Assembly (NCBI RefSeq): GCF_000962805.1
Contig: NZ_JZTW01000004.1
Span: 124,001-188,000, forward strand
Direction: 5' to 3'
From: Pseudarthrobacter chlorophenolicus
Lineage (GTDB): Bacteria > Actinomycetota > Actinomycetes > Actinomycetales > Micrococcaceae
DNA length: 64,000 nucleotides
Positions 1-64,000 of the stretch are shown in pieces; the stretch's first letter is position 1; each line of letters starts with the position of its first letter. The notes below the pieces were generated by a model that was given only the letters and a program-made list of their open reading frames with translations, had not been told where the DNA came from and did no database searches. The position numbers were made by a program, and so were the translations under genes.

Positions 1-494
1 CGTTGACGGGCGAGCGGGCGGACGCCCTGCAGCTGCCGCCCATGACGGCAGTCAACGAGGACGCAAAAGGCACCGCCTACACGGTGTCCTGTGACGCCGC
101 CATCGGTGTCAGCACCGGCATCTCCGCCACAGACCGCGCCCTCACGGCACGCGTCCTGGCGGATCCGCAGGCCCTGCCGGCGTCAGTAACCCGCCCGGGG
201 CATATTTTTCCGCTCCGTGCCGTTGACGGAGGTGTGCGGGAGCGCCAAGGCCACACCGAGGCCGCGGTGGACCTGTGCCGCCTGGCGGGACTCGAACCGG
301 TCGGCGTCATCGCGGAAGTGGTGTACGACGACGGCGAGATGATGCGCCTGGACGGGCTCCGTTCGTTCGCAGCGGAACATGGGTGCCCTTTGGTCTCCAT
401 CGAGGACCTGGTGGCGTATCTTGAAGCCGGGACCGGGGGAGGCCTGGATCAGGATGTCCGGAGTGTACCGGGCGGAGAAAAGGAGAAGCGATGA
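1..494 (+). CDS. ribB: 3,4-dihydroxy-2-butanone-4-phosphate synthase, C-terminal part
   Basis: The 5' end lies outside the window. The visible 160 or so residues carry the C-terminal half of the RibB fold: [19 protein letters not shown], then [24 protein letters not shown] and the acidic [11 protein letters not shown] segment. RibB converts ribulose 5-phosphate to the four-carbon riboflavin precursor. The stop codon overlaps the ATG of ribA by 4 nt (ATGA), so the two activities, fused as RibBA in many bacteria, are separate but translationally coupled here. The last 20 residues (Gly/Glu/Lys rich) follow the fold and look like a short tail left where a fusion linker would be. Any RFN riboswitch would lie upstream of the window. 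Confidence 0.93.
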
Positions 495-1222
495 CGGCAT
501 CGGCAGCCAGCGACGACAGCCAGAACGGTCACCGGAAGCACCACACCGGGAATGGCAGCGCCCCACACCCCGTCAGCGGCGGTCCCATTGTGCAGCTTCC
601 CACCGCCTTCGGTGACTTTGTGGCGCAGGCATGGACCGACCTTGTAACAGGCGTGGAGCATCTTGCCGTCAGTTCGCCCAACCCGCCCAGCGACGGAAAA
701 GCGCCGCTGGTGCGCCTGCACTCGGAATGCCTGACCGGTGACGTCTTCGGCTCGTACCGGTGCGACTGCGGGGAACAGCTGGCCTACGCCCTGGAGCTGA
801 TCCATGAACACGGCGGAACCCTGCTGTACCTGCGCGGCCAGGAAGGCCGCGGCATTGGCCTGGCCAACAAAATCAAGGCCTATGCGCTGCAGGAAGCCGG
901 TTTCGACACCGTAGAAGCCAACGAACAGCTGGGTTTGCCGGTTGATGCGCGGTGCTACAAGGCAGCCGCCCAGGTGCTCGCCGAGATGGGCCTGCACGAG
1001 GTCCGGCTCCTGAGCAACAACCCGGACAAGCAGAACCGGCTGGCCAAAGCCGGTGTCAAGGTAGTGGAGATGGTTCCCACCGAGGTGCCGTCCCGCGAGC
1101 AGAACATCCGGTACCTGCGGACCAAGAAGGACCGCATGGAACACCGGCTCCTGCTGGACACCGGGGCCGACCCCGTACCGGTACCGGGCCCTGACGGTCC
1201 GTTCCGCCACGAACAAGACTGA
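491..1222 (+). CDS. ribA: GTP cyclohydrolase II
   Basis: Protein of 243 residues that opens the imidazole ring of GTP, the first committed step of riboflavin synthesis. The zinc site is visible as [20 protein letters not shown] (three Cys), followed by the substrate/catalytic segment [19 protein letters not shown] and the C-terminal LSNNPDKQ motif. The ATG at 491 overlaps the ribB stop, which supports this start, and gives a roughly 35-residue polar N-terminal extension (Ser/Asn/His rich) ahead of the fold. The C-terminus also has a short extra tail. ribH follows 47 bp downstream. Confidence 0.95.
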
Positions 1223-1269
1223 CCTGACCACACCACTGAACCACCAGACTGAACGGACACCTCGCACCC

Positions 1270-1755
1270 ATGAGCGGACACGGCGCCCCCGATATCGACC
1301 TCACCACCCTCAACCCGGCCGAAACGTCGCAGCTCCGGCTCGCAATCGTTGCGGCGAGCTGGCACACCCAGATCATGGACGGCCTCCTGGACGGCGCCCT
1401 GCGCGCGGCAAAGGACGCGGGCATCAACGAGCCCACGGTCATCCGCGTACCCGGCAGCTTTGAGCTGCCGGTAGCCGCCGCACGCCTGGCCCCGCACTTC
1501 GACGCCGTGGTGGCGCTCGGCGTGGTCATCCGTGGCGGTACCCCGCACTTCGAATACGTCTGCCAGGCCGCGACGTCGGGACTTACCGACGTCAGCGTCC
1601 GCACCGGGGTGCCGGTGGGCTTCGGCGTGCTCACCTGCGACACGGAACAGCAGGGCCTGGACCGCGCCGGACTGCCCGGCTCCAAGGAAGACAAGGGGCA
1701 CGAGGCCGTTACGGCGGCGCTGGCTACCGCTGTGGTCCTCAAGCAGTACACATAA
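1270..1755 (+). CDS. ribH: 6,7-dimethyl-8-ribityllumazine synthase
   Basis: Protein of 161 residues, usual length for lumazine synthase, which condenses the RibA/RibG product with the RibB product and normally assembles into pentamers or icosahedra. Motifs seen: [26 protein letters not shown] and [12 protein letters not shown]. It closes the rib cluster ribB-ribA-ribH. The start ATG at 1270 is the first in frame after the ribA stop; a clear Shine-Dalgarno is not seen. No hairpin terminator is evident before hisE. Confidence 0.95.
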
Positions 1756-1864
1756 CCGCCTGACACTATGCAACGTTGGAGTCCAGCGGCGGGCGCGGTG
1801 TGTATTCGCTCACACCGCGTCCGTCATGGAACGGCCCGGGAAGCGCCGTCAGGGCCGCAGCAAG

Positions 1865-1870
1865 TAGGCT
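1865..1870 (+). promoter_or_regulatory. -10 box of a probable leaderless hisE promoter
   Basis: TAGGCT at 1865-1870 lies 7 nt before the GTG start of hisE, so transcription would begin at or next to the start codon. No convincing -35 hexamer is seen. Confidence 0.45.
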
Positions 1871-1877
1871 GGAGGGC

Positions 1878-2141
1878 GTGAAGAATTTCGAGACGCTGTT
1901 CGCTGAGCTCAGCGAGAAGGCAGCCACCCGCCCGGAAGGCTCCCGCACCGTCGCTGAATTGGACTCCGGTGTGCACGGCATCGGTAAGAAAGTCGTTGAG
2001 GAAGCAGCCGAAGTCTGGATGGCTGCCGAATATGAATCCGATGAAGCCGCGGCCGAGGAAATTTCCCAGCTGCTGTACCACCTGCAGGTTCTGATGCTCG
2101 CCAAAGGCCTGACCCTGGAAGACGTCTACAAGCATCTGTAG
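1878..2141 (+). CDS. hisE: phosphoribosyl-ATP pyrophosphatase
   Basis: Small all-alpha enzyme (87 residues) that hydrolyses phosphoribosyl-ATP to phosphoribosyl-AMP, step 2 of histidine synthesis. The MazG-like core is clear: [20 protein letters not shown] followed by [19 protein letters not shown] chose GTG at 1878 instead of the upstream in-frame ATG at 1776 because homologous protein sequence begins at KNFETLF and a -10-like TAGGCT sits directly before it. hisG follows 90 bp downstream. Confidence 0.92.
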
Positions 2142-2230
2142 CCACCGGCCCGGCGCGCCTCCTGCCGCCGGACCAGCTGTGGCCTGCACTGCCTGAACCC
2201 TCAGACATTCCATCCAGAAAGAACACCCCA

Positions 2231-3091
2231 ATGCTGCGAGTTGCCGTCCCCAACAAGGGATCCCTGTCCGAAGCCGCCTCCGCGATGCTGTCCGAGGCGG
2301 GCTACCGCCAGCGCCGCGACAGCCGTGAGCTGGTGATGGTGGACCCGGATAACGACATCGAGTTCTTCTTCCTCCGCCCGCGCGACATCGCCGTGTACGT
2401 GGGCAGGGGAACGCTCGACGTCGGCATCACCGGCCGTGACCTCCTGCTGGACGCCGAGGTGGAAGCCGAGGAACTGCTGCCCCTGGGATTCGCAGCCTCC
2501 ACCTTCCGGTTCGCCGGACCCGTGGGAGACTTTGCCTCCGCAGAGGAACTCGAAGGCAAGCGCCTGGCCACCAGCTATGACGGCCTGCTCCGCGGCTACC
2601 TTGCCGAACGCGGCATCAACGCCAAGGTGGTACGCCTTGACGGTGCGGTGGAGTCCTCCGTCCGCCTGGGTGTCGCCGATGCCATCGCGGACGTCGTGGA
2701 AACGGGAAACACCCTCAAAGCCGCCGGCATGGAGATCTTTGGCGATCCCATCCTCAAGTCCGAGGCCGTGCTGATCCGCCGCACCGGTGCCGATGGAGGC
2801 GCCAACGGAACCGCCAAGGAGATTGACGTACTCATCCGACGCCTCCAGGGTGTCCTGGTGGCCCGCCAGTATGTCCTCATGGACTACGACATCCGCAAGG
2901 AACTGGTGGAAAAGGCGGCCGCACTGACTCCCGGACTGGAATCGCCCACCGTGTCACCGCTGCGTGACTCCGACTGGGTGGCCGTGCGGTCCATGGTGCC
3001 TAAGAAGGAAACCAACCGGATCATGGACGAACTGTACGATCTCGGTGCCCGGGCCATCCTGGTCAGCAGCATCCACGCCTGCCGCATTTAG
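2231..3091 (+). CDS. hisG: ATP phosphoribosyltransferase, long form
   Basis: Protein of 286 residues starting [16 protein letters not shown], the typical N-terminus of HisG, which joins ATP and PRPP in the first, feedback-controlled step of histidine synthesis. The length fits the long, hexameric form with a C-terminal ACT-like regulatory domain (about residues 210-286, ending in [12 protein letters not shown]), so no HisZ partner is needed. Other motifs: [10 protein letters not shown] and the PRPP-loop region [18 protein letters not shown] weak AGAAAGAA purine stretch precedes the ATG. Confidence 0.96.
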
Positions 3092-3135
3092 CGCCGGAAC
3101 CCCAAACAGCACCGCAGATTTCTCCAGGAGTACCC

Positions 3136-3912
3136 ATGGCAGTAGCAGTCCGTGTCATTCCCTGCCTTGATGTTGACGCCGGTCGCGTCGTCAAGGGAGT
3201 CAACTTCGAAAGCCTCCGCGACGCCGGCGACCCCGTTGAACTGGCCCACCGCTACGACAACGCGGGAGCTGACGAACTGACGTTCCTCGACGTCACGGCG
3301 TCCTCGGGAAACCGCGAAACCACCTTTGACGTGGTCCGCCGCACCGCCGAGGAAGTCTTCATCCCGCTGTGCGTCGGCGGTGGTGTCCGCGGCGTCGCCG
3401 AGGTGGACAAGCTCCTGCGGTTCGGCGCGGACAAGGCTGCCATCAACACCGCCGCCGTCGCCCGCCCGGAGGTCATCGATGAGATTACCCGGCACTTCGG
3501 ATCGCAGGTCCTGGTCCTGTCCGTAGACGCGCGCCGTACCCGCCCCGGATCCAAGCCCACGCCGTCGGGCTTCGAAGTAACCACCCATGGTGGTCGCACC
3601 GGCACCGGAATCGACGCGATCGAGTGGGCCAAGGAGGCAGCCGACCGCGGGGTGGGCGAAATCCTGCTCAACTCCATCGATGCGGACGGAACCAAGGACG
3701 GCTTTGACCTGGAAATGATCCGCATGGTCCGCGCGGCCGTCAAGGTGCCGCTGATCGCCTCCGGCGGCGCAGGGGAGCCTGCCCACTTCCCGCCCGCTGT
3801 GGCTGCTGGTGCTGACGCCGTGCTGGCCGCCTCGATCTTCCACTGGGGTCCGAACGACATGATGCACCAGGTCAAGGACGCCATCAGGAACGCCGGCTTC
3901 GAGGTCCGCTAA
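3136..3912 (+). CDS. hisF: imidazole glycerol phosphate synthase, cyclase subunit
   Basis: TIM-barrel protein of 258 residues. The two catalytic aspartates are in [14 protein letters not shown] near the N-terminus and LSVDARR in mid-protein; phosphate-binding glycines are in CVGGGVRG and IASGGAGEP. HisF takes ammonia from HisH (not in this window) to form IGP and AICAR. A CAGGAG ribosome site precedes the ATG at 3136. It ends just before a long palindromic terminator. Confidence 0.97.
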
Positions 3913-3921
3913 CCTCCCGTT

Positions 3922-3976
3922 GCGCTATCACTTTTGGTCCCCAAAATGCTGTTTTGGGGACTAAAAGTGATGGCGC
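3922..3976. terminator. bidirectional terminator / long palindrome between convergent genes
   Basis: Arms of 25 nt (3922-3946 and 3952-3976) around a 5-nt loop TGCTG pair along their whole length as RNA; two positions are G-U wobbles. T-rich and A-rich sections inside the stem serve both directions. It lies between hisF (+) and the convergent gene ending at 3984 (-), so it can stop transcription from both sides. Confidence 0.8.
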
Positions 3977-3983
3977 AAGTGGG

Positions 3984-4628
3984 TTAAAGGCCGACTTCTG
4001 CTGACTGGAGGAGCGCGACGGCGTCCGGCTGGCCTTCGAAGGTGACCAGGGCGTGGCGGGTACGGCCGTGGGCATGCATCAGCAGTTCGCCCGGCTCGCC
4101 GACGATGGCCACCGATACCGGTGCGCGCTTGGCAACGTGGCGCGGCCCGGACGGCCGGACCAGTACGATGCCCAGATCCACACCGCGGTACAGGATGGCC
4201 GCGCGCTTGACGAGTTCGTCCCAGAGTGCGTCGGAGTAAGCCTCGTCGAGGGCGCGGGGCGCCCAGCGGTCGACGGCCCGGCGGACGTCTTCGGTGTGCA
4301 CGAAGTACTCGATCAGGTTGGCACTCTCGTCCAGGGCCCTGATGCTCATCGGAGAAAGCACCGGGGGACCCGCGCGGAAGGTGTTGACCAGGCCGGCGTA
4401 ATCCTCGGTGTTGGTCAGCTTCGCGGCCAGTTTTGCGGTGGCCTGGTCTGAGGCCTTGGCCAACCGCTTGATGATCAGGCCAAGCCCCACGGCAGCCTTC
4501 CGCTCGCGCAGGTAAAGGTGCGCAGCGAGGTCCCTGGTGCGCCACCCCTTGCAGAGCGTGGGCGCGTCAGGGCCGGCCGCAAGCAAGGTTTCGGCCAGGA
4601 CTTCTCGGGACGGTTCGACGAAATGCAT
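3984..4628 (-). CDS. TIGR03085 family metal-binding protein
   Basis: Protein of about 214 residues beginning MHFVEPSREVLAETLL. It has the DinB/maleylpyruvate-isomerase N-terminal type four-helix layout: CKGWRTRDLAAHLYLRE near the start, then a helical segment with NLIEYFVHTEDVRRAVDRWAPR, whose His and acidic residues would bind a metal, and a C-terminal domain (RHALVTFEG). This matches the actinobacterial TIGR03085 family of unknown substrate; members of the wider superfamily act in mycothiol chemistry. An alternative ATG lies 18 nt further upstream at 4647. A long upstream open frame exists but is antisense to hisI and is not credible coding sequence. Confidence 0.8.
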   Translation of the reverse strand: MHFVEPSREVLAETLLAAGPDAPTLCKGWRTRDLAAHLYLRERKAAVGLGLIIKRLAKASDQATAKLAAKLTNTEDYAGLVNTFRAGPPVLSPMSIRALDESANLIEYFVHTEDVRRAVDRWAPRALDEAYSDALWDELVKRAAILYRGVDLGIVLVRPSGPRHVAKRAPVSVAIVGEPGELLMHAHGRTRHALVTFEGQPDAVALLQSAEVGL

Positions 4629-4726
4629 TACTTGGAAAACTAGCATGAGAGGCCCGAAGTTGGGCAGCACGGCCGCTGCGGCTGGCGTGCCGTTGTTCAC
4701 ATCGGGTCCGGCTGTGGCCAAGGCAC

Positions 4727-4732
4727 TAGACT
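4727..4732 (+). promoter_or_regulatory. -10 box of a probable leaderless hisI promoter
   Basis: TAGACT at 4727-4732 is 7 nt before the hisI ATG and no Shine-Dalgarno is present between them, which predicts a leaderless transcript. Confidence 0.5.
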
Positions 4733-4739
4733 TGACCTG

Positions 4740-5195
4740 ATGTCTGAGCAGCCTGCCCCCGTACAAACCACCGCCCAAACCACCGGTACCGCCCTGCCCG
4801 GCGACACCGTGAGCGCTCCGGAAACCGCCGCGCCGGCGAGCCCCCTCCCGGCGGAGCTTGCCGCCGCGCTGAAGCGTGACAACGCAGGCCTGGTGGCCGC
4901 CGTCGTGCAGCAGTACGACACCAACGAGGTCCTTATGCTCGGTTGGATGGACGACGAGGCGCTGCACCGGACCATGACCACCGGCCGGGTCACCTTCTAT
5001 TCCCGGTCCCGCCAGGAGTACTGGCGCAAGGGCGATACCTCCGGCCACGTCCAGTGGGTCAAGTCCGTAGCCATGGATTGCGACGGCGATGCCCTGCTGG
5101 TGCGGGTGGACCAGGTGGGTGCCGCCTGCCACACCGGCACCAGGACCTGCTTCGACGGCAGGGACCTGGACGTGGTGACCGCGGCCGCCGGCTGA
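4740..5195 (+). CDS. hisI: phosphoribosyl-AMP cyclohydrolase
   Basis: Protein of 151 residues that opens the adenine ring of phosphoribosyl-AMP, step 3 of histidine synthesis. Core motifs: [32 protein letters not shown], then the metal-binding [11 protein letters not shown] and [11 protein letters not shown]. An Ala/Pro/Thr-rich N-terminal extension of about 45 residues precedes the enzyme fold. The gene is monofunctional; HisE is separate at 1878. It heads the short hisI-trpE stretch, joining histidine and tryptophan genes. Confidence 0.95.
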
Positions 5196-5301
5196 GCCCC
5201 GCACCGCAGGCCCACACGGCAGAAGGGGAGTCCGGCTCCCCACAGAACTTCAGGCGCCCGGCGCAGCCGGCCCTTCTATGAACAGGCGGAAAAGCATAGC
5301 C

Positions 5302-6861
5302 ATGCAGGACCTTGGAACCATCAGCCCCAGCCTTGAGGAATTCCGCGAGCTGGCCGGCCACAGCCGCGTCATTCCGGTTCGGCTGAAGGTGCTCGCGGAC
5401 GCCGAAACCCCCATCGGCCTCTACCGCAAGCTGGCGCAGGGCCAGCCCGGCACGTTCCTCATGGAGTCCGCTGCCGTGGGCGGCACATGGTCCCGCTACT
5501 CCTTCATCGGCGCGAAATCCCGTGCCACCCTCACCACGAAGGACGGCCAGGCGCACTGGCTGGGTGAACCGCCGGCAGGCGTACCCGTGGACGGCAGCCC
5601 CGTGGACGCCATCCGTGACACCATCGATGCCCTCCGCACGGACCGGTTCGAGGGCCTGCCCCCGTTCACGTCCGGGCTCGTGGGCTTCCTCGGCTGGGAA
5701 ACCGTGCGGCACTGGGAGCGGCTGGTGAGCCCTCCCGAGGACGACCTTCAGCTGCCGGAGATGGCGCTCAACCTGGTCACCGACATGGCCGTCCATGACA
5801 ACGTGGACGGTACCGTGCTGCTGATCGCCAACGCCATCAACTTCGACAACAGCACCGAACGCGTGGACGAGGCCTGGCACGATGCCGTGGCACGGGTCAG
5901 GGCGCTCCTGGCCAAGGTCAGCACCCCCGTGGTGCAGCCAGTCTCCGTACTTGCCCCCGCCGCACTGGACTTCGCCTCCAGTGTCCAGGAACGGTGGGAT
6001 GAAAACGACTACCTGGCAGCTCTTGACCGCGGCAAGGAAGCGATCGTCGACGGCGAGGTGTTCCAGGTGGTCATCTCGCGCCGTTTCGAAATGGAGTGCA
6101 AGGCGTCCGCGCTGGATGTGTACCGCGTGCTGCGCAACACCAACCCCAGCCCGTACATGTATATCTTCAGCCTCGAAGACGCCGACGGCCGGGAATACTC
6201 CATCGTGGGGTCCTCACCCGAAGCCCTGGTGACGGTCACCGGCGAAGAGGTCATCACACACCCCATTGCCGGGTCCCGGCCCCGCGGAAAGACTGTCGAG
6301 GCTGACAAGGCCCTGGCAGAGGAACTGCTGGCAGACCAGAAGGAACGCGCCGAGCACCTCATGCTGGTGGACCTCTCCCGCAACGACCTCTCCAAGGTCT
6401 GCGTTGCCGGAACCGTTGACGTCACCCAGTTCATGGAAGTGGAGCGCTTCAGCCACATCATGCACCTGGTATCCACCGTGGTGGGACAGCTCGCCCCGCA
6501 GGCCAAGGCCTACGACGTCCTGAAGGCCACCTTCCCCGCAGGTACGCTGTCCGGCGCCCCCAAGCCGCGGGCACTGCGCCTGCTCGACGAATTGGAACCC
6601 CACCGCCGCGGCATTTACGGCGGCGTGGTGGGCTACCTGGACTTCGCCGGGGACATGGACATGGCCATCGCCATCCGCTCCGCGCTGGTCAGGGAAGGCC
6701 GGGCCTATGTCCAAGCCGGTGGCGGCATCGTGGCGGACTCCGTGAACCCTACAGAAGCACTCGAAACCGTCAACAAGGCTGCCGCACCGCTGCGGGCAGT
6801 GCACACCGCGGGTTCGCTTCACGACATTACGGCGGATTCCCTGCCCGGCGGCGAGTCCTGA
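5302..6861 (+). CDS. trpE: anthranilate synthase component I
   Basis: Chorismate-utilising enzyme of 519 residues from this start. N-terminal feedback domain, then the catalytic domain with DRGKEAIVDGEVFQVVISRR, GSSPEALV, HPIAGSRPRGKT, DLSRNDLSKV, FPAGTLSGAPKPRA and YVQAGGGIVADS. I chose ATG 5302 (MQDLGTISPSL) because a purine-rich AGGCGGAAA lies about 10 nt upstream; an in-frame ATG at 5278 would add eight residues. No Trp-rich leader peptide or attenuator is seen in the 106 bp after hisI. The glutaminase partner TrpG is not in the window. Confidence 0.95.
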   Translation: MQDLGTISPSLEEFRELAGHSRVIPVRLKVLADAETPIGLYRKLAQGQPGTFLMESAAVGGTWSRYSFIGAKSRATLTTKDGQAHWLGEPPAGVPVDGSPVDAIRDTIDALRTDRFEGLPPFTSGLVGFLGWETVRHWERLVSPPEDDLQLPEMALNLVTDMAVHDNVDGTVLLIANAINFDNSTERVDEAWHDAVARVRALLAKVSTPVVQPVSVLAPAALDFASSVQERWDENDYLAALDRGKEAIVDGEVFQVVISRRFEMECKASALDVYRVLRNTNPSPYMYIFSLEDADGREYSIVGSSPEALVTVTGEEVITHPIAGSRPRGKTVEADKALAEELLADQKERAEHLMLVDLSRNDLSKVCVAGTVDVTQFMEVERFSHIMHLVSTVVGQLAPQAKAYDVLKATFPAGTLSGAPKPRALRLLDELEPHRRGIYGGVVGYLDFAGDMDMAIAIRSALVREGRAYVQAGGGIVADSVNPTEALETVNKAAAPLRAVHTAGSLHDITADSLPGGES

Positions 6862-7487
6862 TGCCTGACCCAAGCAACGCACCCCAGGCAGTGAAAACAA
6901 AGACGGCGGCTCCAGGGTGGGCGCGGAAGTCCACTGTGGTTCTGCTCATCGCAGTGCTGGCACTGGCCGTCTTCGGCACCACCACCCAGACCTGGATGAC
7001 AGTCACCCTCGACCCCAGCCAGGCCGGCGCCGGCCAGGAACCGTTGCAGGTCCAAGGCAGCAAGGCTGCCACCGCGGTAACGGCCCTCGCCCTGGTGGCC
7101 CTGGCAGGCGGGCTCGCCGCAGCCATCGCCGGCAGGATTGCCCGCTGGATCATTGCCGCCATCATCGTCCTGGCCTCGGCCGGCATCGTCGCTGCGGCGG
7201 GGACCGTCCTGGGAGACCCGCTGGCGGCTTCGCAGGGATCCATCGGTGCAGCCACGGGCGTCACCGGCACCCAGGCCCAGGTGGCGGTCACCGCTTTCCC
7301 CGTGCTCGCGGTTGCGGCAGGCTGCCTGCTGGCCCTGGGCGGGCTGCTGATCCTTCCGGCGTCCCGCCACTGGGCCGCCCGGACCAAATATGACGCCCGC
7401 GCCGTGGCCGGACCTGCTGCGGCCAGCGGCCCCGTGGATGAGATCGACAGCTGGGACCGGCTCTCGCGCGGCGACGACCCCACCTGA
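6861..7487 (+). CDS. Trp biosynthesis-associated membrane protein (TIGR02234 type)
   Basis: Protein of 208 residues whose ATG overlaps the trpE stop (TGATG). About four membrane segments: VVLLIAVLALAVFG, a long Ala-rich segment around residues 70-95, IIAAIIVLASAGIVAAAG, and VLAVAAGCLLALGGLLIL. The C-terminus is polar and ends DSWDRLSRGDDPT, a pattern seen in this actinobacterial family, which is almost always encoded in trp operons. The biochemical role is unknown; location and coupling to trpE suggest a function linked to tryptophan or chorismate metabolism. Confidence 0.85.
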   Translation: MPDPSNAPQAVKTKTAAPGWARKSTVVLLIAVLALAVFGTTTQTWMTVTLDPSQAGAGQEPLQVQGSKAATAVTALALVALAGGLAAAIAGRIARWIIAAIIVLASAGIVAAAGTVLGDPLAASQGSIGAATGVTGTQAQVAVTAFPVLAVAAGCLLALGGLLILPASRHWAARTKYDARAVAGPAAASGPVDEIDSWDRLSRGDDPT

Positions 7488-7594
7488 TCCGGCAGATGGC
7501 CGCCGGCCGGGGCCCGCGGGGCAGCGGGCCGGTTCCGGATCACCGGCCAAAAAATGGCAGAATGTAAGCAGTATCCACCCTGAGGAGATTTTCC

Positions 7595-7882
7595 ATGAGC
7601 AAAGCACCTGCGTCCGTTTCCAAGTCCGGCACCCGCCAGGTAGCCCCGGGCGCCATTGACCACAGCCAGGAGCTGGGCCACGGCAACAGCCCCGCCGCAT
7701 GGACCTGCGTCATCGTCATGCTCGTCGGTGCACTCATCATGTCCATCGCCTTCGTCATCGCCAACACCCCCATCTTCATCGCAGGTGGCGTGGTCATGCT
7801 GGTGGGCCTGCTCCTCGGTTACGTCATGCGCAAGGCAGGTTACGGCGTCGAGGGCAGCAAGCTCAAGAACTCCGGCCACTGA
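7595..7882 (+). CDS. HGxxPAAW family small membrane protein
   Basis: Protein of 95 residues with the signature HGNSPAAWTCV in its first third, followed by two membrane segments (MLVGALIMSIAFVI and IAGGVVMLVGLLLGYVM) and a basic, glycine-rich tail. A strong GAGGAG ribosome site sits 8 nt before the ATG. The stop codon overlaps the trpC ATG, so it is coupled to trpC. The family is common and conserved in actinobacterial trp clusters, with no known function. Confidence 0.88.
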   Translation: MSKAPASVSKSGTRQVAPGAIDHSQELGHGNSPAAWTCVIVMLVGALIMSIAFVIANTPIFIAGGVVMLVGLLLGYVMRKAGYGVEGSKLKNSGH

Positions 7883-8703
7883 TGGCAACTGTTCTCGACG
7901 ACATCAACGCCGGTGTCCGGGAGGATATGGAGGCCAGGAAGCGGCTCGTTTCCCTGGCTGAACTGAAGGACCTGGCCCAGGCGGCTGCCCCGGCACGCGA
8001 CGCCTGGGCAGCATTGGGCGGACCCTCACCGTCGCGCGACCAGCTGAAGGTCATCGCCGAAATCAAGCGGCGGAGCCCCTCGAAGGGGGATCTCGCCAGC
8101 ATCGGCGATCCCGCATCGCTCGCCCGGCAGTATGCCGACGGCGGTGCCGCCGTCATCAGTGTCCTCACCGAACAGCGGCGTTTCAATGGCTCACTTGCCG
8201 ACCTCGACGCCGTCCGTGCCGCCGTCGAGACCCCGCTGCTGCGCAAGGACTTCACCCTGGATGAATACCAGATTTGGGAAGCCCGGGCGCACGGTGCGGA
8301 TCTGATCCTGCTGATCGCCGCGGCGCTGTCCGACGCACAGCTGGCCCACTTCAGCGCGCTCAGCCACGAGCTCGGCATGAACGTCCTTGTGGAAACGCAC
8401 ACGGAAGAAGAAATCGACCGCGCCGCCGCGGCTAACGCCCGCATCATCGGCGTCAACGTGCGCAACCTGAAGACGCTCGACGTCGACCGTTCCGTGTTCG
8501 CCTCACTGGCGGGCCGGATTCCGGCCGGTGCAGTGGTGGTTGCTGAATCCGGGGTCCGCGATGTTGACGACGTCACGCACTACGCCGCCAGCGGCGCCGA
8601 TGCCATCCTGGTGGGCGAGGCCCTGGTCAGCCATTCCACGCCGCTGGAGCGCATCGCGGAATTTACTGCCGCAGGTGCCGCCGCCATCGCGGCCCGGGGC
8701 TGA
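7882..8703 (+). CDS. trpC: indole-3-glycerol phosphate synthase
   Basis: TIM-barrel enzyme of 273 residues that closes the indole ring. Typical motifs: IAEIKRRSPSKGDL, VLTEQRRFNGSLADL, LLRKDFTLDEYQI, VNVRNLKTLDVD and VAESGVRDVDDV, with the catalytic Lys and Glu in the expected places. The ATG overlaps the TGA of the preceding HGxxPAAW gene. The TrpF and TrpD steps must be encoded elsewhere. Confidence 0.96.
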   Translation: MATVLDDINAGVREDMEARKRLVSLAELKDLAQAAAPARDAWAALGGPSPSRDQLKVIAEIKRRSPSKGDLASIGDPASLARQYADGGAAVISVLTEQRRFNGSLADLDAVRAAVETPLLRKDFTLDEYQIWEARAHGADLILLIAAALSDAQLAHFSALSHELGMNVLVETHTEEEIDRAAAANARIIGVNVRNLKTLDVDRSVFASLAGRIPAGAVVVAESGVRDVDDVTHYAASGADAILVGEALVSHSTPLERIAEFTAAGAAAIAARG

Positions 8704-8720
8704 CCGGCACACGCCTGAGT

Positions 8721-8737
8721 GCAGCCCGAAGGGCTGC
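8721..8737 (+). other. short hairpin in the trpC-trpB spacer
   Basis: GCAGCCC-GAA-GGGCTGC forms a perfect 7-bp stem 18 bp after the trpC stop. No T run follows, so it may be an mRNA-stability or attenuating element and not a full terminator. The rest of the 123-bp trpC-trpB spacer holds no other clear feature. Confidence 0.4.
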
Positions 8738-8826
8738 AGAAGCCGGTCCGTGGGGGCGGTACAACAGTCCGGGTGGCCCAGCCCGGACCCATACTTTGAT
8801 CGAACTACTGGAACAGGACGGGACTG

Positions 8827-10155
8827 ATGGCCGACGCACCTTCAGGAAACGCTGACAACAAAGCCGCAGAAGCATTCCTGCAGGACGGCTCCTTCCGGCA
8901 CGCCCCGGGACCGTACTTCGGGTCCTTTGGTGGACGCTGGATGCCTGAATCGCTCATCGCTGCCCTGGACGAGCTCGAGGAAACCTTCGACAAGGCCAGG
9001 AACGATCCCGAATTCCGGGCCCAGATCGCGGACCTCAACAAGAACTACTCCGGCCGGCCCTCTCTGCTCACCGAAGCGAAGCGCTTCTCCGAGCACGCCG
9101 GGGGAGTCCGTGTCTTCCTCAAGCGCGAGGACTTGAACCACACAGGTTCGCACAAGATCAACAACGTCCTGGGGCAGGCCCTGCTGGCCAGGCGGATGGG
9201 CAAGACCCGCATCATCGCGGAGACCGGCGCGGGGCAGCACGGTGTTGCCAGCGCGACGGCCGCAGCGCTGCTGGGACTTGAGTGCGTCGTGTACATGGGT
9301 GCCGAGGACTGCCGCCGCCAGGCGCTCAACGTGGCCCGCATGGAGCTGCTCGGCGCAACGGTCATCCCCGTGACCAGCGGCTCGCAGACGCTGAAGGATG
9401 CCATCAACGAAGCCCTCCGCGACTGGGTGGCAAATGTGGCGAACACCCACTACCTGCTGGGCACCGCCGCGGGTGCCCACCCGTTCCCCGCCATGGTCCG
9501 CTACTTCCACGAAGTCATTGGCGAGGAAGCCCGCGCCCAGATCCTTGAGCAGACCGGCCGCCTTCCGGATGCCGTCTGCGCCTGCATCGGCGGCGGTTCC
9601 AACGCCATCGGCATTTTCCATGGCTTCCTCGATGATCCGTCCGTCAGGATCTACGGCTTTGAAGCCGGCGGCGACGGCGTGGAAACCGGACGGCACGCCG
9701 CCACCATCACGCTCGGCAAGCCGGGCGTGCTGCACGGTGCCCGTTCCTACCTCATGCAGGACGACGACGGCCAGACCATCGAGTCCCACTCCATCTCCGC
9801 CGGACTGGACTACCCCGGCGTCGGACCGGAGCACTCCTACCTGTCCGACATTGGCCGGGTCAGCTACGAGCCCATCACCGACAGTGAGGCGATGGACGCG
9901 TTCCGCGTCCTGTGCCGCACGGAGGGCATCATCCCCGCCATCGAGTCGGCGCACGCCCTGGCCGGCGGCATCAAGGTGGGCCAGCGGCTCGCCGCCGAAG
10001 CCGCAGAAAGCGGCGAGACTGCCGCGGACAGGATCGTCATCATTAACCTTTCCGGACGCGGTGACAAGGACGTGGCCACCGCTGCTGAATGGTTCAACCT
10101 GTTGGACAAGGATTCCGCCGAATCGGAAATCGGCAAAGAAGGGGAACAGCTGTGA
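8827..10155 (+). CDS. trpB: tryptophan synthase beta chain
   Basis: PLP enzyme of 442 residues. N-terminal [16 protein letters not shown], the PLP-lysine motif [29 protein letters not shown], the phosphate-binding [12 protein letters not shown] and the C-terminal [11 protein letters not shown]. It condenses indole and serine. ATG at 8827 follows GGACGGGACTG with only a weak ribosome site. Its TGA overlaps the trpA GTG by 4 nt, as expected for subunits made in equal amounts. Confidence 0.97.
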
Positions 10156-10997
10156 GCAGTGCACAGGCGGCCGACAAGGCGCAGACCACCAGCAAGTCCG
10201 CAGCAGCCATCGACAAGGCCCGCGCCGAAGGCCGCGCCGCACTGATCGGCTACCTCCCCGCGGGATACCCCACCGTGGAACAGACCATCGCCGCCGGCAT
10301 CGCACTGGCCGAGAACGGTGCCGACCTGATCGAGATTGGCATCCCGTACTCTGACCCCGTGATGGACGGCCAGGTCATCCAGGCCGCCACCACTGAGGCG
10401 CTGGCCAACGGCTTCCACGTCCGGCAGGTCTTCGATGTGGTGGAAGGCATCACCAGCAAGACTGATGCCGCTGTCCTGGTCATGACGTACTGGAACCCCG
10501 TGGTCCGGATGGGAGTGGACGAATTCTCCCGCCGCCTCGCCGAGGCCGGGGGAGCAGGGCTCATCACCCCGGACCTGATCCCGGATGAGGCCGCCGAATG
10601 GTTTGAAGCATCCGACAAGTACGGCCTGGACCGGGTGTTCCTGGTGGCCCCGTCCTCCACCGCCGAACGCATGCAGCGCACCGTCGACGCAAGCCGCGGC
10701 TTTGTCTACGCCGTGTCCATCATGGGCGTCACTGGCGCACGCACCTCCGTGAGTTCCGCAGCCAAGGATGTTGTGTCCGCCGCCCACGGCGCCGGCGCCG
10801 AGCGCGTCTGCGTGGGCCTCGGCGTGTCCACCGCGGACCAGGTCCGCGAGATCGCCGCGTACGCCGAAGGCGTCATCGTTGGCACCGCACTGGTGGCAGC
10901 CGTCCGCGACGGCGGAGTTGACGCCGTCGCGGCCCTCACCAAGGACCTGAGCACGGGCCTGGCGCGGGAAACCGGCCACGCCGGGGAAGAAGCCTAA
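10152..10997 (+). CDS. trpA: tryptophan synthase alpha chain
   Basis: TIM barrel of 281 residues that releases indole from indole-glycerol phosphate and channels it to TrpB. Catalytic Glu and Asp are in [16 protein letters not shown]; other motifs are [12 protein letters not shown] and [11 protein letters not shown] chose the GTG at 10152 that overlaps the trpB stop (GTGA); the open frame extends upstream only within trpB. lgt starts 4 bp after its stop. Confidence 0.96.
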
Positions 10998-11001
10998 GGG
11001 A

Positions 11002-12192
11002 ATGCAGAGCCTCCTCGCCGCCGCCGAACTGGCGCCCACCCTGGTGACCGCCAGCATCCCCAGCCCAGGCTGGTCTGGATTCGATATTCCCCTGCCGTGG
11101 GGTTCCCTCCGCATCCACGCCTACGCCCTGTGCATCCTGGCCGGCATCATTGCTGGCCTCTGGCTCACGTCACTACGCTGGGCGAGGCGGGGAGCCCCGG
11201 AAGGCAGCGTCTGGGACATCGTCATCTGGGCCATTCCGTTCGGCATCATCGGCGGCAGGCTCTACCACGTATTCTCATCCCCGGACGCCTACTTCGGCCC
11301 AGGTTTCGACGGCACCGGCGACCTGTCGCTGATTCCTCAGATCCAGCGCGGCGGACTGGGCATCTGGGGTGCCGTGGTGCTCGGTGTCATCGGCGCGTGG
11401 ATCGGCTGCCGCCGCAGCGGCGTCAAGCTCTCCGCCTTCCTGGACGCCGCGGCGCCGGGACTGCTGCTCGCCCAAGCCCTGGGCCGGTGGGGCAACTGGT
11501 TCAACCAGGAGCTCTTCGGCGGTCCCACCACGCTGCCGTGGGGACTGCAGATTGACGCGGACAACCCGAACTTCCCCGCCGGGGTCCCGGCGGACACCCT
11601 GTTCCACCCCACGTTCCTTTACGAATCGCTGTGGAACATTGCCGGCGTCGTAATCCTGCTCGTCCTGGACCGCCGCTTCAACTTCCGCCGCAGCCGGCTC
11701 TTCTGGCTCTACGCCATGTACTACACGCTGGGGCGTGTGTGGATTGAGGCCATGCGCATTGACGACGCCGAGCAGGTTTCGCTGTTCGGGATCACCACGC
11801 GGCTAAACGTCTGGACCAGCATTTTGGTCTTCGTTGTGGCGCTGGCGGCCTTCATCCTGCTGGGCCTGAAGAAGCGTACGGAGCCGGACACGGTTTATCT
11901 TCCGGGCCGGAAGCCCGCGGACAAATCGGTGGAAAAGACCACGGATACGGGTGCGCAGGTGGACGCCGCGGGCACGGATCGCCAGGTCCGTGATGCGGAC
12001 TCTGTTGTCTCAGATAGTGAATCGCGTGATAATCTCCCTGATAACCAAAGCGGTTCCAGGCCTGCTTCCGTCCCCGCGGAAAAGGCCCAGGCAGCACCGG
12101 CCGGCGGCAAGCCAGGCACGGACGCAGCGGCTGCCGGACACTCCGGCAGCACAGCCACCGGAACGGCACCGGAAGCCGGCAGCACCAAGTAG
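11002..12192 (+). CDS. lgt: prolipoprotein diacylglyceryl transferase
   Basis: Membrane enzyme of 396 residues that attaches diacylglycerol to lipobox cysteines. About seven membrane segments; the signature GRWGNWFNQELFGGPT is clear, as are GGRLYHVFSSP and HPTFLYESLWN. The last 110 or so residues form an unstructured Ala/Gly/Asp/Thr-rich tail, longer than in proteobacterial Lgt but common in actinobacteria. It is co-transcribed with trpA (4-bp gap), a frequent actinobacterial arrangement with no known metabolic logic. Confidence 0.95.
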   Translation: MQSLLAAAELAPTLVTASIPSPGWSGFDIPLPWGSLRIHAYALCILAGIIAGLWLTSLRWARRGAPEGSVWDIVIWAIPFGIIGGRLYHVFSSPDAYFGPGFDGTGDLSLIPQIQRGGLGIWGAVVLGVIGAWIGCRRSGVKLSAFLDAAAPGLLLAQALGRWGNWFNQELFGGPTTLPWGLQIDADNPNFPAGVPADTLFHPTFLYESLWNIAGVVILLVLDRRFNFRRSRLFWLYAMYYTLGRVWIEAMRIDDAEQVSLFGITTRLNVWTSILVFVVALAAFILLGLKKRTEPDTVYLPGRKPADKSVEKTTDTGAQVDAAGTDRQVRDADSVVSDSESRDNLPDNQSGSRPASVPAEKAQAAPAGGKPGTDAAAAGHSGSTATGTAPEAGSTK

Positions 12193-12454
12193 GGCGCCGG
12201 CCAAGGCAGGGCAGCAGAGCCACCGCTCGAAGGGCCCGAACCACAATGTCGTGGCATGGGGCCGAACTTGGACAGCATAGAGCTGCCGTCCGGTGAAGCC
12301 CTGGGCAGGGGCCTGCGTAACCGTTAGTTCAGCAGGCCGGGCTGACCTACAATTTCCAGTAAATAACACTTTGTTGTGCCCATCACAGCGGCGCCGACGA
12401 GTGGGGCCAACGATGTCCCTTCCATACGCACGATCAGGAGGAAGGACGTCTCCC
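12193..12454 (+). promoter_or_regulatory. lgt-gltB intergenic region with a probable gltB promoter
   Basis: Region of 262 bp. TTAGTT (12324-12329) and TACAAT (12348-12353) are separated by 18 bp and form the best sigma-70-type promoter I can see, about 100 nt before gltB. An AGGAGG at 12436-12441 precedes the ATG at 12455 at a longer than usual spacing of 13 nt. An in-frame ATG at 12413 could extend the protein by 14 residues. Confidence 0.45.
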
Positions 12455-15400
12455 ATGACCCAAACTCTTCACACTCCCAGCTGGTCCGAACCGGATCAGC
12501 CCGAGGCCGCCATGTCGCCGTTCAAGCGCTTCGCGTCCCTGCCGGAGGCCGCCGGGCTGTACAACCCGGAGCAGGAGAAGGACGCCTGCGGTCTTGCGAT
12601 TATCGCCACCCTCCGCGGTGAGCCCGGATATGACATCGTCGATGCCGCTCTCACGGCGCTGCGCAACCTCGAGCACCGCGGCGCCGTAGGCGCTGACGAG
12701 GGCACCGGTGACGGTGCGGGCCTGCTGATGCAGATCCCGGACGAGTTCTTCCGGGCAATTACCGAATTCGAACTGCCAGCGGCCGGCCAGTACGTCGCCG
12801 GCACCGCTTTCCTTCCGGCTGAACAGCGCGAGGCCGACGCCGCCAAGGCCGGTATTGAGGGCCTGGCAGCTGACGAAGGCCTCACCGTCCTCGGCTGGCG
12901 CGAAGTGCCGGTGGTCGCCGACCTCGTCGGAGCCATGGCCCGTGCCTGCATGCCGTACTTCTCCCAGCCGTTCTTCGCGTCCGCCACCGGCGAGACCCTC
13001 GAGCGCAACGAGCTCGATTCCCGTGCCTGGCGGATCCGGAAGCGCGCCCAGAACAAGTTCGGCGTCTACTTCCCGTCGCTGTCCTCACGGACCATCGTCT
13101 ACAAGGGCATGCTCACCACCGCCCAGCTGGAGCCGTTCTACCCGGACCTGTCGGACAAGCGTTTCAAGACCAAGCTGGCGATCGTCCACTCGCGGTTCTC
13201 CACCAACACCTTCCCGTCCTGGCCGCTCGCGCAGCCGTTCCGGACCATCGCCCACAACGGCGAGATCAACACCGTCAAGGGCAATCGCAACTGGATGCGC
13301 GCACGCCAGTCCCAGCTCGCCAACCCGCTGCTCGGCGACGCCCCGGAAGAGCTGTACCCCATCTGCACCCCGGGTGCCTCGGACTCCGCCTCCTTCGATG
13401 AGGTGGCCGAGCTGCTGTGGCTTTCGGGCCGCCCCATCACACACTCGATCATGATGATGATCCCTGAGGCATGGGAAAACCACGCCACCATGGATCCGGC
13501 CCGCCGCGCGTTCTACGAGTACCACTCCCTGCTGATGGAACCGTGGGACGGCCCAGCTGCAGTGTCGTTCACGGACGGCAACCTGGTGGGCGCCACCCTG
13601 GACCGCAACGGCCTCCGCCCGGGACGCTTCTGGATCACCGAAGACGGCCTGATCGTCTTCGCCTCCGAGGTGGGCGTCATCGACGTCGAGCCTTCCCGCG
13701 TAGTCAAGAAGGGCCGCGTGTCCCCGGGCAAGATGTTCCTGGTGGACACCGACGCAGGCCGGATCATCGACGACGAAGAGGTCAAGGCCGAAGTCGCCGC
13801 AGCCAACCCGTGGGCTGAGTGGGTCAAGGACAACCTGATCGACCTCAACGAACTGCCCGAGCGCGAGCACGTGGTGCACACGGCCGCGTCCGTGAACATC
13901 CGCCAGCGGACCTTCGGTTACACCACCGAGGAACTGAAGATCCTGCTGGGCCCGATGGCCCGTACAGGTGCCGAGCCGCTCGGTGCCATGGGTTCCGATA
14001 CTCCGGTGGCCGTGCTGTCCAAGCGGCCCCGCCTGCTGTTCGACTACTTCGTGCAGTCGTTCGCGCAGGTCACCAACCCGCCGCTGGATGCCATCCGCGA
14101 AGAACTGGTCACCTCGCTGACCTGCGCGATCGGCCCTAACGGCAACCTGCTGGACACGAAGCAGGTCCGCCAGCCCCAGGTCCAGCTTCCGTTCCCGGTG
14201 ATCAACAACGACCAGCTCGCCAAGATCGCCAACATCGAAAGCCCTGACGGCGACCGCTTGTCCATGAAGGTCCGCGGCCTCTACCGCCCCGAAGGCGGCG
14301 AGAACGCCCTCCGCGCCCGCCTCACCGAAATCTGCGAGCAGGTTTCCGGTGCGATCAACCGCGGCGTGCAGTACATCGTGCTGTCCGACCGTGACTCCAA
14401 CGCCCAGTGGGCGCCCATCCCGTCGCTGCTGCTGGTCAGCGCCGTGCACCATCACCTGCTGCGCAGCGCCAACCGCACCAAGACCGCACTGGTGGTCGAA
14501 GCCGGCGACGTCCGCGAGACGCACCACGTTGCAGTCCTGATCGGCTACGGCGCATCCGCCGTGAACCCGTACCTGGCGATGGAATCCGTGGAGCAGCTCA
14601 TCGCGGCCGGTGACGTCACCGGCGTGACCCCGCAGGACGGCGTCTACAACCTGATCAAGGGGCTCGGCAAGGGCGTCCTGAAGATCATGTCCAAGATGGG
14701 CATCTCCACTGTTGCCTCCTACACCGGTGCGCAGACGTTCGAGGCCCTCGGCCTGGGCCAGGACCTGGTGGACGAATTCTTCGCGGGCACCCATTCGCAG
14801 CTCGGCGGCGTTGGCCTGGACGTCATCGCAGCCGAAGTTTCCGCGCGGCACCAGATGGCCTACCCCGAGGGCGGCATCGAGCAGCCGCACCGCCCGCTGC
14901 TGGGTGGCGGCGAATACCAGTGGCGCCGCGACGGTGAACCGCACCTGTTCAACCCGGAGACCGTCTTCCGGCTCCAGCACGCCACACGCGAACGCCGCTA
15001 CGACATCTTCAAGGCCTACACCAAAGGCGTGGACGACCAGTCCACCAACCTGATGACCCTGCGCGGCCTGCTTAAGTTCAAAAACGAGCGCCTCGCAGTT
15101 CCGCTCGAGGAAGTTGAGCCCGTCTCCAGCATCGTCAAGCGGTTCTCCACCGGAGCCATGAGCTACGGCTCCATCTCCCAGGAGGCCCACGAGACGCTGG
15201 CCATCGCCATGAACCAGCTGGGCGGCAAGTCCAACACCGGGGAAGGCGGCGAGGACGTGGACCGGCTGCTCGACACGAAGCGCCGTTCTGCCGTCAAGCA
15301 GATCGCCTCCGGCCGCTTCGGCGTGACCAGCCTCTACCTGACCAACGCCGACGACATCCAGATCAAGATGGCCCAGGGCGCCAAGCCCGGTGAAGGCGGC

Positions 15401-17068
15401 CAGCTGATGGCGCAGAAGGTCTACCCGTGGGTTGCCCGCACGCGGCACTCGACCCCGGGCGTCGGCCTCATCTCCCCGCCCCCTCACCACGACATCTACT
15501 CGATCGAGGACCTGGCGCAGCTCATCTACGATGCCAAGCGTGCCAACCCGTCGGCCCGTGTTCACGTGAAGCTCGTCTCGGAAGTCGGGATCGGCACTGT
15601 GGCGTCCGGCGTGACCAAGGCAAAGGCCGACGTCGTACTCGTCTCCGGACACGACGGCGGCACCGGCGCCTCGCCGCTGAACTCGCTGAAGCACGCCGGT
15701 GTCCCCTGGGAGCTCGGCCTCGCCGAAACCCAGCAGACCCTGATGCTCAACGGGCTCCGCGACCGCGTGGTGGTGCAGGTGGACGGCCAGCTCAAGACCG
15801 GCCGCGACGTTGTGATCGCCGCACTCCTGGGCGGTGAAGAGTTCGGTTTCGCCACGGCTCCGCTGGTGGTGGAAGGCTGCATCATGATGCGCGTCTGCCA
15901 CCTGGACACCTGCCCGGTGGGCGTTGCCACCCAGAACCCCGAGCTGCGGGCCCGCTTCAGCGGCAAACCCGAGTTCGTTGTCAACTTCTTCGAGTTCCTT
16001 GCCGAGGAGGTCCGCGAGATTTTGGCGGAGCTCGGTTTCCGCAGCCTCGAAGAGGCCATCGGCCACGCCGAGGTCCTCGACACCCGCGAAGCCGTTGACC
16101 ACTGGAAGGCCGACGGGCTGGACCTGGATCCGATCCTGCACGGCCTCGAGTTCGACGACGACGCGCCGCTGCGCAACATGACCGGCCAGAACCACGAGCT
16201 GGACAAGCACTTCGACCAGCGCCTGATCACCATGGCCACCGAAGCGCTGACGGACCGCAGCCCGGTGAAGATCACCGTGGACGTCATCAACACCGACCGT
16301 TCGGTGGGCACGATGCTGGGCCACACCGTCACCAAGGCATTCGGCACCGACGTGCTCGCCACGGACACGATCGACATCACCCTGAACGGCACCGCCGGCC
16401 AGTCGCTGGGCGCCTTCCTGCCCGCAGGCATCACGCTGCGGCTGTACGGCGACTCGAACGACTACGTGGGCAAGGGCCTTTCCGGTGGCCGGATCGTTGT
16501 CCGCCCGGACCGCACCAACGTGTTCAAGGCGGAGACCAACGTCATTGCCGGCAACGTCATCGGTTATGGTGCCACCAGTGGTGAAATGTTCCTGCGCGGC
16601 CAGGTGGGCGAACGCTTCCTGGTCCGCAACTCCGGTGCCACCGCCGTCGTCGAAGGCATTGGCGATCACGGCTGCGAGTACATGACCGGTGGCCAGACGC
16701 TGATCCTGGGGCGCACCGGGCGTAACTTCGGTGCCGGCATGTCCGGCGGTACCGCGTACGTCCTTGACCTGCGGACCACCCGCGTCAACAAGCAGGCCCT
16801 CGAATCCGGCGAGCTGCAGCTGCGCGAACTGGATGCCGAGGACCGCGACATCGTCCACGGGCTGCTGGTGAAGCACATCGAGGAAACCGACTCGCAGCTG
16901 GCCGCGCGCCTGCTGGAGAACTTCGATGACACCGTTGCCCGCATTACCAAGGTGCTGCCGCGCGACTACGCGGCCGTGCTGCAAACCCGTCTCGACGCCA
17001 TCGAAGAGGGCCTTGACCCTGACGGCGAAGAAGTTTGGTCTCGAATCCTGGAGGTGACCGGTGGCTGA
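12455..17068 (+). CDS. gltB: glutamate synthase, large subunit
   Basis: Protein of about 1537 residues, full length for the NADPH-GOGAT alpha chain. After a propeptide of some 43 residues comes the class II glutaminase nucleophile in [16 protein letters not shown]. Later motifs are the central domain, the FMN/TIM-barrel synthase part ([45 protein letters not shown]), the 3Fe-4S cluster ligands in [18 protein letters not shown], and the C-terminal GXGXG beta-helix ([33 protein letters not shown]). It joins glutamine and 2-oxoglutarate to give two glutamates. gltD overlaps its 3' end by 8 nt. Confidence 0.96.
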
Positions 17069-18518
17069 CCCACGCGGATTTCTGAAAGTACGCCAGCGTG
17101 AAACCCAGCCGCGCCGTCCCGTTCCCGTCCGCATCATGGACTGGAAAGAGGTCTACGAGGCCCAGGAGAAGGGCACGCTGAAGGCCCAGGCGGGCCGCTG
17201 CATGGACTGCGGCGTTCCGTTTTGCCATCAGGGCTGCCCGCTGGGCAACCTCATTCCCGAATGGAATGACCTCACCTGGCGGGACAAGGGCGAGGAAGCC
17301 ATCGAGCGCCTGCACGCCACCAACAACTTCCCGGAATGGACCGGCAGGCTCTGCCCTGCCCCCTGCGAGGCGTCCTGCGTGCTGGGCATCAACCAGCCAG
17401 CGGTGACCATCAAGCAGGTTGAGGTCTCCATCATCGATGAGGCCTTCGACAACGGCTGGGTCAACCCGCTGCCGCCGCACAGGCTTACGGGCAAGACCGT
17501 GGCCGTCGTCGGCTCCGGACCCGCCGGGCTGGCAGCTGCCCAGCAGCTCACCCGCGTTGGGCACACTGTTGCCGTCTACGAACGGGACGACAAGATCGGT
17601 GGCCTGCTGCGGTACGGCATCCCCGACTTCAAGATGGAAAAAGAGCAGGTGGACCGCCGGCTTGAGCAGATGAAGGCCGAAGGCACACGTTTCCGCACCG
17701 GTGTTGCTGTTGGTACCGACGTCACCTGGGAACAGCTGCGCCGCCGGTACGATGCCGTGGTCATCGCCACCGGCGCCACGGTGCCGCGCGACCTGCCCAT
17801 CCCGGGCCGCGACCTGGACGGCGTGCACTTCGCCATGGATTACCTGGTTCCGGCCAACCGCGTGGTGGCGGGGGAGTCCATCGAGGACCAGATCCATGCG
17901 CAGGGCAAGCACGTGGTGATCCTGGGCGGCGGCGACACCGGAGCCGACTGCCTCGGCACCGCCCACCGTCACGGCGCCGCGTCCGTGACGACGCTGGCCA
18001 TCGGCAAGCAGCCGCCGGCCGAGCGTGCCGGCCACCAGCCCTGGCCCACGTTCCCCACCCTGTTCGAAGTTGCCAGCGCCCACGAGGAAGGCGGCGAGCG
18101 TACGTACCTGGCCTCGACCGTTTCCTTCGTGGGGGAGGACGGCAAGCTGACCGGCGTCAAGGTTGCCGAAACCGAATTTGTTGACGGCAAACGCCTGCCC
18201 AAGGCCGGCACCGAGCGGATTATCCCCGCCGACCTGGTGTTCCTGTCGCTGGGCTTCACCGGCGCTGAGCCTGCCAACATCACCGAACAGGTGAAGGCCG
18301 AATTCGACGGCCGCGGCAACGTGTCCCGCGACGGTTACTACATGACCAACACCGAGGGCGTCTTCGTGGCCGGCGACGCCGGCCGTGGCCAGTCCCTGAT
18401 CGTCTGGGCAATCGCGGAAGGCCGCGCCGCCGCTGCGGCAGTGGACAAGTACCTGATGGGCAGCACCATCCTGCCGGCGCCGGTGGCGCCGACGGACCGC
18501 GCCATCGCCGTCCTCTAG
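17061..18518 (+). CDS. gltD: glutamate synthase, small subunit
   Basis: Protein of 485 residues with the two cysteine groups for 4Fe-4S clusters ([17 protein letters not shown] and [15 protein letters not shown]), then the FAD-binding [30 protein letters not shown], the NADPH-binding [15 protein letters not shown] and the closing [18 protein letters not shown]. It passes NADPH electrons to GltB. The GTG start at 17061 has a good GGAGGTGA site and overlaps the gltB stop by 8 nt. Confidence 0.96.
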
Positions 18519-18584
18519 CCGCCGTCCTCCAGCGGTGCATGGAGGGTTCACCTCCTCGACAACTTAACCAATGCAAGTGACCAA

Positions 18585-18590
18585 TAGGGT
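18585..18590 (+). promoter_or_regulatory. -10 box of a probable leaderless pyk promoter
   Basis: TAGGGT at 18585-18590 is exactly 6 nt before the pyk ATG, with a possible -35 TTAACC at 18564-18569. The GGTAGG between box and start is a poor ribosome site, so a leaderless mRNA is more likely. Confidence 0.45.
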
Positions 18591-18596
18591 AGGTAT

Positions 18597-20087
18597 ATGA
18601 GACGCGCAAAAATTGTGGCGACATTCGGTCCGGCCATCGCCAGTTACGAGAACACCCTCGCGGTGCTGGAAGCCGGCGTTGACGTTGCCCGCATGAACAT
18701 GAGCCACGGCGACTACACCGTGCACGACAACACCTACGAGAACGTCCGCAAGGCCGCCTCGGACCTGGGCAAGGCCGTGGCCATCATGGCCGACCTGCAG
18801 GGTCCCAAGATCCGCCTGGGCCGCTTCGTCGATGGCCCGCACGCCCTTGCCGTCGGTGACACCTTCACGATCACCACCGAGGACGTTCCCGGCACGCAGG
18901 AGATCTGCTCCACCACGCTGAAGACCCTCACCGAGGACGTCAAGGTGGGCGACGCCCTCCTGATCGACGACGGCAAGGTGGCGCTGCGCGCCGTTGAGGT
19001 CGACGACGTCAAGGTCGTCGCCGAGGTAACCGTGGGCGGCATGGTGTCCAACAACAAGGGCATCAACCTGCCGGGCGTGGCCGTCAACGTTCCCGCACTG
19101 AGCGAAAAGGACGAGGACGACCTCCGCTGGGCCCTGCGCCGCGGCGTGGACCTGGTTGCCCTGTCCTTCGTCCGTGACGCGCAGGACATCACCCGCGTCC
19201 ACGAGATCATGGATGAGGAAGGCCGCCGCGCACCGGTCATCGCCAAGATCGAAAAGCCGCAGGCCGTGGACCAGCTGCCTGAGATCATCGACGCGTTCGA
19301 TGCCATCATGGTGGCCCGTGGCGACCTCGGTGTTGAACTGCCGCTCGAGGAAGTTCCGATCGTCCAGAAGCGCGCCGTCGAACTGGCCCGCCGCTGGGCG
19401 AAGCCGGTCATCGTGGCCACCCAGGTGCTCGAATCCATGATCGACAACCCGCGCCCCACCCGTGCAGAGGCTTCAGACTGCGCCAACGCCGTGCTCGACG
19501 GTGCGGACGCTGTCATGCTGTCCGGTGAAACCAGCGTGGGCAAGTACCCGATCGAAACCGTGAAGACCATGGCCCGGATCATCGAATCCACCGAGGTCCA
19601 CGGCCTGGAGCGCGTTCCCCCGCTGGGGACCAAACCCAAGACCCGTGGCGGCGCCATCACCCGTGCCGCCGTCGAAATCGCCGACCAGCTGGACGCCAAG
19701 TACATCTGTGCGTTCACACAGTCCGGTGACTCGGCCCGCCGCCTGTCCCGCCTGCGGCCCATCAAGCCGGTCTTCGCATTCACCCCGGTGGAGCAGGTCT
19801 GGAACCAGATGGCCCTCACCTGGGGCATCCAGCCGGTACTGGTGCAGATGGTGGACCACACCGACGCCATGACCGCGCAGGTGGACCGCAGCCTCTCGGA
19901 CATGGGACTGGTGGAGGACGGTGACCTGGTGGTCATCGCCGCCGGTTCCCCTCCCGGAAAGGCCGGTTCCACGAACTCGCTGAAGGTGCACAAGGTTGGC
20001 GACCTCGCCGACTCCACCCGCGGGGGAGAAGTCACCAGCAACAAGGAAAAGCTCGGCCCCTGGCCGGAAAAGAAGAAGAAGGCCTAG
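18597..20087 (+). CDS. pyk: pyruvate kinase
   Basis: Protein of 496 residues starting MRRAKIVATFGPA. Catalytic landmarks: NMSHGDY, ADLQGPKIRLG, the active-site lysine in IAKIEKPQAVDQLPEI, MVARGDLGVELP, the metal/phosphate region ATQVLESMIDNPRPTRAEASD and VMLSGETSVGKYP; a C-terminal allosteric domain follows. It converts PEP and ADP to pyruvate and ATP. It is a single-gene unit bounded by its own promoter and a strong terminator at 20101. Confidence 0.97.
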   Translation: MRRAKIVATFGPAIASYENTLAVLEAGVDVARMNMSHGDYTVHDNTYENVRKAASDLGKAVAIMADLQGPKIRLGRFVDGPHALAVGDTFTITTEDVPGTQEICSTTLKTLTEDVKVGDALLIDDGKVALRAVEVDDVKVVAEVTVGGMVSNNKGINLPGVAVNVPALSEKDEDDLRWALRRGVDLVALSFVRDAQDITRVHEIMDEEGRRAPVIAKIEKPQAVDQLPEIIDAFDAIMVARGDLGVELPLEEVPIVQKRAVELARRWAKPVIVATQVLESMIDNPRPTRAEASDCANAVLDGADAVMLSGETSVGKYPIETVKTMARIIESTEVHGLERVPPLGTKPKTRGGAITRAAVEIADQLDAKYICAFTQSGDSARRLSRLRPIKPVFAFTPVEQVWNQMALTWGIQPVLVQMVDHTDAMTAQVDRSLSDMGLVEDGDLVVIAAGSPPGKAGSTNSLKVHKVGDLADSTRGGEVTSNKEKLGPWPEKKKKA

Positions 20088-20100
20088 CTCTTCTGAACGG

Positions 20101-20134
20101 AAAAGGACCCCTGCCGGCTGGCAGGGGTCCTTTT
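20101..20134. terminator. perfect bidirectional terminator between pyk and pdtaR
   Basis: A 15-bp perfect stem (20101-20115 with 20120-20134) closes a GGCT loop; the stem begins with AAAA and ends with TTTT, giving a U tract in both directions. It lies between the convergent pyk (+) and the ANTAR regulator (-). Confidence 0.92.
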
Positions 20135-20180
20135 CGCTGTGGCGCGGCCCGTCGTCGTAACCGCTCCGGGCCTGGCCCGG

Positions 20181-20786
20181 CTAGTTGACCTGGTTGATGA
20201 TGGTCTCCGCGACCTCGCGCATGCTGAGGCGGCGGTCCATGGAAGTCTTCTGGATCCAGCGGAAGGCCTCGGGCTCGGTGAGGCCCATCTTGGTGGTGAG
20301 CAGGCTCTTGGCGCGTTCCACGAGCTTGCGGGTGGCGAACTGCTCTTGCAGGTCGGAGACCTCGCTTTCGAGGGCCTTGATCTCCTCGTGGCGGGAGAGC
20401 GCAATTTCCAGGGCAGGGATGAGGTCCGCCGGGGTGAAGGGCTTCACGACGTAGGCCATGGCGCCGGCGTCGCGGGCGCGCTCAACCAGTTCCTTCTGGC
20501 TGAAGGCGGTGAGCAGCACGACGGGGGCGATGCGTGCCTTCACGATCTTTTCGGCTGCCGAGATGCCGTCCATGACGGGCATTTTGACGTCCATCAGGAC
20601 CAGGTCCGGCTTGAGTTCCTCGGCCAGCTGCACGGCCTTTTCGCCGTTGTCCGCCTCACCGATAACGTCGTAGCCTTCGCCGCGCAGGATCTCGATGATG
20701 TCGAGGCGGATGAGGGTTTCATCCTCAGCCACGATGACGCGGCGCGCCGGCTGGGATGTGGATTTGGACTCCGTCTGTTCAGTCAC
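20181..20786 (-). CDS. pdtaR: ANTAR-domain response regulator, PdtaR type
   Basis: Protein of 201 residues. Receiver domain (about residues 15-130): VIVAEDETLIRLDI, phospho-acceptor Asp in DLVLMDVKMPVMDG, and KPF with the conserved lysine. A short coiled coil (HEEIKALESEVSDLQEQF) links to the C-terminal ANTAR RNA-binding domain (ERAKSLLTTKMGLTEPEAFRWI). In the mycobacterial PdtaS/PdtaR pair such proteins act by antitermination on mRNA hairpins. GTG start with AAGGAGATCCC ahead of it. The kinase is not in the window. Confidence 0.92.
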   Translation of the reverse strand: MTEQTESKSTSQPARRVIVAEDETLIRLDIIEILRGEGYDVIGEADNGEKAVQLAEELKPDLVLMDVKMPVMDGISAAEKIVKARIAPVVLLTAFSQKELVERARDAGAMAYVVKPFTPADLIPALEIALSRHEEIKALESEVSDLQEQFATRKLVERAKSLLTTKMGLTEPEAFRWIQKTSMDRRLSMREVAETIINQVN

Positions 20787-20992
20787 GGGATCTCCTTGGA
20801 GGGGTACGGCGGGACATCACTATCTTAGGTGCCACCGCGGTTGTTACTTGGCCAGCATGGGTACGGTTGCGGCAACGGCGGCGCGATTCTGGACTTCAGC
20901 CTATCTGCATGTAGAGTAATTCCGCGTACGTGAAGCGATCGCGTTGCTCACAATCAGCTGTGGGCGTACCTATCCTGCTTCGCGTATTCCGC

Positions 20993-21074
20993 GCCCGAGT
21001 GGCGGAATTGGCAGACGCGCCGCACTCAAAATGCGGTATCGAAAGGTGTGTGGGTTCGAGTCCCACCTCGGGCA
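20993..21074 (+). tRNA. tRNA-Leu (anticodon CAA)
   Basis: Acceptor arms GCCCGAG (20993-20999) and CTCGGGC (21067-21073) pair, with discriminator A. The anticodon stem CCGCA/TGCGG encloses CTCAAAA, giving anticodon CAA, which reads TTG. The T arm TGGGTTCGAGTCCCA is canonical and a long variable arm is present as expected for leucine. CCA is not encoded. An integrase remnant starts 88 bp downstream, so its 3' end is a likely attachment site. Confidence 0.95.
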
Positions 21075-21161
21075 CAGTATCGCCGCAGGTCAGGCGCCTG
21101 TTGAGCGGTTGAGTGTGGACAAAAACGCTCAAACTGTGAACAGCGGCGTAGCATTTTTTGC

Positions 21162-22291
21162 ATGGCCAGGATCCGCAAACGCGTGAAAAAGGACGGTACA
21201 CAGTCCTTCATGGTCTGCTGGCGGGATCCGAAGACGCGTTCTTCACAGGGCCTCACTGTCGCAACACTTCTCGAGGCTGAAACCCTCAAACGGCTTTTGG
21301 ACGCCAACGGTCAGACGTTCGAGATTGCGCAGCACGCGATGCTCACAAACGCGAAGCGCACACCCACTGTGGCGGAAGTCGTCCAGGACACAACGATCTT
21401 TTGGTTCGGCCCTCCAGCGGAACCACGAAGACCTACCAGGTGATGCTGGACCGGCATATCCGAAATGTCATCGGACATGTCCCGGTGGACAAGTTGGACT
21501 ACCGCCTCATGGCGCACTGGGTGAAGGCGATGGCCTCGAAAGGGCTGGCGCCTAAAACGATCCACAACATCCATGGCCTGATCTCGGCTGCGATGAACAC
21601 GGCTGAGATGCTGAGCTACATCACTCGCAACCCTTGTCGCGGGGTGCAGTAGCCGCCGATTGAGAAGGCTGAAGATGAAGCCATGTTCCTCACCCATGCT
21701 GAGTTCAGCTTGATCATGGAAGGCATGGGGGAGCGGTACAAAGCTTTCACCAATTTCCTGGTCATGACCGGTACCCGGTTCGGCGAGGCCACCGCCCTAA
21801 CTGTGGCGGACGTGGACCTGCTCTCCAAACCGCCCACCGCGCGGATCAACAAGGCCTGGAAACGGGACGGGCAGTCGCAGTTTTATATCGGTGCCACAAA
21901 GACCGGGGCCGGCAAGCGCACCATCGGGCTGAACCCTGCGCTGGTCTAGTTGCTGATCCCGCTAGTTTCTGCGCGGCCGGGCAAAGAGCTTGTTTTTACG
22001 ACGCCCACGGGCGGGCGAATCATCCACAAGCTCTATTGGCACCATTACTGGGTTCCTGCCGTTCGAACGGCGCAGGCCATCGGGCTGACGAAGAATCCCC
22101 GGATTCACAATCTGCGGCATACACACGCCTCGTGGTTGATCCAGGACGGGGTGCCGCTGTTCACGATATCGCGCCGGCTGGGACACGCCTCGACCAAGAC
22201 GACGGAGCAGGTCTACGGGCACCTAATGCCGGAAGCGTTGCAGGTCGGTGCTGATGCCACCGAGCGGTCGGTAACAGCCTTCCAGCGGTAG
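21162..22291 (+). pseudogene. tyrosine recombinase (phage-type integrase), broken
   Basis: Read across three interruptions, this is a nearly full-length site-specific integrase of about 375 residues. The first part (MARIRKRVKKDGTQSFMVCW, arm-binding/SAM-like) is in one frame to about 21400, then the frame changes. The core-binding part (KTYQVMLDRHIRNVIGHV) and catalytic domain continue in that second frame but carry two in-frame TAG codons (21650-21652 and 21947-21949). Catalytic residues are all preserved: Arg in TGTRFGEA, His-x-x-Arg in HNLRHTHASWL, His in RRLGHAS, Tyr in EQVYGHL. Position next to tRNA-Leu indicates an element that once integrated there. Confidence 0.9.
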
Positions 22292-22365
22292 CGGCACCGG
22301 GTCATGTAGGGGATTCCACGTTACGGCATGAAAGTGGAAGACAGCTCTTTTCTCCGGAGGTTTCC

Positions 22366-22610
22366 ATGGACATCGAATTCTTCGAGCCAGCCGAGGCGGC
22401 CGCTCTCATGTCCTGTTTGGGGAGGTGGAGTCTGGTGTCATCAGAGATGTGAAGCGCCGTTTGGTTGCGGGGGAAAGTGTAAGTTTGAACTGGTCGATGA
22501 TGACAATCCCGAGCAGTCAGCCGGGGCTTCCGTCTACGTTCCTGCTTCGCCATGGCTTTACCGGAGGCAAAGTAGCAACCAATTCATTCAATAACTTGCC
22601 GAAGTCATAA
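22366..22610 (+). pseudogene. short frameshifted gene after the integrase
   Basis: ATG at 22366 has an excellent ribosome site (CCGGAGGTTTCC) and opens MDIEFFEPAEAAALMS, but this frame stops after about 28 codons. The remaining coding-like sequence (GVIRDVKRRLVAGESVSLNWS to NNLPKS) lies in another frame up to 22610. Together they would make a protein of about 80 residues. I do not recognise it; it may be a small gene broken by one frameshift. Confidence 0.4.
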
Positions 22611-22620
22611 GGGCTAACAG

Positions 22621-23274
22621 ATGCGACAAAGTACAACGATCCACGATGCCTTCATTTCTGACGGCTTGCTGCGCCTCCAAAAAGAAGCCTTCTCCGAGGG
22701 AGGACCTGGTTACGGTGCGGAAGCTGTCGTTAGCACGTCATGGATACAGCAGACTCTGTCTCGTCGGTACGAAGATGTACAGCGGAACGGGCAATGGGGT
22801 TATCCCGACTTTGACGCCGAATTTTCCTATGAGGCGATGGACAGTTGGCTACTCGAGGTTCGCGCGCGCTCCTATGTCCCGGGAGAAGGGACATGGATAA
22901 CCTATAGGGTACACCTCTATCCTCAAGCAGAGGGACATCTGGAGGTGTTCGACGAAGAGCTCCTGTCCAGAGGCCTCTTTGCCACCCCCGGTGAGGAAGA
23001 TGCACCGTCTGACGCCGAGACGCTAAAATCAGAACTTATTGCCTTTCCCAGGACGGCAGAAAATATTCCGTCTTGGATGTGGAATACGTTTCGAACTGCC
23101 GGCGTCACACCGCCTTTATACAACTCAGAGCTCAATGCCGTCGAATGGGATAATCGGCGTCGGAAGGTGACAGAACGAGGTACGGACTTCACGGAAGAAC
23201 CTACAGTCATCGATGCTCATTTGGAGCCGGGCCTGTTTGGAAAAATCGGGAGAAAACTCTTCGGCCAAGGCTAG
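22621..23274 (+). CDS. hypothetical protein, 217 residues
   Basis: Not recognised. A soluble, acidic, Trp/Tyr-rich protein with no signal peptide or membrane segment; the C-terminus ends LFGKIGRKLFGQG, a short amphipathic basic helix. Its codons are clearly less GC-rich than those of the flanking core genes, pointing to horizontal origin. It lies 10 bp after the small broken gene and may share its transcript. The composition resembles single-domain immunity proteins, but that is inference only. Confidence 0.6.
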   Translation: MRQSTTIHDAFISDGLLRLQKEAFSEGGPGYGAEAVVSTSWIQQTLSRRYEDVQRNGQWGYPDFDAEFSYEAMDSWLLEVRARSYVPGEGTWITYRVHLYPQAEGHLEVFDEELLSRGLFATPGEEDAPSDAETLKSELIAFPRTAENIPSWMWNTFRTAGVTPPLYNSELNAVEWDNRRRKVTERGTDFTEEPTVIDAHLEPGLFGKIGRKLFGQG

Positions 23275-23314
23275 GTTCAGCACGGACTTACTCTGTGCTA
23301 ATCGGTGTGGGGCC

Positions 23315-23601
23315 ATGATGTTCATCCCCTTCTACACCTTCAGCCTGGTGATCTCCGACCCCGGAGCGTCGTGCAGGTGTTCACATACTTCCCACTGACC
23401 GCCCCGGTCACCGCCCTGCTCCGCAACGCGTTCGGCACCCTCAGCCCCCTCGAATCCGGCCTCGTCATCGCTGAACTGCCGATCGTCGGGATCCTCATCT
23501 TTCGCCTCGCCGTCCACCTGTTCCGGTACGGGGCCATCGCCTACGGCAAGAAACGCTCCATCGCCGGGACGTTCCGCCGCAGCGAACTCGCCGCCAAGTG
23601 A
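23315..23601 (+). pseudogene. C-terminal remnant of an ABC-2 type permease (NatB-like)
   Basis: Residues MMFIPFYTFSLVISDP are followed, after one frameshift near 23370, by SVVQVFTYFPLTAPVTALLR, then LESGLVIAELPIVG and LFRYGAIAYGKK. This is the characteristic last membrane region of ABC-2/NatB export permeases. Everything upstream of this last ninety or so residues is missing. Codon use is GC-rich like the core genome, unlike the preceding 217-residue gene, so this may be a piece of the ancestral chromosome cut by the island. Confidence 0.75.
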
Positions 23602-24029
23602 GTGACCCGGCGGCCATCGTTGAGACGTTCGTCCGGCTGACGTCGAGGTGCCTGGACGCCCTGCTCACGGTGTACGGAGGCAACGAAAGGCCGACGGTGT
23701 GGACCGGCTTGTGGCTCGTGCCACGGGATGGAAGTGACCCGGTCCGGTCCGGTGTCCTGGATGAGCTGGGTTCCTTCCACCTGCACGGAGTCGGGTGCCG
23801 CTTCGAACTAGACTCTGGGGAGGACCTGGATGTCGACTGGGACTGGGACGGGCGGGCAGTGTTCAATTCGTGGCGGATCCTGATGTACGCCCACTCGACG
23901 GGGGACGAGGCCGTCACCGAGCAGGCACTGAGGGCTACAGCGCTGCAAGCGCCGTCAGTGGTCGTCTTGGAAGCGGACAAATTCATTTTCTCGCACCGCC
24001 GGTATGACGTCACGAGGTCGGAATCATGA
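23598..24029 (+). CDS. DUF6896-like hypothetical protein
   Basis: Protein of 143 residues whose GTG start overlaps the TGA of the permease remnant (GTGA). The middle part LGSFHLHGVGCRFELDSGED followed by a DWDWDGRAVFNSWRI stretch fits what I recall of DUF6896 proteins (short, acidic, found near immunity-type genes). No signal or membrane segment. It overlaps the following lipoprotein gene by 4 nt, so the two are coupled. Function unknown. Confidence 0.65.
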   Translation: MSDPAAIVETFVRLTSRCLDALLTVYGGNERPTVWTGLWLVPRDGSDPVRSGVLDELGSFHLHGVGCRFELDSGEDLDVDWDWDGRAVFNSWRILMYAHSTGDEAVTEQALRATALQAPSVVVLEADKFIFSHRRYDVTRSES

Positions 24030-24517
24030 GGCTGAACTTCAGCCGGCGGTCAGCGGTCGCTGCCCTGGGCCTCGTCGTGTGCGGCATGCTGCTGACCGGC
24101 TGTTCATTGTTCGAGGTGCCCATACCCGCTAATGACGTGCAGGCCGCCGAAGTCGAAGGAACCTGGCACACCGACAACGGACCGGAGAAGCGGACCCAGC
24201 TCGAACTGCAGCCCAACGGCACAGCAGCCTGGACCGGAGTTCCCGGCGGCGTTTTCGACGGTTTCGCGTCAACGCCGACTCTGGACTGGGACAACAGGAC
24301 GGACTACTACGGCACTTGGACCCTGGAACAAGACCAATGCCCCGTTGGCAACGACTATCAGATTGTCCGGCTCCACGTGGAGAAGGAGAACAAGCCCTGG
24401 GTGTACTGGCTCTATGTCATGGGCCCAACAGATGGCAGAAGCCTGTACCAGTGGCTGGGCGACCCGGACAACGCCGATCGGCTAACCTTCCGCCGCGACG
24501 GCAACGACCCCGTGTGA
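24026..24517 (+). CDS. putative lipoprotein
   Basis: Protein of 163 residues with a lipoprotein signal peptide: basic start MRLNFSRR, hydrophobic core AALGLVVCGMLL and lipobox LTGC. The mature part is polar, with GTWHTDNGPEKRTQLELQPN and a second tryptophan-rich motif DYYGTWTLEQDQC that resemble repeats of a lipocalin-like or META-like small beta domain. ATG overlaps the stop of the preceding gene. Function unknown; anchored outside the membrane. Confidence 0.75.
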   Translation: MRLNFSRRSAVAALGLVVCGMLLTGCSLFEVPIPANDVQAAEVEGTWHTDNGPEKRTQLELQPNGTAAWTGVPGGVFDGFASTPTLDWDNRTDYYGTWTLEQDQCPVGNDYQIVRLHVEKENKPWVYWLYVMGPTDGRSLYQWLGDPDNADRLTFRRDGNDPV

Positions 24518-24749
24518 CTCGCCGCCACCGACACTAGGCGCCCTGCACGGCGACACGAACCGTGAGAGGCGCGGCCACATGTCAACCGGACCGGTCTTGC
24601 CCGCACGGGCCGTCACCGGCCTGCAGCCTACCTGTGGGGCCCAGACGGTCGGACCCGCGAACCGTTGGTAAACCGGCAGGATGAGGTGGCACGCTGTGTC
24701 TGTGCTGATTTGCAGGAGCGGGACCTGGTTGTACGCAGGAGATGTCACG

Positions 24750-24995
24750 ATGTCCGTGGACATCGTCGGCCTGCCTTACGACTTTTGGTTTGGGCTGGCT
24801 CAGATAGATGAGCAGCTCGAACCCGGTGAATCGGCTCAGCCGCTCGGCAAGGAAGGGCTGCTCTACTACGTGAGGTTTCGCCACGCCGGAGAGACCGAGG
24901 AACCCACCTGGCCGGATTCCGAAGGCCAGACCACCATTGAAGCTGCGGTCAGTATCGCCGAGCAACGCACCCCGAGCCAGATCACCTGGGCTTAG
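24750..24995 (+). CDS. hypothetical protein, 81 residues
   Basis: Small soluble acidic protein, MSVDIVGLPYDFWFGLAQID to TPSQITWA. I chose ATG 24750 since AGGAG lies 8 nt upstream; the frame is open further upstream but without sensible sequence. Not recognised. The 232 bp between the preceding lipoprotein gene and this start show no other feature. Confidence 0.5.
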   Translation: MSVDIVGLPYDFWFGLAQIDEQLEPGESAQPLGKEGLLYYVRFRHAGETEEPTWPDSEGQTTIEAAVSIAEQRTPSQITWA

Positions 24996-25217
24996 CCCGG
25001 GCTGAGGCCTGAACCTACCGCGTGACGACGCCAACTCCTGGGGCCAATAGGGCCATCGCAGCCTCCGCAAGGCCGACGAGTTCCGGTCCGCCGGCAACTG
25101 TTGCGATGCGGACAAGTTCGACGCCCTCGCCCGGCCGCGCTCAAAGCCTGATCCGTGCCTGCCAGCCATCGGCGTTTGCCCTGTTCAGAGCGGAATTACT
25201 GTGGAACACTTCGTGGC

Positions 25218-25775
25218 ATGAACGACCCCAGAAGCCGGATCCTTCCACTCCTCCGCCAAGACGAGAGACTCCTGTGGGTAGGGCAGCCCGACCCACGCGT
25301 CCGTTTCACCGGAGCGGATGCGTTTCTGATCCCCTTCAGTATTCTTTGGGGCGGTTTCGCGATCTTCTGGGAGGCAATGGCTGTCACCTCGGTCAAACAA
25401 CCCTTCTTCATCCTCTGGGGCATCCCCTTCGTTTTGGTCGGCCTGTACTTCATCTTCGGCAGGTTCATCTACAAGAAGCGGCGCAAACTCATCACGGCCT
25501 ACGCTCTTACAGACCGTCGGGCCATTGTCTGCACGGGTGAGCGGTCCGTTTCAGAAGCGCCCATCAGCGGCCTGACCACCAAAGTTGACCGAGCCAAGGA
25601 CGGCCGGCACGTCAGCGTGACGTTCGGGAGCCAGGGCCTCGGAGGACTGCTCGGGATGTACCAGAACACCGGAATGGACTTCTTCAGCTTGGGTCTCGGG
25701 CAGACGGTGGCCTTCTACGACGTCGAAGACACCGAAGGACTACTGGGTGCCTTGGACCAGTCCAGGGTTCTTTAG
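25218..25775 (+). CDS. PH-domain-like membrane protein
   Basis: Protein of 185 residues. An N-terminal soluble stretch (RQDERLLWVGQPDPRVRFTG) is followed by two membrane segments (about residues 38-60 and 67-90), then a domain beginning YALTDRRAIVCTG, the usual start of bacterial PH/YdbT-type domains, and ending in a GMDFFSLGLGQTVAFYDVED strand region. Similar architecture is widespread in actinobacteria with unknown function. ATG 25218 was chosen because the conserved region begins directly after it. Confidence 0.7.
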   Translation: MNDPRSRILPLLRQDERLLWVGQPDPRVRFTGADAFLIPFSILWGGFAIFWEAMAVTSVKQPFFILWGIPFVLVGLYFIFGRFIYKKRRKLITAYALTDRRAIVCTGERSVSEAPISGLTTKVDRAKDGRHVSVTFGSQGLGGLLGMYQNTGMDFFSLGLGQTVAFYDVEDTEGLLGALDQSRVL

Positions 25776-25827
25776 CGCCATGCGCCGGACGGGAGAATGA
25801 CTGCCCTTCGTCGAGAAGCTGCTTCCG

Positions 25828-25998
25828 ATGCGGGGCCCTGCGGACAGAATGATGCGCTACGTGGAGAACATCCGCCGCGAGGAAGCCACCTTCCGCGGCC
25901 AGCAGGTACTCGCCGCCTCGTCCCGAAATGCCCAATTCGCCTCCCTCTGGGACTCCGGAAAGCAGACAGAAGTGGAAGCACGGCCGGCCGCGCTCTAA
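25828..25998 (+). CDS. possible small protein or gene fragment
   Basis: Open frame of 56 residues (MRGPADRMMRYVENIRREEA onward) with strongly GC-rich third positions, which supports real or once-real coding. In-frame sequence continues upstream to a TGA at 25798, so it may be the tail of a truncated gene. Not recognised; it sits 52 bp after the PH-domain gene. Confidence 0.3.
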   Translation: MRGPADRMMRYVENIRREEATFRGQQVLAASSRNAQFASLWDSGKQTEVEARPAAL

Positions 25999-26045
25999 TC
26001 CATCGACTGGAAAGCCATCGACTACCGGGGAAAAATGCGAGCCAA

Positions 26046-26681
26046 TCAGTCCAGCATCTGCTGGGTGTCTGTTAGGAACCGTCCGAGTGCCCGAAACTCT
26101 CGTATGGGCACGGCAATGGCTAAGGTGACTGCGGTGCCCACGAGAACTATTAGCCACCACCAGGTTGAGTTCCTGCTGTTCAGAAGCTGCACCAGAAATT
26201 GCAGTTCAAGGATGGGGATGATCAAAATGAGCTGGGTGGCCAAGCCCTTCCTTTCCCGGACAGCGGCGGCACGCTTAACAACCAAGTGTTCTGGCGTCGC
26301 CGGAATTTTGCCCAGGATTTCCCGTCGCAACTGCTTCTGCTCGTGGGGCTGTAGGGACATCAGCACGTTGATCCGGCCCATTTCAACGGCAGGACCAATA
26401 ACCTTTGCGTTGTAGACGATGCCGCCGGCAATCGCTCCCAAATATGCCAGTGCTATTCCGGCGAAAAGGTAAGACAGGGAAGCGGCCCACTCGCCCTGGA
26501 AGAGCAGAAGGCCCACACCAGCGCCGACGACGAAAAGCAGCACCATACCCGTGGGGAAGTATGTCGTGAAGTACCGTTTGACGGCCTGATCCAGGCCTTT
26601 GTCGGCAATACCTTCGGCACGGCGCTCCGCCTTGGCCCACCGGTCTGCGGATCCGGCCAGCAAATCGTCGACTCCGGCCAT
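26046..26681 (-). CDS. hypothetical membrane protein, 211 residues
   Basis: Starts MAGVDDLLAGSADRWAKAE with a clear GGGAGG site 6 nt upstream. Four predicted membrane segments in two hairpins: MVLLFVVGAGVGLLLF and LSYLFAGIALAYLGAIAGG, then a cytoplasmic charged part (SLQPHEQKQLRREILGKIP), then LILIIPILELQFLVQLL and WWWLIVLVGTAVTLAIAV. No recognised family. Confidence 0.6.
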   Translation of the reverse strand: MAGVDDLLAGSADRWAKAERRAEGIADKGLDQAVKRYFTTYFPTGMVLLFVVGAGVGLLLFQGEWAASLSYLFAGIALAYLGAIAGGIVYNAKVIGPAVEMGRINVLMSLQPHEQKQLRREILGKIPATPEHLVVKRAAAVRERKGLATQLILIIPILELQFLVQLLNSRNSTWWWLIVLVGTAVTLAIAVPIREFRALGRFLTDTQQMLD

Positions 26682-26729
26682 GGGTACCTCCCGGTTTGAA
26701 CTCCATCCACATGCACTTCTACGTCCACG

Positions 26730-26900
26730 CTACTTCTGGGCTGGAATTCGGCAAGGAAGTTGATGAAGACTTTGGACACTCGTCCAGCCAGAGGTGTTCG
26801 CCTCCGGCGAGTGCCGGAGCCCGTGCAGCGGCCAGTCCAGTTCGCCGTTGATGACAGAGCGGGAAGCACCCTGCACCGTCCACATCGTCTCAGGGTCCAT
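26730..26900 (-). pseudogene. truncated small gene (56 residues)
   Basis: ATG at 26900 opens MDPETMWTVQGASRSVINGE followed by LDWPLHGLRHSPEANTSGW, which reads like the first half of a compact folded protein, perhaps an immunity-type family with a conserved Gly-Trp. After Gly-Trp the sequence degrades and stops at 26730; a neighbouring frame stays open further. I read it as a frame-shifted remnant. It is the only feature I see in the 330-bp gap 26682-27011. Confidence 0.35.
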
Positions 26901-27011
26901 GCCTTGATTCTGCCTCAGTATCCAGGCTGCTCAGCGTCTGGTTCGTGTCATGGGGCTCGGCATGCCCCTCTCTGCCATAGTGGTGTCACCGACAGGCAAT
27001 CGAGAGGGGCG

Positions 27012-27413
27012 ATGATGGGCGCATGGGGCTACCTGCCGTTTGAGAACGACGACGCGATGGACTGGCTGGCTGAACTCGACGCCGGCGGGACTGAGGCCGT
27101 CCGAACCGCGCTGGCCAAGACGGGGGAGGGCTATGTGGAGGCGCCCGAGGGCAGCGTTGCTGTCGCGGCCGCCGAGGTCATCTCCGCCAGTCAGGGCAAT
27201 CCGCCCGGCATCCTACCGGAGAACGTCGCTGACTGGGTGACCGCACACGGGCGGGGAATCACCGCTGAGGACGTGGAGCTCGCCCGGGAAGCCGTCCAAC
27301 GGGTCGCAGGGGATGAGTCCGAACTGGCTGAGCTCTGGGACGACGCCGACGAAATCGAATGGCGCGAATCCCTCGACGACCTTGCCGAGCGGCTTCGGAC
27401 CGCGCTGCGGTAG
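27012..27413 (+). CDS. DUF4259 domain protein
   Basis: Protein of 133 residues with the DUF4259 opening MGAWGYLPFENDDAMDWLAEL, an alanine-rich middle (VAAAEVISASQGNP) and a helical acidic end (LWDDADEIEWRESLDDLAE). DUF4259 proteins occur widely as small cytosolic proteins next to polymorphic-toxin and immunity genes. Start could be the ATG at 27012 or the adjacent one at 27015; GAGAGGGG lies just upstream. Confidence 0.8.
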   Translation: MMGAWGYLPFENDDAMDWLAELDAGGTEAVRTALAKTGEGYVEAPEGSVAVAAAEVISASQGNPPGILPENVADWVTAHGRGITAEDVELAREAVQRVAGDESELAELWDDADEIEWRESLDDLAERLRTALR

Positions 27414-27438
27414 TTGTGAGGCGCGGCGTCGAGGCTTG

Positions 27439-27717
27439 TCAGTCTGCTGCCCGTAGGAGTGTTTCGAACTGGCTCAGCGAGACAACGCTCTTACGGTCCA
27501 CGTCGAGCTCGTCCTCCACGGTGGCTGTGCCTGCATCGACGTCCAGCAGCACGTTGAAGGTGTTGTACGTCAGGTATTGCAGTCCGGCCTGCCGCTGCTC
27601 AATGATCATCAGCAGCTGCGCGCGGATGTAGTCGTTCGCCTCGCCGGCAAGAAACTCATCGATCGGCGTCGGCGACATCTTCACTAAAGCCTTCGTGAGG
27701 CGGTGCTGCCGGCTCAC
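27439..27717 (-). CDS. hypothetical protein, 92 residues
   Basis: GTG start at 27717 overlaps the stop of the upstream small membrane protein (GTGA). Sequence includes DEFLAGEANDYIRAQLLMII and an acidic LDVDAGTATVEDELDVD. No membrane segment. Not recognised; translational coupling to its neighbour supports it being real. Confidence 0.5.
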   Translation of the reverse strand: MSRQHRLTKALVKMSPTPIDEFLAGEANDYIRAQLLMIIEQRQAGLQYLTYNTFNVLLDVDAGTATVEDELDVDRKSVVSLSQFETLLRAAD

Positions 27718-27944
27718 CGTTCAGGATGGGTGCCGCTTCGCCTCGATCGCCACCCGAGGACGGCCATCGAGAGCCAGAAGATCGTGAATGCAGCGCCGGC
27801 GATGACGAATACCCAGTCGACGCCGGTCCAGTGCCCCTCGCCGAGCCGGATCAGCGGCGGCGCGATCAGGCAGACGCCCAAAATGGCGCCCAAGACTTGC
27901 GCCCGAGAACTCCGAAAGTACGGGTCTACCTGCATTTTCCCCAT
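27714..27944 (-). CDS. small membrane protein, 76 residues
   Basis: Begins MGKMQVDPYFRSSRAQVLG and has two hydrophobic segments (LGAILGVCLIAPPLI and VFVIAGAAFTIFWLSMAVLG) with a basic C-terminus RSRRSGTHPER. Not recognised. It forms a two-gene unit with the 92-residue gene downstream. The 228 bp upstream (27945-28172) contain only an unsupported 75-codon frame. Confidence 0.5.
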   Translation of the reverse strand: MGKMQVDPYFRSSRAQVLGAILGVCLIAPPLIRLGEGHWTGVDWVFVIAGAAFTIFWLSMAVLGWRSRRSGTHPER

Positions 27945-28172
27945 GCCGCAGTCTCTCAGCTCCCTACCCTTGTGACTAGTCGCGACGTGGGCCAGCCGCC
28001 GGTCCCACAGGGTGCATCGTCGGCCTGCTTCCTGGGAGGGTTCCGCCAGCCCGGAATCTCGTCCAAGGCCGCAGCGTAGTCGGGGGAGGGGATGCCCACC
28101 GAGGCTTCCTTCCGCCGGGGGCCAGCCAGATCATCGCGTTTGGGCGATGCCATCCGCGTCTCGTCCGGGCGT

Positions 28173-28757
28173 CTAGTAGGCATCCCAGCCCCGCGCTTCC
28201 GGGTTCACGGTCCGTGCCAGCGCCGCGTAGGCTTCGTCGTCCGCGTCGAGGTGGCCGGAGGGGTGAAGGAAGAAGATTCCGCGGTCAAAGGCTGCTACGA
28301 AGGTTTCGAACATCGACGAAACGGTCAGGTACAGCACGTGATGTTCTGGTTCTCCCAGCATGAAGTGGCGTACGTGCCCCCAGCTGCCCGGGTTGTCGGA
28401 GCAGTCCACCGCGAAGAAGTCGCCACCCCCATTCGCCAGCAGCGGCAGCCACGACGGGTTCCACCGTGCGTCGTCCCGGAACACTGCGTGGTTGGCGAGT
28501 GTTTCGTAGAGGCTAGGGAAGTAGAAGCCCGGGATGATGTGGATGTCATCGAGCATGGCACCTGGATAGTCCAGGGTCCCGTCGCGCCACGCATAGAGTT
28601 TGATGACATCGCCGGGCAAGACAAGTCCGGCGTTGGCGGCCTTTTCAAGCAGGATCCGTTCGGGCAGGCCGGCCTGCAGCACTCCGGTGACAGGCCGGCT
28701 GAGAACGGAGAGATGCCCGAGAAGCTCCGGCAGGGAGTTGTCGAGATCAGCGGGCAT
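28173..28757 (-). CDS. SMI1/KNR4 (SUKH-type) family protein
   Basis: Protein of 194 residues with the SUKH pattern: GDVIKLYAWRDGTLD early, then PGFYFPSLYETLANH, and the diagnostic LPLLANGGGDFFAVDCSD followed by a W/V-rich strand and a helix ending SMFETFVAAFDRGIFFLHP. SUKH proteins commonly neutralise nuclease-type polymorphic toxins, but also occur as orphans. TAGGTT lies 6 nt before the ATG with no ribosome site, a probable leaderless start. Confidence 0.8.
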   Translation of the reverse strand: MPADLDNSLPELLGHLSVLSRPVTGVLQAGLPERILLEKAANAGLVLPGDVIKLYAWRDGTLDYPGAMLDDIHIIPGFYFPSLYETLANHAVFRDDARWNPSWLPLLANGGGDFFAVDCSDNPGSWGHVRHFMLGEPEHHVLYLTVSSMFETFVAAFDRGIFFLHPSGHLDADDEAYAALARTVNPEARGWDAY

Positions 28758-28794
28758 AGGTCGAACCTAGCAGCTGCAGTCTCCGCCCTCGTCG

Positions 28795-29151
28795 CTAAGC
28801 CAGCTCTGCAGGGTCAGACACTATGTCGGCCTTCGTTTTGGGCAGCCTCCGTCGAGGGGAAAAGTCCACCCTCCAGCTGTCGAGTTCGTAGACGTCGTCA
28901 TCCGTGTCCAGATTCAGGGCAACCTGGACCGGGAAGTTGTCACTGTCTTTGAACCAACCCTCCGCGAGCGTCCGTCCGTACTCCCGGTCTGGTTTGCTGC
29001 TATGAAATTGGAGGCTGCCCATGCCGCCGTCGTTCGTGTCACTTACGAGCAAAGCCGAGAGATCTAGAGCATTCCATCGCGGCTGGCCTGTGCGCTCAAG
29101 CAGTGCTTGAACGATGACAATTTCGCCTGGGAGAAGCGGTCTGAGAGTCAT
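28795..29151 (-). CDS. DUF6984-like small protein
   Basis: Protein of 118 residues. MTLRPLLPGEIVIVQALLER, then NDGGMGSLQFHSSKPDREYG, VQVALNLDTDDDVYELDSW and DFSPRRRLPK, a combination I associate with DUF6984 proteins found in immunity-like gene sets. Start preceded by TAGGAT plus 6 nt, a leaderless arrangement. Function unknown; assignment is from memory of the motif pattern. Confidence 0.6.
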   Translation of the reverse strand: MTLRPLLPGEIVIVQALLERTGQPRWNALDLSALLVSDTNDGGMGSLQFHSSKPDREYGRTLAEGWFKDSDNFPVQVALNLDTDDDVYELDSWRVDFSPRRRLPKTKADIVSDPAELA

Positions 29152-29217
29152 CTGAAAATCCTAAGCTTGGCCGGCGCGCAGAATTTGCACATTATGCCGA
29201 CCCCTTCAGAGGGTCCG

Positions 29218-29619
29218 CTACCGCCGTGCCGTGAACAGTGCCTGCACGTCTTCGCTGGCACGGCTGAGCTCTTCGCCGGCGTCGAGGGTCACCGTGCCGC
29301 TGACACGCCATTCTTCGGGGGAGAAAGGATCCTGGAGAGTGAAGTGCAGCTTGACGTGGCTTCCGGTGTGGGTGGCCTCCAGCAGCAAGTCGCCCTCAAT
29401 GGACTCGTAGGTCCGTGCCCCGTCCCAGCCCCGCCAGTTCTCGGCCAGGCCATTGAAGAATTCCCTGAGGTCCGCGGACGTATACAGGTAGACCTCTCGC
29501 TGCGCGGACAGGCCTTCCAACGCCACGGAGACGGTCACGCCGGCGATTTCGCCGCCGGATTCGCGGCGGACAGTGCGAAAGGTGAGCCGCGCAGACTGGC
29601 CGATCTCAGCCTTTTCCAT
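29218..29619 (-). CDS. DUF6228-like protein
   Basis: Protein of 133 residues, MEKAEIGQSARLTFRTVRR onward. The core ENWRGWDGARTYESIEGDLL, then GSHVKLHFTL and LDAGEELSRASEDVQALF match my recollection of the DUF6228 family of small beta-rich actinobacterial proteins. I chose ATG 29619 because GAGAGG lies 6 nt upstream, inside the end of the preceding 304-residue gene, which it overlaps by 14 nt, so the two are coupled. Confidence 0.65.
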   Translation of the reverse strand: MEKAEIGQSARLTFRTVRRESGGEIAGVTVSVALEGLSAQREVYLYTSADLREFFNGLAENWRGWDGARTYESIEGDLLLEATHTGSHVKLHFTLQDPFSPEEWRVSGTVTLDAGEELSRASEDVQALFTARR

Positions 29620-30520
29620 CGTCATCCTCTCGAGCCTCATTCTCCTCGGCTTCTGCTGCTTCCTGCTTGGCCAGAACCTCCTGGAAGCGCAACTCCATAG
29701 CGCTCGGGGGCCTTGGGGGCGCGGGCGCCCGGAGCCGGACGCGGTGCCAGTCCAGTGTCTCGACGTCAGCGGATTCGCGCAGGGCATCGATCAGGTCCTT
29801 GCTGCCGAACACCCTGGTGCCCATCAGGTCGTAATCAGTCCACAGCACCCACGTCCGATCCTCGGGCCACCACAGCTCCGGGCTGAACTCCTGCCCTCCG
29901 GTGGCGAGCATCGAGGGCAGCATGGTCGCCAGATTGAAGGAGAACACCCGGATGGATTCGGCCTCGAAGATGTTGGTGATGGGCGAGAACCTGCCGAGCA
30001 TCCGGGTCGAGCCGGTATGCGCTGCCAGGACGGGAACGAGCGCCTCCAAATCAGCTTTCCCCAGAGAGCCTTCCGTTGGCCACAGTGAATCTTGGGGTGC
30101 CACGCCGGGAGGCATGACCACGTAGTCGGCGCCGCTATCGTTCAGCAGGGCCGACCAGCAGTAGGCGGGCGGAATCTCAATGCCGTCGTCGCCGGCGGGC
30201 CCCTGCAGCGGGACACCTTTGTCGGCGGCAGTTTCTTCCCAGTTGATCCGCTGCCACCCAGCAGGGGCGTGCGTGCCGAAGCCGAAGCCCGGAAGACGGG
30301 CACCATCTTCTGGCTCGGGAGCCACATCGGCCGGCCGGAAGAACTGGGCGTGAAGGATCCAGGTGCTGTGCGAAAAACCATCGGGAAGCCGGTCGCAAAG
30401 AAGGTCTGCCAGGAGTCCATCGCCAAAGAAGCCCTCGCCCAGCCATGCCAGTTCCGGGCCAGCCAAACCCTCCCAAGACCAACCTTCGGGCAGTGCCCGC
30501 AGTTCTTCTGATTCCCCCAT
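29606..30520 (-). CDS. hypothetical protein, 304 residues
   Basis: Soluble acidic protein. Notable segments: WILHAQFFRPADVAP near residue 55, TRMLGRFSPITNIFEAES in the middle, and EDRTWVLWTDYDLMGTRVFG near the end, a tyrosine-aspartate pattern seen in many small uncharacterised actinobacterial proteins. A Glu/Ala-rich tail forms a probable coiled coil. TAGGCT sits 6 nt before the ATG without ribosome site. It heads a two-gene unit with the DUF6228-like gene. Confidence 0.6.
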   Translation of the reverse strand: MGESEELRALPEGWSWEGLAGPELAWLGEGFFGDGLLADLLCDRLPDGFSHSTWILHAQFFRPADVAPEPEDGARLPGFGFGTHAPAGWQRINWEETAADKGVPLQGPAGDDGIEIPPAYCWSALLNDSGADYVVMPPGVAPQDSLWPTEGSLGKADLEALVPVLAAHTGSTRMLGRFSPITNIFEAESIRVFSFNLATMLPSMLATGGQEFSPELWWPEDRTWVLWTDYDLMGTRVFGSKDLIDALRESADVETLDWHRVRLRAPAPPRPPSAMELRFQEVLAKQEAAEAEENEAREDDDGKG

Positions 30521-30529
30521 GGGATGAGC

Positions 30530-30736
30530 CTACCGGCGGTCGTAACTAGAGGAATGACTCCCAAGGCGCTGTTCACTGACTGCGAGGGGTGCGCCGGGAT
30601 CCGAGAGCGGGTTGTCCCGGGCTTCAGCCGCCGGCGGCTGGCGGGACTTGGCCAGGACAACCAGCAGCGTCAGGACGGTAACCGTCCAGCCGATCCCGGT
30701 GAGCAGCACCAGGCCGATTGCCGCTAAGGGGTGCAT
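30530..30736 (-). CDS. possible small membrane protein, 68 residues
   Basis: One strong hydrophobic segment (AAIGLVLLTGIGWTVTVLTLLVVLA) after a three-residue N-terminus, then a polar tail. It reads away from the 304-residue gene's promoter region and ends 10 bp before its start. No ribosome site is obvious, so confidence is low. Confidence 0.3.
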   Translation of the reverse strand: MHPLAAIGLVLLTGIGWTVTVLTLLVVLAKSRQPPAAEARDNPLSDPGAPLAVSEQRLGSHSSSYDRR

Positions 30737-30953
30737 GGCGACAGTCTAGGGCCGGGGAACCGGGCGGCATGGCTGAAACTCCGGCTCGGCTGTCAACCGG
30801 AGCCCGAACATGGGAAAGGGTGCGCTCCCGTTCGCTGAACGCGCCCTTCTCGCTTCCCCCTACCCGCTCCCTTTCCGAATGTCACCATGCAAGCATGCTT
30901 AGGACCTTGGCAGGTAAGCCATCCAAACGTCTACCTATTGCCGCGGGCTACTG

Positions 30954-31487
30954 TCAGCGACCCCACCGGCGTTCCAGCCATCGAAGGTACAACTGTCTGC
31001 TGTTCCTGAAGAGCCACCCCGAGCGGGCCAAGCCAGCGGCCACGCTGAGGATTGCTGTGGCCAGCAGCCCGGTGTAGGGGAGTGTCTCGAGGGAAGTGCC
31101 GCGGGGCGTCAGGAAGATCATGGCGGCCGCAATCAGCACCGCGGCGATCACCAGGACTTTGACCAAACCGGGGGTGAGCCGAATTCCTTGCTCCAGCCGT
31201 GGCAGGTCCTTGGCCGGTTTCGGTAGCTTCGTCGAGAACCGAACTCCTATGGTCAGGAGCCAGCCGGCGGCGGAAATCGGCGCGCCCAGGAAGATCGTTT
31301 CCCGGCCGCGGCTGGTGTCCTGACCGACCAGGCCGGAGAGCATTGCATCGACAGCGCCCGTTATTGCCAGTGCCGCTCCGTAAAACCAGGCCCAAAAGAT
31401 CCAGGACCGGCGCTGCGCGTGGCCAAGTTCGAGAGCCCGTTCATCTGCCGCCATCGCGGTGGCATCCCCCAATGTCATGAACCGCAC
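30954..31487 (-). CDS. hypothetical membrane protein, 177 residues
   Basis: Four hydrophobic segments: FWAWFYGAALAITGAVDAML, FLGAPISAAGWLLTIGV, VLVIAAVLIAAAMIFL and GLLATAILSVAAGLA. The N-terminal 25 residues are polar (ATAMAADERALELGHAQRR) and the end is basic and tryptophan-rich (RQLYLRWLERRWGR). No recognised family. Start could be ATG 31487 or the internal ATG nine residues downstream. Confidence 0.55.
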   Translation of the reverse strand: MRFMTLGDATAMAADERALELGHAQRRSWIFWAWFYGAALAITGAVDAMLSGLVGQDTSRGRETIFLGAPISAAGWLLTIGVRFSTKLPKPAKDLPRLEQGIRLTPGLVKVLVIAAVLIAAAMIFLTPRGTSLETLPYTGLLATAILSVAAGLARSGWLFRNSRQLYLRWLERRWGR

Positions 31488-31817
31488 TCTACCTGCAGGC
31501 TATGGCCCGCCCGCCCCGCCGGCCGTATAACGATGAGCCGCGCCGGAACAACCGCACACATGCCTCCCATGACCAACATCCTCGCTAATGTCGATCGTCC
31601 GCTCCGTCGACGTCCTGCTGCCGAGGACCGCTGCATCCGGACGCCCGAAGCCCGGGCCAGCCTCCCCAAGGGCATCATTACCATCGAGGCCGACGACTGC
31701 CTTGCCAGCGGGATCAGCAAGTCCACCAGCGCCGGGATCAGGCCGACAGTCGTCTTACCGGCACCGGTTCTGGTCACGCCAAAATTCGCAATAGATGCTG
31801 GTGAGACAAAGACCTAT
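31488..31817. other. intergenic stretch without a supported gene
   Basis: The 330 bp contain only overlapping arginine/proline-rich open frames typical of random GC-rich sequence. One minus-strand frame begins MTRTGAGKTTVG, superficially like a P-loop, but no other ATPase motif follows. I see no gene here. Confidence 0.5.
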
Positions 31818-31852
31818 CTGATATGTTTTTAGTGATCTTATAGATATATCAG
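31818..31852 (+). promoter_or_regulatory. AT-rich inverted repeat upstream of the aminotransferase remnant
   Basis: CTGATAT (31818-31824) and ATATCAG (31846-31852) form a 7-bp inverted repeat separated by 21 bp of AT-rich sequence in an otherwise GC-rich region. The placement, about 60 bp before the ATG of the aminotransferase remnant, fits an operator with a promoter between the arms. Confidence 0.4.
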
Positions 31853-31908
31853 TGCTTGTCGAGTCTCTTCGCGGCTCGACCGTCAGCTCAATGAGGAGTG
31901 GATTGGCA

Positions 31909-32180
31909 TGAAAGAACTCGCGCACCGGCTCGGTCGTCTGGGCACGGAAACCGCCGACAGCGTCGCCCAAGGGCGGACGCCAGGAAGTCGATGGGGAACC
32001 GCGTATACCCCTTCCATCTGGGCCACATCAATATTCAGACCACGCCACACATGACTGAGGCAAGCCCGTAATTACGAAATTCCTGCAGGCAATCATGAAC
32101 CCGGGCCAGGAACTGCTCTGCCCGAACCCCGGCTTCCCGATCTAGGAATCGCAGATCGAGTACCAACGTTCTGGCAGTGC
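31909..32180 (+). pseudogene. PLP-dependent aminotransferase (class I/II), remnant
   Basis: ATG at 31909 begins MKELAHRLGRLGTETADSVA. After a frameshift the neighbouring frame gives NRVYPFHLGHINIQTTPHM, the early part of class I/II aminotransferases. About 55 codons are then missing, and the sequence resumes with PVITKFLQAIMNPGQELLCP, then NPGFPI, an in-frame TAG where homologues have tyrosine, and ESQIEY. Everything beyond, including the PLP lysine, is absent. This is a clearly decayed gene at the right edge of the island, just before pntA. Confidence 0.7.
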
Positions 32181-32406
32181 TCAGCCGAGGAGCGCCGCGC
32201 GCACCGAATAATTAGAGGCGACTGGCGCCCGCGGACTACAAACCAGGCCTGGCAGTAGCCCCCTCCCTTGGGGACGGTGCGAAGCTACTTAGCTCCCGGC
32301 GTCGTCCGTCTCGACGGCGGCTGGTCTTCGTATGCAGGACAGGTCCCTACTGCCTCCCGGCAACAGTAGTCACCGGGGAATCGCACGTTAAAGAGAGAGA
32401 TCATAA

Positions 32407-33966
32407 GTGACACGTATTGGCATTGTCGCCGAATTAGGTAGCGAGACACGGGTGGCGGCGACGCCCACCACGGTGAAGCGGTTGTTGGAGTTGGGCTACG
32501 AGATTGTGGTCGAGAAGGGCGCAGGGGAGTCCTCGGCTTTTCGAGATGAGGACTACGAGGCCGCAGGTGCCTCGGTGGTGGGTGCTGATGAGGCGTGGGG
32601 CAGTGAGGTGGTGCTGCGGATCAATCCACCCTCGGAGGAGGAGATTGGCCGTTTGGCTGACGGTGCGACGCTGATTGGGATGCTGGCGCCGGGTCTGCGG
32701 CCGGAACTGGTGGAGGCACTTGCGGCGCGTCCTATTACGGCGCTGGCGTTGGACGCTGTTCCGCGGATTTCGCGTGCGCAGTCGATGGATGTGCTCAGTT
32801 CGATGGCGAATATCGCCGGGTATCGTGCGGTGATTGAGGCTGCCCACGAGTTTGGCAGGTTCTTCACGGGCCAGGTGACTGCGGCGGGCAAGGTCCCGCC
32901 GGCAAAGGTCCTGGTGGCGGGTGCAGGTGTTGCCGGGCTGGCGGCGATCGGTGCGGCATCGAGCCTGGGCGCGATTGTGCGTGCGACGGATCCGCGGCCC
33001 GAGGTCGCGGATCAGGTGAAGTCCATTGGCGGGTCCTACCTCAAGGTGGAGGTTGAGGAGGAGATGAAATCCTCGGACGGGTACGCCAAAGCAACGTCGG
33101 AGGCATACAACCGGCGGGCAGCGGAGATCTACTCCGAGCAGGCAGCCGATGTGGACATCATCATCACCACCGCCCTGATCCCGGGCCGGCCGGCGCCGAA
33201 GCTGCTCACGGCCGATGACGTGGCCGCGATGAAGCCGGGCAGCGTGATTGTTGACATGGCTGCCGGCCAGGGCGGGAACGTGGAAGGCTCAGTGGCCGGG
33301 GAGCGGACCGTCACCGAAAACGGTGTAGTCATCCTCGGCTACACGGACCTGCCGACCCGGTTGCCGGCCCAGGCCTCGCAGCTGTACGGAACTAACCTGT
33401 TGAACCTTCTTAAGCTCCTCACCCCGGAGAAGGACGGGCAGCTGAGAATCGACTTCGACGACGTCGTCCAGCGTTCAGTGACGGTGGTGCGGGAGGGTGA
33501 GAAGACCTGGCCGCCGCCCCCGGTGCAGGTCTCCGCTGCCCCCGCTCCTGCCGCCCAAGCCCAAACCGTGGCTGAAGAAGCAAGTTCGCCGAAGGAGAAG
33601 GAAGGCCTCAGTCCTGCGGGCAAGGCGCTCTTGTTCGCTTCGGGGATCGCGGCCCTCTTCGGCATCAACACCGTGGCCCCGGCGCCGCTGCCGCAGCACT
33701 TCACGGTGCTGATGCTTTCGGTCGTGGTGGGCTTTTACGTCATCGGGAAGGTCCACCACGCCCTTCACACCCCATTGATGTCCGTCACCAACGCGATCTC
33801 GGGGATCATCGTGGTCGGTGCCCTGCTTCAGGTCACTTCGGAGAACCCGGTGGTGCAGGTCCTCGCGGCCGTCGCTGTCCTGCTGGCCAGCATCAACATC
33901 TTCGGCGGTTTCGCCGTGACCCGGCGCATGCTCGCCATGTTCTCGGCCGGGAAGGCACGTTCATGA
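32407..33966 (+). CDS. pntA: proton-translocating NAD(P) transhydrogenase, alpha subunit
   Basis: Protein of 519 residues. Domain I (NAD-binding) spans about residues 1-370: [20 protein letters not shown], the [22 protein letters not shown] dinucleotide fold, and [14 protein letters not shown] Pro/Ala/Gln-rich linker (about 375-400) leads to four membrane segments of domain II, ending [19 protein letters not shown] and a basic tail. It exchanges hydride between NADH and NADP+ driven by proton flux. GTG start at 32407 with an AGAGAGA stretch upstream. The first third uses noticeably fewer C-ending codons (many GTG, GCG, CGG, TTG) than the rest. Confidence 0.95.
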
Positions 33967-35438
33967 GCCACGCCACCGAAGCAACAGAAATCATCTCGAG
34001 GAGCCTTACTTTGCCTGACGCCGTCTCTGGTCCGCTGACCGCGGAATCCATCGCCGGGGCGGCCTACGTCGTCGCGGCCCTGCTGTTCATCCTCAGCCTC
34101 GCCGGGTTGAGCAAGCACGAACGAGCCAAGGCCGGCGTCATCTACGGCATCACCGGCATGGTCATCGCGCTGGCTGCCACGGTCTGGCTGACCGTGCAAG
34201 GTGCCTGGGGAACAAACCACGGCCTGACCGGCCTGGCCCTGCTCGTCGCCGCCGTCCTGGTGGGCGGTGCGATCGGACTCTGGCGCGCCCGGGTGGTCGA
34301 GATGACCGGCATGCCCGAGCTCATCGCGCTGCTGCACAGCTTCGTCGGCCTGGCCGCGGTGCTCGTTGGATGGAACGGCCACCTTCAAGCCCCGCACCTG
34401 ACCGGAGCCTTGAAGGACGTCCACCACGCCGAAGTGTTCATCGGCGTCTTCATCGGAGCGGTCACCTTTACCGGCTCCATCGTCGCGTTCCTGAAACTGT
34501 CGGCCCGGATGAAATCCTCACCGCTGATGCTGCCCGGCAAAAACGCCATCAACCTCGGCGCCCTCGCCGTCTTCGTCGCCTTAACCGTCTGGTACGTCAA
34601 TGACTCCCAGCTCTGGCTCCTCGTCGTCGTGACGGTGCTTGCCCTCGGACTGGGGTGGCACCTGGTGGCCTCCATCGGCGGCGGCGACATGCCCGTCGTC
34701 GTGTCCATGCTCAACAGCTACTCCGGCTGGGCCGCGGCCGCGGCAGGCTTCCTGCTGAACAATGACCTGCTGATCATCACCGGTGCACTGGTTGGTTCCT
34801 CCGGCGCTTACCTGTCCTACATCATGTGCAAGGCCATGAACCGGTCCTTCATCTCCGTGATAGCCGGCGGCTTCGGCATCGCCGCCCCCGCCAGCAAAGG
34901 AGACACAGACCAGGGCGAGCACCGTGAAATTACGGCCGAGGCAACAGCCGAAATGCTCACCAACGCCTCGTCCGTCGTGATCACCCCCGGCTACGGCATG
35001 GCCGTCGCCCAGGCCCAATACCCCGTGGCCGAACTCGCACACCAATTGCGCGAACGGGGAGTGAACGTCAGGTTCGGGATCCACCCCGTCGCCGGACGCC
35101 TGCCCGGGCACATGAACGTCCTCCTTGCCGAAGCCAAGGTCCCCTACGACATCGTTTTGGAAATGGATGAAATCAATGACGACCTCGACAGCACCTCCGT
35201 GGTCCTGGTCATCGGCGCCAACGACACCGTCAACCCCGCCGCCGCAGAAGACCCCGGCAGCCCCATCGCCGGAATGCCTGTCCTCAAAGTGTGGGGAGCC
35301 GAGAATGTCGTCGTGTTCAAACGCTCAATGGCCGCAGGCTACGCCGGAGTCCAGAACCCGCTGTTCTTCCGGGACAACTCGCAGATGCTCTTCGGCGACG
35401 CCAAACAACGCGTCGAAGACATCCTCAAGGCCTTCTAG
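33963..35438 (+). CDS. pntB: proton-translocating NAD(P) transhydrogenase, beta subunit
   Basis: Protein of 491 residues whose ATG overlaps the pntA stop (ATGA). Around nine membrane segments occupy the first 290 residues, with [20 protein letters not shown] and [20 protein letters not shown]. The NADP-binding domain III follows: [37 protein letters not shown]-like [31 protein letters not shown] and [13 protein letters not shown]. It completes the proton-pumping transhydrogenase, supplying NADPH for biosynthesis, here possibly for the downstream methionine unit. Confidence 0.95.
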
Positions 35439-35532
35439 TTCCCCAGACCTGTCCTTCTCCCGCGGGAATGTCCTTGACCCTTGTGTGGTCCGGGCACCTG
35501 CTCTCACCACCTATGAACCGAGATGAGAGACG

Positions 35533-35772
35533 ATGATTCTGCGCCGACTGTTTCGCACCAGTAGTCCGATCAACGGGACACCATCGAATGAACCGGAGCC
35601 GATGCCCAAAACCGGGCAAACACCGTTGCACCCTGTCAGTTTCATTGACGAGATCGTTGCGTCATCGTGGGTAGGACTTCACTACAGGCACGAGTTCTTG
35701 CTCCATCACAAACACGAACTGTTGGAACACCACCATGCGGTGTGTCGAACCAACATCCGTAAGACCTCCTAG
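35533..35772 (+). CDS. possible small His-rich protein
   Basis: Open frame of 79 residues, MILRRLFRTSSPINGTPSNE onward, with a C-terminal segment LHYRHEFLLHHKHELLEHHH that contains nine histidines and an internal repeat (HEFLLHHK / HELLEHHH), followed by one cysteine. GAGAG precedes the ATG. GC at third positions is lower than in pntB, so it may not be a gene. It is the only candidate in the 373-bp gap 35439-35811. Confidence 0.3.
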   Translation: MILRRLFRTSSPINGTPSNEPEPMPKTGQTPLHPVSFIDEIVASSWVGLHYRHEFLLHHKHELLEHHHAVCRTNIRKTS

Positions 35773-35811
35773 CGCCTCGACGCTCCTTTGCCCCTGCGGG
35801 ACGGCGTGAAA

Positions 35812-36123
35812 TCACTCCGCGGCGGCCACGCCGAGGTCCGCGGCGTGGCCGCTGATAGTGCGGGCGAGGTCGATGTCGCGGCTGGTGATCCCGCCGACAT
35901 CGTGGCTTGAGAGCGTGACTCTGACCTCCGGGTAGGTGAGCGTGAGGTCGGGGTGGTGGTTGGATTCCTCGGCGGAGGCGCCAATGCGGTTTACGAACTC
36001 CAAGCCGGTGGAGAACTTTCGAGTCCTGAAGGTGGCGGTGAGCGCGTCGCCGGTCAGGCGCCAGCCGGAGAGTCCGGCTTCGGCAAGTTCGGCGGTGGAG
36101 AGCTTATGTCGGGGGTCAGCCAT
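35812..36123 (-). CDS. phhB: 4a-hydroxytetrahydrobiopterin dehydratase (PCD/DCoH)
   Basis: Protein of 103 residues, full length for the family. The pterin-binding motif is ASAEESNHHPDLTLTYPEVRVTLSSHD (the paired His and following aspartate are catalytic), with GWRLTGDALTATFRTRKF before it. It dehydrates pterin-4a-carbinolamine to regenerate the pterin cofactor. No aromatic amino acid hydroxylase is nearby, so its local role is unclear. It is separated from the methionine unit by a strong terminator. Confidence 0.92.
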   Translation of the reverse strand: MADPRHKLSTAELAEAGLSGWRLTGDALTATFRTRKFSTGLEFVNRIGASAEESNHHPDLTLTYPEVRVTLSSHDVGGITSRDIDLARTISGHAADLGVAAAE

Positions 36124-36201
36124 ATCGCCATCATGGCGCCGGAGGGCCGCCGTTGGCTACAACCGAAGCAACCGCGGGAAGTTGAAAGGACGCGCAGATA
36201 T

Positions 36202-36248
36202 TAAGGAGGACGACGGCGGGAGTTAGGCTCCCGCCGTCGTCCTCCTTA
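36202..36248. terminator. 21-bp perfect terminator hairpin
   Basis: Arms 36202-36222 and 36228-36248 are exact reverse complements around loop TTAGG. On the minus strand the hairpin is followed by TTAATAT, so it would end the transcript of the mesX-mesD-flavin reductase unit, whose last gene stops at 36280. Confidence 0.9.
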
Positions 36249-36279
36249 GCTTTGTTGCCCCGCGCTGTTGGCGCGGCGC

Positions 36280-36852
36280 TCAGCCTCCAAGCTTGGAATG
36301 CTCGCCCAGGCGGTGCCATGAACGGTTGTGGTAGACCAGAGCGTCTCCGGGTTCGCCCGCCTGGACGTCACGCATCACACGGGACTCCAAGGCGTGAACG
36401 GCGATGATGGTGGAAGTCCCCACCTCCATGCGATCGATGACGGCGCAGCGCACCCAGGCGCGGACATCGTCATACACCGCTTCACCGGTTGCAAGGGCCG
36501 ACCAGCGGTGCGTTTGGTCAAATCGGTCGGCACCGGGGGTCGCTCCTAACTTGGCCAAGTCGACGTCGTGCGCGTCCAGCAGGTGCACGACGACCGTCTC
36601 GGCGCGCGACAGCACCTCGGACGAAGAAGACAGTGCCGAGACCGAGAAGATCAGCAACGGAGGGTCCGCACTCACCGACACGACCGAAGATACCGTCAGC
36701 GCCACAGGCCCTTCGCCGGCATCGGCCGTGACGACGGCGACACCTCCCGGGTGCCCACGGAACAGTGCTTTGAATTCATCGGCCGAGAGGGAAGAGGGGA
36801 AGCTCTGCTGCGGAGCCTCGAGCCACGTGTCTGCCGGGTAGGCATGAAACAC
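36280..36852 (-). CDS. flavin reductase family protein
   Basis: Protein of 190 residues with the flavin reductase-like fold: FRGHPGGVAVVTADAGEGPV, ALTVSSVVSVSADPPLLIFS, then TVVVHLLDAHDVDLAKLG and GEAVYDDVRAWVRCAV. Such proteins reduce FMN or FAD with NAD(P)H for a partner oxygenase. The GTG start lies 2 bp after the stop of the core-MetE gene, so it is coupled to it. This suggests that it delivers reduced flavin to the methionine-forming proteins encoded upstream. Confidence 0.9.
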   Translation of the reverse strand: MFHAYPADTWLEAPQQSFPSSLSADEFKALFRGHPGGVAVVTADAGEGPVALTVSSVVSVSADPPLLIFSVSALSSSSEVLSRAETVVVHLLDAHDVDLAKLGATPGADRFDQTHRWSALATGEAVYDDVRAWVRCAVIDRMEVGTSTIIAVHALESRVMRDVQAGEPGDALVYHNRSWHRLGEHSKLGG

Positions 36853-36854
36853 CG

Positions 36855-37901
36855 TTACGACACCCTGGGTGCGGAGCGGGCGAGTTCCTCGCGAATGATG
36901 TTTGTGCCTGCGCTGAGAGCACTCAGCTTGGCCAATGCGACGTCCCGGGGGAACGGCGCCATTCCGCAGTTGGAGCTGGGAATGAGTTTGTCGGCATCAA
37001 CGAACTGCAGGGCCTTGCGGAGGGTGTCGGCGACCTCCTCCGGGGTCTCGACGGTTTCGCTTGCAACGTCGATTGCGCCAAGCATGACTTTCTTGCCGCG
37101 GAGGAGTTCGATGAGGTCCATGGGCACGTGGGAGTTCTGCGATTCCAGCGAGATGATGTCGATGCTGGAGCTCTGCAGCAGCGGGAACGTTTCCTCGTAC
37201 TGCCGCCACTGTGAGCCGAGCGTGGCCTTCCAGTCATTATTCGCCTTGATCCCGTAGCCGTAGCAGATATGCACGGCGGTCTCCGCACGCAGTCCTTCTG
37301 CCGCTCGCTCAAGCGCAGCCACGCCCCAGTCCTTGACCTCATCGAGGAAGACATTGAACGCGGGCTCGTCGAACTGGATGATGTCCACGCCGGCCGCCTC
37401 GAGTTCCTTTGCCTCCTGGTTCAGGATGGTGGCGAACTCCCAGGCCAGCTTCTCGCGGCTCTTGTAGTGGTCATCGTAGAGCGTGTCCACCATTGTCATA
37501 GGACCGGGAAGCGTCCATTTGATCGGCTTGTCGGTGGTTGCGCGGAGGAATTTTGCGTCGTCGACGAATACCGGCTGTTCGCGGCGTACCGGTCCGACGA
37601 CGGTTGGTACGCTCGCGTCGTAGCGGTCGCGGATGCGCACGGTTTTGCGCTGTTCAAAGTCGACCCCGCTGAGGTGCTCGATGAACGTCGTGACGAAGTG
37701 CTGGCGGGTTTGCTCGCCGTCGCTGACGATGTCAATGCCGCGCCGGCTCTGCTCGTGGATGGCGATGCGCAGTGCATCCTGCTTGCCCTCGAGCAGCGCA
37801 TTTCCCTCCAGCTTCCACGGGGACCACAGAGTCTCCGGCTGGGCGAGCCACGATGGTTTCGGCAGGCTTCCGACAAGGGTGGTGGGTAAAAGTGTGTTCA
37901 T
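36855..37901 (-). CDS. mesD: core-MetE methionine synthase, MesD-like
   Basis: Protein of 348 residues, only the C-terminal catalytic barrel of cobalamin-independent MetE (about 760 residues); the N-terminal folate-binding half is missing. Start motif TTLVGSLPKPSWL, then FDEPAFNVFLDEVKDWG. Zinc ligands are visible: His and Cys in VHICYGYG, Glu in ISLESQNSH, Cys in PSSNCGMAPFPRD. In the described folate-independent methionine synthases, the MesD family needs a DUF1852 partner (MesX) and oxygen; that partner is the upstream neighbour here. It transfers a methyl group to homocysteine; the donor for MesD is not established, as far as I know. Confidence 0.85.
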   Translation of the reverse strand: MNTLLPTTLVGSLPKPSWLAQPETLWSPWKLEGNALLEGKQDALRIAIHEQSRRGIDIVSDGEQTRQHFVTTFIEHLSGVDFEQRKTVRIRDRYDASVPTVVGPVRREQPVFVDDAKFLRATTDKPIKWTLPGPMTMVDTLYDDHYKSREKLAWEFATILNQEAKELEAAGVDIIQFDEPAFNVFLDEVKDWGVAALERAAEGLRAETAVHICYGYGIKANNDWKATLGSQWRQYEETFPLLQSSSIDIISLESQNSHVPMDLIELLRGKKVMLGAIDVASETVETPEEVADTLRKALQFVDADKLIPSSNCGMAPFPRDVALAKLSALSAGTNIIREELARSAPRVS

Positions 37902-37921
37902 GATTGGCGATTCTCCGAGGG

Positions 37922-38914
37922 TCAGTTGACGAGAGCGGGGTAGTTGGCGGTCCACTGGTCCAACAGATCCTTGTGGGGCGTGATGAAGTGTTCCTCCGTG
38001 TACTTCGCCTGCGTGACCGCGAGCTGACTGCGCTCGACGCGGTCGTAAGCGATCTGGGTCCGCGAGTAGTCCTGCTCGCCCAGGCTCGGCTGGTAGACCG
38101 CGGCAGCGGCAGAGTTCGCGTTGTAGACCTCCGGGCGGTAGATCTTCTGGAACGTCTCCATGGTGCTGATCGTGCCGATGAGCTGCAGGTTGGAGTAGTC
38201 GTTGAGCAGGTCGCCCCGGAAATAGAAGGCGAGGGGAGCCACGCTGCCGCGGGGCATGAAGTAGCGGACCTGCAGCCCCATTTTTCCGAAGTACGCGTCC
38301 GTCAGGGAGTAATCGTCCTGCTGGTACTCGACGCCCAGGACCGGGTGACGGTTCCCGGTTTGCCGGTATGTCTTGCTCGTGGAGACGCTGATGCAGACCA
38401 CTGGCGGTTGCGGAAAGCGCTCCTGGCCTACCGGGGACTCGAGGAAGTGCTGGAACAGCTTGCCGTGAAGATCGCCGAAATCCTCGGGAACGGTGGGCTT
38501 GCCTGAGTCACCTGCTGCCGCCGGCAGTACCACGCTGAAGTCGAAGTCACGGACGTAGGAGGAAAAGTTGTTCCCGACGATTCCCTGGTGGCGGACCCCG
38601 TTCAGCAGGTCGACGATCTGGATGTCGAGAACCTCGAACAGGGGAAACTGCTGATCCGTGCCTTCCGCAGTGAACTCAATCTGCGCAGAGACGATATTAA
38701 GCTCGAGCGTGTAGCGGTCCCGGTCCGGGTTGTCCCAGTCCGCGAGATCGTTGAAGCGGCGCCGGATCATGGTCAAGGCGTTGCGGAGGTTCTCCTGACG
38801 GTGCTCGCCCCGTGCGAGGTTGGCGAAGTTCGTCGTGATACGGGAGCCTTCGGACGGGGAGTAGTCCTCGTCGAAGCGGGTGGTGGTGATACTGAACGTA
38901 AAGTCGTCTGCCAT
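37922..38914 (-). CDS. mesX: DUF1852 protein, MesX-like partner of MesD
   Basis: Protein of 330 residues, typical DUF1852 length. Segments: MADDFTFSITTTRFDEDYSP, NFANLARGEHRQENLRNALT, VVCISVSTSKTYRQTGNRHP, GLQVRYFMPRGSVAPLAFYF and RGDLLNDYSNLQLIGTISTM. No signal or membrane segment. DUF1852 genes are almost always next to core-MetE genes and are required with MesD for folate-independent methionine synthesis. It is first gene of the unit mesX-mesD-flavin reductase, 20 bp from mesD, and faces the LysR gene across a 123-bp promoter region. Confidence 0.88.
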   Translation of the reverse strand: MADDFTFSITTTRFDEDYSPSEGSRITTNFANLARGEHRQENLRNALTMIRRRFNDLADWDNPDRDRYTLELNIVSAQIEFTAEGTDQQFPLFEVLDIQIVDLLNGVRHQGIVGNNFSSYVRDFDFSVVLPAAAGDSGKPTVPEDFGDLHGKLFQHFLESPVGQERFPQPPVVCISVSTSKTYRQTGNRHPVLGVEYQQDDYSLTDAYFGKMGLQVRYFMPRGSVAPLAFYFRGDLLNDYSNLQLIGTISTMETFQKIYRPEVYNANSAAAAVYQPSLGEQDYSRTQIAYDRVERSQLAVTQAKYTEEHFITPHKDLLDQWTANYPALVN

Positions 38915-38961
38915 GTGCTGCCAATCCGTTGTCGATGGGCCGGAGACGGCCTTCCAGAAGG

Positions 38962-38982
38962 GGTTGAATCAATGGTGCAACC
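38962..38982. promoter_or_regulatory. LysR-type operator between mesX and the LysR gene
   Basis: GGTTG (38962-38966) and CAACC (38978-38982) flank 11 bp, so the core is TTG-N11-CAA, the classic T-N11-A LysR box with dyad symmetry. It sits between the divergent start codons at 38914 and 39038, the expected place for co-inducer-dependent control of mesX and self-control of the regulator. Confidence 0.65.
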
Positions 38983-39037
38983 TTTCGGTGGGTATCGGGT
39001 AACTAGGCGCTGCTATGCATTCATATAGACTTTTCCT

Positions 39038-39979
39038 ATGGCCCAGATTTCGAGTGGACTGACTCTGCAGCAGCTCCGCTACTTCATAGAAGTTGCAGCC
39101 GAGGGATCGATCTCCGCGGCTGCCGACCTTCTCTACGTGGCGCAGCCAACAATGTCCGCAGCGATGAAGGACCTTGAGGCCAGGGTGGGCCGTGCGCTCC
39201 TGCTTCGCTCCGCCCGCGGGGTCACCCTCACCGCCGACGGGGTAGAGTTCCTCGGCTATGCGAGGCAGGTGGTAGAGCAGTTCGCCCTCCTCGAGCAGCG
39301 CTACCTTGGCAGGCCACCGACGAGACGCCTGCTCGGGGTCTCAACGCAGCACTACTCGTTCGCGGTGGACGCCTTCGTCCGGATGGTCAAGGCCACTGAG
39401 GTGGCCGAATACGAGTTCTCGCTCCGCGAGTCCCGCACCTGGGACATCATCGAGGATGTCCGGACACTCCGCAGCGAGATAGGCATCCTCTACCGGAACG
39501 ATTTCAACCGGAAGATCATCGACAAGCTGCTCCGGGAATCCGGGCTCGGGTTCACTCCGCTTTTCCTCGCCGATCCGCACATTTTCATTTCACGGAAAAA
39601 CCCGCTCGCCTCAAAAGAGCGTGCGACTCTCGCCGATCTCGCCGGCTTGCCGCGGCTGACCTTCGATCAAGGTGCGAACAACTCGTTTTACTTCGCCGAG
39701 GAGATTCTCTCCACCCTGTCCAGTAAGCAGGAGATCCGGGTCTCTGACCGTGCGACCATCTTCAACCTCATGATCGGGCTCCACGGCTACACGATCTCGA
39801 CGGGCATCATCAGCGGGCAGCTCGACCCGGAGATCGTCGCCATCCCGCTCGATGTTGACGAACGCATCGAGATCGGCTGGATCGGCCACGCGGCGATTCC
39901 GCTCACCGACCAAGCGCAGCGCTACCTCAGGGAACTGCGGGCAGTCGTCGCTGAGTTCGGCGTGGCGCTGCTCGACTGA
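39038..39979 (+). CDS. LysR family transcriptional regulator of the methionine unit
   Basis: Protein of 313 residues. Winged helix-turn-helix at residues 8-67: TLQQLRYFIEVAAEGSISAA, then LLYVAQPTMSAAMKDLEARV and the wing ARGVTLTADG. The effector domain follows to the end (FTPLFLADPHIFISRKNPLA). TAGACT (39026-39031) lies 6 nt before the ATG, so the transcript is probably leaderless. Divergent placement to mesX makes it the likely activator, with a sulfur or methionine-pathway metabolite as inducer (inference). Confidence 0.9.
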   Translation: MAQISSGLTLQQLRYFIEVAAEGSISAAADLLYVAQPTMSAAMKDLEARVGRALLLRSARGVTLTADGVEFLGYARQVVEQFALLEQRYLGRPPTRRLLGVSTQHYSFAVDAFVRMVKATEVAEYEFSLRESRTWDIIEDVRTLRSEIGILYRNDFNRKIIDKLLRESGLGFTPLFLADPHIFISRKNPLASKERATLADLAGLPRLTFDQGANNSFYFAEEILSTLSSKQEIRVSDRATIFNLMIGLHGYTISTGIISGQLDPEIVAIPLDVDERIEIGWIGHAAIPLTDQAQRYLRELRAVVAEFGVALLD

Positions 39980-40001
39980 CTGCAGTTGCGGTTCCAGGTC
40001 C

Positions 40002-40044
40002 GATGTGGCGGGTCGGCGGGGTCCAAAGACCCGCGCTTCACATC
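40002..40044. terminator. hairpin between the convergent LysR and serine hydrolase genes
   Basis: GCGGGTC (40008-40014) pairs with GACCCGC (40028-40034), and an outer GATGTG/CACATC pair extends the stem. No T run, so it may be a weak bidirectional terminator. Confidence 0.4.
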
Positions 40045-40117
40045 CGGCCAGCTCTACGGGCAGGATTGGACGCTATCGCATGAACCACGAACTGGCCGAC
40101 GCCGATGACCCGGCTAG

Positions 40118-41299
40118 CTACTTCACGGTTCCCTGCATGCAGAGCTGGTCCATGGCCTCGTTGAGAGTGGACTCGATGCGGCTGTTCAGGTTGCGGCGCT
40201 TGTCCTCGGCAGAAGAGTCCTCCAACTCCGTGGGCATCGGTGGTGTAGTAACCGTCATCGCGGCCTGGTACCGCCCGTCTGCGCTGCTGACCACCCCTGT
40301 CTGATAGTCCCAGAACGAACCCAAGCCCTCATGGCGAGAGTCTTTCGAGCATCCGTCCGCGCGCTCCCAGACACCCAGCCCGTACGGGGCGAAGCCTGGA
40401 CTGGTCTTCATTTCACGCAGGGATGACGCTGAAACCGCCCGGCCTTGGAAGATTCCGGCCATGAGGAGGTTCAAGTCCTCCATCGTCGAGACGGCCCCGC
40501 CTGCCGGGTTACCGACTGTAGAGGTGTTGTCTGTGGTGTCAATGCGTTCACCGCGCAGAGTCACGTAGCCGTGCAAGAGGCCGGTTTCGTCACGACCAAC
40601 GTGGCTTAGGCTGGTGTTCTTCAAACCGAGAGGGCTGAACACCTCCTCCTGCATTACTTCGGCGTATGGCTTGTGCCGCAACGTCTGAATAAGAAGGCCG
40701 AGTGCAAGGTAGTTCGTATTGGAGTATTTGAAGGAACCGACGTCGGCAGACGCCCAACCGACGGTTCCCGCCAGTTGCAGGCCCCTTTCCATAGTGAGCG
40801 ACTGGCTGAGGACAGGGCGGAAGTCAATATCCCTCGGCAGGGCGTCATTGACCTCGGGGATCCCGGACGTGTGGCTTAGCAATTGCCTCACCGTGATCGG
40901 TTCCGGGGGTTTCAGAGCGGACGCGAATCCGGGGATGACGTCATTAACGGCATCGTCGAGGGCGATCAGGTGGTCGTCCACGAGTTTCAGTACCGCTACG
41001 GCGGTCATGGTCTTGGTGACGCTGGCAACCTGCACACGGTCCGTGGGCTGGGCCGGAGTTCTTGTTTCAAGATCCCGGACGCCGTAAGCCCTGGACCATT
41101 CGCCCTCGGGCCAGCGGATCTGCACGACTGCAGCCACCGCGCCCTCCTCCAGGAATAGCTGGACCTGATTTTCCAAGGAAGCGAAGGTACTCGGAGGGCC
41201 TGATGACGGTACATGCTCATCGTTGTGAGAGGTGCAACCCGAGGCAGCGAGGACGAGAACGAGTGCCGCCTGCCTCCACGGGTGATTCATTGAAGTCAT
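40118..41299 (-). CDS. serine hydrolase lipoprotein (beta-lactamase class C / DD-peptidase type)
   Basis: Protein of 393 residues with a lipoprotein signal (QAALVLVLAASGC, lipobox Cys at 22). All three catalytic motifs of the class C/esterase fold are visible: SVTK (Ser93, Lys96), YSN (Tyr192) in FKYSNTNYLALG, and HEG in DSRHEGLGSFWDYQ near the C-terminus. Likely an extracytoplasmic D-amino-acid hydrolase or carboxypeptidase; true beta-lactamase activity cannot be told from sequence. ATG 41290 is an alternative start nine nt in. Confidence 0.85.
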   Translation of the reverse strand: MTSMNHPWRQAALVLVLAASGCTSHNDEHVPSSGPPSTFASLENQVQLFLEEGAVAAVVQIRWPEGEWSRAYGVRDLETRTPAQPTDRVQVASVTKTMTAVAVLKLVDDHLIALDDAVNDVIPGFASALKPPEPITVRQLLSHTSGIPEVNDALPRDIDFRPVLSQSLTMERGLQLAGTVGWASADVGSFKYSNTNYLALGLLIQTLRHKPYAEVMQEEVFSPLGLKNTSLSHVGRDETGLLHGYVTLRGERIDTTDNTSTVGNPAGGAVSTMEDLNLLMAGIFQGRAVSASSLREMKTSPGFAPYGLGVWERADGCSKDSRHEGLGSFWDYQTGVVSSADGRYQAAMTVTTPPMPTELEDSSAEDKRRNLNSRIESTLNEAMDQLCMQGTVK

Positions 41300-41646
41300 T
41301 GCCGCATCTGTTGGGGATAAGGTGGCAGATCCATGGCCGCCTGCGGCACCATGTCCGGCCAAACTTCCGACGGCGCCATCCGCCCAGCATTTCGATGGTA
41401 CGCCCGGTCCGTGTGGTGCGGAAGCCGGCAGCCCTCTTGCGTGGCCGTCTGGGCATTCCTCCACTTGACAAGGTTGAAAGCGTTCCTTTGGCGGGAATTG
41501 GATTCCGCCCCTACGCCACCAACCGCATTCCAAATCAGTCGCTCGCGTCTGTCGCGAAACTCCAGGACTTGGAGTCGCCTCGGTCGAGACGTGTCGGCGG
41601 GTTTGTCAGAAAGAACTGTCGCGCAAGGGCCGGTTCGCCCATCGCA
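41300..41646. other. intergenic stretch without a supported gene
   Basis: The 347 bp between two minus-strand lipoprotein genes contain open frames rich in arginine on both strands but no start with a ribosome site and no recognisable domain. It should hold the promoter of the serine hydrolase gene; I cannot place it confidently. Confidence 0.5.
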
Positions 41647-42434
41647 TCAGCGGGTCTTGCCAGAGTTGAACACGATTGAGTCGAAAACGGCGCGTGCCTC
41701 CCTAATCAACTCCGGGTTGATCGATTCGTCGATATGGGCTACCGCGACTACAGCCCGCTGGCCGTTGAGCTCGACCACGCGGTAGGTTTCGCGTTCGCCT
41801 CGAGTCGAGTACCACCGTGAGCAGGTGTACCTATTCTCTGGATGCACAACTTGCCTGCGTCGCAGCCGCTGATGTCCACGTCGCCCTCGATGAAGTGGTC
41901 GAACTCTAAGCCGAAGTAATTGCCCACCCTGACCTTCACGGGCGGCGTGCTTGCCGTTGACGTCTGGGCTGCCATGGCGCTAACGAAGGCGTCGGCGGAC
42001 GGACCGACATCGGCAAGGGCTCCCATCCACTTGCATGCGTCCATCGACACATAGTTCGCGGGCCAAAGCGTTAGGTAGACGGCCCATTCAGCCGGATGAT
42101 CCGGGTCGTCCTTGCCCAGGCTGTCGCCGTCGAGAGCCAACCAGCCGTCTGGAACGGTGATCTCAAAAGGCTCACCGTAGCCGGCGACGGGGACGACGTA
42201 TGTGCCAGCGTCAATGTCGCCACTCTTCGGCAGCGGCGGGACCGGGCGAGTGACACCTTCAGGCGGCGGGGAGGGTGTATGAACCGACGATGAAGAGGTA
42301 CTGGCGGACGGGAGGGAAACGTCGTCGGACTTATACTCACAACCGCCAAGACAACCAATAAGCGTGACAGCCACCAAGGGCAAGATAAGACGCGGCCACT
42401 GACCGGCCTTTTCGAAGAATGTCATGGAGCTCAT
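41647..42434 (-). pseudogene. putative lipoprotein, frameshifted near its end
   Basis: Begins MSSMTFFEKAGQWPRLILPL with lipobox LGGC, a Ser/Thr/Pro linker (ASTSSSSVHTPSPPPEG), then a folded domain (EPFEITVPDGWLALDGDSLG, GNYFGLEFDHFIEGD). Near 41841 the frame changes: the expected C-terminus (HPENRYTCSRWYSTRGERET to ARAVFDSIVFNSGK) lies in the adjacent frame and ends at 41647. Joined, the product would be about 260 residues. Either a recent inactivating indel or a sequencing error. Family not recognised, though such domains are common in actinobacterial lipoproteins. ATG 42425 is an alternative start. Confidence 0.7.
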
Positions 42435-42670
42435 TCGTCCGCCAAGCCGCTGCAAAATTCCGTGTGGCCCCGCAGCCCGTGGCCTCGCGGGCGGTCCGGG
42501 ATGGAAACCGTCCCTTCCAGTCTCCTCCGGCATGGAACCCGTGACAATGAGGACCAGCACGGGAGATCATTTCGATTGCAGCGTCCCGTGAAAACCCCGG
42601 ATTCCGCCAAGCGCGCCGCTCGCGGCTCTACGTGGCCCCGCTGCTGTGGCTTCAAAGGGTGGAGCGTGGG

Positions 42671-42970
42671 TCAGGTTAGGGGTGAGCCGAGCACTGTGAA
42701 TTGGTTGCCGCCCCTGACTCCGGACAGCAGGGGCATTGCCTCGGCGATGGCGGCCTGCACGCTGTCGAGCTGCAGGGAGTTCCGGTGTGCCTCCGGCGAT
42801 ACCCACAGCTCACTGACGAATACGGTGTCGGGGGCCTCGTCGTTGATGCCCACCTCGTACAGCAGGCAGCCGGCCTCCTTCAGTCCGGCCATGGGCCGGA
42901 GCAGGATGGCGACCACGGCGTCACGCTGGCCGGGTTTGGTTCCGAGGCTTCCCACGTTCGCAAAAGTCAT
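42671..42970 (-). CDS. antibiotic biosynthesis monooxygenase-like (quinol monooxygenase) protein
   Basis: Protein of 99 residues with the dimeric ABM fold pattern: TFANVGSLGTKPGQRDAVVA, then AGCLLYEVGINDEAPDTVFV, SELWVSPEAHRNSLQLDSVQ. YgiN-like proteins of this type oxidise quinols or handle reactive metabolites without a cofactor. A CAGACT box lies 6 nt upstream of the ATG, consistent with a leaderless start. The 236 bp upstream (42435-42670 lies downstream of it) hold no other gene. Confidence 0.75.
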   Translation of the reverse strand: MTFANVGSLGTKPGQRDAVVAILLRPMAGLKEAGCLLYEVGINDEAPDTVFVSELWVSPEAHRNSLQLDSVQAAIAEAMPLLSGVRGGNQFTVLGSPLT

Positions 42971-43045
42971 GGTGACAGTCTGCAGCACCGGAAGCATGGA
43001 CCCCAACCAGATCTGCCCCGAAGGTGGCAGGCCGTCGTCGTGCCC

Positions 43046-43603
43046 TCAGCCGACCCGTCTGTAGTGCATGGCCACAGCACCGTTGCTGAGCGGTTCGGCA
43101 GAGAGCAACTCGAGGCGCCGCGTGCTGGGCAGTCCATCCTGGTACAGGGTTGGACCATGTCCGGTGATCATGGGGTGGACAAGGAACTTGTACTCGTCGA
43201 TCAGGTCCAACCGGTCCAACTCTGTTGCGAGTTTGCCGCTGCCCAGCAGCACCCCGTCAGGGGTCTGGTCCTTGAGTTGCTGCACCGCCGTTCGCAGTTC
43301 GCCGGGCAAGTGGTGGCTGTTGGTCCACGGATAGTCGCTCCTCGTGGAAGACACCACGTATTTTGGCTTCGTCTCCAGCGTGTCCGCCCATTCCTTCAGG
43401 GCCGGTGGCGCGTCGGTCTCGCCGCGGGCCACCAAAGGCCAGTAGCTCTCCATCATCTCGTAGGTGGTGCGGCCCCAGAGCATCGCCCCGCCCTGGTCCA
43501 GGAGTCGCGTGAAGTGGGCGTGCGTCTCGTCATCGGCGATGCCCTCGCGGTGGTCGACACAACCGTCCAAGGTCACATTGATGCTGAACGTAAGGAGTCC
43601 CAT
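43046..43603 (-). CDS. dihydrofolate reductase-like (RibD C-terminal) protein
   Basis: Protein of 185 residues: MGLLTFSINVTLDGCVDHRE, GGAMLWGRTTYEMMESYWPL, KYVVSSTRSDY, VLLGSGKLATELDRLDLIDE and HPMITGHGPTLYQDG. These are the landmarks of the YwjB/YyaP branch of the RibD_C superfamily, NADPH-binding reductases with unknown substrate. TACAAT lies exactly 6 nt before the ATG, a strong leaderless promoter signature. Confidence 0.88.
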   Translation of the reverse strand: MGLLTFSINVTLDGCVDHREGIADDETHAHFTRLLDQGGAMLWGRTTYEMMESYWPLVARGETDAPPALKEWADTLETKPKYVVSSTRSDYPWTNSHHLPGELRTAVQQLKDQTPDGVLLGSGKLATELDRLDLIDEYKFLVHPMITGHGPTLYQDGLPSTRRLELLSAEPLSNGAVAMHYRRVG

Positions 43604-43755
43604 GCGCCGATTGTAGGGGCTGAGGACGCCGTGCAGCACTGAGGCAGCCCGGGACAGCCAAGTCTGCCACGAATCCCTTGCGCAACCCGGGGATCCAGTG
43701 GTGGTTGAGGGGTTCCCGCATCCAATGACAGACAGAACGGTTCGGACCAACCTTG

Positions 43756-43771
43756 TTCGAGCATGTTCGAA
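43756..43771 (+). promoter_or_regulatory. imperfect palindrome upstream of the GH30 gene
   Basis: TTCGAGCATGTTCGAA is a 16-bp palindrome with one symmetric mismatch pair around CATG. It lies 99 bp before the GH30 start and may be an operator, for example of a LacI-type sugar regulator. It does not match the actinobacterial LexA box, where the half-site reads TCGAAC toward the centre. Confidence 0.4.
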
Positions 43772-43869
43772 TGCGTTGTGACCCATGCTTTGGGCTCATA
43801 GTCTCGGGGTGCCCGGCCTTCCTGAAGCGCTCGGCACAGCACCCGACACCCCGACGATGAGGTCCCTCC

Positions 43870-46800
43870 ATGGCGTTATCAGCACACAGATTCCGAAGGC
43901 CAGCCGCCGCCCTGGCAGCAGCCGTGACCGCGGCAGCCGGCTTGGCACTCCTGCCAATGGCCCCGGAAGCACAGGCAACAGCAGACTCGACTGCCGTCAC
44001 CATCACGCCGAACCCGGCCAGCCGCGGCGAAGCATTTGAGGGCTGGGGCACCAGCCTGGTTTGGTTCGCGAATGCGACCGCGGGATACACGCCGGAGCTG
44101 CGCGAGGAGCTGTACCAGAAGGTCTTCGGCGAGGACGGCCTGAACCTCAACATCGCCCGCTACAACGTGGGCGGCGGCAATGCCTCCGATGTCAAGGACT
44201 ACCTCAACGATGGCAGCGCAGTGGAAGGCTGGTGGAAACCGGCCACTGAAGCGACACCCGGCCAGCCGGCGTCGAACCTGTACAACCCTGATGGAAGTGT
44301 CGACAAGTCCCAGGCCAACAAACTCGCCTTCCTCAAGGCCTGGAACCCGGACGATCCGGCGTCCTACAACCCCGACGCCGACCCGAACCAGCGCTGGTGG
44401 GTGGAGCGTTTGGCCCAGGACCAGCAGATCACGCATTGGGAAGCCTTCAGCAACTCGCCGCCCTGGTTCATGACCAAGAGCGGCTACGTCTCCGGACAGG
44501 TCAACACCAACAAGGGCGAAAACCTGCTGCCCGAAGCGGAAGGAAAGTTCGCCGCGTACATGCGGCACGCCGTCGAACTTCTTGAAGCAGGCAGCGGGAT
44601 CAAGGTGGACACCATCGATCCTTTCAACGAGCCCAACTCCGGCTACTGGGGCACGGACATCGACGCCGCCACCGGGAAGCCGCCCACCACCTACACGCAG
44701 AAGCAGGAAGGTGCGCTGATCTACCCTGCGGCCCAGGACCGCGTGACGAAACTGCTCGCTGCCGAACTGGCGAAGGGGAGCACTGATGCCGTCATCTCTG
44801 CGATGGACGAGACCGACCCCACCAAGTTCATGACCAACTGGAACAGCTACAGCCAGGAAGCCAAAGACGCCGTGGCCCAGCTCAACGTCCACACGTATGG
44901 CACCAACGACCGGCGCCGCGTCCGGGACCTGGCAGGCGCCACGGACAAGCCGCTTTGGATGAGCGAGGTGGGCGGTTTCTGGACCGGCAACCCCGCCTTG
45001 GGCGACTCCACCAGCGGCTGGGACCGCTCCAACATCACCAACGGCCTGGGCATCGCGAGCCGAATGGTCAACGACCTGCGCGAACTCGATCCCAACGCCT
45101 GGGTGTTCTGGCAGCCAGTGGAAGACACGTACAAACAAGAGAAAGCAGACAAGGGCTGGGGCTCCATCTACGTCGACTTCGACTGTAACTACGCCGGCCG
45201 CGAGGGCTACTCGAACCGCCGCATCAACGACGGCGACACCCCGGACTCCGCCAAGTGCAAGGTCCTCACCAACCAGAAGTACAACACCACCCGGAACTTC
45301 ACGCACTACATCCGCCCGGGCGACTTCCTCATCCAGAACAGCGACCCCAAGACTGCCAGCGCCCTCCGCGCCGACGGCAGCGGCGCCTCACTGGTCCACT
45401 TCAACGACACCCCGACGCCGGAAAAGGTCACCATAGACCTCAGCCGCTTCGGCAGCATTGCGCCCGGCGCCAAGATCACGCCTGTGGTCACCACCAAGTC
45501 GCCCCTTGACGACATCGAGAGGAACGCCTTGGTTAAAGGCACTCCTGTGGCCGTGGATGCCGGGACGAAGTCTGCGACGCTTGAGGTTCCTGCCGCGTCT
45601 GTGGTGACGTTCGTCGTCGACGGCGTCAGTGGAGTTTCTGAGGACGCCGCACCCGTGAAGGACGGCCACAGCTACCACCTCAGCGGTGAAGCGAGCGGCA
45701 AGTACCTGACTGCGGGCGCCGGCACCGGAGCATCAATTCAGGATGCGGGCACGGATGCCGCTGGTGTTGCTCCGCAGATCTGGACCTTCAACGCAGTGAA
45801 CTCCGGCGCTGAGTCCGCCAGCGACCGCCGCTGGGTTGTCACCGGCGCGGATGGGCGCGTTCTTACCGGCACCGGCGGCGTGCTGAACGGCAGCCAGAGC
45901 GGGGCGGCCTCGCTTGCCTCCCTCACACTGGACCAGGCCAAAGCCACTGCCTCTGCACAGTGGATGGTGACCACGGAAAACGGCAAGCAATGGACCTTGG
46001 TGAATGCCGCCGCTGCCATTGCCCTTCAGGTCTCAGGCAACCAGACAGCGGCTGGAACATCAGTTGCGCTTGCCTCCTCCACGGGCAGCACTGCAACAGC
46101 TTCGGCCAGCCCGCACCAGGCATGGGCGTTCACTGACATCGCCGATCTTAGGCTGCTGGGTGTCTCCCCGGTTGAGGTGAGCACGCCCCTGGGGACAGTT
46201 CCCGTTCTGCCCACCACCGTCACTCCCGTTTACGAGGCCGGCCCCGGCAAGCCGCTGGCCGTGACGTGGACGCCCGTTGACCCTGGTTCGTGGCAGAGAG
46301 CCGGCAAAGTGACGGTTTACGGCTCCGGTGCGGATCCTTATGGTCAGGCTTTTGAAGCTGTCCTCACAGTGACCGTGGGCGACTTCATTGCCACCGATCC
46401 TGTCTCGGTGACTGTTGGAGTTGGATCAACGCGAGCTGCGGTTCAAACTGCGGCACCGGCCACCGTTCCCGGCCAGATTGCCGACGGTCCTGCACGGAAC
46501 CCTCTCGCCGTGACCTGGGACTGGGCTTCGCTTACCGACGCGGCCCTCCAGTCCGCCGGCACCGTCACCGTGCCTGGCAGCGCTAACGGGCTCCCCGCCA
46601 CGCTCACGGTGATCGTCGTTGACAGGGTTCCGGTAGGCAACATCTGCAAGGACGATCCCTCAACGGCTGTCACGGCAAGCTACACCGAAGGTTCTTACAT
46701 CGCGAAGAACACCTGCGATGCCAACGCCTCCACCCGCTGGTCCAATTGGGTCAGTGGCGGCCGCGCAGGTGACTCGTTGAGCTATGGGTTCACCCGCGAC

Positions 46801-47388
46801 TACACCGTATCGTCGGTGACCGTCACGTCTGCGGAGAAGGCTGCAGCAAGCCTCAAGGTCCAGTACCTGGATGCCGCCGGCGCTTGGAAAGACTCATCGG
46901 CAGGGACGGTGACTGGCCTCTCGGTCACATCGCCCACCACCGTCTCCTTCGATCCGGTGACCACGCGCGGCGTAAGGGTTTCCTTCGTGACCACGGCCTC
47001 GTACACCAAGGTGGCCGAGGTGGCCATTGCCGGAACCCGATTGGCTGACGCCGGGCTTGCCGATCTCGGCCGGCTCCTCGTCAACCAGGCATCAGTGGTG
47101 GGCTTTACCCCCGGAAGCACCAGCTACCGGGCGCTGACCCCGACGGCGACTCCCGCCGTCGTCGGCTACCCGCTGGACACGAACGCCAAGGTGACGGTTC
47201 GGCAACCAACGGCGGAAAGTCCGACGGCGGTAGTCACCGTGACTGCCCCGGACGGGACCGCGAAGGTGTACCAGGTAGCGGTATCCACCGGAAAGGAAGC
47301 CTGCAAGGACGACGGCTGGAAGACGAGCCCATCGCCCGTGTACAGGAACCAGGGACAGTGCGTTAGCAGCTTCGCCGCCGGTCAGTAG
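43870..47388 (+). CDS. secreted GH30-family glycosidase (endo-beta-1,6-galactanase-like), multidomain
   Basis: Protein of 1172 residues with a Sec signal peptide (FRRPAAALAAAVTAAAGLALL, cut near ATA-DS at about 39). The GH30-type barrel covers about residues 45-480: NPASRGEAFEGWGTSLVWFA, LNIARYNVGGGNAS, acid/base Glu254 in IDPFNEPNSGYW and nucleophile Glu366 in LWMSEVGGFWTG. A beta side domain follows to about 580. Then a ricin-like trefoil region (about 590-760), two bacterial Ig-like domains (about 765-925), a discoidin-like sugar-binding domain (NTCDANASTRWSNWVSGG, about 930-1060) and a C-terminal beta region. Probably cleaves beta-1,6-galactan side chains of plant arabinogalactan; substrate is inferred. 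Confidence 0.85.
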   Translation: MALSAHRFRRPAAALAAAVTAAAGLALLPMAPEAQATADSTAVTITPNPASRGEAFEGWGTSLVWFANATAGYTPELREELYQKVFGEDGLNLNIARYNVGGGNASDVKDYLNDGSAVEGWWKPATEATPGQPASNLYNPDGSVDKSQANKLAFLKAWNPDDPASYNPDADPNQRWWVERLAQDQQITHWEAFSNSPPWFMTKSGYVSGQVNTNKGENLLPEAEGKFAAYMRHAVELLEAGSGIKVDTIDPFNEPNSGYWGTDIDAATGKPPTTYTQKQEGALIYPAAQDRVTKLLAAELAKGSTDAVISAMDETDPTKFMTNWNSYSQEAKDAVAQLNVHTYGTNDRRRVRDLAGATDKPLWMSEVGGFWTGNPALGDSTSGWDRSNITNGLGIASRMVNDLRELDPNAWVFWQPVEDTYKQEKADKGWGSIYVDFDCNYAGREGYSNRRINDGDTPDSAKCKVLTNQKYNTTRNFTHYIRPGDFLIQNSDPKTASALRADGSGASLVHFNDTPTPEKVTIDLSRFGSIAPGAKITPVVTTKSPLDDIERNALVKGTPVAVDAGTKSATLEVPAASVVTFVVDGVSGVSEDAAPVKDGHSYHLSGEASGKYLTAGAGTGASIQDAGTDAAGVAPQIWTFNAVNSGAESASDRRWVVTGADGRVLTGTGGVLNGSQSGAASLASLTLDQAKATASAQWMVTTENGKQWTLVNAAAAIALQVSGNQTAAGTSVALASSTGSTATASASPHQAWAFTDIADLRLLGVSPVEVSTPLGTVPVLPTTVTPVYEAGPGKPLAVTWTPVDPGSWQRAGKVTVYGSGADPYGQAFEAVLTVTVGDFIATDPVSVTVGVGSTRAAVQTAAPATVPGQIADGPARNPLAVTWDWASLTDAALQSAGTVTVPGSANGLPATLTVIVVDRVPVGNICKDDPSTAVTASYTEGSYIAKNTCDANASTRWSNWVSGGRAGDSLSYGFTRDYTVSSVTVTSAEKAAASLKVQYLDAAGAWKDSSAGTVTGLSVTSPTTVSFDPVTTRGVRVSFVTTASYTKVAEVAIAGTRLADAGLADLGRLLVNQASVVGFTPGSTSYRALTPTATPAVVGYPLDTNAKVTVRQPTAESPTAVVTVTAPDGTAKVYQVAVSTGKEACKDDGWKTSPSPVYRNQGQCVSSFAAGQ

Positions 47389-47406
47389 GACTTCGGACGC
47401 AACGAC

Positions 47407-47434
47407 GCCCCCTCGAACAGGGTTCCGAGGGGGC
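47407..47434 (+). terminator. terminator after the GH30 gene
   Basis: GCCCCCTCG (47407-47415) pairs with CGAGGGGGC (47426-47434), with flanking AACGA/TCGTT extending the stem, and TTGT follows. It also faces the end of the convergent NmrA-like gene at 47461. Confidence 0.75.
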
Positions 47435-47460
47435 CTCGTTGTATCTGGAAACAGCGCCGC

Positions 47461-48486
47461 TCAGGCGACCGGCCGGCCCCCGACAGTCCGGGCGATCACG
47501 TCAGATTTCAGGTGTTCTTCGAGAACATTCCGGACCGAGGTCCATTCGTGCGGTCCGTAGCGGCCGTTGTTGACGTGATGGAGCTCGGCCTCGCCGCTGA
47601 ACATACTGACGAAATACTGCATGCCCTGCCACGCAGGAAAGGCCTCGCCTTGATCTTTGGACAGGCGCCGGCCGACCCTGCTGGCGGCCGCCAGCATCCC
47701 GGTGGTACCGGCCCACTGCAGGGAGTACGGTGTCCCGGTGAGCTCGCTCATGGTGCGGGCGATACTGCGCGCCGTAACCCGGTCGCCGGCAATCTCGACG
47801 ACGCGGGGCGCGTCCTCGTCAAGGGCCACAAGGGCGACGATGCGTGCGACGTCGTCCTTGGTGGTGAAGTCGAGAATCTGATCCGGCGAGGACCAGAACA
47901 GGACCCGGCGGCGCCCGAACAGGATCATGGGTGCCTGCCCGGTGAGCATGTCGGCGAACGCCCCGTTCAGCACTGAAGTCACGCGGATGGGCGCAGCGTC
48001 GAGTTCGGCGGCCAGCTCGCGACGCAGCTCAAAATTGCGGTTGCTGCCCGGGGTGATCCGGCGATAATCCGCAGAGTAATCCGAAGGGATAAAGCGGGCT
48101 GCCCCTGCTTCGACGGCGGCCGCCAGGAGCGCCCGCTGCGCGTCGATGATGACCGGACGTGCTCCGCTAACGGCAGAGATAACTGTTTCGACGCCGGCCA
48201 GGGCCTGGGCGAGGCCGGCCCGGTCCGTGTAGGCGACCTCGTGGATCTCCACCCGGTCATTCGCGCCGTAGATGGCGCGTGCGTGCCCGCTTCCAGGCCG
48301 TGTCAAAATCCGGATCCGGCTGCCGCCGAGGAGGAGTTCGCTGACAATGCGCTGGCCAAGGTCTCCCGTGGCTCCGGCGACGAGAACGGTGATGTTTCTG
48401 ATGATCTGCTCTTCTCGGTAGGGGATGGGCGGTGGGACGCAGGTTGGAGGGTCCGGATTACCGGATGTGGCGGGCACAACATCCAT
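47461..48486 (-). CDS. NmrA-like NAD(P)-binding family protein
   Basis: Protein with the Rossmann motif VLVAGATGDLGQRIVSELLL and VEIHEVAYTDRAGLAQALAG, AVSGARPVIIDAQRALLAAA, ARFIPSDYSADYRRITPG, features of the NmrA/isoflavone-reductase-like atypical SDR group. The catalytic Tyr-x3-Lys of classical SDRs is not evident. The ATG at 48486 gives a 28-residue Pro-rich extension that overlaps the divergent HNH gene; homologous sequence starts only near 48405, where ATC codons follow a GAGAAGAG site, so the true start is uncertain. Confidence 0.8.
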   Translation of the reverse strand: MDVVPATSGNPDPPTCVPPPIPYREEQIIRNITVLVAGATGDLGQRIVSELLLGGSRIRILTRPGSGHARAIYGANDRVEIHEVAYTDRAGLAQALAGVETVISAVSGARPVIIDAQRALLAAAVEAGAARFIPSDYSADYRRITPGSNRNFELRRELAAELDAAPIRVTSVLNGAFADMLTGQAPMILFGRRRVLFWSSPDQILDFTTKDDVARIVALVALDEDAPRVVEIAGDRVTARSIARTMSELTGTPYSLQWAGTTGMLAAASRVGRRLSKDQGEAFPAWQGMQYFVSMFSGEAELHHVNNGRYGPHEWTSVRNVLEEHLKSDVIARTVGGRPVA

Positions 48487-49273
48487 TCTTACCGCTTACC
48501 GGCGACGGCCGACGCTAGCGTGGAACATCTCCCAGCAACGCAGAAGGGCCGTTCACATCATTCGTTCCATCGCCCCGGCAATAACTGTTGCCGCCACCCT
48601 TCTTCTGGTTGGTCCACTTGCAGGCTGTGACGTTGCCGCCCGTGCCCTGGACGGCATCGGCTCCGCTCCAACCAACACTGCGGCCTACCCGGCTGACGGT
48701 GACTCTGCCCGTGAAGCAGCACAGGCTCTCGTTCAACTGGAGGGCATCCCGGTCAAGGGCCGCGCCCCGAAGACCGGCTACGCCCGTGACGAGTTTGGGC
48801 CCGCCTGGGCCGACACAGACCACAATGGCTGCGATACCCGCAATGACATCCTCGCCCGTGACCTTACCGGTGAAACGTTCAAAGCGGGCACCAACAACTG
48901 CGTTGTGATGACCGGCACTTTGGCGGACAGGTATACCGGCACTTCGATCAGCTTCGTCCGGGGCCAAGCAACCAGTTCGGCCGTTCAGATCGACCACATC
49001 GTTCCACTCAGCGACGCCTGGCAAAAGGGCGCCCAGCAGCTGAGTGGAGATCAGCGCAGGGAGCTCGCCAACGACCCGCTGAACCTCATGGCAGCCGACG
49101 GCCCCACCAACAGCGCCAAAGGCGACAAAGACGCCGCAACATGGCTGCCACCTAACAAGGCTTTCCGGTGCGGGTACGTCGCGCGACAAACAGCTGTGAA
49201 GGCCAAATACAACCTCTGGGTCACCAAGGCCGAGCATGATGCAATTGCAGGCATCCTGCAAGACTGCCGGTAG
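48425..49273 (+). CDS. secreted HNH endonuclease-family lipoprotein (DUF1524 type)
   Basis: The well-supported part begins near 48557: IIRSIAPAITVAATLLLVGP with lipobox LAGC, then GRAPKTGYARDEFGPAWADT, the nuclease signature SSAVQIDHIVPLSDAWQKGA, NDPLNLMAADGPTNSAKGDK and a closing Cys pair. Such extracellular HNH proteins degrade DNA for nutrient use. The only ATG (48425) or GTG (48467) in frame would add 30-45 residues before the signal peptide, which is unlikely. An ATC/ATT codon at 48557/48560 after AGAAGGG is a candidate start. Confidence 0.85.
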   Translation: MGGGTQVGGSGLPDVAGTTSILTAYRRRPTLAWNISQQRRRAVHIIRSIAPAITVAATLLLVGPLAGCDVAARALDGIGSAPTNTAAYPADGDSAREAAQALVQLEGIPVKGRAPKTGYARDEFGPAWADTDHNGCDTRNDILARDLTGETFKAGTNNCVVMTGTLADRYTGTSISFVRGQATSSAVQIDHIVPLSDAWQKGAQQLSGDQRRELANDPLNLMAADGPTNSAKGDKDAATWLPPNKAFRCGYVARQTAVKAKYNLWVTKAEHDAIAGILQDCR

Positions 49274-49320
49274 CCACGTTTATTGAATTGGCTATGCGCC
49301 ACATCCGGGAGAAACGCAGC

Positions 49321-49355
49321 AGGGAGCGGCCGCCTATATTTGACGGCCGCTCCCT
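49321..49355. terminator. bidirectional terminator between HNH and catalase genes
   Basis: A 12-bp perfect stem, AGGGAGCGGCCG (49321-49332) with CGGCCGCTCCCT (49344-49355), loop of 11 nt, followed by TT. It serves both convergent genes. Confidence 0.88.
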
Positions 49356-49373
49356 TTGATGGCTGCGTTTTGC

Positions 49374-51590
49374 TTAGCCGGTGGTGGCCGGGAAACGGTC
49401 CCAGACCCGGTGGGCTGCCAGGAGTCCGGCCAGTTCGGTGACCAAGGCTTCGGCGTCCCCGCCGGCGACAATTCCCGGGGCGTCCTCCGGGATGCCGGCG
49501 GCGGTCAAAGCCGCCGAGCCGCCGCCGAGGGACGCGATGGCCTTGGCGTGCCGGAACGCTTCGGTCAGCAGCAGAGTGGCCCGCGGATCTACCGGGCCGC
49601 CAGGTGCGCCGGCCTTCGCATCGAGGCCGGGAGCGGCGTCGGGCCCCGGGGCTGCTGTCGAGGCGACAAGAACGGCGTCGAACTCTGTGGAGCGCGCGGT
49701 GAGGTAGGTCCGCTGAACGGGGACCCCGCCGTCGTCCTCCCGTCCAAGGAATCCGCCGGCCGGCCCGATGACGAGCGGGACGATCCCCTGGGCGTCCAGG
49801 GCCTGGCGTGCCGCGTTCACGGCGGCGAGGTCACTGTCCGCGTCGGCAAGGATCCCTACCACGCGGCCCGCAACGGGCCAGGTCTTGCCGACCTGCGAGA
49901 GCGCAGGGCTGGCCTCGCGTACCGCCACCTGTTCCGTCGCTTCCGGCGCAGGGAGACCGAGGCCCTGTGCCACCGCAGCGCAAAGCCCGGCGTCAATGTT
50001 GGCAAGGGCAGCGAGCTGCCGTTCCCGGATGGATTTCTCATAGCACTTGCCCAGTTCGAATGTGTACGCCTGGATGACATGGTCCTGTTCCACCGGGCTC
50101 AGGCTGCGGAAGAACAGGGCAGCCTGGCTGTAATGGTCATCAAAGGAGGCTGGGTTGCGGCGTTCCTTGATGGCGGCAGCAACTTCCTCGGGCACGTCGA
50201 TGAAGGCACCGACGTCCTCTCCGGCGAGGAACGGGCATCCGCCGTCGAGCGAGTTGGGCCGGTACGGGGCGACTCCGGCGTGGACGGCCTGCTGGTGCAT
50301 CCCGTCGCGAAGCATGTCGTTCACCGGCGACTGGGGACGGTTGATGGGGATTTGGCCGAAATTGGGTCCACCGAGCCGGGAGATCTGGGTGTCCAGGTAC
50401 GAGAAGAGCCGGACCTGCAGCAGGGGGTCGTTCGTCACGTCGATGCCGGGAACCAAATGGCCGGGGTGGAAAGCCACCTGCTCCGTCTCAGCGAAGTAGT
50501 TGGTGGGGTTGGCGTTGAGCGTCATGACGCCGATCGGCTGGACCGGTGCCAGCTCCTCGGGGACGAACTTGGTGGGGTCGAGCAGGTCGATGCCTTCGAA
50601 CATCTGGTCTTCGGTGTCCGGGAAGGTCTGGACGCCAAGTTCCCACTCCGGGTAGGCGCCGGCCTCGATGGCGTCGGCGAGGTCCCGCCTGTGGAAGTCG
50701 GGGTCCATGCCGTTGATGATCTGTGCTTCCTCCCATACCAGCGAATGGACACCCTGCTTGGGCTTCCAGTGGAACTTCACCAGTGTGGTGCGGCCTTCGG
50801 CATTGACGAACCGGAAGGTGTGGACGCCGAACCCTTCCATCGTCCGGTAGGACCGGGGGATGCCTCGGTCTGACATGTTCCACATGGTGTGTGCCTGTGC
50901 CTCGGTGTGCAGGGAAACGAAGTCCCAGAAAGTGTCATGGGCACTTTGGGCCTGGGGGATCTCCCGGTCCGGGTGCGGCTTGGCTGCATGGACAACGTCC
51001 GGGAACTTGATCCCGTCCTGGATGAAGAAGACGGGAATGTTGTTGCCCACCAGGTCGTAGGTGCCTTCGTCCGTGTAGAACTTGGTCGAGAATCCGCGCG
51101 TATCGCGGACGGTGTCGGCAGAACCGCGGGACCCGAGCACTGTGGAAAAGCGGACGAAAACCGGGGTCTCCACGTCCTTGGCCAGGAAACCCGCGCGCGT
51201 AATGGTCGCTGCGGTGCCATAGGAACGGAAGACGCCGTGCGCGCCGGCGCCGCGGGCGTGGACTACACGCTCGGGAATGCGTTCGTGGTCGAAGTGGGTG
51301 ATCTTTTCGCGGAGGTGGTGGTCCTGCAGCAGGATGGGGCCGCGGGAGCCTGCCTTGAGCGAGTGATCGGTATCGCGGAGGCGAAGGCCTTGGGCGGTGG
51401 TCAGGTACTGGCCTGACTGGGCACGGGCCGTTTCGGGCGCCCCGGTGGGGCTTCCCGTGGGTGAAACCGCCTCGGGCCCGCGCTGGTCCGGTTTGGGCGG
51501 GAGAGGTTCGCGCGGTGTCGTTGGTTCTTCCAGGCTGGCAGGTTCGCTTGCCGGGACGCCGGGAATGTTGGTGCTTGTTTCGTCGGGCAC
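49374..51590 (-). CDS. katE: large-subunit catalase with C-terminal DJ-1/PfpI-like domain
   Basis: Protein of 738 residues, the long clade 2 (HPII) type. Distal haem His is in [16 protein letters not shown], the Asn in [16 protein letters not shown], and the proximal Tyr in [14 protein letters not shown]. After about residue 560 comes a flavodoxin-like domain ([20 protein letters not shown], then [13 protein letters not shown] and EFDAVLVAS). It decomposes hydrogen peroxide. GTG at 51590 was chosen because AAAGGAGAAAC precedes it and the frame upstream is not protein-like. Confidence 0.95.
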
Positions 51591-51923
51591 GGTGTTTCTC
51601 CTTTGGTGGGCAAAAACCTGGCGGTCCTCCGCCGAGAACGGGATACTAAGTGTACTTACTACCCTAAATGCACGTCGTGCCTCACCACAACTGCCGGGGA
51701 TGCGATCTCTTCGCTGATGCGGAGTGCGGACAGCGGTCGGCTCCACCGCCGAGGGGCCGCCTATCAGGTGGGATGTCTCCGTGGCCGCCATACCAATATC
51801 GCCATCAGGACGTATTCGCCGCGGACCATCATTCCCCTCGGCTTGGTCCTCATTATCAAAAGACTTCGGAAGAACCGCGGGCAGCGAATTGTCTAGCCTT
51901 CGCGGAGTGACTGCAGGTGCCGG
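51591..51923. other. catalase upstream region
   Basis: The 333 bp between katE and the AAA gene hold no credible gene. The katE promoter should lie here: on the minus strand TAGGGTAGTAAGTACACTTAG (near 51640-51665) is an AT-rich patch with promoter-like hexamers, but I cannot choose a sigma class. Confidence 0.4.
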
Positions 51924-52967
51924 TCAGGCCAGCAGCCAGCGCCACCAGCGTGGCCGCTCAGGTTCCACGCGGGGGTCCGGTTCGACCTCTGGCTCTTCGC
52001 CCAGGGCCAGTGCGGCCTGGACGAGGTCGTCCGCGGTGAGTGTCATGACGGCCTCACGGTCCAGTGCGTCGAGGCTTTGTCCTTCGTCGAGGGAGAGGCG
52101 CAGGGCCTGGCGGTTCAGCGCCTGCTCGAACAGCGTACGGGCAAACCGGGCGTTGCCGGAGTCTTCGCTCGCGTGCAGTCCGGTAAAGATGCGCCGCAGC
52201 ATCTCCTCCGCGTCCGGCTCCAGGATGTACTCGTGCTGGGCCAGCATCTGGTGGAAGATCGTCTGCAGCGCATCCACTGAGTAGTCGGGGAACGTGATTT
52301 CGCGGGCGAACCGGGAGCGCAGTCCGGGGTTCGAGAGCAGGAAAGACTCCATCAGCCTGGGATACCCGGCTACGATCACCACCAGGCGGTGGCGGTGGTC
52401 CTCCATCCGCTTGAGCAGGATTTCGATGGCTTCAGGGCCGAAATCCATCCGCCCGTCCTCAGGTGCCAGCGCGTACGCCTCGTCGATGAAGAGGACGCCA
52501 TCGAGCGCCCGCCGGATCACCCGGTCCGTCTTGATGGCGGTCTGGCCGACATACTGCCCGATCAGGCCCGACCGGTCCACCTCGACCAAGTGGCCTTTCT
52601 GCAGAAGCCCGACGGCCCGGTACATCTCGGCCAGGAGCCGTGCCACTGTGGTTTTGCCCGTGCCCGGATTTCCCAGGAACACCAGATGCTGTGAGGTGGC
52701 CACCTCCGGAAGGCCATGCGCCTTCCGGCGGGCCTGGACCTGGAGCAGTGCCACAAGGGCGCGCACCTGTTCCTTGACGGTCTCCAGTCCCACCAGCGCG
52801 TCGAGCTCGGCCTGCAGTTCGGCCAGCGGACGGGCCGGCCCGGCTTTGGCGCCCATAAGGTCGCCCATGAGGTCGTCGACGCGTTCCGAACCGGGCAGCT
52901 TGAGCTGATCGGTCAGATGGCCGATGGTTTCGCGCAGATCGTCGAGCGGGTTGCGGCTGAGAGCCAT
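51924..52967 (-). CDS. AAA ATPase of the CbbX/CfqX type
   Basis: Protein of 347 residues. N-terminal helical part, then LDALVGLETVKEQVRALVAL, Walker A FLGNPGTGKTTVARLLAE, the pore-region GHLVEVDRSGLIGQYVGQTA, Walker B GVLFIDEAYAL, sensor VVIVAGYPRLM, and Arg finger NPGLRSRFAREITFPDYS. In autotrophs CbbX remodels Rubisco; in actinobacteria related proteins also serve type VII secretion (EccA) and other roles. No ESX genes are seen here, so the client is unknown. TACAGT is 6 nt before the ATG, a leaderless arrangement. Confidence 0.85.
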   Translation of the reverse strand: MALSRNPLDDLRETIGHLTDQLKLPGSERVDDLMGDLMGAKAGPARPLAELQAELDALVGLETVKEQVRALVALLQVQARRKAHGLPEVATSQHLVFLGNPGTGKTTVARLLAEMYRAVGLLQKGHLVEVDRSGLIGQYVGQTAIKTDRVIRRALDGVLFIDEAYALAPEDGRMDFGPEAIEILLKRMEDHRHRLVVIVAGYPRLMESFLLSNPGLRSRFAREITFPDYSVDALQTIFHQMLAQHEYILEPDAEEMLRRIFTGLHASEDSGNARFARTLFEQALNRQALRLSLDEGQSLDALDREAVMTLTADDLVQAALALGEEPEVEPDPRVEPERPRWWRWLLA

Positions 52968-53060
52968 GCATCAACTGTAGACCTCGATTGCCCGCCGGTC
53001 ATTGACGCGATCGACGACGGCGGAGGATCCCTTGAGCGCGACGCGGGCGCAGCGGCAGAA

Positions 53061-54014
53061 TCAGTCCGTTCGCCCGGGTTGGGGGAGTGGGGCGGCTGTT
53101 TCGTCCAGGGTGGGTGATGGTTCGGTTGAGGGTCCGGTGCGCCTGGCGGGTTTCAGTTCGCTGACGAGGGCGCCGGCGACGATGAGTATGGCTCCGGCGA
53201 TGGCGATCGGGGGAAGCCGGTCGCCCGCTGCCCGGCCGATGATCGCAGCCCAAACCGGCTCGCCGGCATAGATGATTGTGGCCCGCGTTGGTGAAACGGA
53301 TTTCTGGGCCCAGTTCATGGTGAGTTGGATGAGGCAGCTTGCCATGCCCAGCGCGACCGCTGCGCCAATCAGTGGCCAGGAGAAGGGCGGCAATCCCTCT
53401 CCGGCGATGGGCATGGTTGCGAAGCCCAGCAGGCCGGCGACAAACAACTGCACCACAGTCACCCGGCCGAGGTTCACTTTGCCGGCAAACCAGCCGATGA
53501 GAATGATCTCCGCTGCGATGGGGAGGGTGCTGACCACGGTCGCGATCTCCCCGGGGCCGAGGGCGAAGCCGGCGTTCCCGGGATCAGCGAGAAGCACGAG
53601 GCCGATGAAGGCAAGTCCCACGCCGATCCACGTCAGAAGCCGTGGCCGCTTTCTGAAAACCAGCCATTGAAGCAGGGGAACCAGGGGAACGTAGAGGGCA
53701 GTGATGAAGGCGGATGTGCTGCTGTTGATCGTTTGAAGGCCAACGGTCTGAAGCCCGTAGCCCAGGAAGATCATCACGCCGATGGCGGAGCCTGCCGCAA
53801 TCTCCTTCGGTGTGATGTCGCGGAGGATGCGGAAGAACACGAGGGCGCTGATAATGCCGGCGGTCAGGAACCTCATGCCGACAAAGAACCACGGTCCGCT
53901 GTGCTGTACGGCGATGTGCACAATGAGGAAGGTCGCGCCCCACACGGCGGTAATCATGACGAGTGCGGCTTCTTGCGGGGAGAACGGGCGCCGCAGTGAA
54001 CGGGTGTGCAACAT
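53061..54014 (-). CDS. DMT (EamA) family transporter
   Basis: Protein of 317 residues with ten membrane segments in two EamA repeats: ALVMITAVWGATFLIVHIAV opens the first, and the second contains WAQKSVSPTRATIIYAGEPV near its end. The C-terminal tail is Pro/Thr rich. It probably exports a metabolite such as an amino acid. I chose ATG 54014 because TACAGT lies 7 nt upstream; ATG 54047 would run into the divergent regulator. The XRE-cupin regulator starts only 22 bp away on the other strand and likely controls it. Confidence 0.88.
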   Translation of the reverse strand: MLHTRSLRRPFSPQEAALVMITAVWGATFLIVHIAVQHSGPWFFVGMRFLTAGIISALVFFRILRDITPKEIAAGSAIGVMIFLGYGLQTVGLQTINSSTSAFITALYVPLVPLLQWLVFRKRPRLLTWIGVGLAFIGLVLLADPGNAGFALGPGEIATVVSTLPIAAEIILIGWFAGKVNLGRVTVVQLFVAGLLGFATMPIAGEGLPPFSWPLIGAAVALGMASCLIQLTMNWAQKSVSPTRATIIYAGEPVWAAIIGRAAGDRLPPIAIAGAILIVAGALVSELKPARRTGPSTEPSPTLDETAAPLPQPGRTD

Positions 54015-54044
54015 AATGCTCACTGTATGGTGCAGAATGGTGCA
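54012..54044. promoter_or_regulatory. divergent promoter/operator between exporter and XRE regulator
   Basis: Two direct copies of ATGGTGCA (54027-54034 and 54037-54044) are 10 bp apart, one helical turn, overlapping the regulator's own start. TATGGT (54026-54031) lies 5 nt before its ATG and, on the other strand, TACAGT lies 7 nt before the exporter's ATG. Binding here would block both genes. Confidence 0.5.
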
Positions 54045-54600
54045 CATGCAACATGAGGAAATGCCTGGGGTCCTGGCGCACGTCGGTGAAAATGTTCGGC
54101 GCTACCGGACGGTGGCTCAACTAAGCCAGGTTGCACTGGCCGACCGCGCCGGCATCAGTCGTCGGACTGTCGTGAAGCTTGAGGCAGGTGAGGCAAACAT
54201 CAGCCTGACAGGTCTCGACCACCTCGCAGACGCACTGGGGGTTACCTTCGTGGACCTCGTTGCTGCACCCGCAGCACCCCACGCAGATATCAGCGAAGTT
54301 GCGTGGCGGGGAGATCAGGCAGGCAGCGTCGCAGTTCTTCTGGCATCGGTTCCGGCGGCCAAGGAGGCACAGTTGTGGGCGTGGACACTCGAACCGGGCG
54401 ATCGTTACGACGCAGAGCCCGATCCGGTGGGTTGGTCTGAAATGCTCTTCGTCTCCGAGGGATCCATTCGTGTCGAGCAGCAAGACGGCAGTACCGATCT
54501 CCACGCCGGGGACCACCTCGTTTTCCCAACGTCCCAGCAGTACGCCTACGCCAACGTCGCTGACACCCGCGCACGCTTCGCGCGCATTGTGGTCAGCTGA
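54037..54600 (+). CDS. XRE family regulator with cupin domain
   Basis: Protein of 187 residues. Helix-turn-helix at about residues 12-70: VGENVRRYRTVAQLSQVALA, then ISRRTVVKLEAGEANISLTG. A cupin sensor domain follows: LWAWTLEPGDRYDAEPDPVG, MLFVSEGSIRVEQQDG, HAGDHLVFPTSQQYAYAN. This architecture is typical for regulators sitting next to amino-acid exporters. The cupin would sense a small molecule exported by the DMT protein (inference). ATG 54046 is an alternative start. Confidence 0.9.
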   Translation: MVHMQHEEMPGVLAHVGENVRRYRTVAQLSQVALADRAGISRRTVVKLEAGEANISLTGLDHLADALGVTFVDLVAAPAAPHADISEVAWRGDQAGSVAVLLASVPAAKEAQLWAWTLEPGDRYDAEPDPVGWSEMLFVSEGSIRVEQQDGSTDLHAGDHLVFPTSQQYAYANVADTRARFARIVVS

Positions 54601-54689
54601 CATGGTTCCCCCGTCAGTGGGCTGACCGCTGGCGATGAAGATGCCCCGGTGGGATAATTTTGGTCATCCCTCGGACAGGAGGGGCCATC

Positions 54690-56303
54690 ATGGCCGGCCC
54701 TGGTGCTCTTCGATCCGGCCGCCGCTCCCGGGCATCGCAGCCCCGGCTCCTGGCGGTCTTGCTGGTGCTTGCGCTCGGCGTGCTGTTCGCCCCGCCCGCC
54801 CGAGCCGTCGACTACGGGCACGACGTCTCGTGGCCGCAGTGCCCCGGCGGACTGCCGATGCCGCCCGAGACCACCGAGTTCCTGGTGGTGGGGCTGACGC
54901 GCGGGCTCGCCTTCACCGAAAACCCCTGCCTGCAGCAGCAGTACCAGTGGGTGCTGGACCGTGGCATCCGCGCCCAGGCCTACGCCATGGCCACCTTCCC
55001 CACCACCGCCCAGTACGACACTTACGGCGGCGCCGGCCCCTACCCTGGAACCAACCGGCCGGACCGGCTCCGCAACGTGGGATACGCCGAAGGCCGGGCA
55101 GCCCTTGCCTCCCTCAACACCGTGGGCTGGCGGCCGGAGCGGATCTGGGTGGACGTCGAACCCCGCCCGGCACAGCCCTGGCCCGGCTCCACGGCCGCTG
55201 AACGGCAGGACAACCGGTACGTCATCACCGGGCTCCTGGCCGCCCTGGCGAACGCCGGATTCCCGGCCGGTTTCTACTCCTATGCGAGCGCCTGGGATGC
55301 CATCACCGGATCGTGGCAGCTCCCCGGCATCCCGGTCTGGTCACCGGCCGGCCGCCTCGACTTCGCCAATGAGGCCTCCGATCTCTGCGTGAATCCGAGT
55401 TTCTCCGGCGGTACCGTCCACCTCACCCAATGGACCGACGGCACCTACGACTACGACATGACCTGCACCGGCGTCTACCAGGCCCACGTCGCAGGAATCG
55501 GCTGGCAGCCCAGCGTCTCCGACGGCGCCACCGCAGGCACCATCGGCCAGGCACGCCAGCTGGAAGCACTGCGCCTGTCCGCAGCGGGAGACCGCCTCTC
55601 CGGCGACGTCCTCTGGCGCGGTCACGTGCAGAACGTCGGCTGGCAGGAATGGACGACGGCGGCATCCGCCATCGGGACGACAGGCCGCGGCCTGCGGTTG
55701 GAAGCTTTCCAGTTGCGGCTCACGGGCGACCTCGCCTCGCAGTACAGCATCCGGTACCGCGCCCACGTGCAGAATGTGGGCTGGCAGCCCTTCGCCGTCG
55801 ACGGAGCCACGGCCGGCACGGTCGGTCAGGGCCTGCGGATGGAGGCCGTCACCATCGAACTGGTTCCCCGGATCCCGCCGCCCTTCACCGCCCAGTACAC
55901 TGCCCACGTCCAGAACCTCGGCTGGACGCCCACCGTTGCGGACGGCACCGTGGCAGGCACCACGGGACAGGCCCTCCGGGTTGAGGCCTTGCGCCTCAAC
56001 GTCGCCAGCACGGCCTACGCCGGTGACATCCAGTGGCGCGGGCATGTGGAGAACGTGGGCTGGCAGCCGTGGACCTCCTCGGCCAACCCCATCGGCAGCA
56101 CCGGGATGGGGCTCCGCCTGGAAGCTTTCGAAATCCGGCTGACCGGTGAAATGGCGGACCACTACAGCATCTACTACCGCGCCCACGTCCAGGACGTGGG
56201 CTGGCAGCCCTGGATGGCTGACGGCGGCACCGCCGGCACGATGGGCCTGGGTAGACGGATTGAGGCTGTGCAGATTCTTCTCGCACCTCGAACCAGCATT
56301 TAG
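54690..56303 (+). CDS. secreted GH25-like protein with six ChW repeats
   Basis: Protein of 537 residues with a strong AGGAGGGG site and Sec signal peptide (QPRLLAVLLVLALGVLFAPP, cleaved near ARA-VD). Residues about 40-255 form a glycosidase-like barrel: YGHDVSWPQCPGGLPMP, FLVVGLTRGLAFTENPC, RIWVDVEPRPAQPWPGS, GFPAGFYSYASAWDAITGSW and LTQWTDGTYDYDM. The rest is six repeats of 46-47 residues with the clostridial hydrophobic Trp (ChW) pattern HV.n.GWQp..........G..g.g.rlEA. ChW modules are thought to mediate surface or carbohydrate binding. Likely acts on or sticks to the cell wall. Confidence 0.85.
   Translation: MAGPGALRSGRRSRASQPRLLAVLLVLALGVLFAPPARAVDYGHDVSWPQCPGGLPMPPETTEFLVVGLTRGLAFTENPCLQQQYQWVLDRGIRAQAYAMATFPTTAQYDTYGGAGPYPGTNRPDRLRNVGYAEGRAALASLNTVGWRPERIWVDVEPRPAQPWPGSTAAERQDNRYVITGLLAALANAGFPAGFYSYASAWDAITGSWQLPGIPVWSPAGRLDFANEASDLCVNPSFSGGTVHLTQWTDGTYDYDMTCTGVYQAHVAGIGWQPSVSDGATAGTIGQARQLEALRLSAAGDRLSGDVLWRGHVQNVGWQEWTTAASAIGTTGRGLRLEAFQLRLTGDLASQYSIRYRAHVQNVGWQPFAVDGATAGTVGQGLRMEAVTIELVPRIPPPFTAQYTAHVQNLGWTPTVADGTVAGTTGQALRVEALRLNVASTAYAGDIQWRGHVENVGWQPWTSSANPIGSTGMGLRLEAFEIRLTGEMADHYSIYYRAHVQDVGWQPWMADGGTAGTMGLGRRIEAVQILLAPRTSI
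55476..56303 (+). repeat. six ChW repeats organised as two 420-bp copies of a three-repeat block
   Basis: Repeats start at 55476, 55614, 55755, 55896, 56034 and 56175. The first three and last three are offset by exactly 420 bp each, and repeats alternate types (Y-W-Y, Y-W-Y by first residue). Repeat 2 resembles 5 (WRGHV.NVGWQ.W) and 3 resembles 6 (YSI.YRAHVQ.VGWQP) more than their neighbours. Confidence 0.9.
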
Positions 56304-56527
56304 TTCCGCGGCCATGTGCGGACGTGATCAGGAGGCCTGAGGGAGGGTCTGCCATAACCCGTTACAACAAGGCCCTGGCTACGTCTCCCGGAAGCCGGTT
56401 TCATAAGAATCACTCCCTCAAGGGCCGCAACGTCAAGCCCGACCGCACCAGTGCCGCGGTCCCGCTCCAACGCTGGCCGTAACGCCTGGCCCGGTAAGCC
56501 AACCCCGACAAGATGAGAAAACACCCT

Positions 56528-57763
56528 ATGCCTCGTGCCACATCCCCAACTACAACCCGGCCCAACCCCATCGACGCCCGGACGCATCCCGCTCACTGGG
56601 GAGGGGTTTTCGCGATGTCACTCTGTGTCTTCGCGCTGATTGCCTCCGAATTCATGCCCGTCAGCCTGCTCACGCCCATGGCCGCCGAGCTTAGTGTCAC
56701 GGAGGGGCAAATCGGGCAAGGCATTGCCATCTCCGGGATCTTTGCCGTCCTGACCAGCCTGTCGATATCAACACTGGCCGGCAGGATGGACCGCAAGACG
56801 CTGCTGCTGGGGCTGACGGTGGTCATGGGAATCTCCGGTGCGATGGTTGCGCTGGCTTCGGGGTACGCCGTGTTCATGATTGGCCGCGCCCTCATCGGCG
56901 TGGTGATCGGCGGGTTCTGGTCGATGTCGGCGGCCACGGCCATGCGCTTGGTGCCGCCCCACCAGGTGGCCCGGGCCCTGGGCGTCTTCAATGGGGGCAA
57001 CGCCCTTGCCACGGTCCTGGCAGCTCCGTTGGGCAGCTATCTGGGTTCCGTCATCGGCTGGCGCGGCGCATTCTTTTGCCTCGTGCCCGTCGCGGTGGTT
57101 GTCCTGGCCTGGCAATGGATCAGCCTTCCCTCAATGAAGGCCGCCGAACAGAGTCCGGGCACTGCAAATGTGCTCGGTATCTTTACCGCACTCAAGAGCC
57201 GCCCGGTCGCCTGGGGCATGGCGGCCTGCGGGTCGTTCTTCATGGGCCAGTTCGTTCTTTTCACCTACGTCCGCCCGTTCCTTGAAACGGTGACGGGTAT
57301 TGGCGTGGCCGGAGTTTCCCTGGTCCTGCTGGTCATCGGTGGTGCCGGCGTCGCGGGTACCCTCCTGATCGGCCGCGTCCTCCGCAAGGGCCTCTACCGC
57401 ACACTCATCGCCATTCCTGCGTTGATGGCGGTGGTTGCGGCGGCCCTTGTGCCTTCGGGGGCCTGGGTCGCAGCGGTCGTGGTGCTGCTCGGACTGTGGG
57501 GCCTGCTGGCCACGTCGGCACCTGTTGGCTGGTGGGCCTGGATCGCAGAAGCAATGCCCCGCAATGCCGAAGCCGGCGGGGGCCTCATGGTGGCAGTGAT
57601 CCAAACGTCAATCGCCATTGGCTCCACCCTCGGCGGGCTGCTGTTCGACTCTGTGGGCTACGGAGGTGCGTTCCTGACAAGTGCCGCCCTGCTCCTGGTT
57701 GGTTCCTGCCTGGCTTTGCTGACTGCCAGGACGGCTCATCGAAACGATCGCTCGGCGTCATAG
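56528..57763 (+). CDS. MFS exporter, DHA1 family (AraJ/NepI-like)
   Basis: Protein of 411 residues with twelve membrane segments. N-terminal half: GVFAMSLCVFALIASEFMPV, SLLTPMAAELSVTEGQIGQG, and motif A-like LAGRMDRKTLLLGL; IGRALIGVVIGGFWSMSAAT is typical of the purine-nucleoside/sugar efflux branch. Substrate unknown. The 224 bp upstream have no clear promoter. ATG 56513 would add five residues. Confidence 0.9.
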   Translation: MPRATSPTTTRPNPIDARTHPAHWGGVFAMSLCVFALIASEFMPVSLLTPMAAELSVTEGQIGQGIAISGIFAVLTSLSISTLAGRMDRKTLLLGLTVVMGISGAMVALASGYAVFMIGRALIGVVIGGFWSMSAATAMRLVPPHQVARALGVFNGGNALATVLAAPLGSYLGSVIGWRGAFFCLVPVAVVVLAWQWISLPSMKAAEQSPGTANVLGIFTALKSRPVAWGMAACGSFFMGQFVLFTYVRPFLETVTGIGVAGVSLVLLVIGGAGVAGTLLIGRVLRKGLYRTLIAIPALMAVVAAALVPSGAWVAAVVVLLGLWGLLATSAPVGWWAWIAEAMPRNAEAGGGLMVAVIQTSIAIGSTLGGLLFDSVGYGGAFLTSAALLLVGSCLALLTARTAHRNDRSAS

Positions 57764-57791
57764 CGATTAGACGCGCAAGCTATCCCGCCTG

Positions 57792-58529
57792 TCAGGCCGC
57801 CAGCAGATCGGCCAAAGTCAGCCTGGTGAGTGACGTTGTCCCGGCCGCGGAGACGGCTGCGGTGTACCCCGGAGGGGCAGGAACGAAATCAGCTGTCAGG
57901 CCGTGGACCTGCGGGTGGGCAGGGCTCTCGGCCCGGAGGGCTGGGTGATTGTCGTCGGCCGGATTGCCAGCCAGATGGACGCCGGCCGGAGGCACGCTGA
58001 GGCCTAGCCCGGCCGCCTTGAGCACGGCCTCCTTAGCCACCCAAAGGCGGATCCGCGCGGATATGTCACCGGGGGCAAGCGCCTCACGTTCGGCCGCGGA
58101 CGCCACATAATGGTCGAATCCGCTGTGCAGGGCGTCGGGAATGCCCTCAATATCCGCGCCGACCTGTGTGCCCTCAGGCCCTGCGGCCACCATCACGGCG
58201 CCCTTGCTCCGGGACAGGCTGAGGCTGGCCCCCGCGACGGCCGGCTTACCGTGCCCGGTGCTCCCGCAGCCGGCGCACCGTCGGCTTACTTCCAGCTGCG
58301 GCGCCTCGGCGAAACCGTGTCCCAGCCGGTGCGCGGCAACCAGCCGGAACAAGGCATGGGAGGCCAGGTAGTCCAGGCGGTCTGCGGTGCGGGCAAAGCG
58401 GCGGGCGGATCGTGCTTCGGCAGGGGAGAGGCAGGCCGCCAAACCGCCCGCCGGTGCGCAGGCAGCCTCAAGATCTGCTGAGTGGACAATGAGGAAGACC
58501 GAGCCGGCAGGAGGGTTTCGGTTGTTCAT
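57792..58529 (-). CDS. 4'-phosphopantetheinyl transferase (Sfp type)
   Basis: Protein of 245 residues. Conserved motifs: SLSRSKGAVMVAAGPEGTQV then GADIEGIPDA (Mg/CoA binding) and RIRLWVAKEAVLKAAGLGLS (W-x3-KEA). It loads the phosphopantetheine arm on carrier domains, here surely the PCP of the NRPS in the same operon. The ATG overlaps the stop of the ABC permease (ATGA). It is the last gene of the operon. Confidence 0.92.
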   Translation of the reverse strand: MNNRNPPAGSVFLIVHSADLEAACAPAGGLAACLSPAEARSARRFARTADRLDYLASHALFRLVAAHRLGHGFAEAPQLEVSRRCAGCGSTGHGKPAVAGASLSLSRSKGAVMVAAGPEGTQVGADIEGIPDALHSGFDHYVASAAEREALAPGDISARIRLWVAKEAVLKAAGLGLSVPPAGVHLAGNPADDNHPALRAESPAHPQVHGLTADFVPAPPGYTAAVSAAGTTSLTRLTLADLLAA

Positions 58530-59326
58530 CGCCGGCTGATGCGCCGGTACTGGGCAATGGCCAACGGCGCGAACACGGCAATGATCCCGACGCTGCAGAG
58601 CACCGAGTAGAGCACCGCGTTATCCGCCGCCCAGCCGCCCGGAACGCCGAATCCGGCGGGGGCCGTGTTCCCGAACAGTTCGCGTGCCGCAGTGGCGACG
58701 GCGGTCACGGGGTTCCATTCCGCAATGGTGCGCAGCGGTCCTGGAAGGGAATCCACCGAGACAAATGCCCCGGAGATGAACGTGACGGGGAACAGCCACA
58801 CGAGGCCCAGGCTTTGCGCTACTTCGACGCTGCGGGCGGTCAGCGCGATCACTGCACCGATCCAGGACACCGCGAAAGCGAACAGCAGCAGCAGGGCCAA
58901 CGCCGCAAGGGCGGGGCCGGGGCCATTGGTGATCCGCCAGCCGATGGCCAGCCCGCACAGCATGGTGGCCGCTACGGACAACACGCTGGTGGCGAGGTCC
59001 GAGGTGGTGCGGCCCAGAATGACAGCGCCACGGGACATCGGCAGGGACCGGAATCTGTCGATGAGCCCCAGTTGAAGGTCTTTGGCGAGGTACACGGCCG
59101 TGAAGGAGGCGTTGAAGGTGAGTGTCTGCGCCAGGATTCCGCCGATCAGGAAGCTTCGGTACTGGTCGCCACCGAGGGTGCCGCCGAACACGAAGCCGAG
59201 AAGCAGCACGAACATGATGGGCTGCACCAGGCCGGTCACCAGGGCGCCGGGTGTCCGGAGGACATTGAGGAGGTTGCGGCGGGCAATGACGGAGCTGTCC
59301 CTCGCGGCTGCGGTGATGGCGGTCAT
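58526..59326 (-). CDS. ABC-2 type exporter permease (DrrB-like)
   Basis: Protein of 266 residues with six membrane segments: LVTGLVQPIMFVLLLGFVFG, ILAQTLTFNASFTAVYLAKD, VAATMLCGLAIGWRI, ALLLLFAFAVSWIGAVIALT, LVWLFPVTFISGAFVSVDSL and a last one near YSVLCSVGIIAVFAPLAIAQ. Pattern PLRTIAEWNPVTAVATAARE is typical of DrrB. It overlaps the ATPase gene by 4 nt. Probably exports the peptide product. Confidence 0.92.
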   Translation of the reverse strand: MTAITAAARDSSVIARRNLLNVLRTPGALVTGLVQPIMFVLLLGFVFGGTLGGDQYRSFLIGGILAQTLTFNASFTAVYLAKDLQLGLIDRFRSLPMSRGAVILGRTTSDLATSVLSVAATMLCGLAIGWRITNGPGPALAALALLLLFAFAVSWIGAVIALTARSVEVAQSLGLVWLFPVTFISGAFVSVDSLPGPLRTIAEWNPVTAVATAARELFGNTAPAGFGVPGGWAADNAVLYSVLCSVGIIAVFAPLAIAQYRRISRR

Positions 59327-60300
59327 GCGGCCACCCCCTCCTTTTCGGTGTCTGTCACGGAAGCGTCGGTGGCGTGCCCGGTCAGTTTAAGGAACACATC
59401 GTCCAGGGTGGGCCTGCGGAGCGAGGCCTCTTCCACTGGCAGGGCCCGGGCGTCCAGTTCGGTCAGGATGCGCACCAGGGTGCGGTGGCCTTGCGGGGCG
59501 GCGATGGAAACGCCCAGGTTCTGCGGATCCAGCTCGGGCCGGACGTCCGGGCCGGCAGCGGCATGGAGCACGGCGGCTGCGGCGGGCAGGTCGGCGGCAT
59601 GGCGCATGACGACGCCGATGCGTTCAGTTCCGGCATTTTGCTTCAGTTCCGCGGCCGTCCCCTCGGCGATGACCCTGCCGTGGTTGATGACGGCGATGTT
59701 GTCAGCCAGCCGGTCCGCTTCTTCCAGGTACTGGGTAGTAAGGAGCACTGTGGTGCCGTCGGCCACCAGCCGGGAGACGACGTCCCAGGTGTCCAGGCGG
59801 CCGCGCGGATCCAGCCCTGTGGTGGGTTCGTCAAGGACAACCACCTTCGGCCGGGCCACAATGGCACCCGCGAGGTCCAGGCGACGCCGCATCCCACCGG
59901 AGAAGGTTCCGGAGCGTTTGGCTGCCACATCCGTGAGCCTGAAATTCTCAAGGAGCTCCCATGCCCTGGCTGAGGCCGTACGCCGGTTCATGCCGTACAA
60001 GCGGCCCACCATGTGCAGGTTTTCGAACGCGGTGAGTTTTTCGTCCACGGCCGCGTATTGCCCGGACAGGCCCAGGTTGCGCCGCACCAGGTCCGGGGCT
60101 GCCAGCACGGAGTGCCCTGCCACCCGGGCGTCACCGCTGTCCGGAGCCAGCAGCGTTGTGAGGACCTTGACGGTGGTGGTCTTCCCGGAACCGTTGGGCC
60201 CCAGGAGCCCCAGGACGGTTCCTTCGCCCGCCTTCAGGGTCAACCCGTCGAGGGCTTTGAAGCTGCCGAAGCTCTTGCTGACGTTCTCGACTCGGATCAC
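59323..60300 (-). CDS. ABC exporter ATP-binding protein (DrrA-like)
   Basis: Protein of 325 residues. Walker A LLGPNGSGKTTTVKVLTTLL, signature GTFSGGMRRRLDLAGA, Walker B VVVLDEPTTGLDPRGR, and the H-loop region VLLTTQYLEEADRLADN. The C-terminal part (about 220-310) is the DUF4162-like domain of the daunorubicin-resistance class (RRPTLDDVFLKLTGHATDAS). The ATG overlaps the mbtH stop by 4 nt. Confidence 0.94.
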   Translation of the reverse strand: MIRVENVSKSFGSFKALDGLTLKAGEGTVLGLLGPNGSGKTTTVKVLTTLLAPDSGDARVAGHSVLAAPDLVRRNLGLSGQYAAVDEKLTAFENLHMVGRLYGMNRRTASARAWELLENFRLTDVAAKRSGTFSGGMRRRLDLAGAIVARPKVVVLDEPTTGLDPRGRLDTWDVVSRLVADGTTVLLTTQYLEEADRLADNIAVINHGRVIAEGTAAELKQNAGTERIGVVMRHAADLPAAAAVLHAAAGPDVRPELDPQNLGVSIAAPQGHRTLVRILTELDARALPVEEASLRRPTLDDVFLKLTGHATDASVTDTEKEGVAA

Positions 60301-60509
60301 TGCGAAGCGGCGAGCTCGGAAACCTTGCGCGGAGCCATGTCCGTCCAGGTCCGCGACACGTAGTCAAGGCACGCTTCCCGGTTGTCCGGGCCGAACATGG
60401 TCACCCACCCCTCGGGCACGGCGGCAAAGACTGGCCAGAGGGAGTGCTGCTGGTACTCGTTGACCAGTACGGAGAAGGTTGCGGACTTGTCATCGAACGG
60501 GTTCGTCAT
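60297..60509 (-). CDS. MbtH family protein
   Basis: Protein of 70 residues. Diagnostic residues: NEYQQHSLWPVFAAVPEGW, then CLDYVSRTWTDMAPRKV. MbtH proteins bind and activate NRPS adenylation domains. It lies 64 bp after the NRPS stop and overlaps the ATPase gene. The N-terminus NPFDD is as expected. Confidence 0.96.
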   Translation of the reverse strand: MTNPFDDKSATFSVLVNEYQQHSLWPVFAAVPEGWVTMFGPDNREACLDYVSRTWTDMAPRKVSELAASQ

Positions 60510-60573
60510 TATGACCTTTCCTGGCGTTTTTGGTGGTGTGCGGGGGCCCCAGGTGTCACAGGAGCATCATCTG

Positions 60574-63500
60574 TTATTCGGTTCCGCCACCCAGATGGAT
60601 GGCCAACGCAGGCATGATTGTCCTGAGAGCCCGGTCACTGAGCAGCTGGGAGTGCCGCTCGCCAACAGGAACATCGGTGATGGTCCCACTGACGTACGGC
60701 GACCATGCATCGCTGCCGGGAGTGCCCGCCGGGACCTGCTCCGTGGCGCGGAAGAACAGCAGGTCACCGGTGAAGAGTTGGGGCCGTTCGTCCCGGATCA
60801 GGCGTGCCAGCACCGGGAAGTTCCGGGCCATCGCCTCCACCGAATCTGTGGGGACCGTGCCTACCGGGTTGTGGTTGGCGCGCAGGATCTCCTGGGCGCG
60901 GTGCACGTCCACGCCTGCCAGGTCTTCCCCGGTCAGGTCGTAGCCCTGCGCTTCCAGGTAGCTTGCCCACAGCGCCTTGCCTTCGCCGGGCGCCGTGTTG
61001 CCTTCCTGGTTGTCCGGAAAGGCATCCAGGATGGCCAGGAACGCCACCGCGTGGCCACGTTCCTGCAGCCGGCTGGCCAGCCGGTGGGCCAGATAGCCGC
61101 CGAAGGACCAACCCAGCAGGTGGTACGGCCCCTCAGGCTGGACGCTCAGGATCCGGTCAATGTAATCATCAGCTAGCTCCGTAAGGGTCGCCGCCTCCAC
61201 CGGAGAAGTCCGGCCAGGTTCCATGCCTGGCATCTGCAGCCCAATCAGGGGGCGTTCGGGGTCCAGCTGCCCCAGCATGGAGGCAAAACCCCAGCCGATG
61301 CCGGACGCCGGGTGCACGGCGAACAGCGGTGCCTTGGACCCGGCCGTCCGGAGGGGCAGCACCTGCCGCAGGCTGTCCGCAACGCTGGCACGTGAGCCGT
61401 TGGCCGCCTCCAGCAGCAATCCCTCAACAGTGGGTGCCCGGAAGAGTGCCTGGACCTGCAGGGCGGTCCCCAGGGCCGCGTTGACCTTAGCGATCAGTGG
61501 CTGCGCCAGGAAGGAGTGCCCGCCGAGTTCGAAGAACGATTCGTCAACGCCGGCCCGGTCAAGGGACAGAACCTCGGCAAAGATGCCGGCCACCGTCTTC
61601 TCCTGCGGTGACCGCGGTGCGCGGCCTCCGGAGCGTGCCGCGGTGGAGGCGTCGGGGAGCGCAGTGGCATCCACCTTGCCGTGCGGCGTCAGCGGCACTT
61701 CCGGAATCACCATGACCACTGAGGGGACCATATAATCCGGCAATGCCGCCTGCGCATGGCGGCGTACTGCCTCGGGCAGGCCTTCCGCGGCGTCATCGGA
61801 CGCGACCACGTAACCCGCCAGCCGTGCTGCGCTGCCTTCACCCACTGCCCGGACCACTGCGGCCCGGACACCGGGAGCAGCCCTCAGGGCCGACTCCACT
61901 TCGCCGGGTTCAACCCGGAAACCACGGATCTTCAGCTGCCCGTCATTGCGGCCGGCGAAGACCAGCCGCCCGTCCAGGTGGCGGTAGACCACGTCACCTG
62001 TCCGGTACATCCGTTCTCCGCCGCCGTGGAAGGGGTCCGGCACGAACCGTTCAGCGGTAAGGTCCGGACGTCCGCGGTAGCCCCGTGCCAACTGTGCACC
62101 GGCGATATACAGTTCGCCGGCCGCGCCGGGGAGGGCGTGCTGCAGCCGGTCATCCAGGACGTAGAGCCGGGTATGGGGCGTGGGCCGTCCCAGCACGGGG
62201 GCAGCACTGTCGGCCACCGCTGCCACAACGGTGTCCACCGTGGCTTCGGTGGGGCCGTAGAGGTTCCAGGCCCGGACGCCGGGAAGCCCTGCCAGGGACC
62301 TCCACAGGCCGGCGTCGAACGCTTCACCGCCCAAGGCGAGGCTGAACGCGTCCCGGCCGTCCGGGTGGTTGGCCAAATGGGCGGCGAACCCGGGCTCGGC
62401 CAGGAGCTGGCGCAGGTAACCCGGAGTTGTCTCCCAGGCACTGATGCCGTGGCGGACGAAGTACCCGGCGAGCGCCTTGGGGTCCCGGCGGAGGTCCTCG
62501 GAGACCAGGTGCAGCTCATGCCCGGAAGCCAGCCAGAGGATGGGATCCCACGATGCATCGAAGCCCACGCCCGTCGTGTGGGCCACCTTCCGCCTGCTGA
62601 TGCCGGAAAGTAGAGTCTCCCGGTGGGAAGCCAGCAGCGCGGCCAAGGCACCGTGGCTCACCTCCACGCCCTTGGGCCGGCCTGTGGAGCCGGAGGTGAA
62701 CATCACCGACGCAAGCTCACGCGGGTCCCTTACGGGGTGGGGTACCGGCGCCGACCCAACGGTGCGGGCCAGGTCCTCGAGCAGGAGCACGCGGGGTTCA
62801 ACATCCAGTCCCGCCAGGATGCCGGAGAGCCTTGGCGCCACGTCGGAGCTGGTGAGCACTACCTCGGGCGCGGCATCCTCAAGGATGGCGGCCACGCGAC
62901 CGTCCGGATACGCGGTATCGATGGGGTTGTAGGCGCTGCCCGCCAGCAACACCCCGAGCAGGGCCTCGACGGTGCCGGCAGACCTGGGCAGCATGACGGA
63001 TACAAGCCCGCGGCCCGCGCCGGCTGCGGTGAGTCCGGCGGCGACGCGCTCCGCCGACGCTGCAAGGTCCGCGAAACTGAGCGAACCGGCGTCGGACACG
63101 AGTGCCACGGCGTCCGGCGTGGCGCGGACTGCTGCCGCGAAGGCCGACGGAACGTCCTGGTCGTCATGCCCCGGGATTTCGCCGGGTGCCTGCCCGGCCT
63201 TGAGGGCGGCGGTTCCGGTGCGTGAGCCCGCCGTGGCAGCAACCAGGGCACTTGCCTCGTGGTCTTCCAGCAGCGGCAGGTCCGACAATGGCACGTCCGG
63301 AGCGGACGCGGCCAGGTCCAGCAACCGGGTGAAACCGGCGGCCAGGCGCCGGGCGGTGTCCGGTTCGAACATGGCGGAGTTGTAGTCCAGCGTGCCGGCA
63401 AGGCCCCCTTCGGCGTCCGGCCGAAGCGTAAAGGACAGGTCGAACTTGGCTTCTCCTGTTCCGGCCTCCGGCTCGGGAACCACCGTGACGCCGGGTAGCT

Positions 63501-64000
63501 GGGGGACCGCGGGCACGTCACTGTCCACCGTGAGCATTGTCTGGAACAGGGGATGGCGGCCCAGTTCGCGTTCCGGTGCCGCTGCTTCCACCAGGCGCTC
63601 GAAGGGCACGTCGTCATGGTCGAACGCGTCCAGGACGCTGGCCCTGGACCGGTCCAGCAGTGAGCGCAGGCCGGGGTCGCCGGCGGCGCTGACGCGCAGG
63701 GGCAGGGTGTTCACGAAGAAGCCCACCATTCGGGCGAGCAGTGGATCGGCGCGGCCCGCGGTGGGCGAGCCGATCACCAGGTCCTCGCCGGCACCGGTCC
63801 GGAACAGGTATCCGGCGAGGCCGGCGTGCAATGCCATGAACAGGCTGGCGTTCGACGACGACGCGAGGGTTGAGAGTGCCGCGACACTTTCAGGGGACAC
63901 GCGGAAGCCCACCTGGCCGCCCGGCTGGCGTGCGGTGCGGGGCCGCTGGTGGTCAGCGGGCAGCATCAACTCGGGCGGGACCCCGGCGAGGGCGTGCCGC
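60574..64000 (-). CDS. non-ribosomal peptide synthetase, terminal module (C-A-PCP-TE), 5' end outside window
   Basis: The visible 1140 or so residues begin inside a condensation domain (LVIGSPTAGRADPLLARMVG then FFVNTLPLRV, HDDVPFERLVEA). The adenylation domain follows: ASVMFTSGSTGRPKGVEVSH, VGFDASWDPILWLASGHELH, NLYGPTEATVDTV, MYRTGDVVYRHLDGRLVFAG, RNDGQLKIRGFRVEPGEVES. Carrier domain: ESFFELGGHSFLAQPL with the Ser to be modified. Thioesterase: PLFAVHPASGIGWGF and active Ser in LLGWSFGGYLAHRLA. By alignment in my head the binding-pocket code reads about D-A-D-E-A-G-L-V-D, which I cannot assign to a substrate. A TE-ended module with MbtH suggests a small peptide, possibly a siderophore. Confidence 0.93.
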   Translation of the reverse strand, partial: RHALAGVPPELMLPADHQRPRTARQPGGQVGFRVSPESVAALSTLASSSNASLFMALHAGLAGYLFRTGAGEDLVIGSPTAGRADPLLARMVGFFVNTLPLRVSAAGDPGLRSLLDRSRASVLDAFDHDDVPFERLVEAAAPERELGRHPLFQTMLTVDSDVPAVPQLPGVTVVPEPEAGTGEAKFDLSFTLRPDAEGGLAGTLDYNSAMFEPDTARRLAAGFTRLLDLAASAPDVPLSDLPLLEDHEASALVAATAGSRTGTAALKAGQAPGEIPGHDDQDVPSAFAAAVRATPDAVALVSDAGSLSFADLAASAERVAAGLTAAGAGRGLVSVMLPRSAGTVEALLGVLLAGSAYNPIDTAYPDGRVAAILEDAAPEVVLTSSDVAPRLSGILAGLDVEPRVLLLEDLARTVGSAPVPHPVRDPRELASVMFTSGSTGRPKGVEVSHGALAALLASHRETLLSGISRRKVAHTTGVGFDASWDPILWLASGHELHLVSEDLRRDPKALAGYFVRHGISAWETTPGYLRQLLAEPGFAAHLANHPDGRDAFSLALGGEAFDAGLWRSLAGLPGVRAWNLYGPTEATVDTVVAAVADSAAPVLGRPTPHTRLYVLDDRLQHALPGAAGELYIAGAQLARGYRGRPDLTAERFVPDPFHGGGERMYRTGDVVYRHLDGRLVFAGRNDGQLKIRGFRVEPGEVESALRAAPGVRAAVVRAVGEGSAARLAGYVVASDDAAEGLPEAVRRHAQAALPDYMVPSVVMVIPEVPLTPHGKVDATALPDASTAARSGGRAPRSPQEKTVAGIFAEVLSLDRAGVDESFFELGGHSFLAQPLIAKVNAALGTALQVQALFRAPTVEGLLLEAANGSRASVADSLRQVLPLRTAGSKAPLFAVHPASGIGWGFASMLGQLDPERPLIGLQMPGMEPGRTSPVEAATLTELADDYIDRILSVQPEGPYHLLGWSFGGYLAHRLASRLQERGHAVAFLAILDAFPDNQEGNTAPGEGKALWASYLEAQGYDLTGEDLAGVDVHRAQEILRANHNPVGTVPTDSVEAMARNFPVLARLIRDERPQLFTGDLLFFRATEQVPAGTPGSDAWSPYVSGTITDVPVGERHSQLLSDRALRTIMPALAIHLGGGTE

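What the first reader, a model, noticed from the sequence alone, without database searches (positions are those of the whole stretch)
22366..31487. Orphan immunity-like gene island without visible toxins
Over about 9 kb there are SMI1/KNR4, DUF4259, DUF6896-, DUF6984- and DUF6228-like proteins, a PH-domain protein, several tiny membrane proteins and unknowns, in both orientations with short coupled pairs. These kinds of genes accumulate as immunity repertoires against polymorphic toxins of neighbours. No WXG100, LXG, RHS or nuclease toxin is present. The unknown 217-, 304- and 92-residue proteins are candidates for new immunity families.
Basis: partly seen in the sequence, partly recalled or inferred. 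Interest (0 to 1): 0.65.

Follow-up and report, generated by a model that had tools for sequence, protein, structure and literature searches.

The report
Orphan toxin-antidote genes in decayed island
A broken-down mobile element in a soil-type bacterium's chromosome carries small genes that look like antidotes to rival bacteria's toxins, and one of them still sits beside the stump of the DNA-cutting toxin it probably neutralised.

Summary
The gene content is confirmed (DUF6896, DUF4259, SUKH-1, DUF6984, DUF6228 and unknowns). Two things were missed. The stretch lies behind a tRNA-Leu and a broken tyrosine recombinase: a decayed integrative island, with no right att copy found. And a toxin trace is present: 22416-22610 encodes the last ~64 codons of a type VII (WXG100-type) nuclease toxin, directly before the 217-residue unknown (g217).

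g217 is the best-supported antidote. In the 206 held genomes of the genus it occurs in 18, the toxin tip in 19, both in 13; 27 of 46 g217 matches have a tip within 150 bp upstream. Its predicted fold matches EsaG and other DUF600/Imm36 proteins best (Z 8.1-9.0; next 5.0), over residues 8-156 of 217. The tip's only significant match among solved structures is EsaD, EsaG's target. No Pfam model recognises g217 as DUF600.

For the other genes the case is weaker: rare, accessory, and six recur on a second tRNA-Thr element in another species, but no recognised secreted toxin was seen directly beside them, and some DUF6228 copies lie in surroundings without one. TM211 and TM177 are common membrane proteins. 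Partly supported; new member of a known kind.

The parts
20993..21075 (+). tRNA-Leu(CAA); its 3' end (21055-21075) is the att core of the site
   Evidence: ARAGORN; the same tRNA is in 24 of 24 fetched relatives; att copies at both ends of inserts in L034-L036
21162..22291 (+). tyrosine recombinase pseudogene: one frameshift and two in-frame stops
   Evidence: Phage_integrase 3.8e-12 on the last piece; frames; all four pieces in one frame in 8 of 24 relatives
22363..22412 (+). start of a small gene like L117 4738-5076, cut off; 'excisionase-like' is my reading, no Pfam match
   Evidence: tblastn 45% over 42 aa, E 3.7e-7; no family for the relative
22416..22610 (+). C-terminal remnant (~64 codons) of a T7SS nuclease toxin; the conserved GGH stretch lies outside it
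   Evidence: tblastn E about 1e-11; only tip match in G000, E 2.1e-10; alignment A3
22621..23274 (+). g217: EsaG/Imm36-like orphan immunity protein
23305..23601 (+). C-terminal stump of an ABC-2 permease (412 aa in G073)
   Evidence: 84% to L100 6058-7296, ABC2_membrane_3
23598..24029 (+). DUF6896 protein
24026..24517 (+). lipo163, lipoprotein-like unknown
   Evidence: 79.5% to L100; no family
24681..24995 (+). 104-residue unknown
25012..25134 (+). fragment like a PspA gene
   Evidence: 61% over 41 aa to L117 1944-2672
   Evidence: 79% to L117; no Pfam match
25816..26025 (+). C-terminal stump of a PspA/IM30 gene
   Evidence: 66% to L117, PF04012
26046..26681 (-). TM211 membrane protein, common in the genus
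27012..27413 (+). DUF4259 protein
27439..27717 (-). 92-residue unknown
   Evidence: 90% to L100
27714..27944 (-). 76-residue membrane protein
28013..28117 (-). fragment of a 216-residue gene that is whole in G073
   Evidence: 80% over 35 aa to L100 12792-13442
28173..28757 (-). SMI1/KNR4 (SUKH-1) protein
28795..29151 (-). DUF6984 protein
29218..29625 (-). DUF6228 (weakly WapI-like) protein, coupled to g304
29606..30520 (-). g304, 304-residue unknown
   Evidence: pairs with DUF6228 in L116 and L098
30530..30736 (-). 68-residue membrane protein
30954..31487 (-). TM177 membrane protein, common in the genus
31705..31785 (-). inverted fragment of an integrase gene
   Evidence: 73% to the left integrase, 82% to L039

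Best explanation
This is a decayed integrative island at a tRNA-Leu hotspot, and its surviving cargo includes at least one orphan immunity gene. The 217-residue protein (g217) is a divergent EsaG/Imm36-type immunity protein that binds and inactivates a His-Me-finger (NucA-type) nuclease tip of a type VII secretion toxin. A deletion removed nearly all of the toxin, left its last ~64 codons next to a cut small gene, and spared g217, so this cell cannot make the toxin but may survive it when neighbours deliver it. The rest (SUKH-1, DUF6896, DUF4259, DUF6984, the g304-DUF6228 pair) is most likely a collected set of further immunity or defence genes moved between species by integrases. Shown: the tRNA/integrase setting, the toxin remnant, the g217-toxin association, the fold match of a confident model, and six of the genes on a second integrative element. 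Inferred: that g217 inhibits the nuclease, that it protects this cell today, how the deletion happened, and that the remaining genes are immunity genes.
For: Toxin-g217 gene order in six fetched T7SS-type loci and tandem g217 copies; toxin tail just before g217 in the window; 13 of 206 genomes with both against 18 with g217 and 19 with the tip, Fisher p 1.5e-12, or 1.2e-11 without the own genome; 27 of 46 g217 matches with a tip within 150 bp upstream; all 7 of 150 genomes with the EccD-like marker carry g217, G000 lacks marker and toxin N-terminus; g217 model pLDDT 88.5, best matches EsaG/BH3703, Z 8.1-9.0 against 5.0 next; tip profile matches EssD/EsaD nuclease, E 1.4e-5; orphan g217s at one shared place in four genomes under dN/dS 0.12-0.20; six genes of the block in a tRNA-Thr element of G073 with a 62-bp repeat.
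Against: 19 of 46 g217 matches have no tip within 150 bp and five of 18 genomes have no tip match; none of 24 g217 members matches DUF600; Foldseek E is not below 1e-3 and the match covers residues 8-156 of 217, with Z only just above what models without clear relatives often reach; related genomes are counted as independent in the Fisher test. For the other genes no secreted toxin was seen directly beside them, DUF6228 often lies in places without one, TM211 and TM177 are common and not toxin-linked. No right att copy; a 27-bp, 93% match on contig C23 was not followed. dN/dS of g217 against G481 is 0.05 but dS is 1.94, and the toxin stump itself gives 0.14, so present selection on the window copy is not proven.
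Confidence: 0.7

Rival explanations
1. The island is only debris: g217 and the others are leftovers of deleted toxin loci and mobile elements with no present function, not yet eroded.
For: Integrase broken; toxin, permease and PspA genes are stumps; no right att copy; toxin stump and permease stump keep dN/dS of 0.14 and 0.21, no higher than most whole genes, so low dN/dS here mostly reflects the relatives' history.
Against: g217, SUKH-1 and the DUF genes are whole open frames amid stumps; elsewhere toxin-less g217 copies stay under dN/dS 0.12-0.20 in four genomes.
Confidence: 0.2
2. g217 is immunity, but the other genes are unrelated accessory cargo (regulators, membrane or phage-defence proteins), so there is no immunity repertoire, only one orphan.
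For: No secreted toxin seen directly beside DUF6896, DUF4259, DUF6984, DUF6228, g92 or lipo163 (mostly by eye); ABC and PspA genes travel with the block; TM211 and TM177 in at least 25 and 29 of 150 genomes.
Against: SUKH-1 is a known immunity superfamily (PMC3482391, passages); DUF6228 is weakly WapI-like; g304 sits by barstar, DUF6984 and DUF6228 and near the G108 toxin locus; a stand-alone endonuclease lies in the G073 block.
Confidence: 0.35
3. g217 is a chaperone or adaptor for secretion of the toxin rather than its antidote.
For: It is a neighbour of the toxin gene in the T7SS locus.
Against: It follows the toxin, repeats in tandem and beside detached tips (five pairs in G232), is kept without toxin or secretion marker, and folds most like EsaG.
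Confidence: 0.06

Closest known systems
EsaD-EsaG, Staphylococcus aureus T7SSb nuclease and antidote (PMC9616950: abstract and passages read)
   Same: T7SS-type toxin ending in a nuclease of the same family; antidote gene after it, in tandem copies; fold of residues 8-156; orphan antidotes in strains without the toxin, as reported for esaG (PMC9484751, abstract and passages).
   Different: Actinobacterial locus with an EccD-like gene; g217 is not matched by the DUF600 model and has a conserved extra C-terminus (residues ~157-217).
Imm36/DUF600 and heterogeneous polyimmunity loci (PMC3482391: passages and the section on polyimmunity loci read)
   Same: BH3703-like fold with NucA-type toxin association; different immunity-type genes collected without whole toxins, beside a recombinase, varying between genomes.
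   Different: Genes on both strands, stumps of other genes between them, a toxin-tip remnant included, most members not proven immunity.
rAID, recombinase-associated acquired interbacterial defence of Bacteroidales (PMC12247911, passages)
   Same: Tyrosine recombinase and short orphan immunity-type genes.
   Different: Recombinase broken and tRNA-associated; genes not co-oriented; no shared intergenic motif found; T7SS rather than T6SS toxin.
Orphan toxin-tip/immunity modules of CDI and Rhs loci (PMC3150448, seen in the search listing only)
   Same: Detached toxin tips with their immunity gene, as in G232, G033, G131 and the window.
   Different: Type VII toxin; here the tip is too short to hold the conserved GGH stretch.

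Membership tests
Imm36/DUF600 (EsaG family), for g217 | match to the DUF600 profile | tested here: not met
   0 of 24 members match it
Imm36/DUF600 (EsaG family), for g217 | BH3703-like fold | tested here: met
   Z 9.0 (rmsd 3.8, 119 aligned), 8.3, 8.2, 8.1 against EsaG and BH3703; next 5.0; Foldseek E 4e-3; partial, residues 8-156
Imm36/DUF600 (EsaG family), for g217 | gene next to a NucA-type nuclease toxin | tested here: met
   27 of 46 copies within 150 bp; tip matches EssD/EsaD and PF13930 in relatives
Imm36/DUF600 (EsaG family), for g217 | binds and inhibits the nuclease | not testable with these tools
   needs the bench
Heterogeneous polyimmunity locus | several structurally unrelated immunity families together | tested here: inconclusive
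   g217 and SUKH-1 well supported, the others not proven
Heterogeneous polyimmunity locus | same orientation, short spacing | tested here: not met
   both strands are used
Heterogeneous polyimmunity locus | no toxin genes or cassettes between the immunity genes | tested here: inconclusive
   no whole toxin found, but a toxin-tip remnant at 22416-22610
Heterogeneous polyimmunity locus | recombinase nearby in several cases | tested here: met
   broken tyrosine recombinase 21162-22291
rAID element | tyrosine recombinase | tested here: inconclusive
   present but broken; kinship to the rAID recombinase not tested
[quoted passage not shown]
   both strands
rAID element | conserved intergenic motifs | tested here: not met
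   the repeat search of 20900-36000 gave no family repeated between the genes (repeats under 14 bases not looked for)
Integrative element at a tRNA gene | integrase and att core at the tRNA | tested here: met
   the integrase is broken
Integrative element at a tRNA gene | second att copy at the far end | tested here: not met
   none in the window with 3 mismatches nor by BLAST on the rest of the contig to the right

The most novel reading that the evidence does not exclude
Arthrobacter-clade bacteria run an EsaD-EsaG-like type VII warfare system whose antidote family is invisible to current profiles. Non-producing species pick up and keep single antidotes, some on integrase-borne islands together with further, still unnamed immunity families (DUF6896, DUF6984, the g304-DUF6228 pair, lipo163, g92), as a mobile 'vaccination' set comparable to Bacteroidales rAID.
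Probability: 0.4. Interest if true: 0.62.

Novelty: new member of a known kind. Interest (0 to 1): 0.5.

Why it matters
It ties an unannotated protein family to a defined toxin partner and a testable mechanism (the EsaG mode of prying the nuclease apart), extends EsaD-EsaG-type conflict to a common soil actinobacterial group, and catches a toxin locus after the weapon was lost and the antidote kept. Two different integrative elements carrying the same genes make it possible to ask whether orphan immunity travels as mobile cargo in Gram-positive soil bacteria.

Tried and rejected
Tried without result: DUF6896 'rings' in E. coli in the tool's control, so I read the five rhs loci of K-12; ydcD, ybfB and ybfC have no Pfam match at 0.01, so I could not place DUF6896 behind an Rhs toxin. 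pntA as right-hand anchor failed because it is itself accessory. Plasmids: g217 no match, DUF6984 in 5 records under 60% identity; contexts not opened. Viral contigs: no g217 relative. Paper search for the four DUF names: one paper, with DUF4259 only, seen in the listing. Searches combining EsaG and Actinobacteria, orphan immunity/Arthrobacter/polymorphic toxin, and Arthrobacter with type VII secretion: I saw nothing on this family in the rows listed (4 of 4 papers, 10 of 48, 15 of 33), so nothing is claimed beyond those rows.

Considered and rejected: an anti-phage system (PADLOC on ten of the island's proteins: one weak match, SUKH, 6.5e-5); a defined rAID element (co-orientation and motifs not met). 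g304: best structural row a CDI complex chain, Z 4.6, rmsd 3.6, 108 aligned, no Foldseek match below E 0.5, model pLDDT 68.5: too weak to use. dS to G073 (0.13-0.59) could not be set against core genes, as none were fetched. Neighbours were judged mostly by eye; only those were scanned with Pfam. One search scored at most 4 candidates per genome, so its counts are lower bounds.
Full report
WHAT IS THERE. The window lies in a 4.39-Mb genome of a genus in which relatives that could be named are titled Arthrobacter, Paenarthrobacter or Pseudarthrobacter (identification with the unnamed handles rests on contig length and position). The surroundings change the picture. A tRNA-Leu(CAA) at 20993-21075 is followed by a tyrosine recombinase broken by a frameshift and two in-frame stops. 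The same tRNA is in 24 of 24 fetched relatives; all four recombinase pieces follow it in 8 of 24 and two pieces in one more. In L034, L035 and L036 a conserved downstream flank is pushed 9-14 kb away behind a second copy of the tRNA 3' end. In the window no second copy was found to the right, nor on the rest of its contig; one 27-bp, 93% match lies on contig C23 and was not followed. So the element is decayed or truncated. An inverted piece of the same kind of integrase lies at 31705-31785. G+C is 58-64% here against 64-68% to the left, but also 61-65% for some 20 kb to the right, so composition does not mark the right end.

THE 217-RESIDUE PROTEIN. In relatives g217 homologues stand behind a large protein (~780-800 residues where whole), preceded in L108 by a WXG100-like protein (below cut-off, 1.2e-5), a 101-residue protein and a DUF6507 protein; the large protein ends in an Endonuclea_NS_2 domain in four of six toxins scanned, one of six has a TNT domain and one no match. 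Searched back against the window, these toxins match 22416-22598, ending in the stop at 22610, just before g217 (E about 1e-11). An independent search of all 206 held genomes of the genus with a toxin tip returned this place as the only match in G000 (E 2.1e-10). Of the 206 genomes, 18 have g217, 19 the tip, 13 both (Fisher p 1.5e-12; genomes are related, so this is indicative). Of 46 g217 matches, 27 have a tip within 150 bp upstream on the same strand, 34 within 1.5 kb; of the 41 matches of at least 450 bp, 25 have one within 150 bp. Six genomes have a tip without g217 and five g217 without a tip. In a sample of 150 genomes the EccD-like marker of the locus is in 7, all carrying g217, and the toxin N-terminus in 9, eight of them carrying g217; G000 has neither. 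In G232 five tip-g217 pairs follow one another.

FOLD. The g217 model (24-sequence alignment, pLDDT 88.5, pTM 0.82) matches EsaG (8guo_A, 8gup_A) and BH3703 best by Foldseek (best E 4e-3, none below 1e-3) and by VIA-align (Z 9.0, 8.3, 8.2, 8.1; next entry 5.0). The tool warns that Z near 8 can be a common arrangement; here the four top rows are one family and stand 3 above the rest. The toxin-tip profile, searched against all solved sequences, matches only the EssD/EsaD nuclease with significance (E 1.4e-5 and 5.5e-4; next 0.18). Thus the antidote's fold and the toxin's sequence point independently to the same pair. EsaG inhibits EsaD by splitting the nuclease domain into two fragments (PMC9616950, abstract and passages); I infer a similar mode here. 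Imm36 (DUF600, BH3703-like fold) is listed as chiefly associated with Tox-NucA and as found in polyimmunity loci (PMC3482391, passage). None of 24 g217 members matches DUF600 in Pfam, so by profile it is not filed there.

ORPHANS THAT LAST. Four genomes without a tip match (G125, G130, G483, G487) hold a g217 at one shared chromosomal place between the same neighbours (L167-L170). Pairwise dN/dS is 0.12-0.20; the G483 copy is shortened. Antidotes can therefore be kept without the toxin. The window copy against G481 (82% aa, with an uninterrupted toxin, L165) gives dN/dS 0.05, but dS is 1.94 and the toxin stump also gives 0.14 over 64 codons, so this comparison does not date the loss.

THE OTHER GENES. 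In G073 DUF6896, lipo163, DUF4259, g92, SUKH-1 and DUF6984 (79.5-92.4% aa) stand in the same order, with other genes between, inside a ~31-kb stretch that has its own uninterrupted integrase and is bounded by a 62-bp direct repeat (98%) of a tRNA-Thr end. One gene between them is a stand-alone DNA/RNA non-specific endonuclease (PF01223); whether it is a toxin is unknown. The window version has lost parts: an ABC permease and a PspA gene are stumps. The cargo has thus ridden two different integrative elements. g304 and DUF6228 overlap in the window and on contig C7 of the own genome, and are separated by one small gene in G117; g304 relatives stand beside DUF6984 in G373 and barstar in G069, and 4.7 kb from DUF6228 in G136. 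In G108 a g304 in two pieces lies beside the toxin/g217 locus. In an evenly drawn sample of the order DUF6228 is in 6, DUF6984 in 3 and DUF6896 in 1 of 297 genomes, the own genome included. Against an immunity role: around the DUF6228 copies of five other genomes I saw no toxin within 1.5 kb, by eye, one neighbour scanned without a match, and TM211 and TM177 occur in at least 25 and 29 of 150 genomes without one in the loci looked at. I regard g217 as well supported, SUKH-1 as an immunity protein by family, and the rest as open.

VERDICT. It is a new member of a known kind: an orphan-immunity island with an unrecognised EsaG-like family.

Noticed in passing
32407-35438: pntAB transhydrogenase genes are themselves accessory: copies of pntA at 87-90% identity in 8 of 36 same-genus relatives, three full copies each in G016 and G025, two in G015.
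   Followed up: no
48425-49273: GmrSD C-terminal-domain protein whose relatives stand right after the tRNA-Leu integrase in L037 and L043, and in part in L039: possible debris of the same kind of element 27 kb away.
   Followed up: no
L176, L100, L177 (G073:C1, about 1188250-1219707): About 31-kb integrative element at tRNA-Thr(CGT) with integrase, HTH protein and a stand-alone non-specific endonuclease, carrying six of the window's genes.
   Followed up: partly
L166 5061-11016 (G232): Array of five toxin-tip/g217 pairs in a row.
   Followed up: partly
L109 13845-15959 (G023): Toxin with an N-terminus 91% like that of the nuclease toxin of L108 but a TNT-like tip: tip exchange.
   Followed up: no
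L036 2961-9851 (G011): Another occupant of the same tRNA-Leu carries a DUF6119 protein, an AAA ATPase and an S8 protease.
   Followed up: no
L174 4408-5340 (G000 contig C10): A second DUF6984 gene in the own genome beside a 165-residue protein without a Pfam family.
   Followed up: no
43924-47388: 1154-residue surface-type protein with F5/8 type C and Ig-like (Big_4) domains.
   Followed up: no
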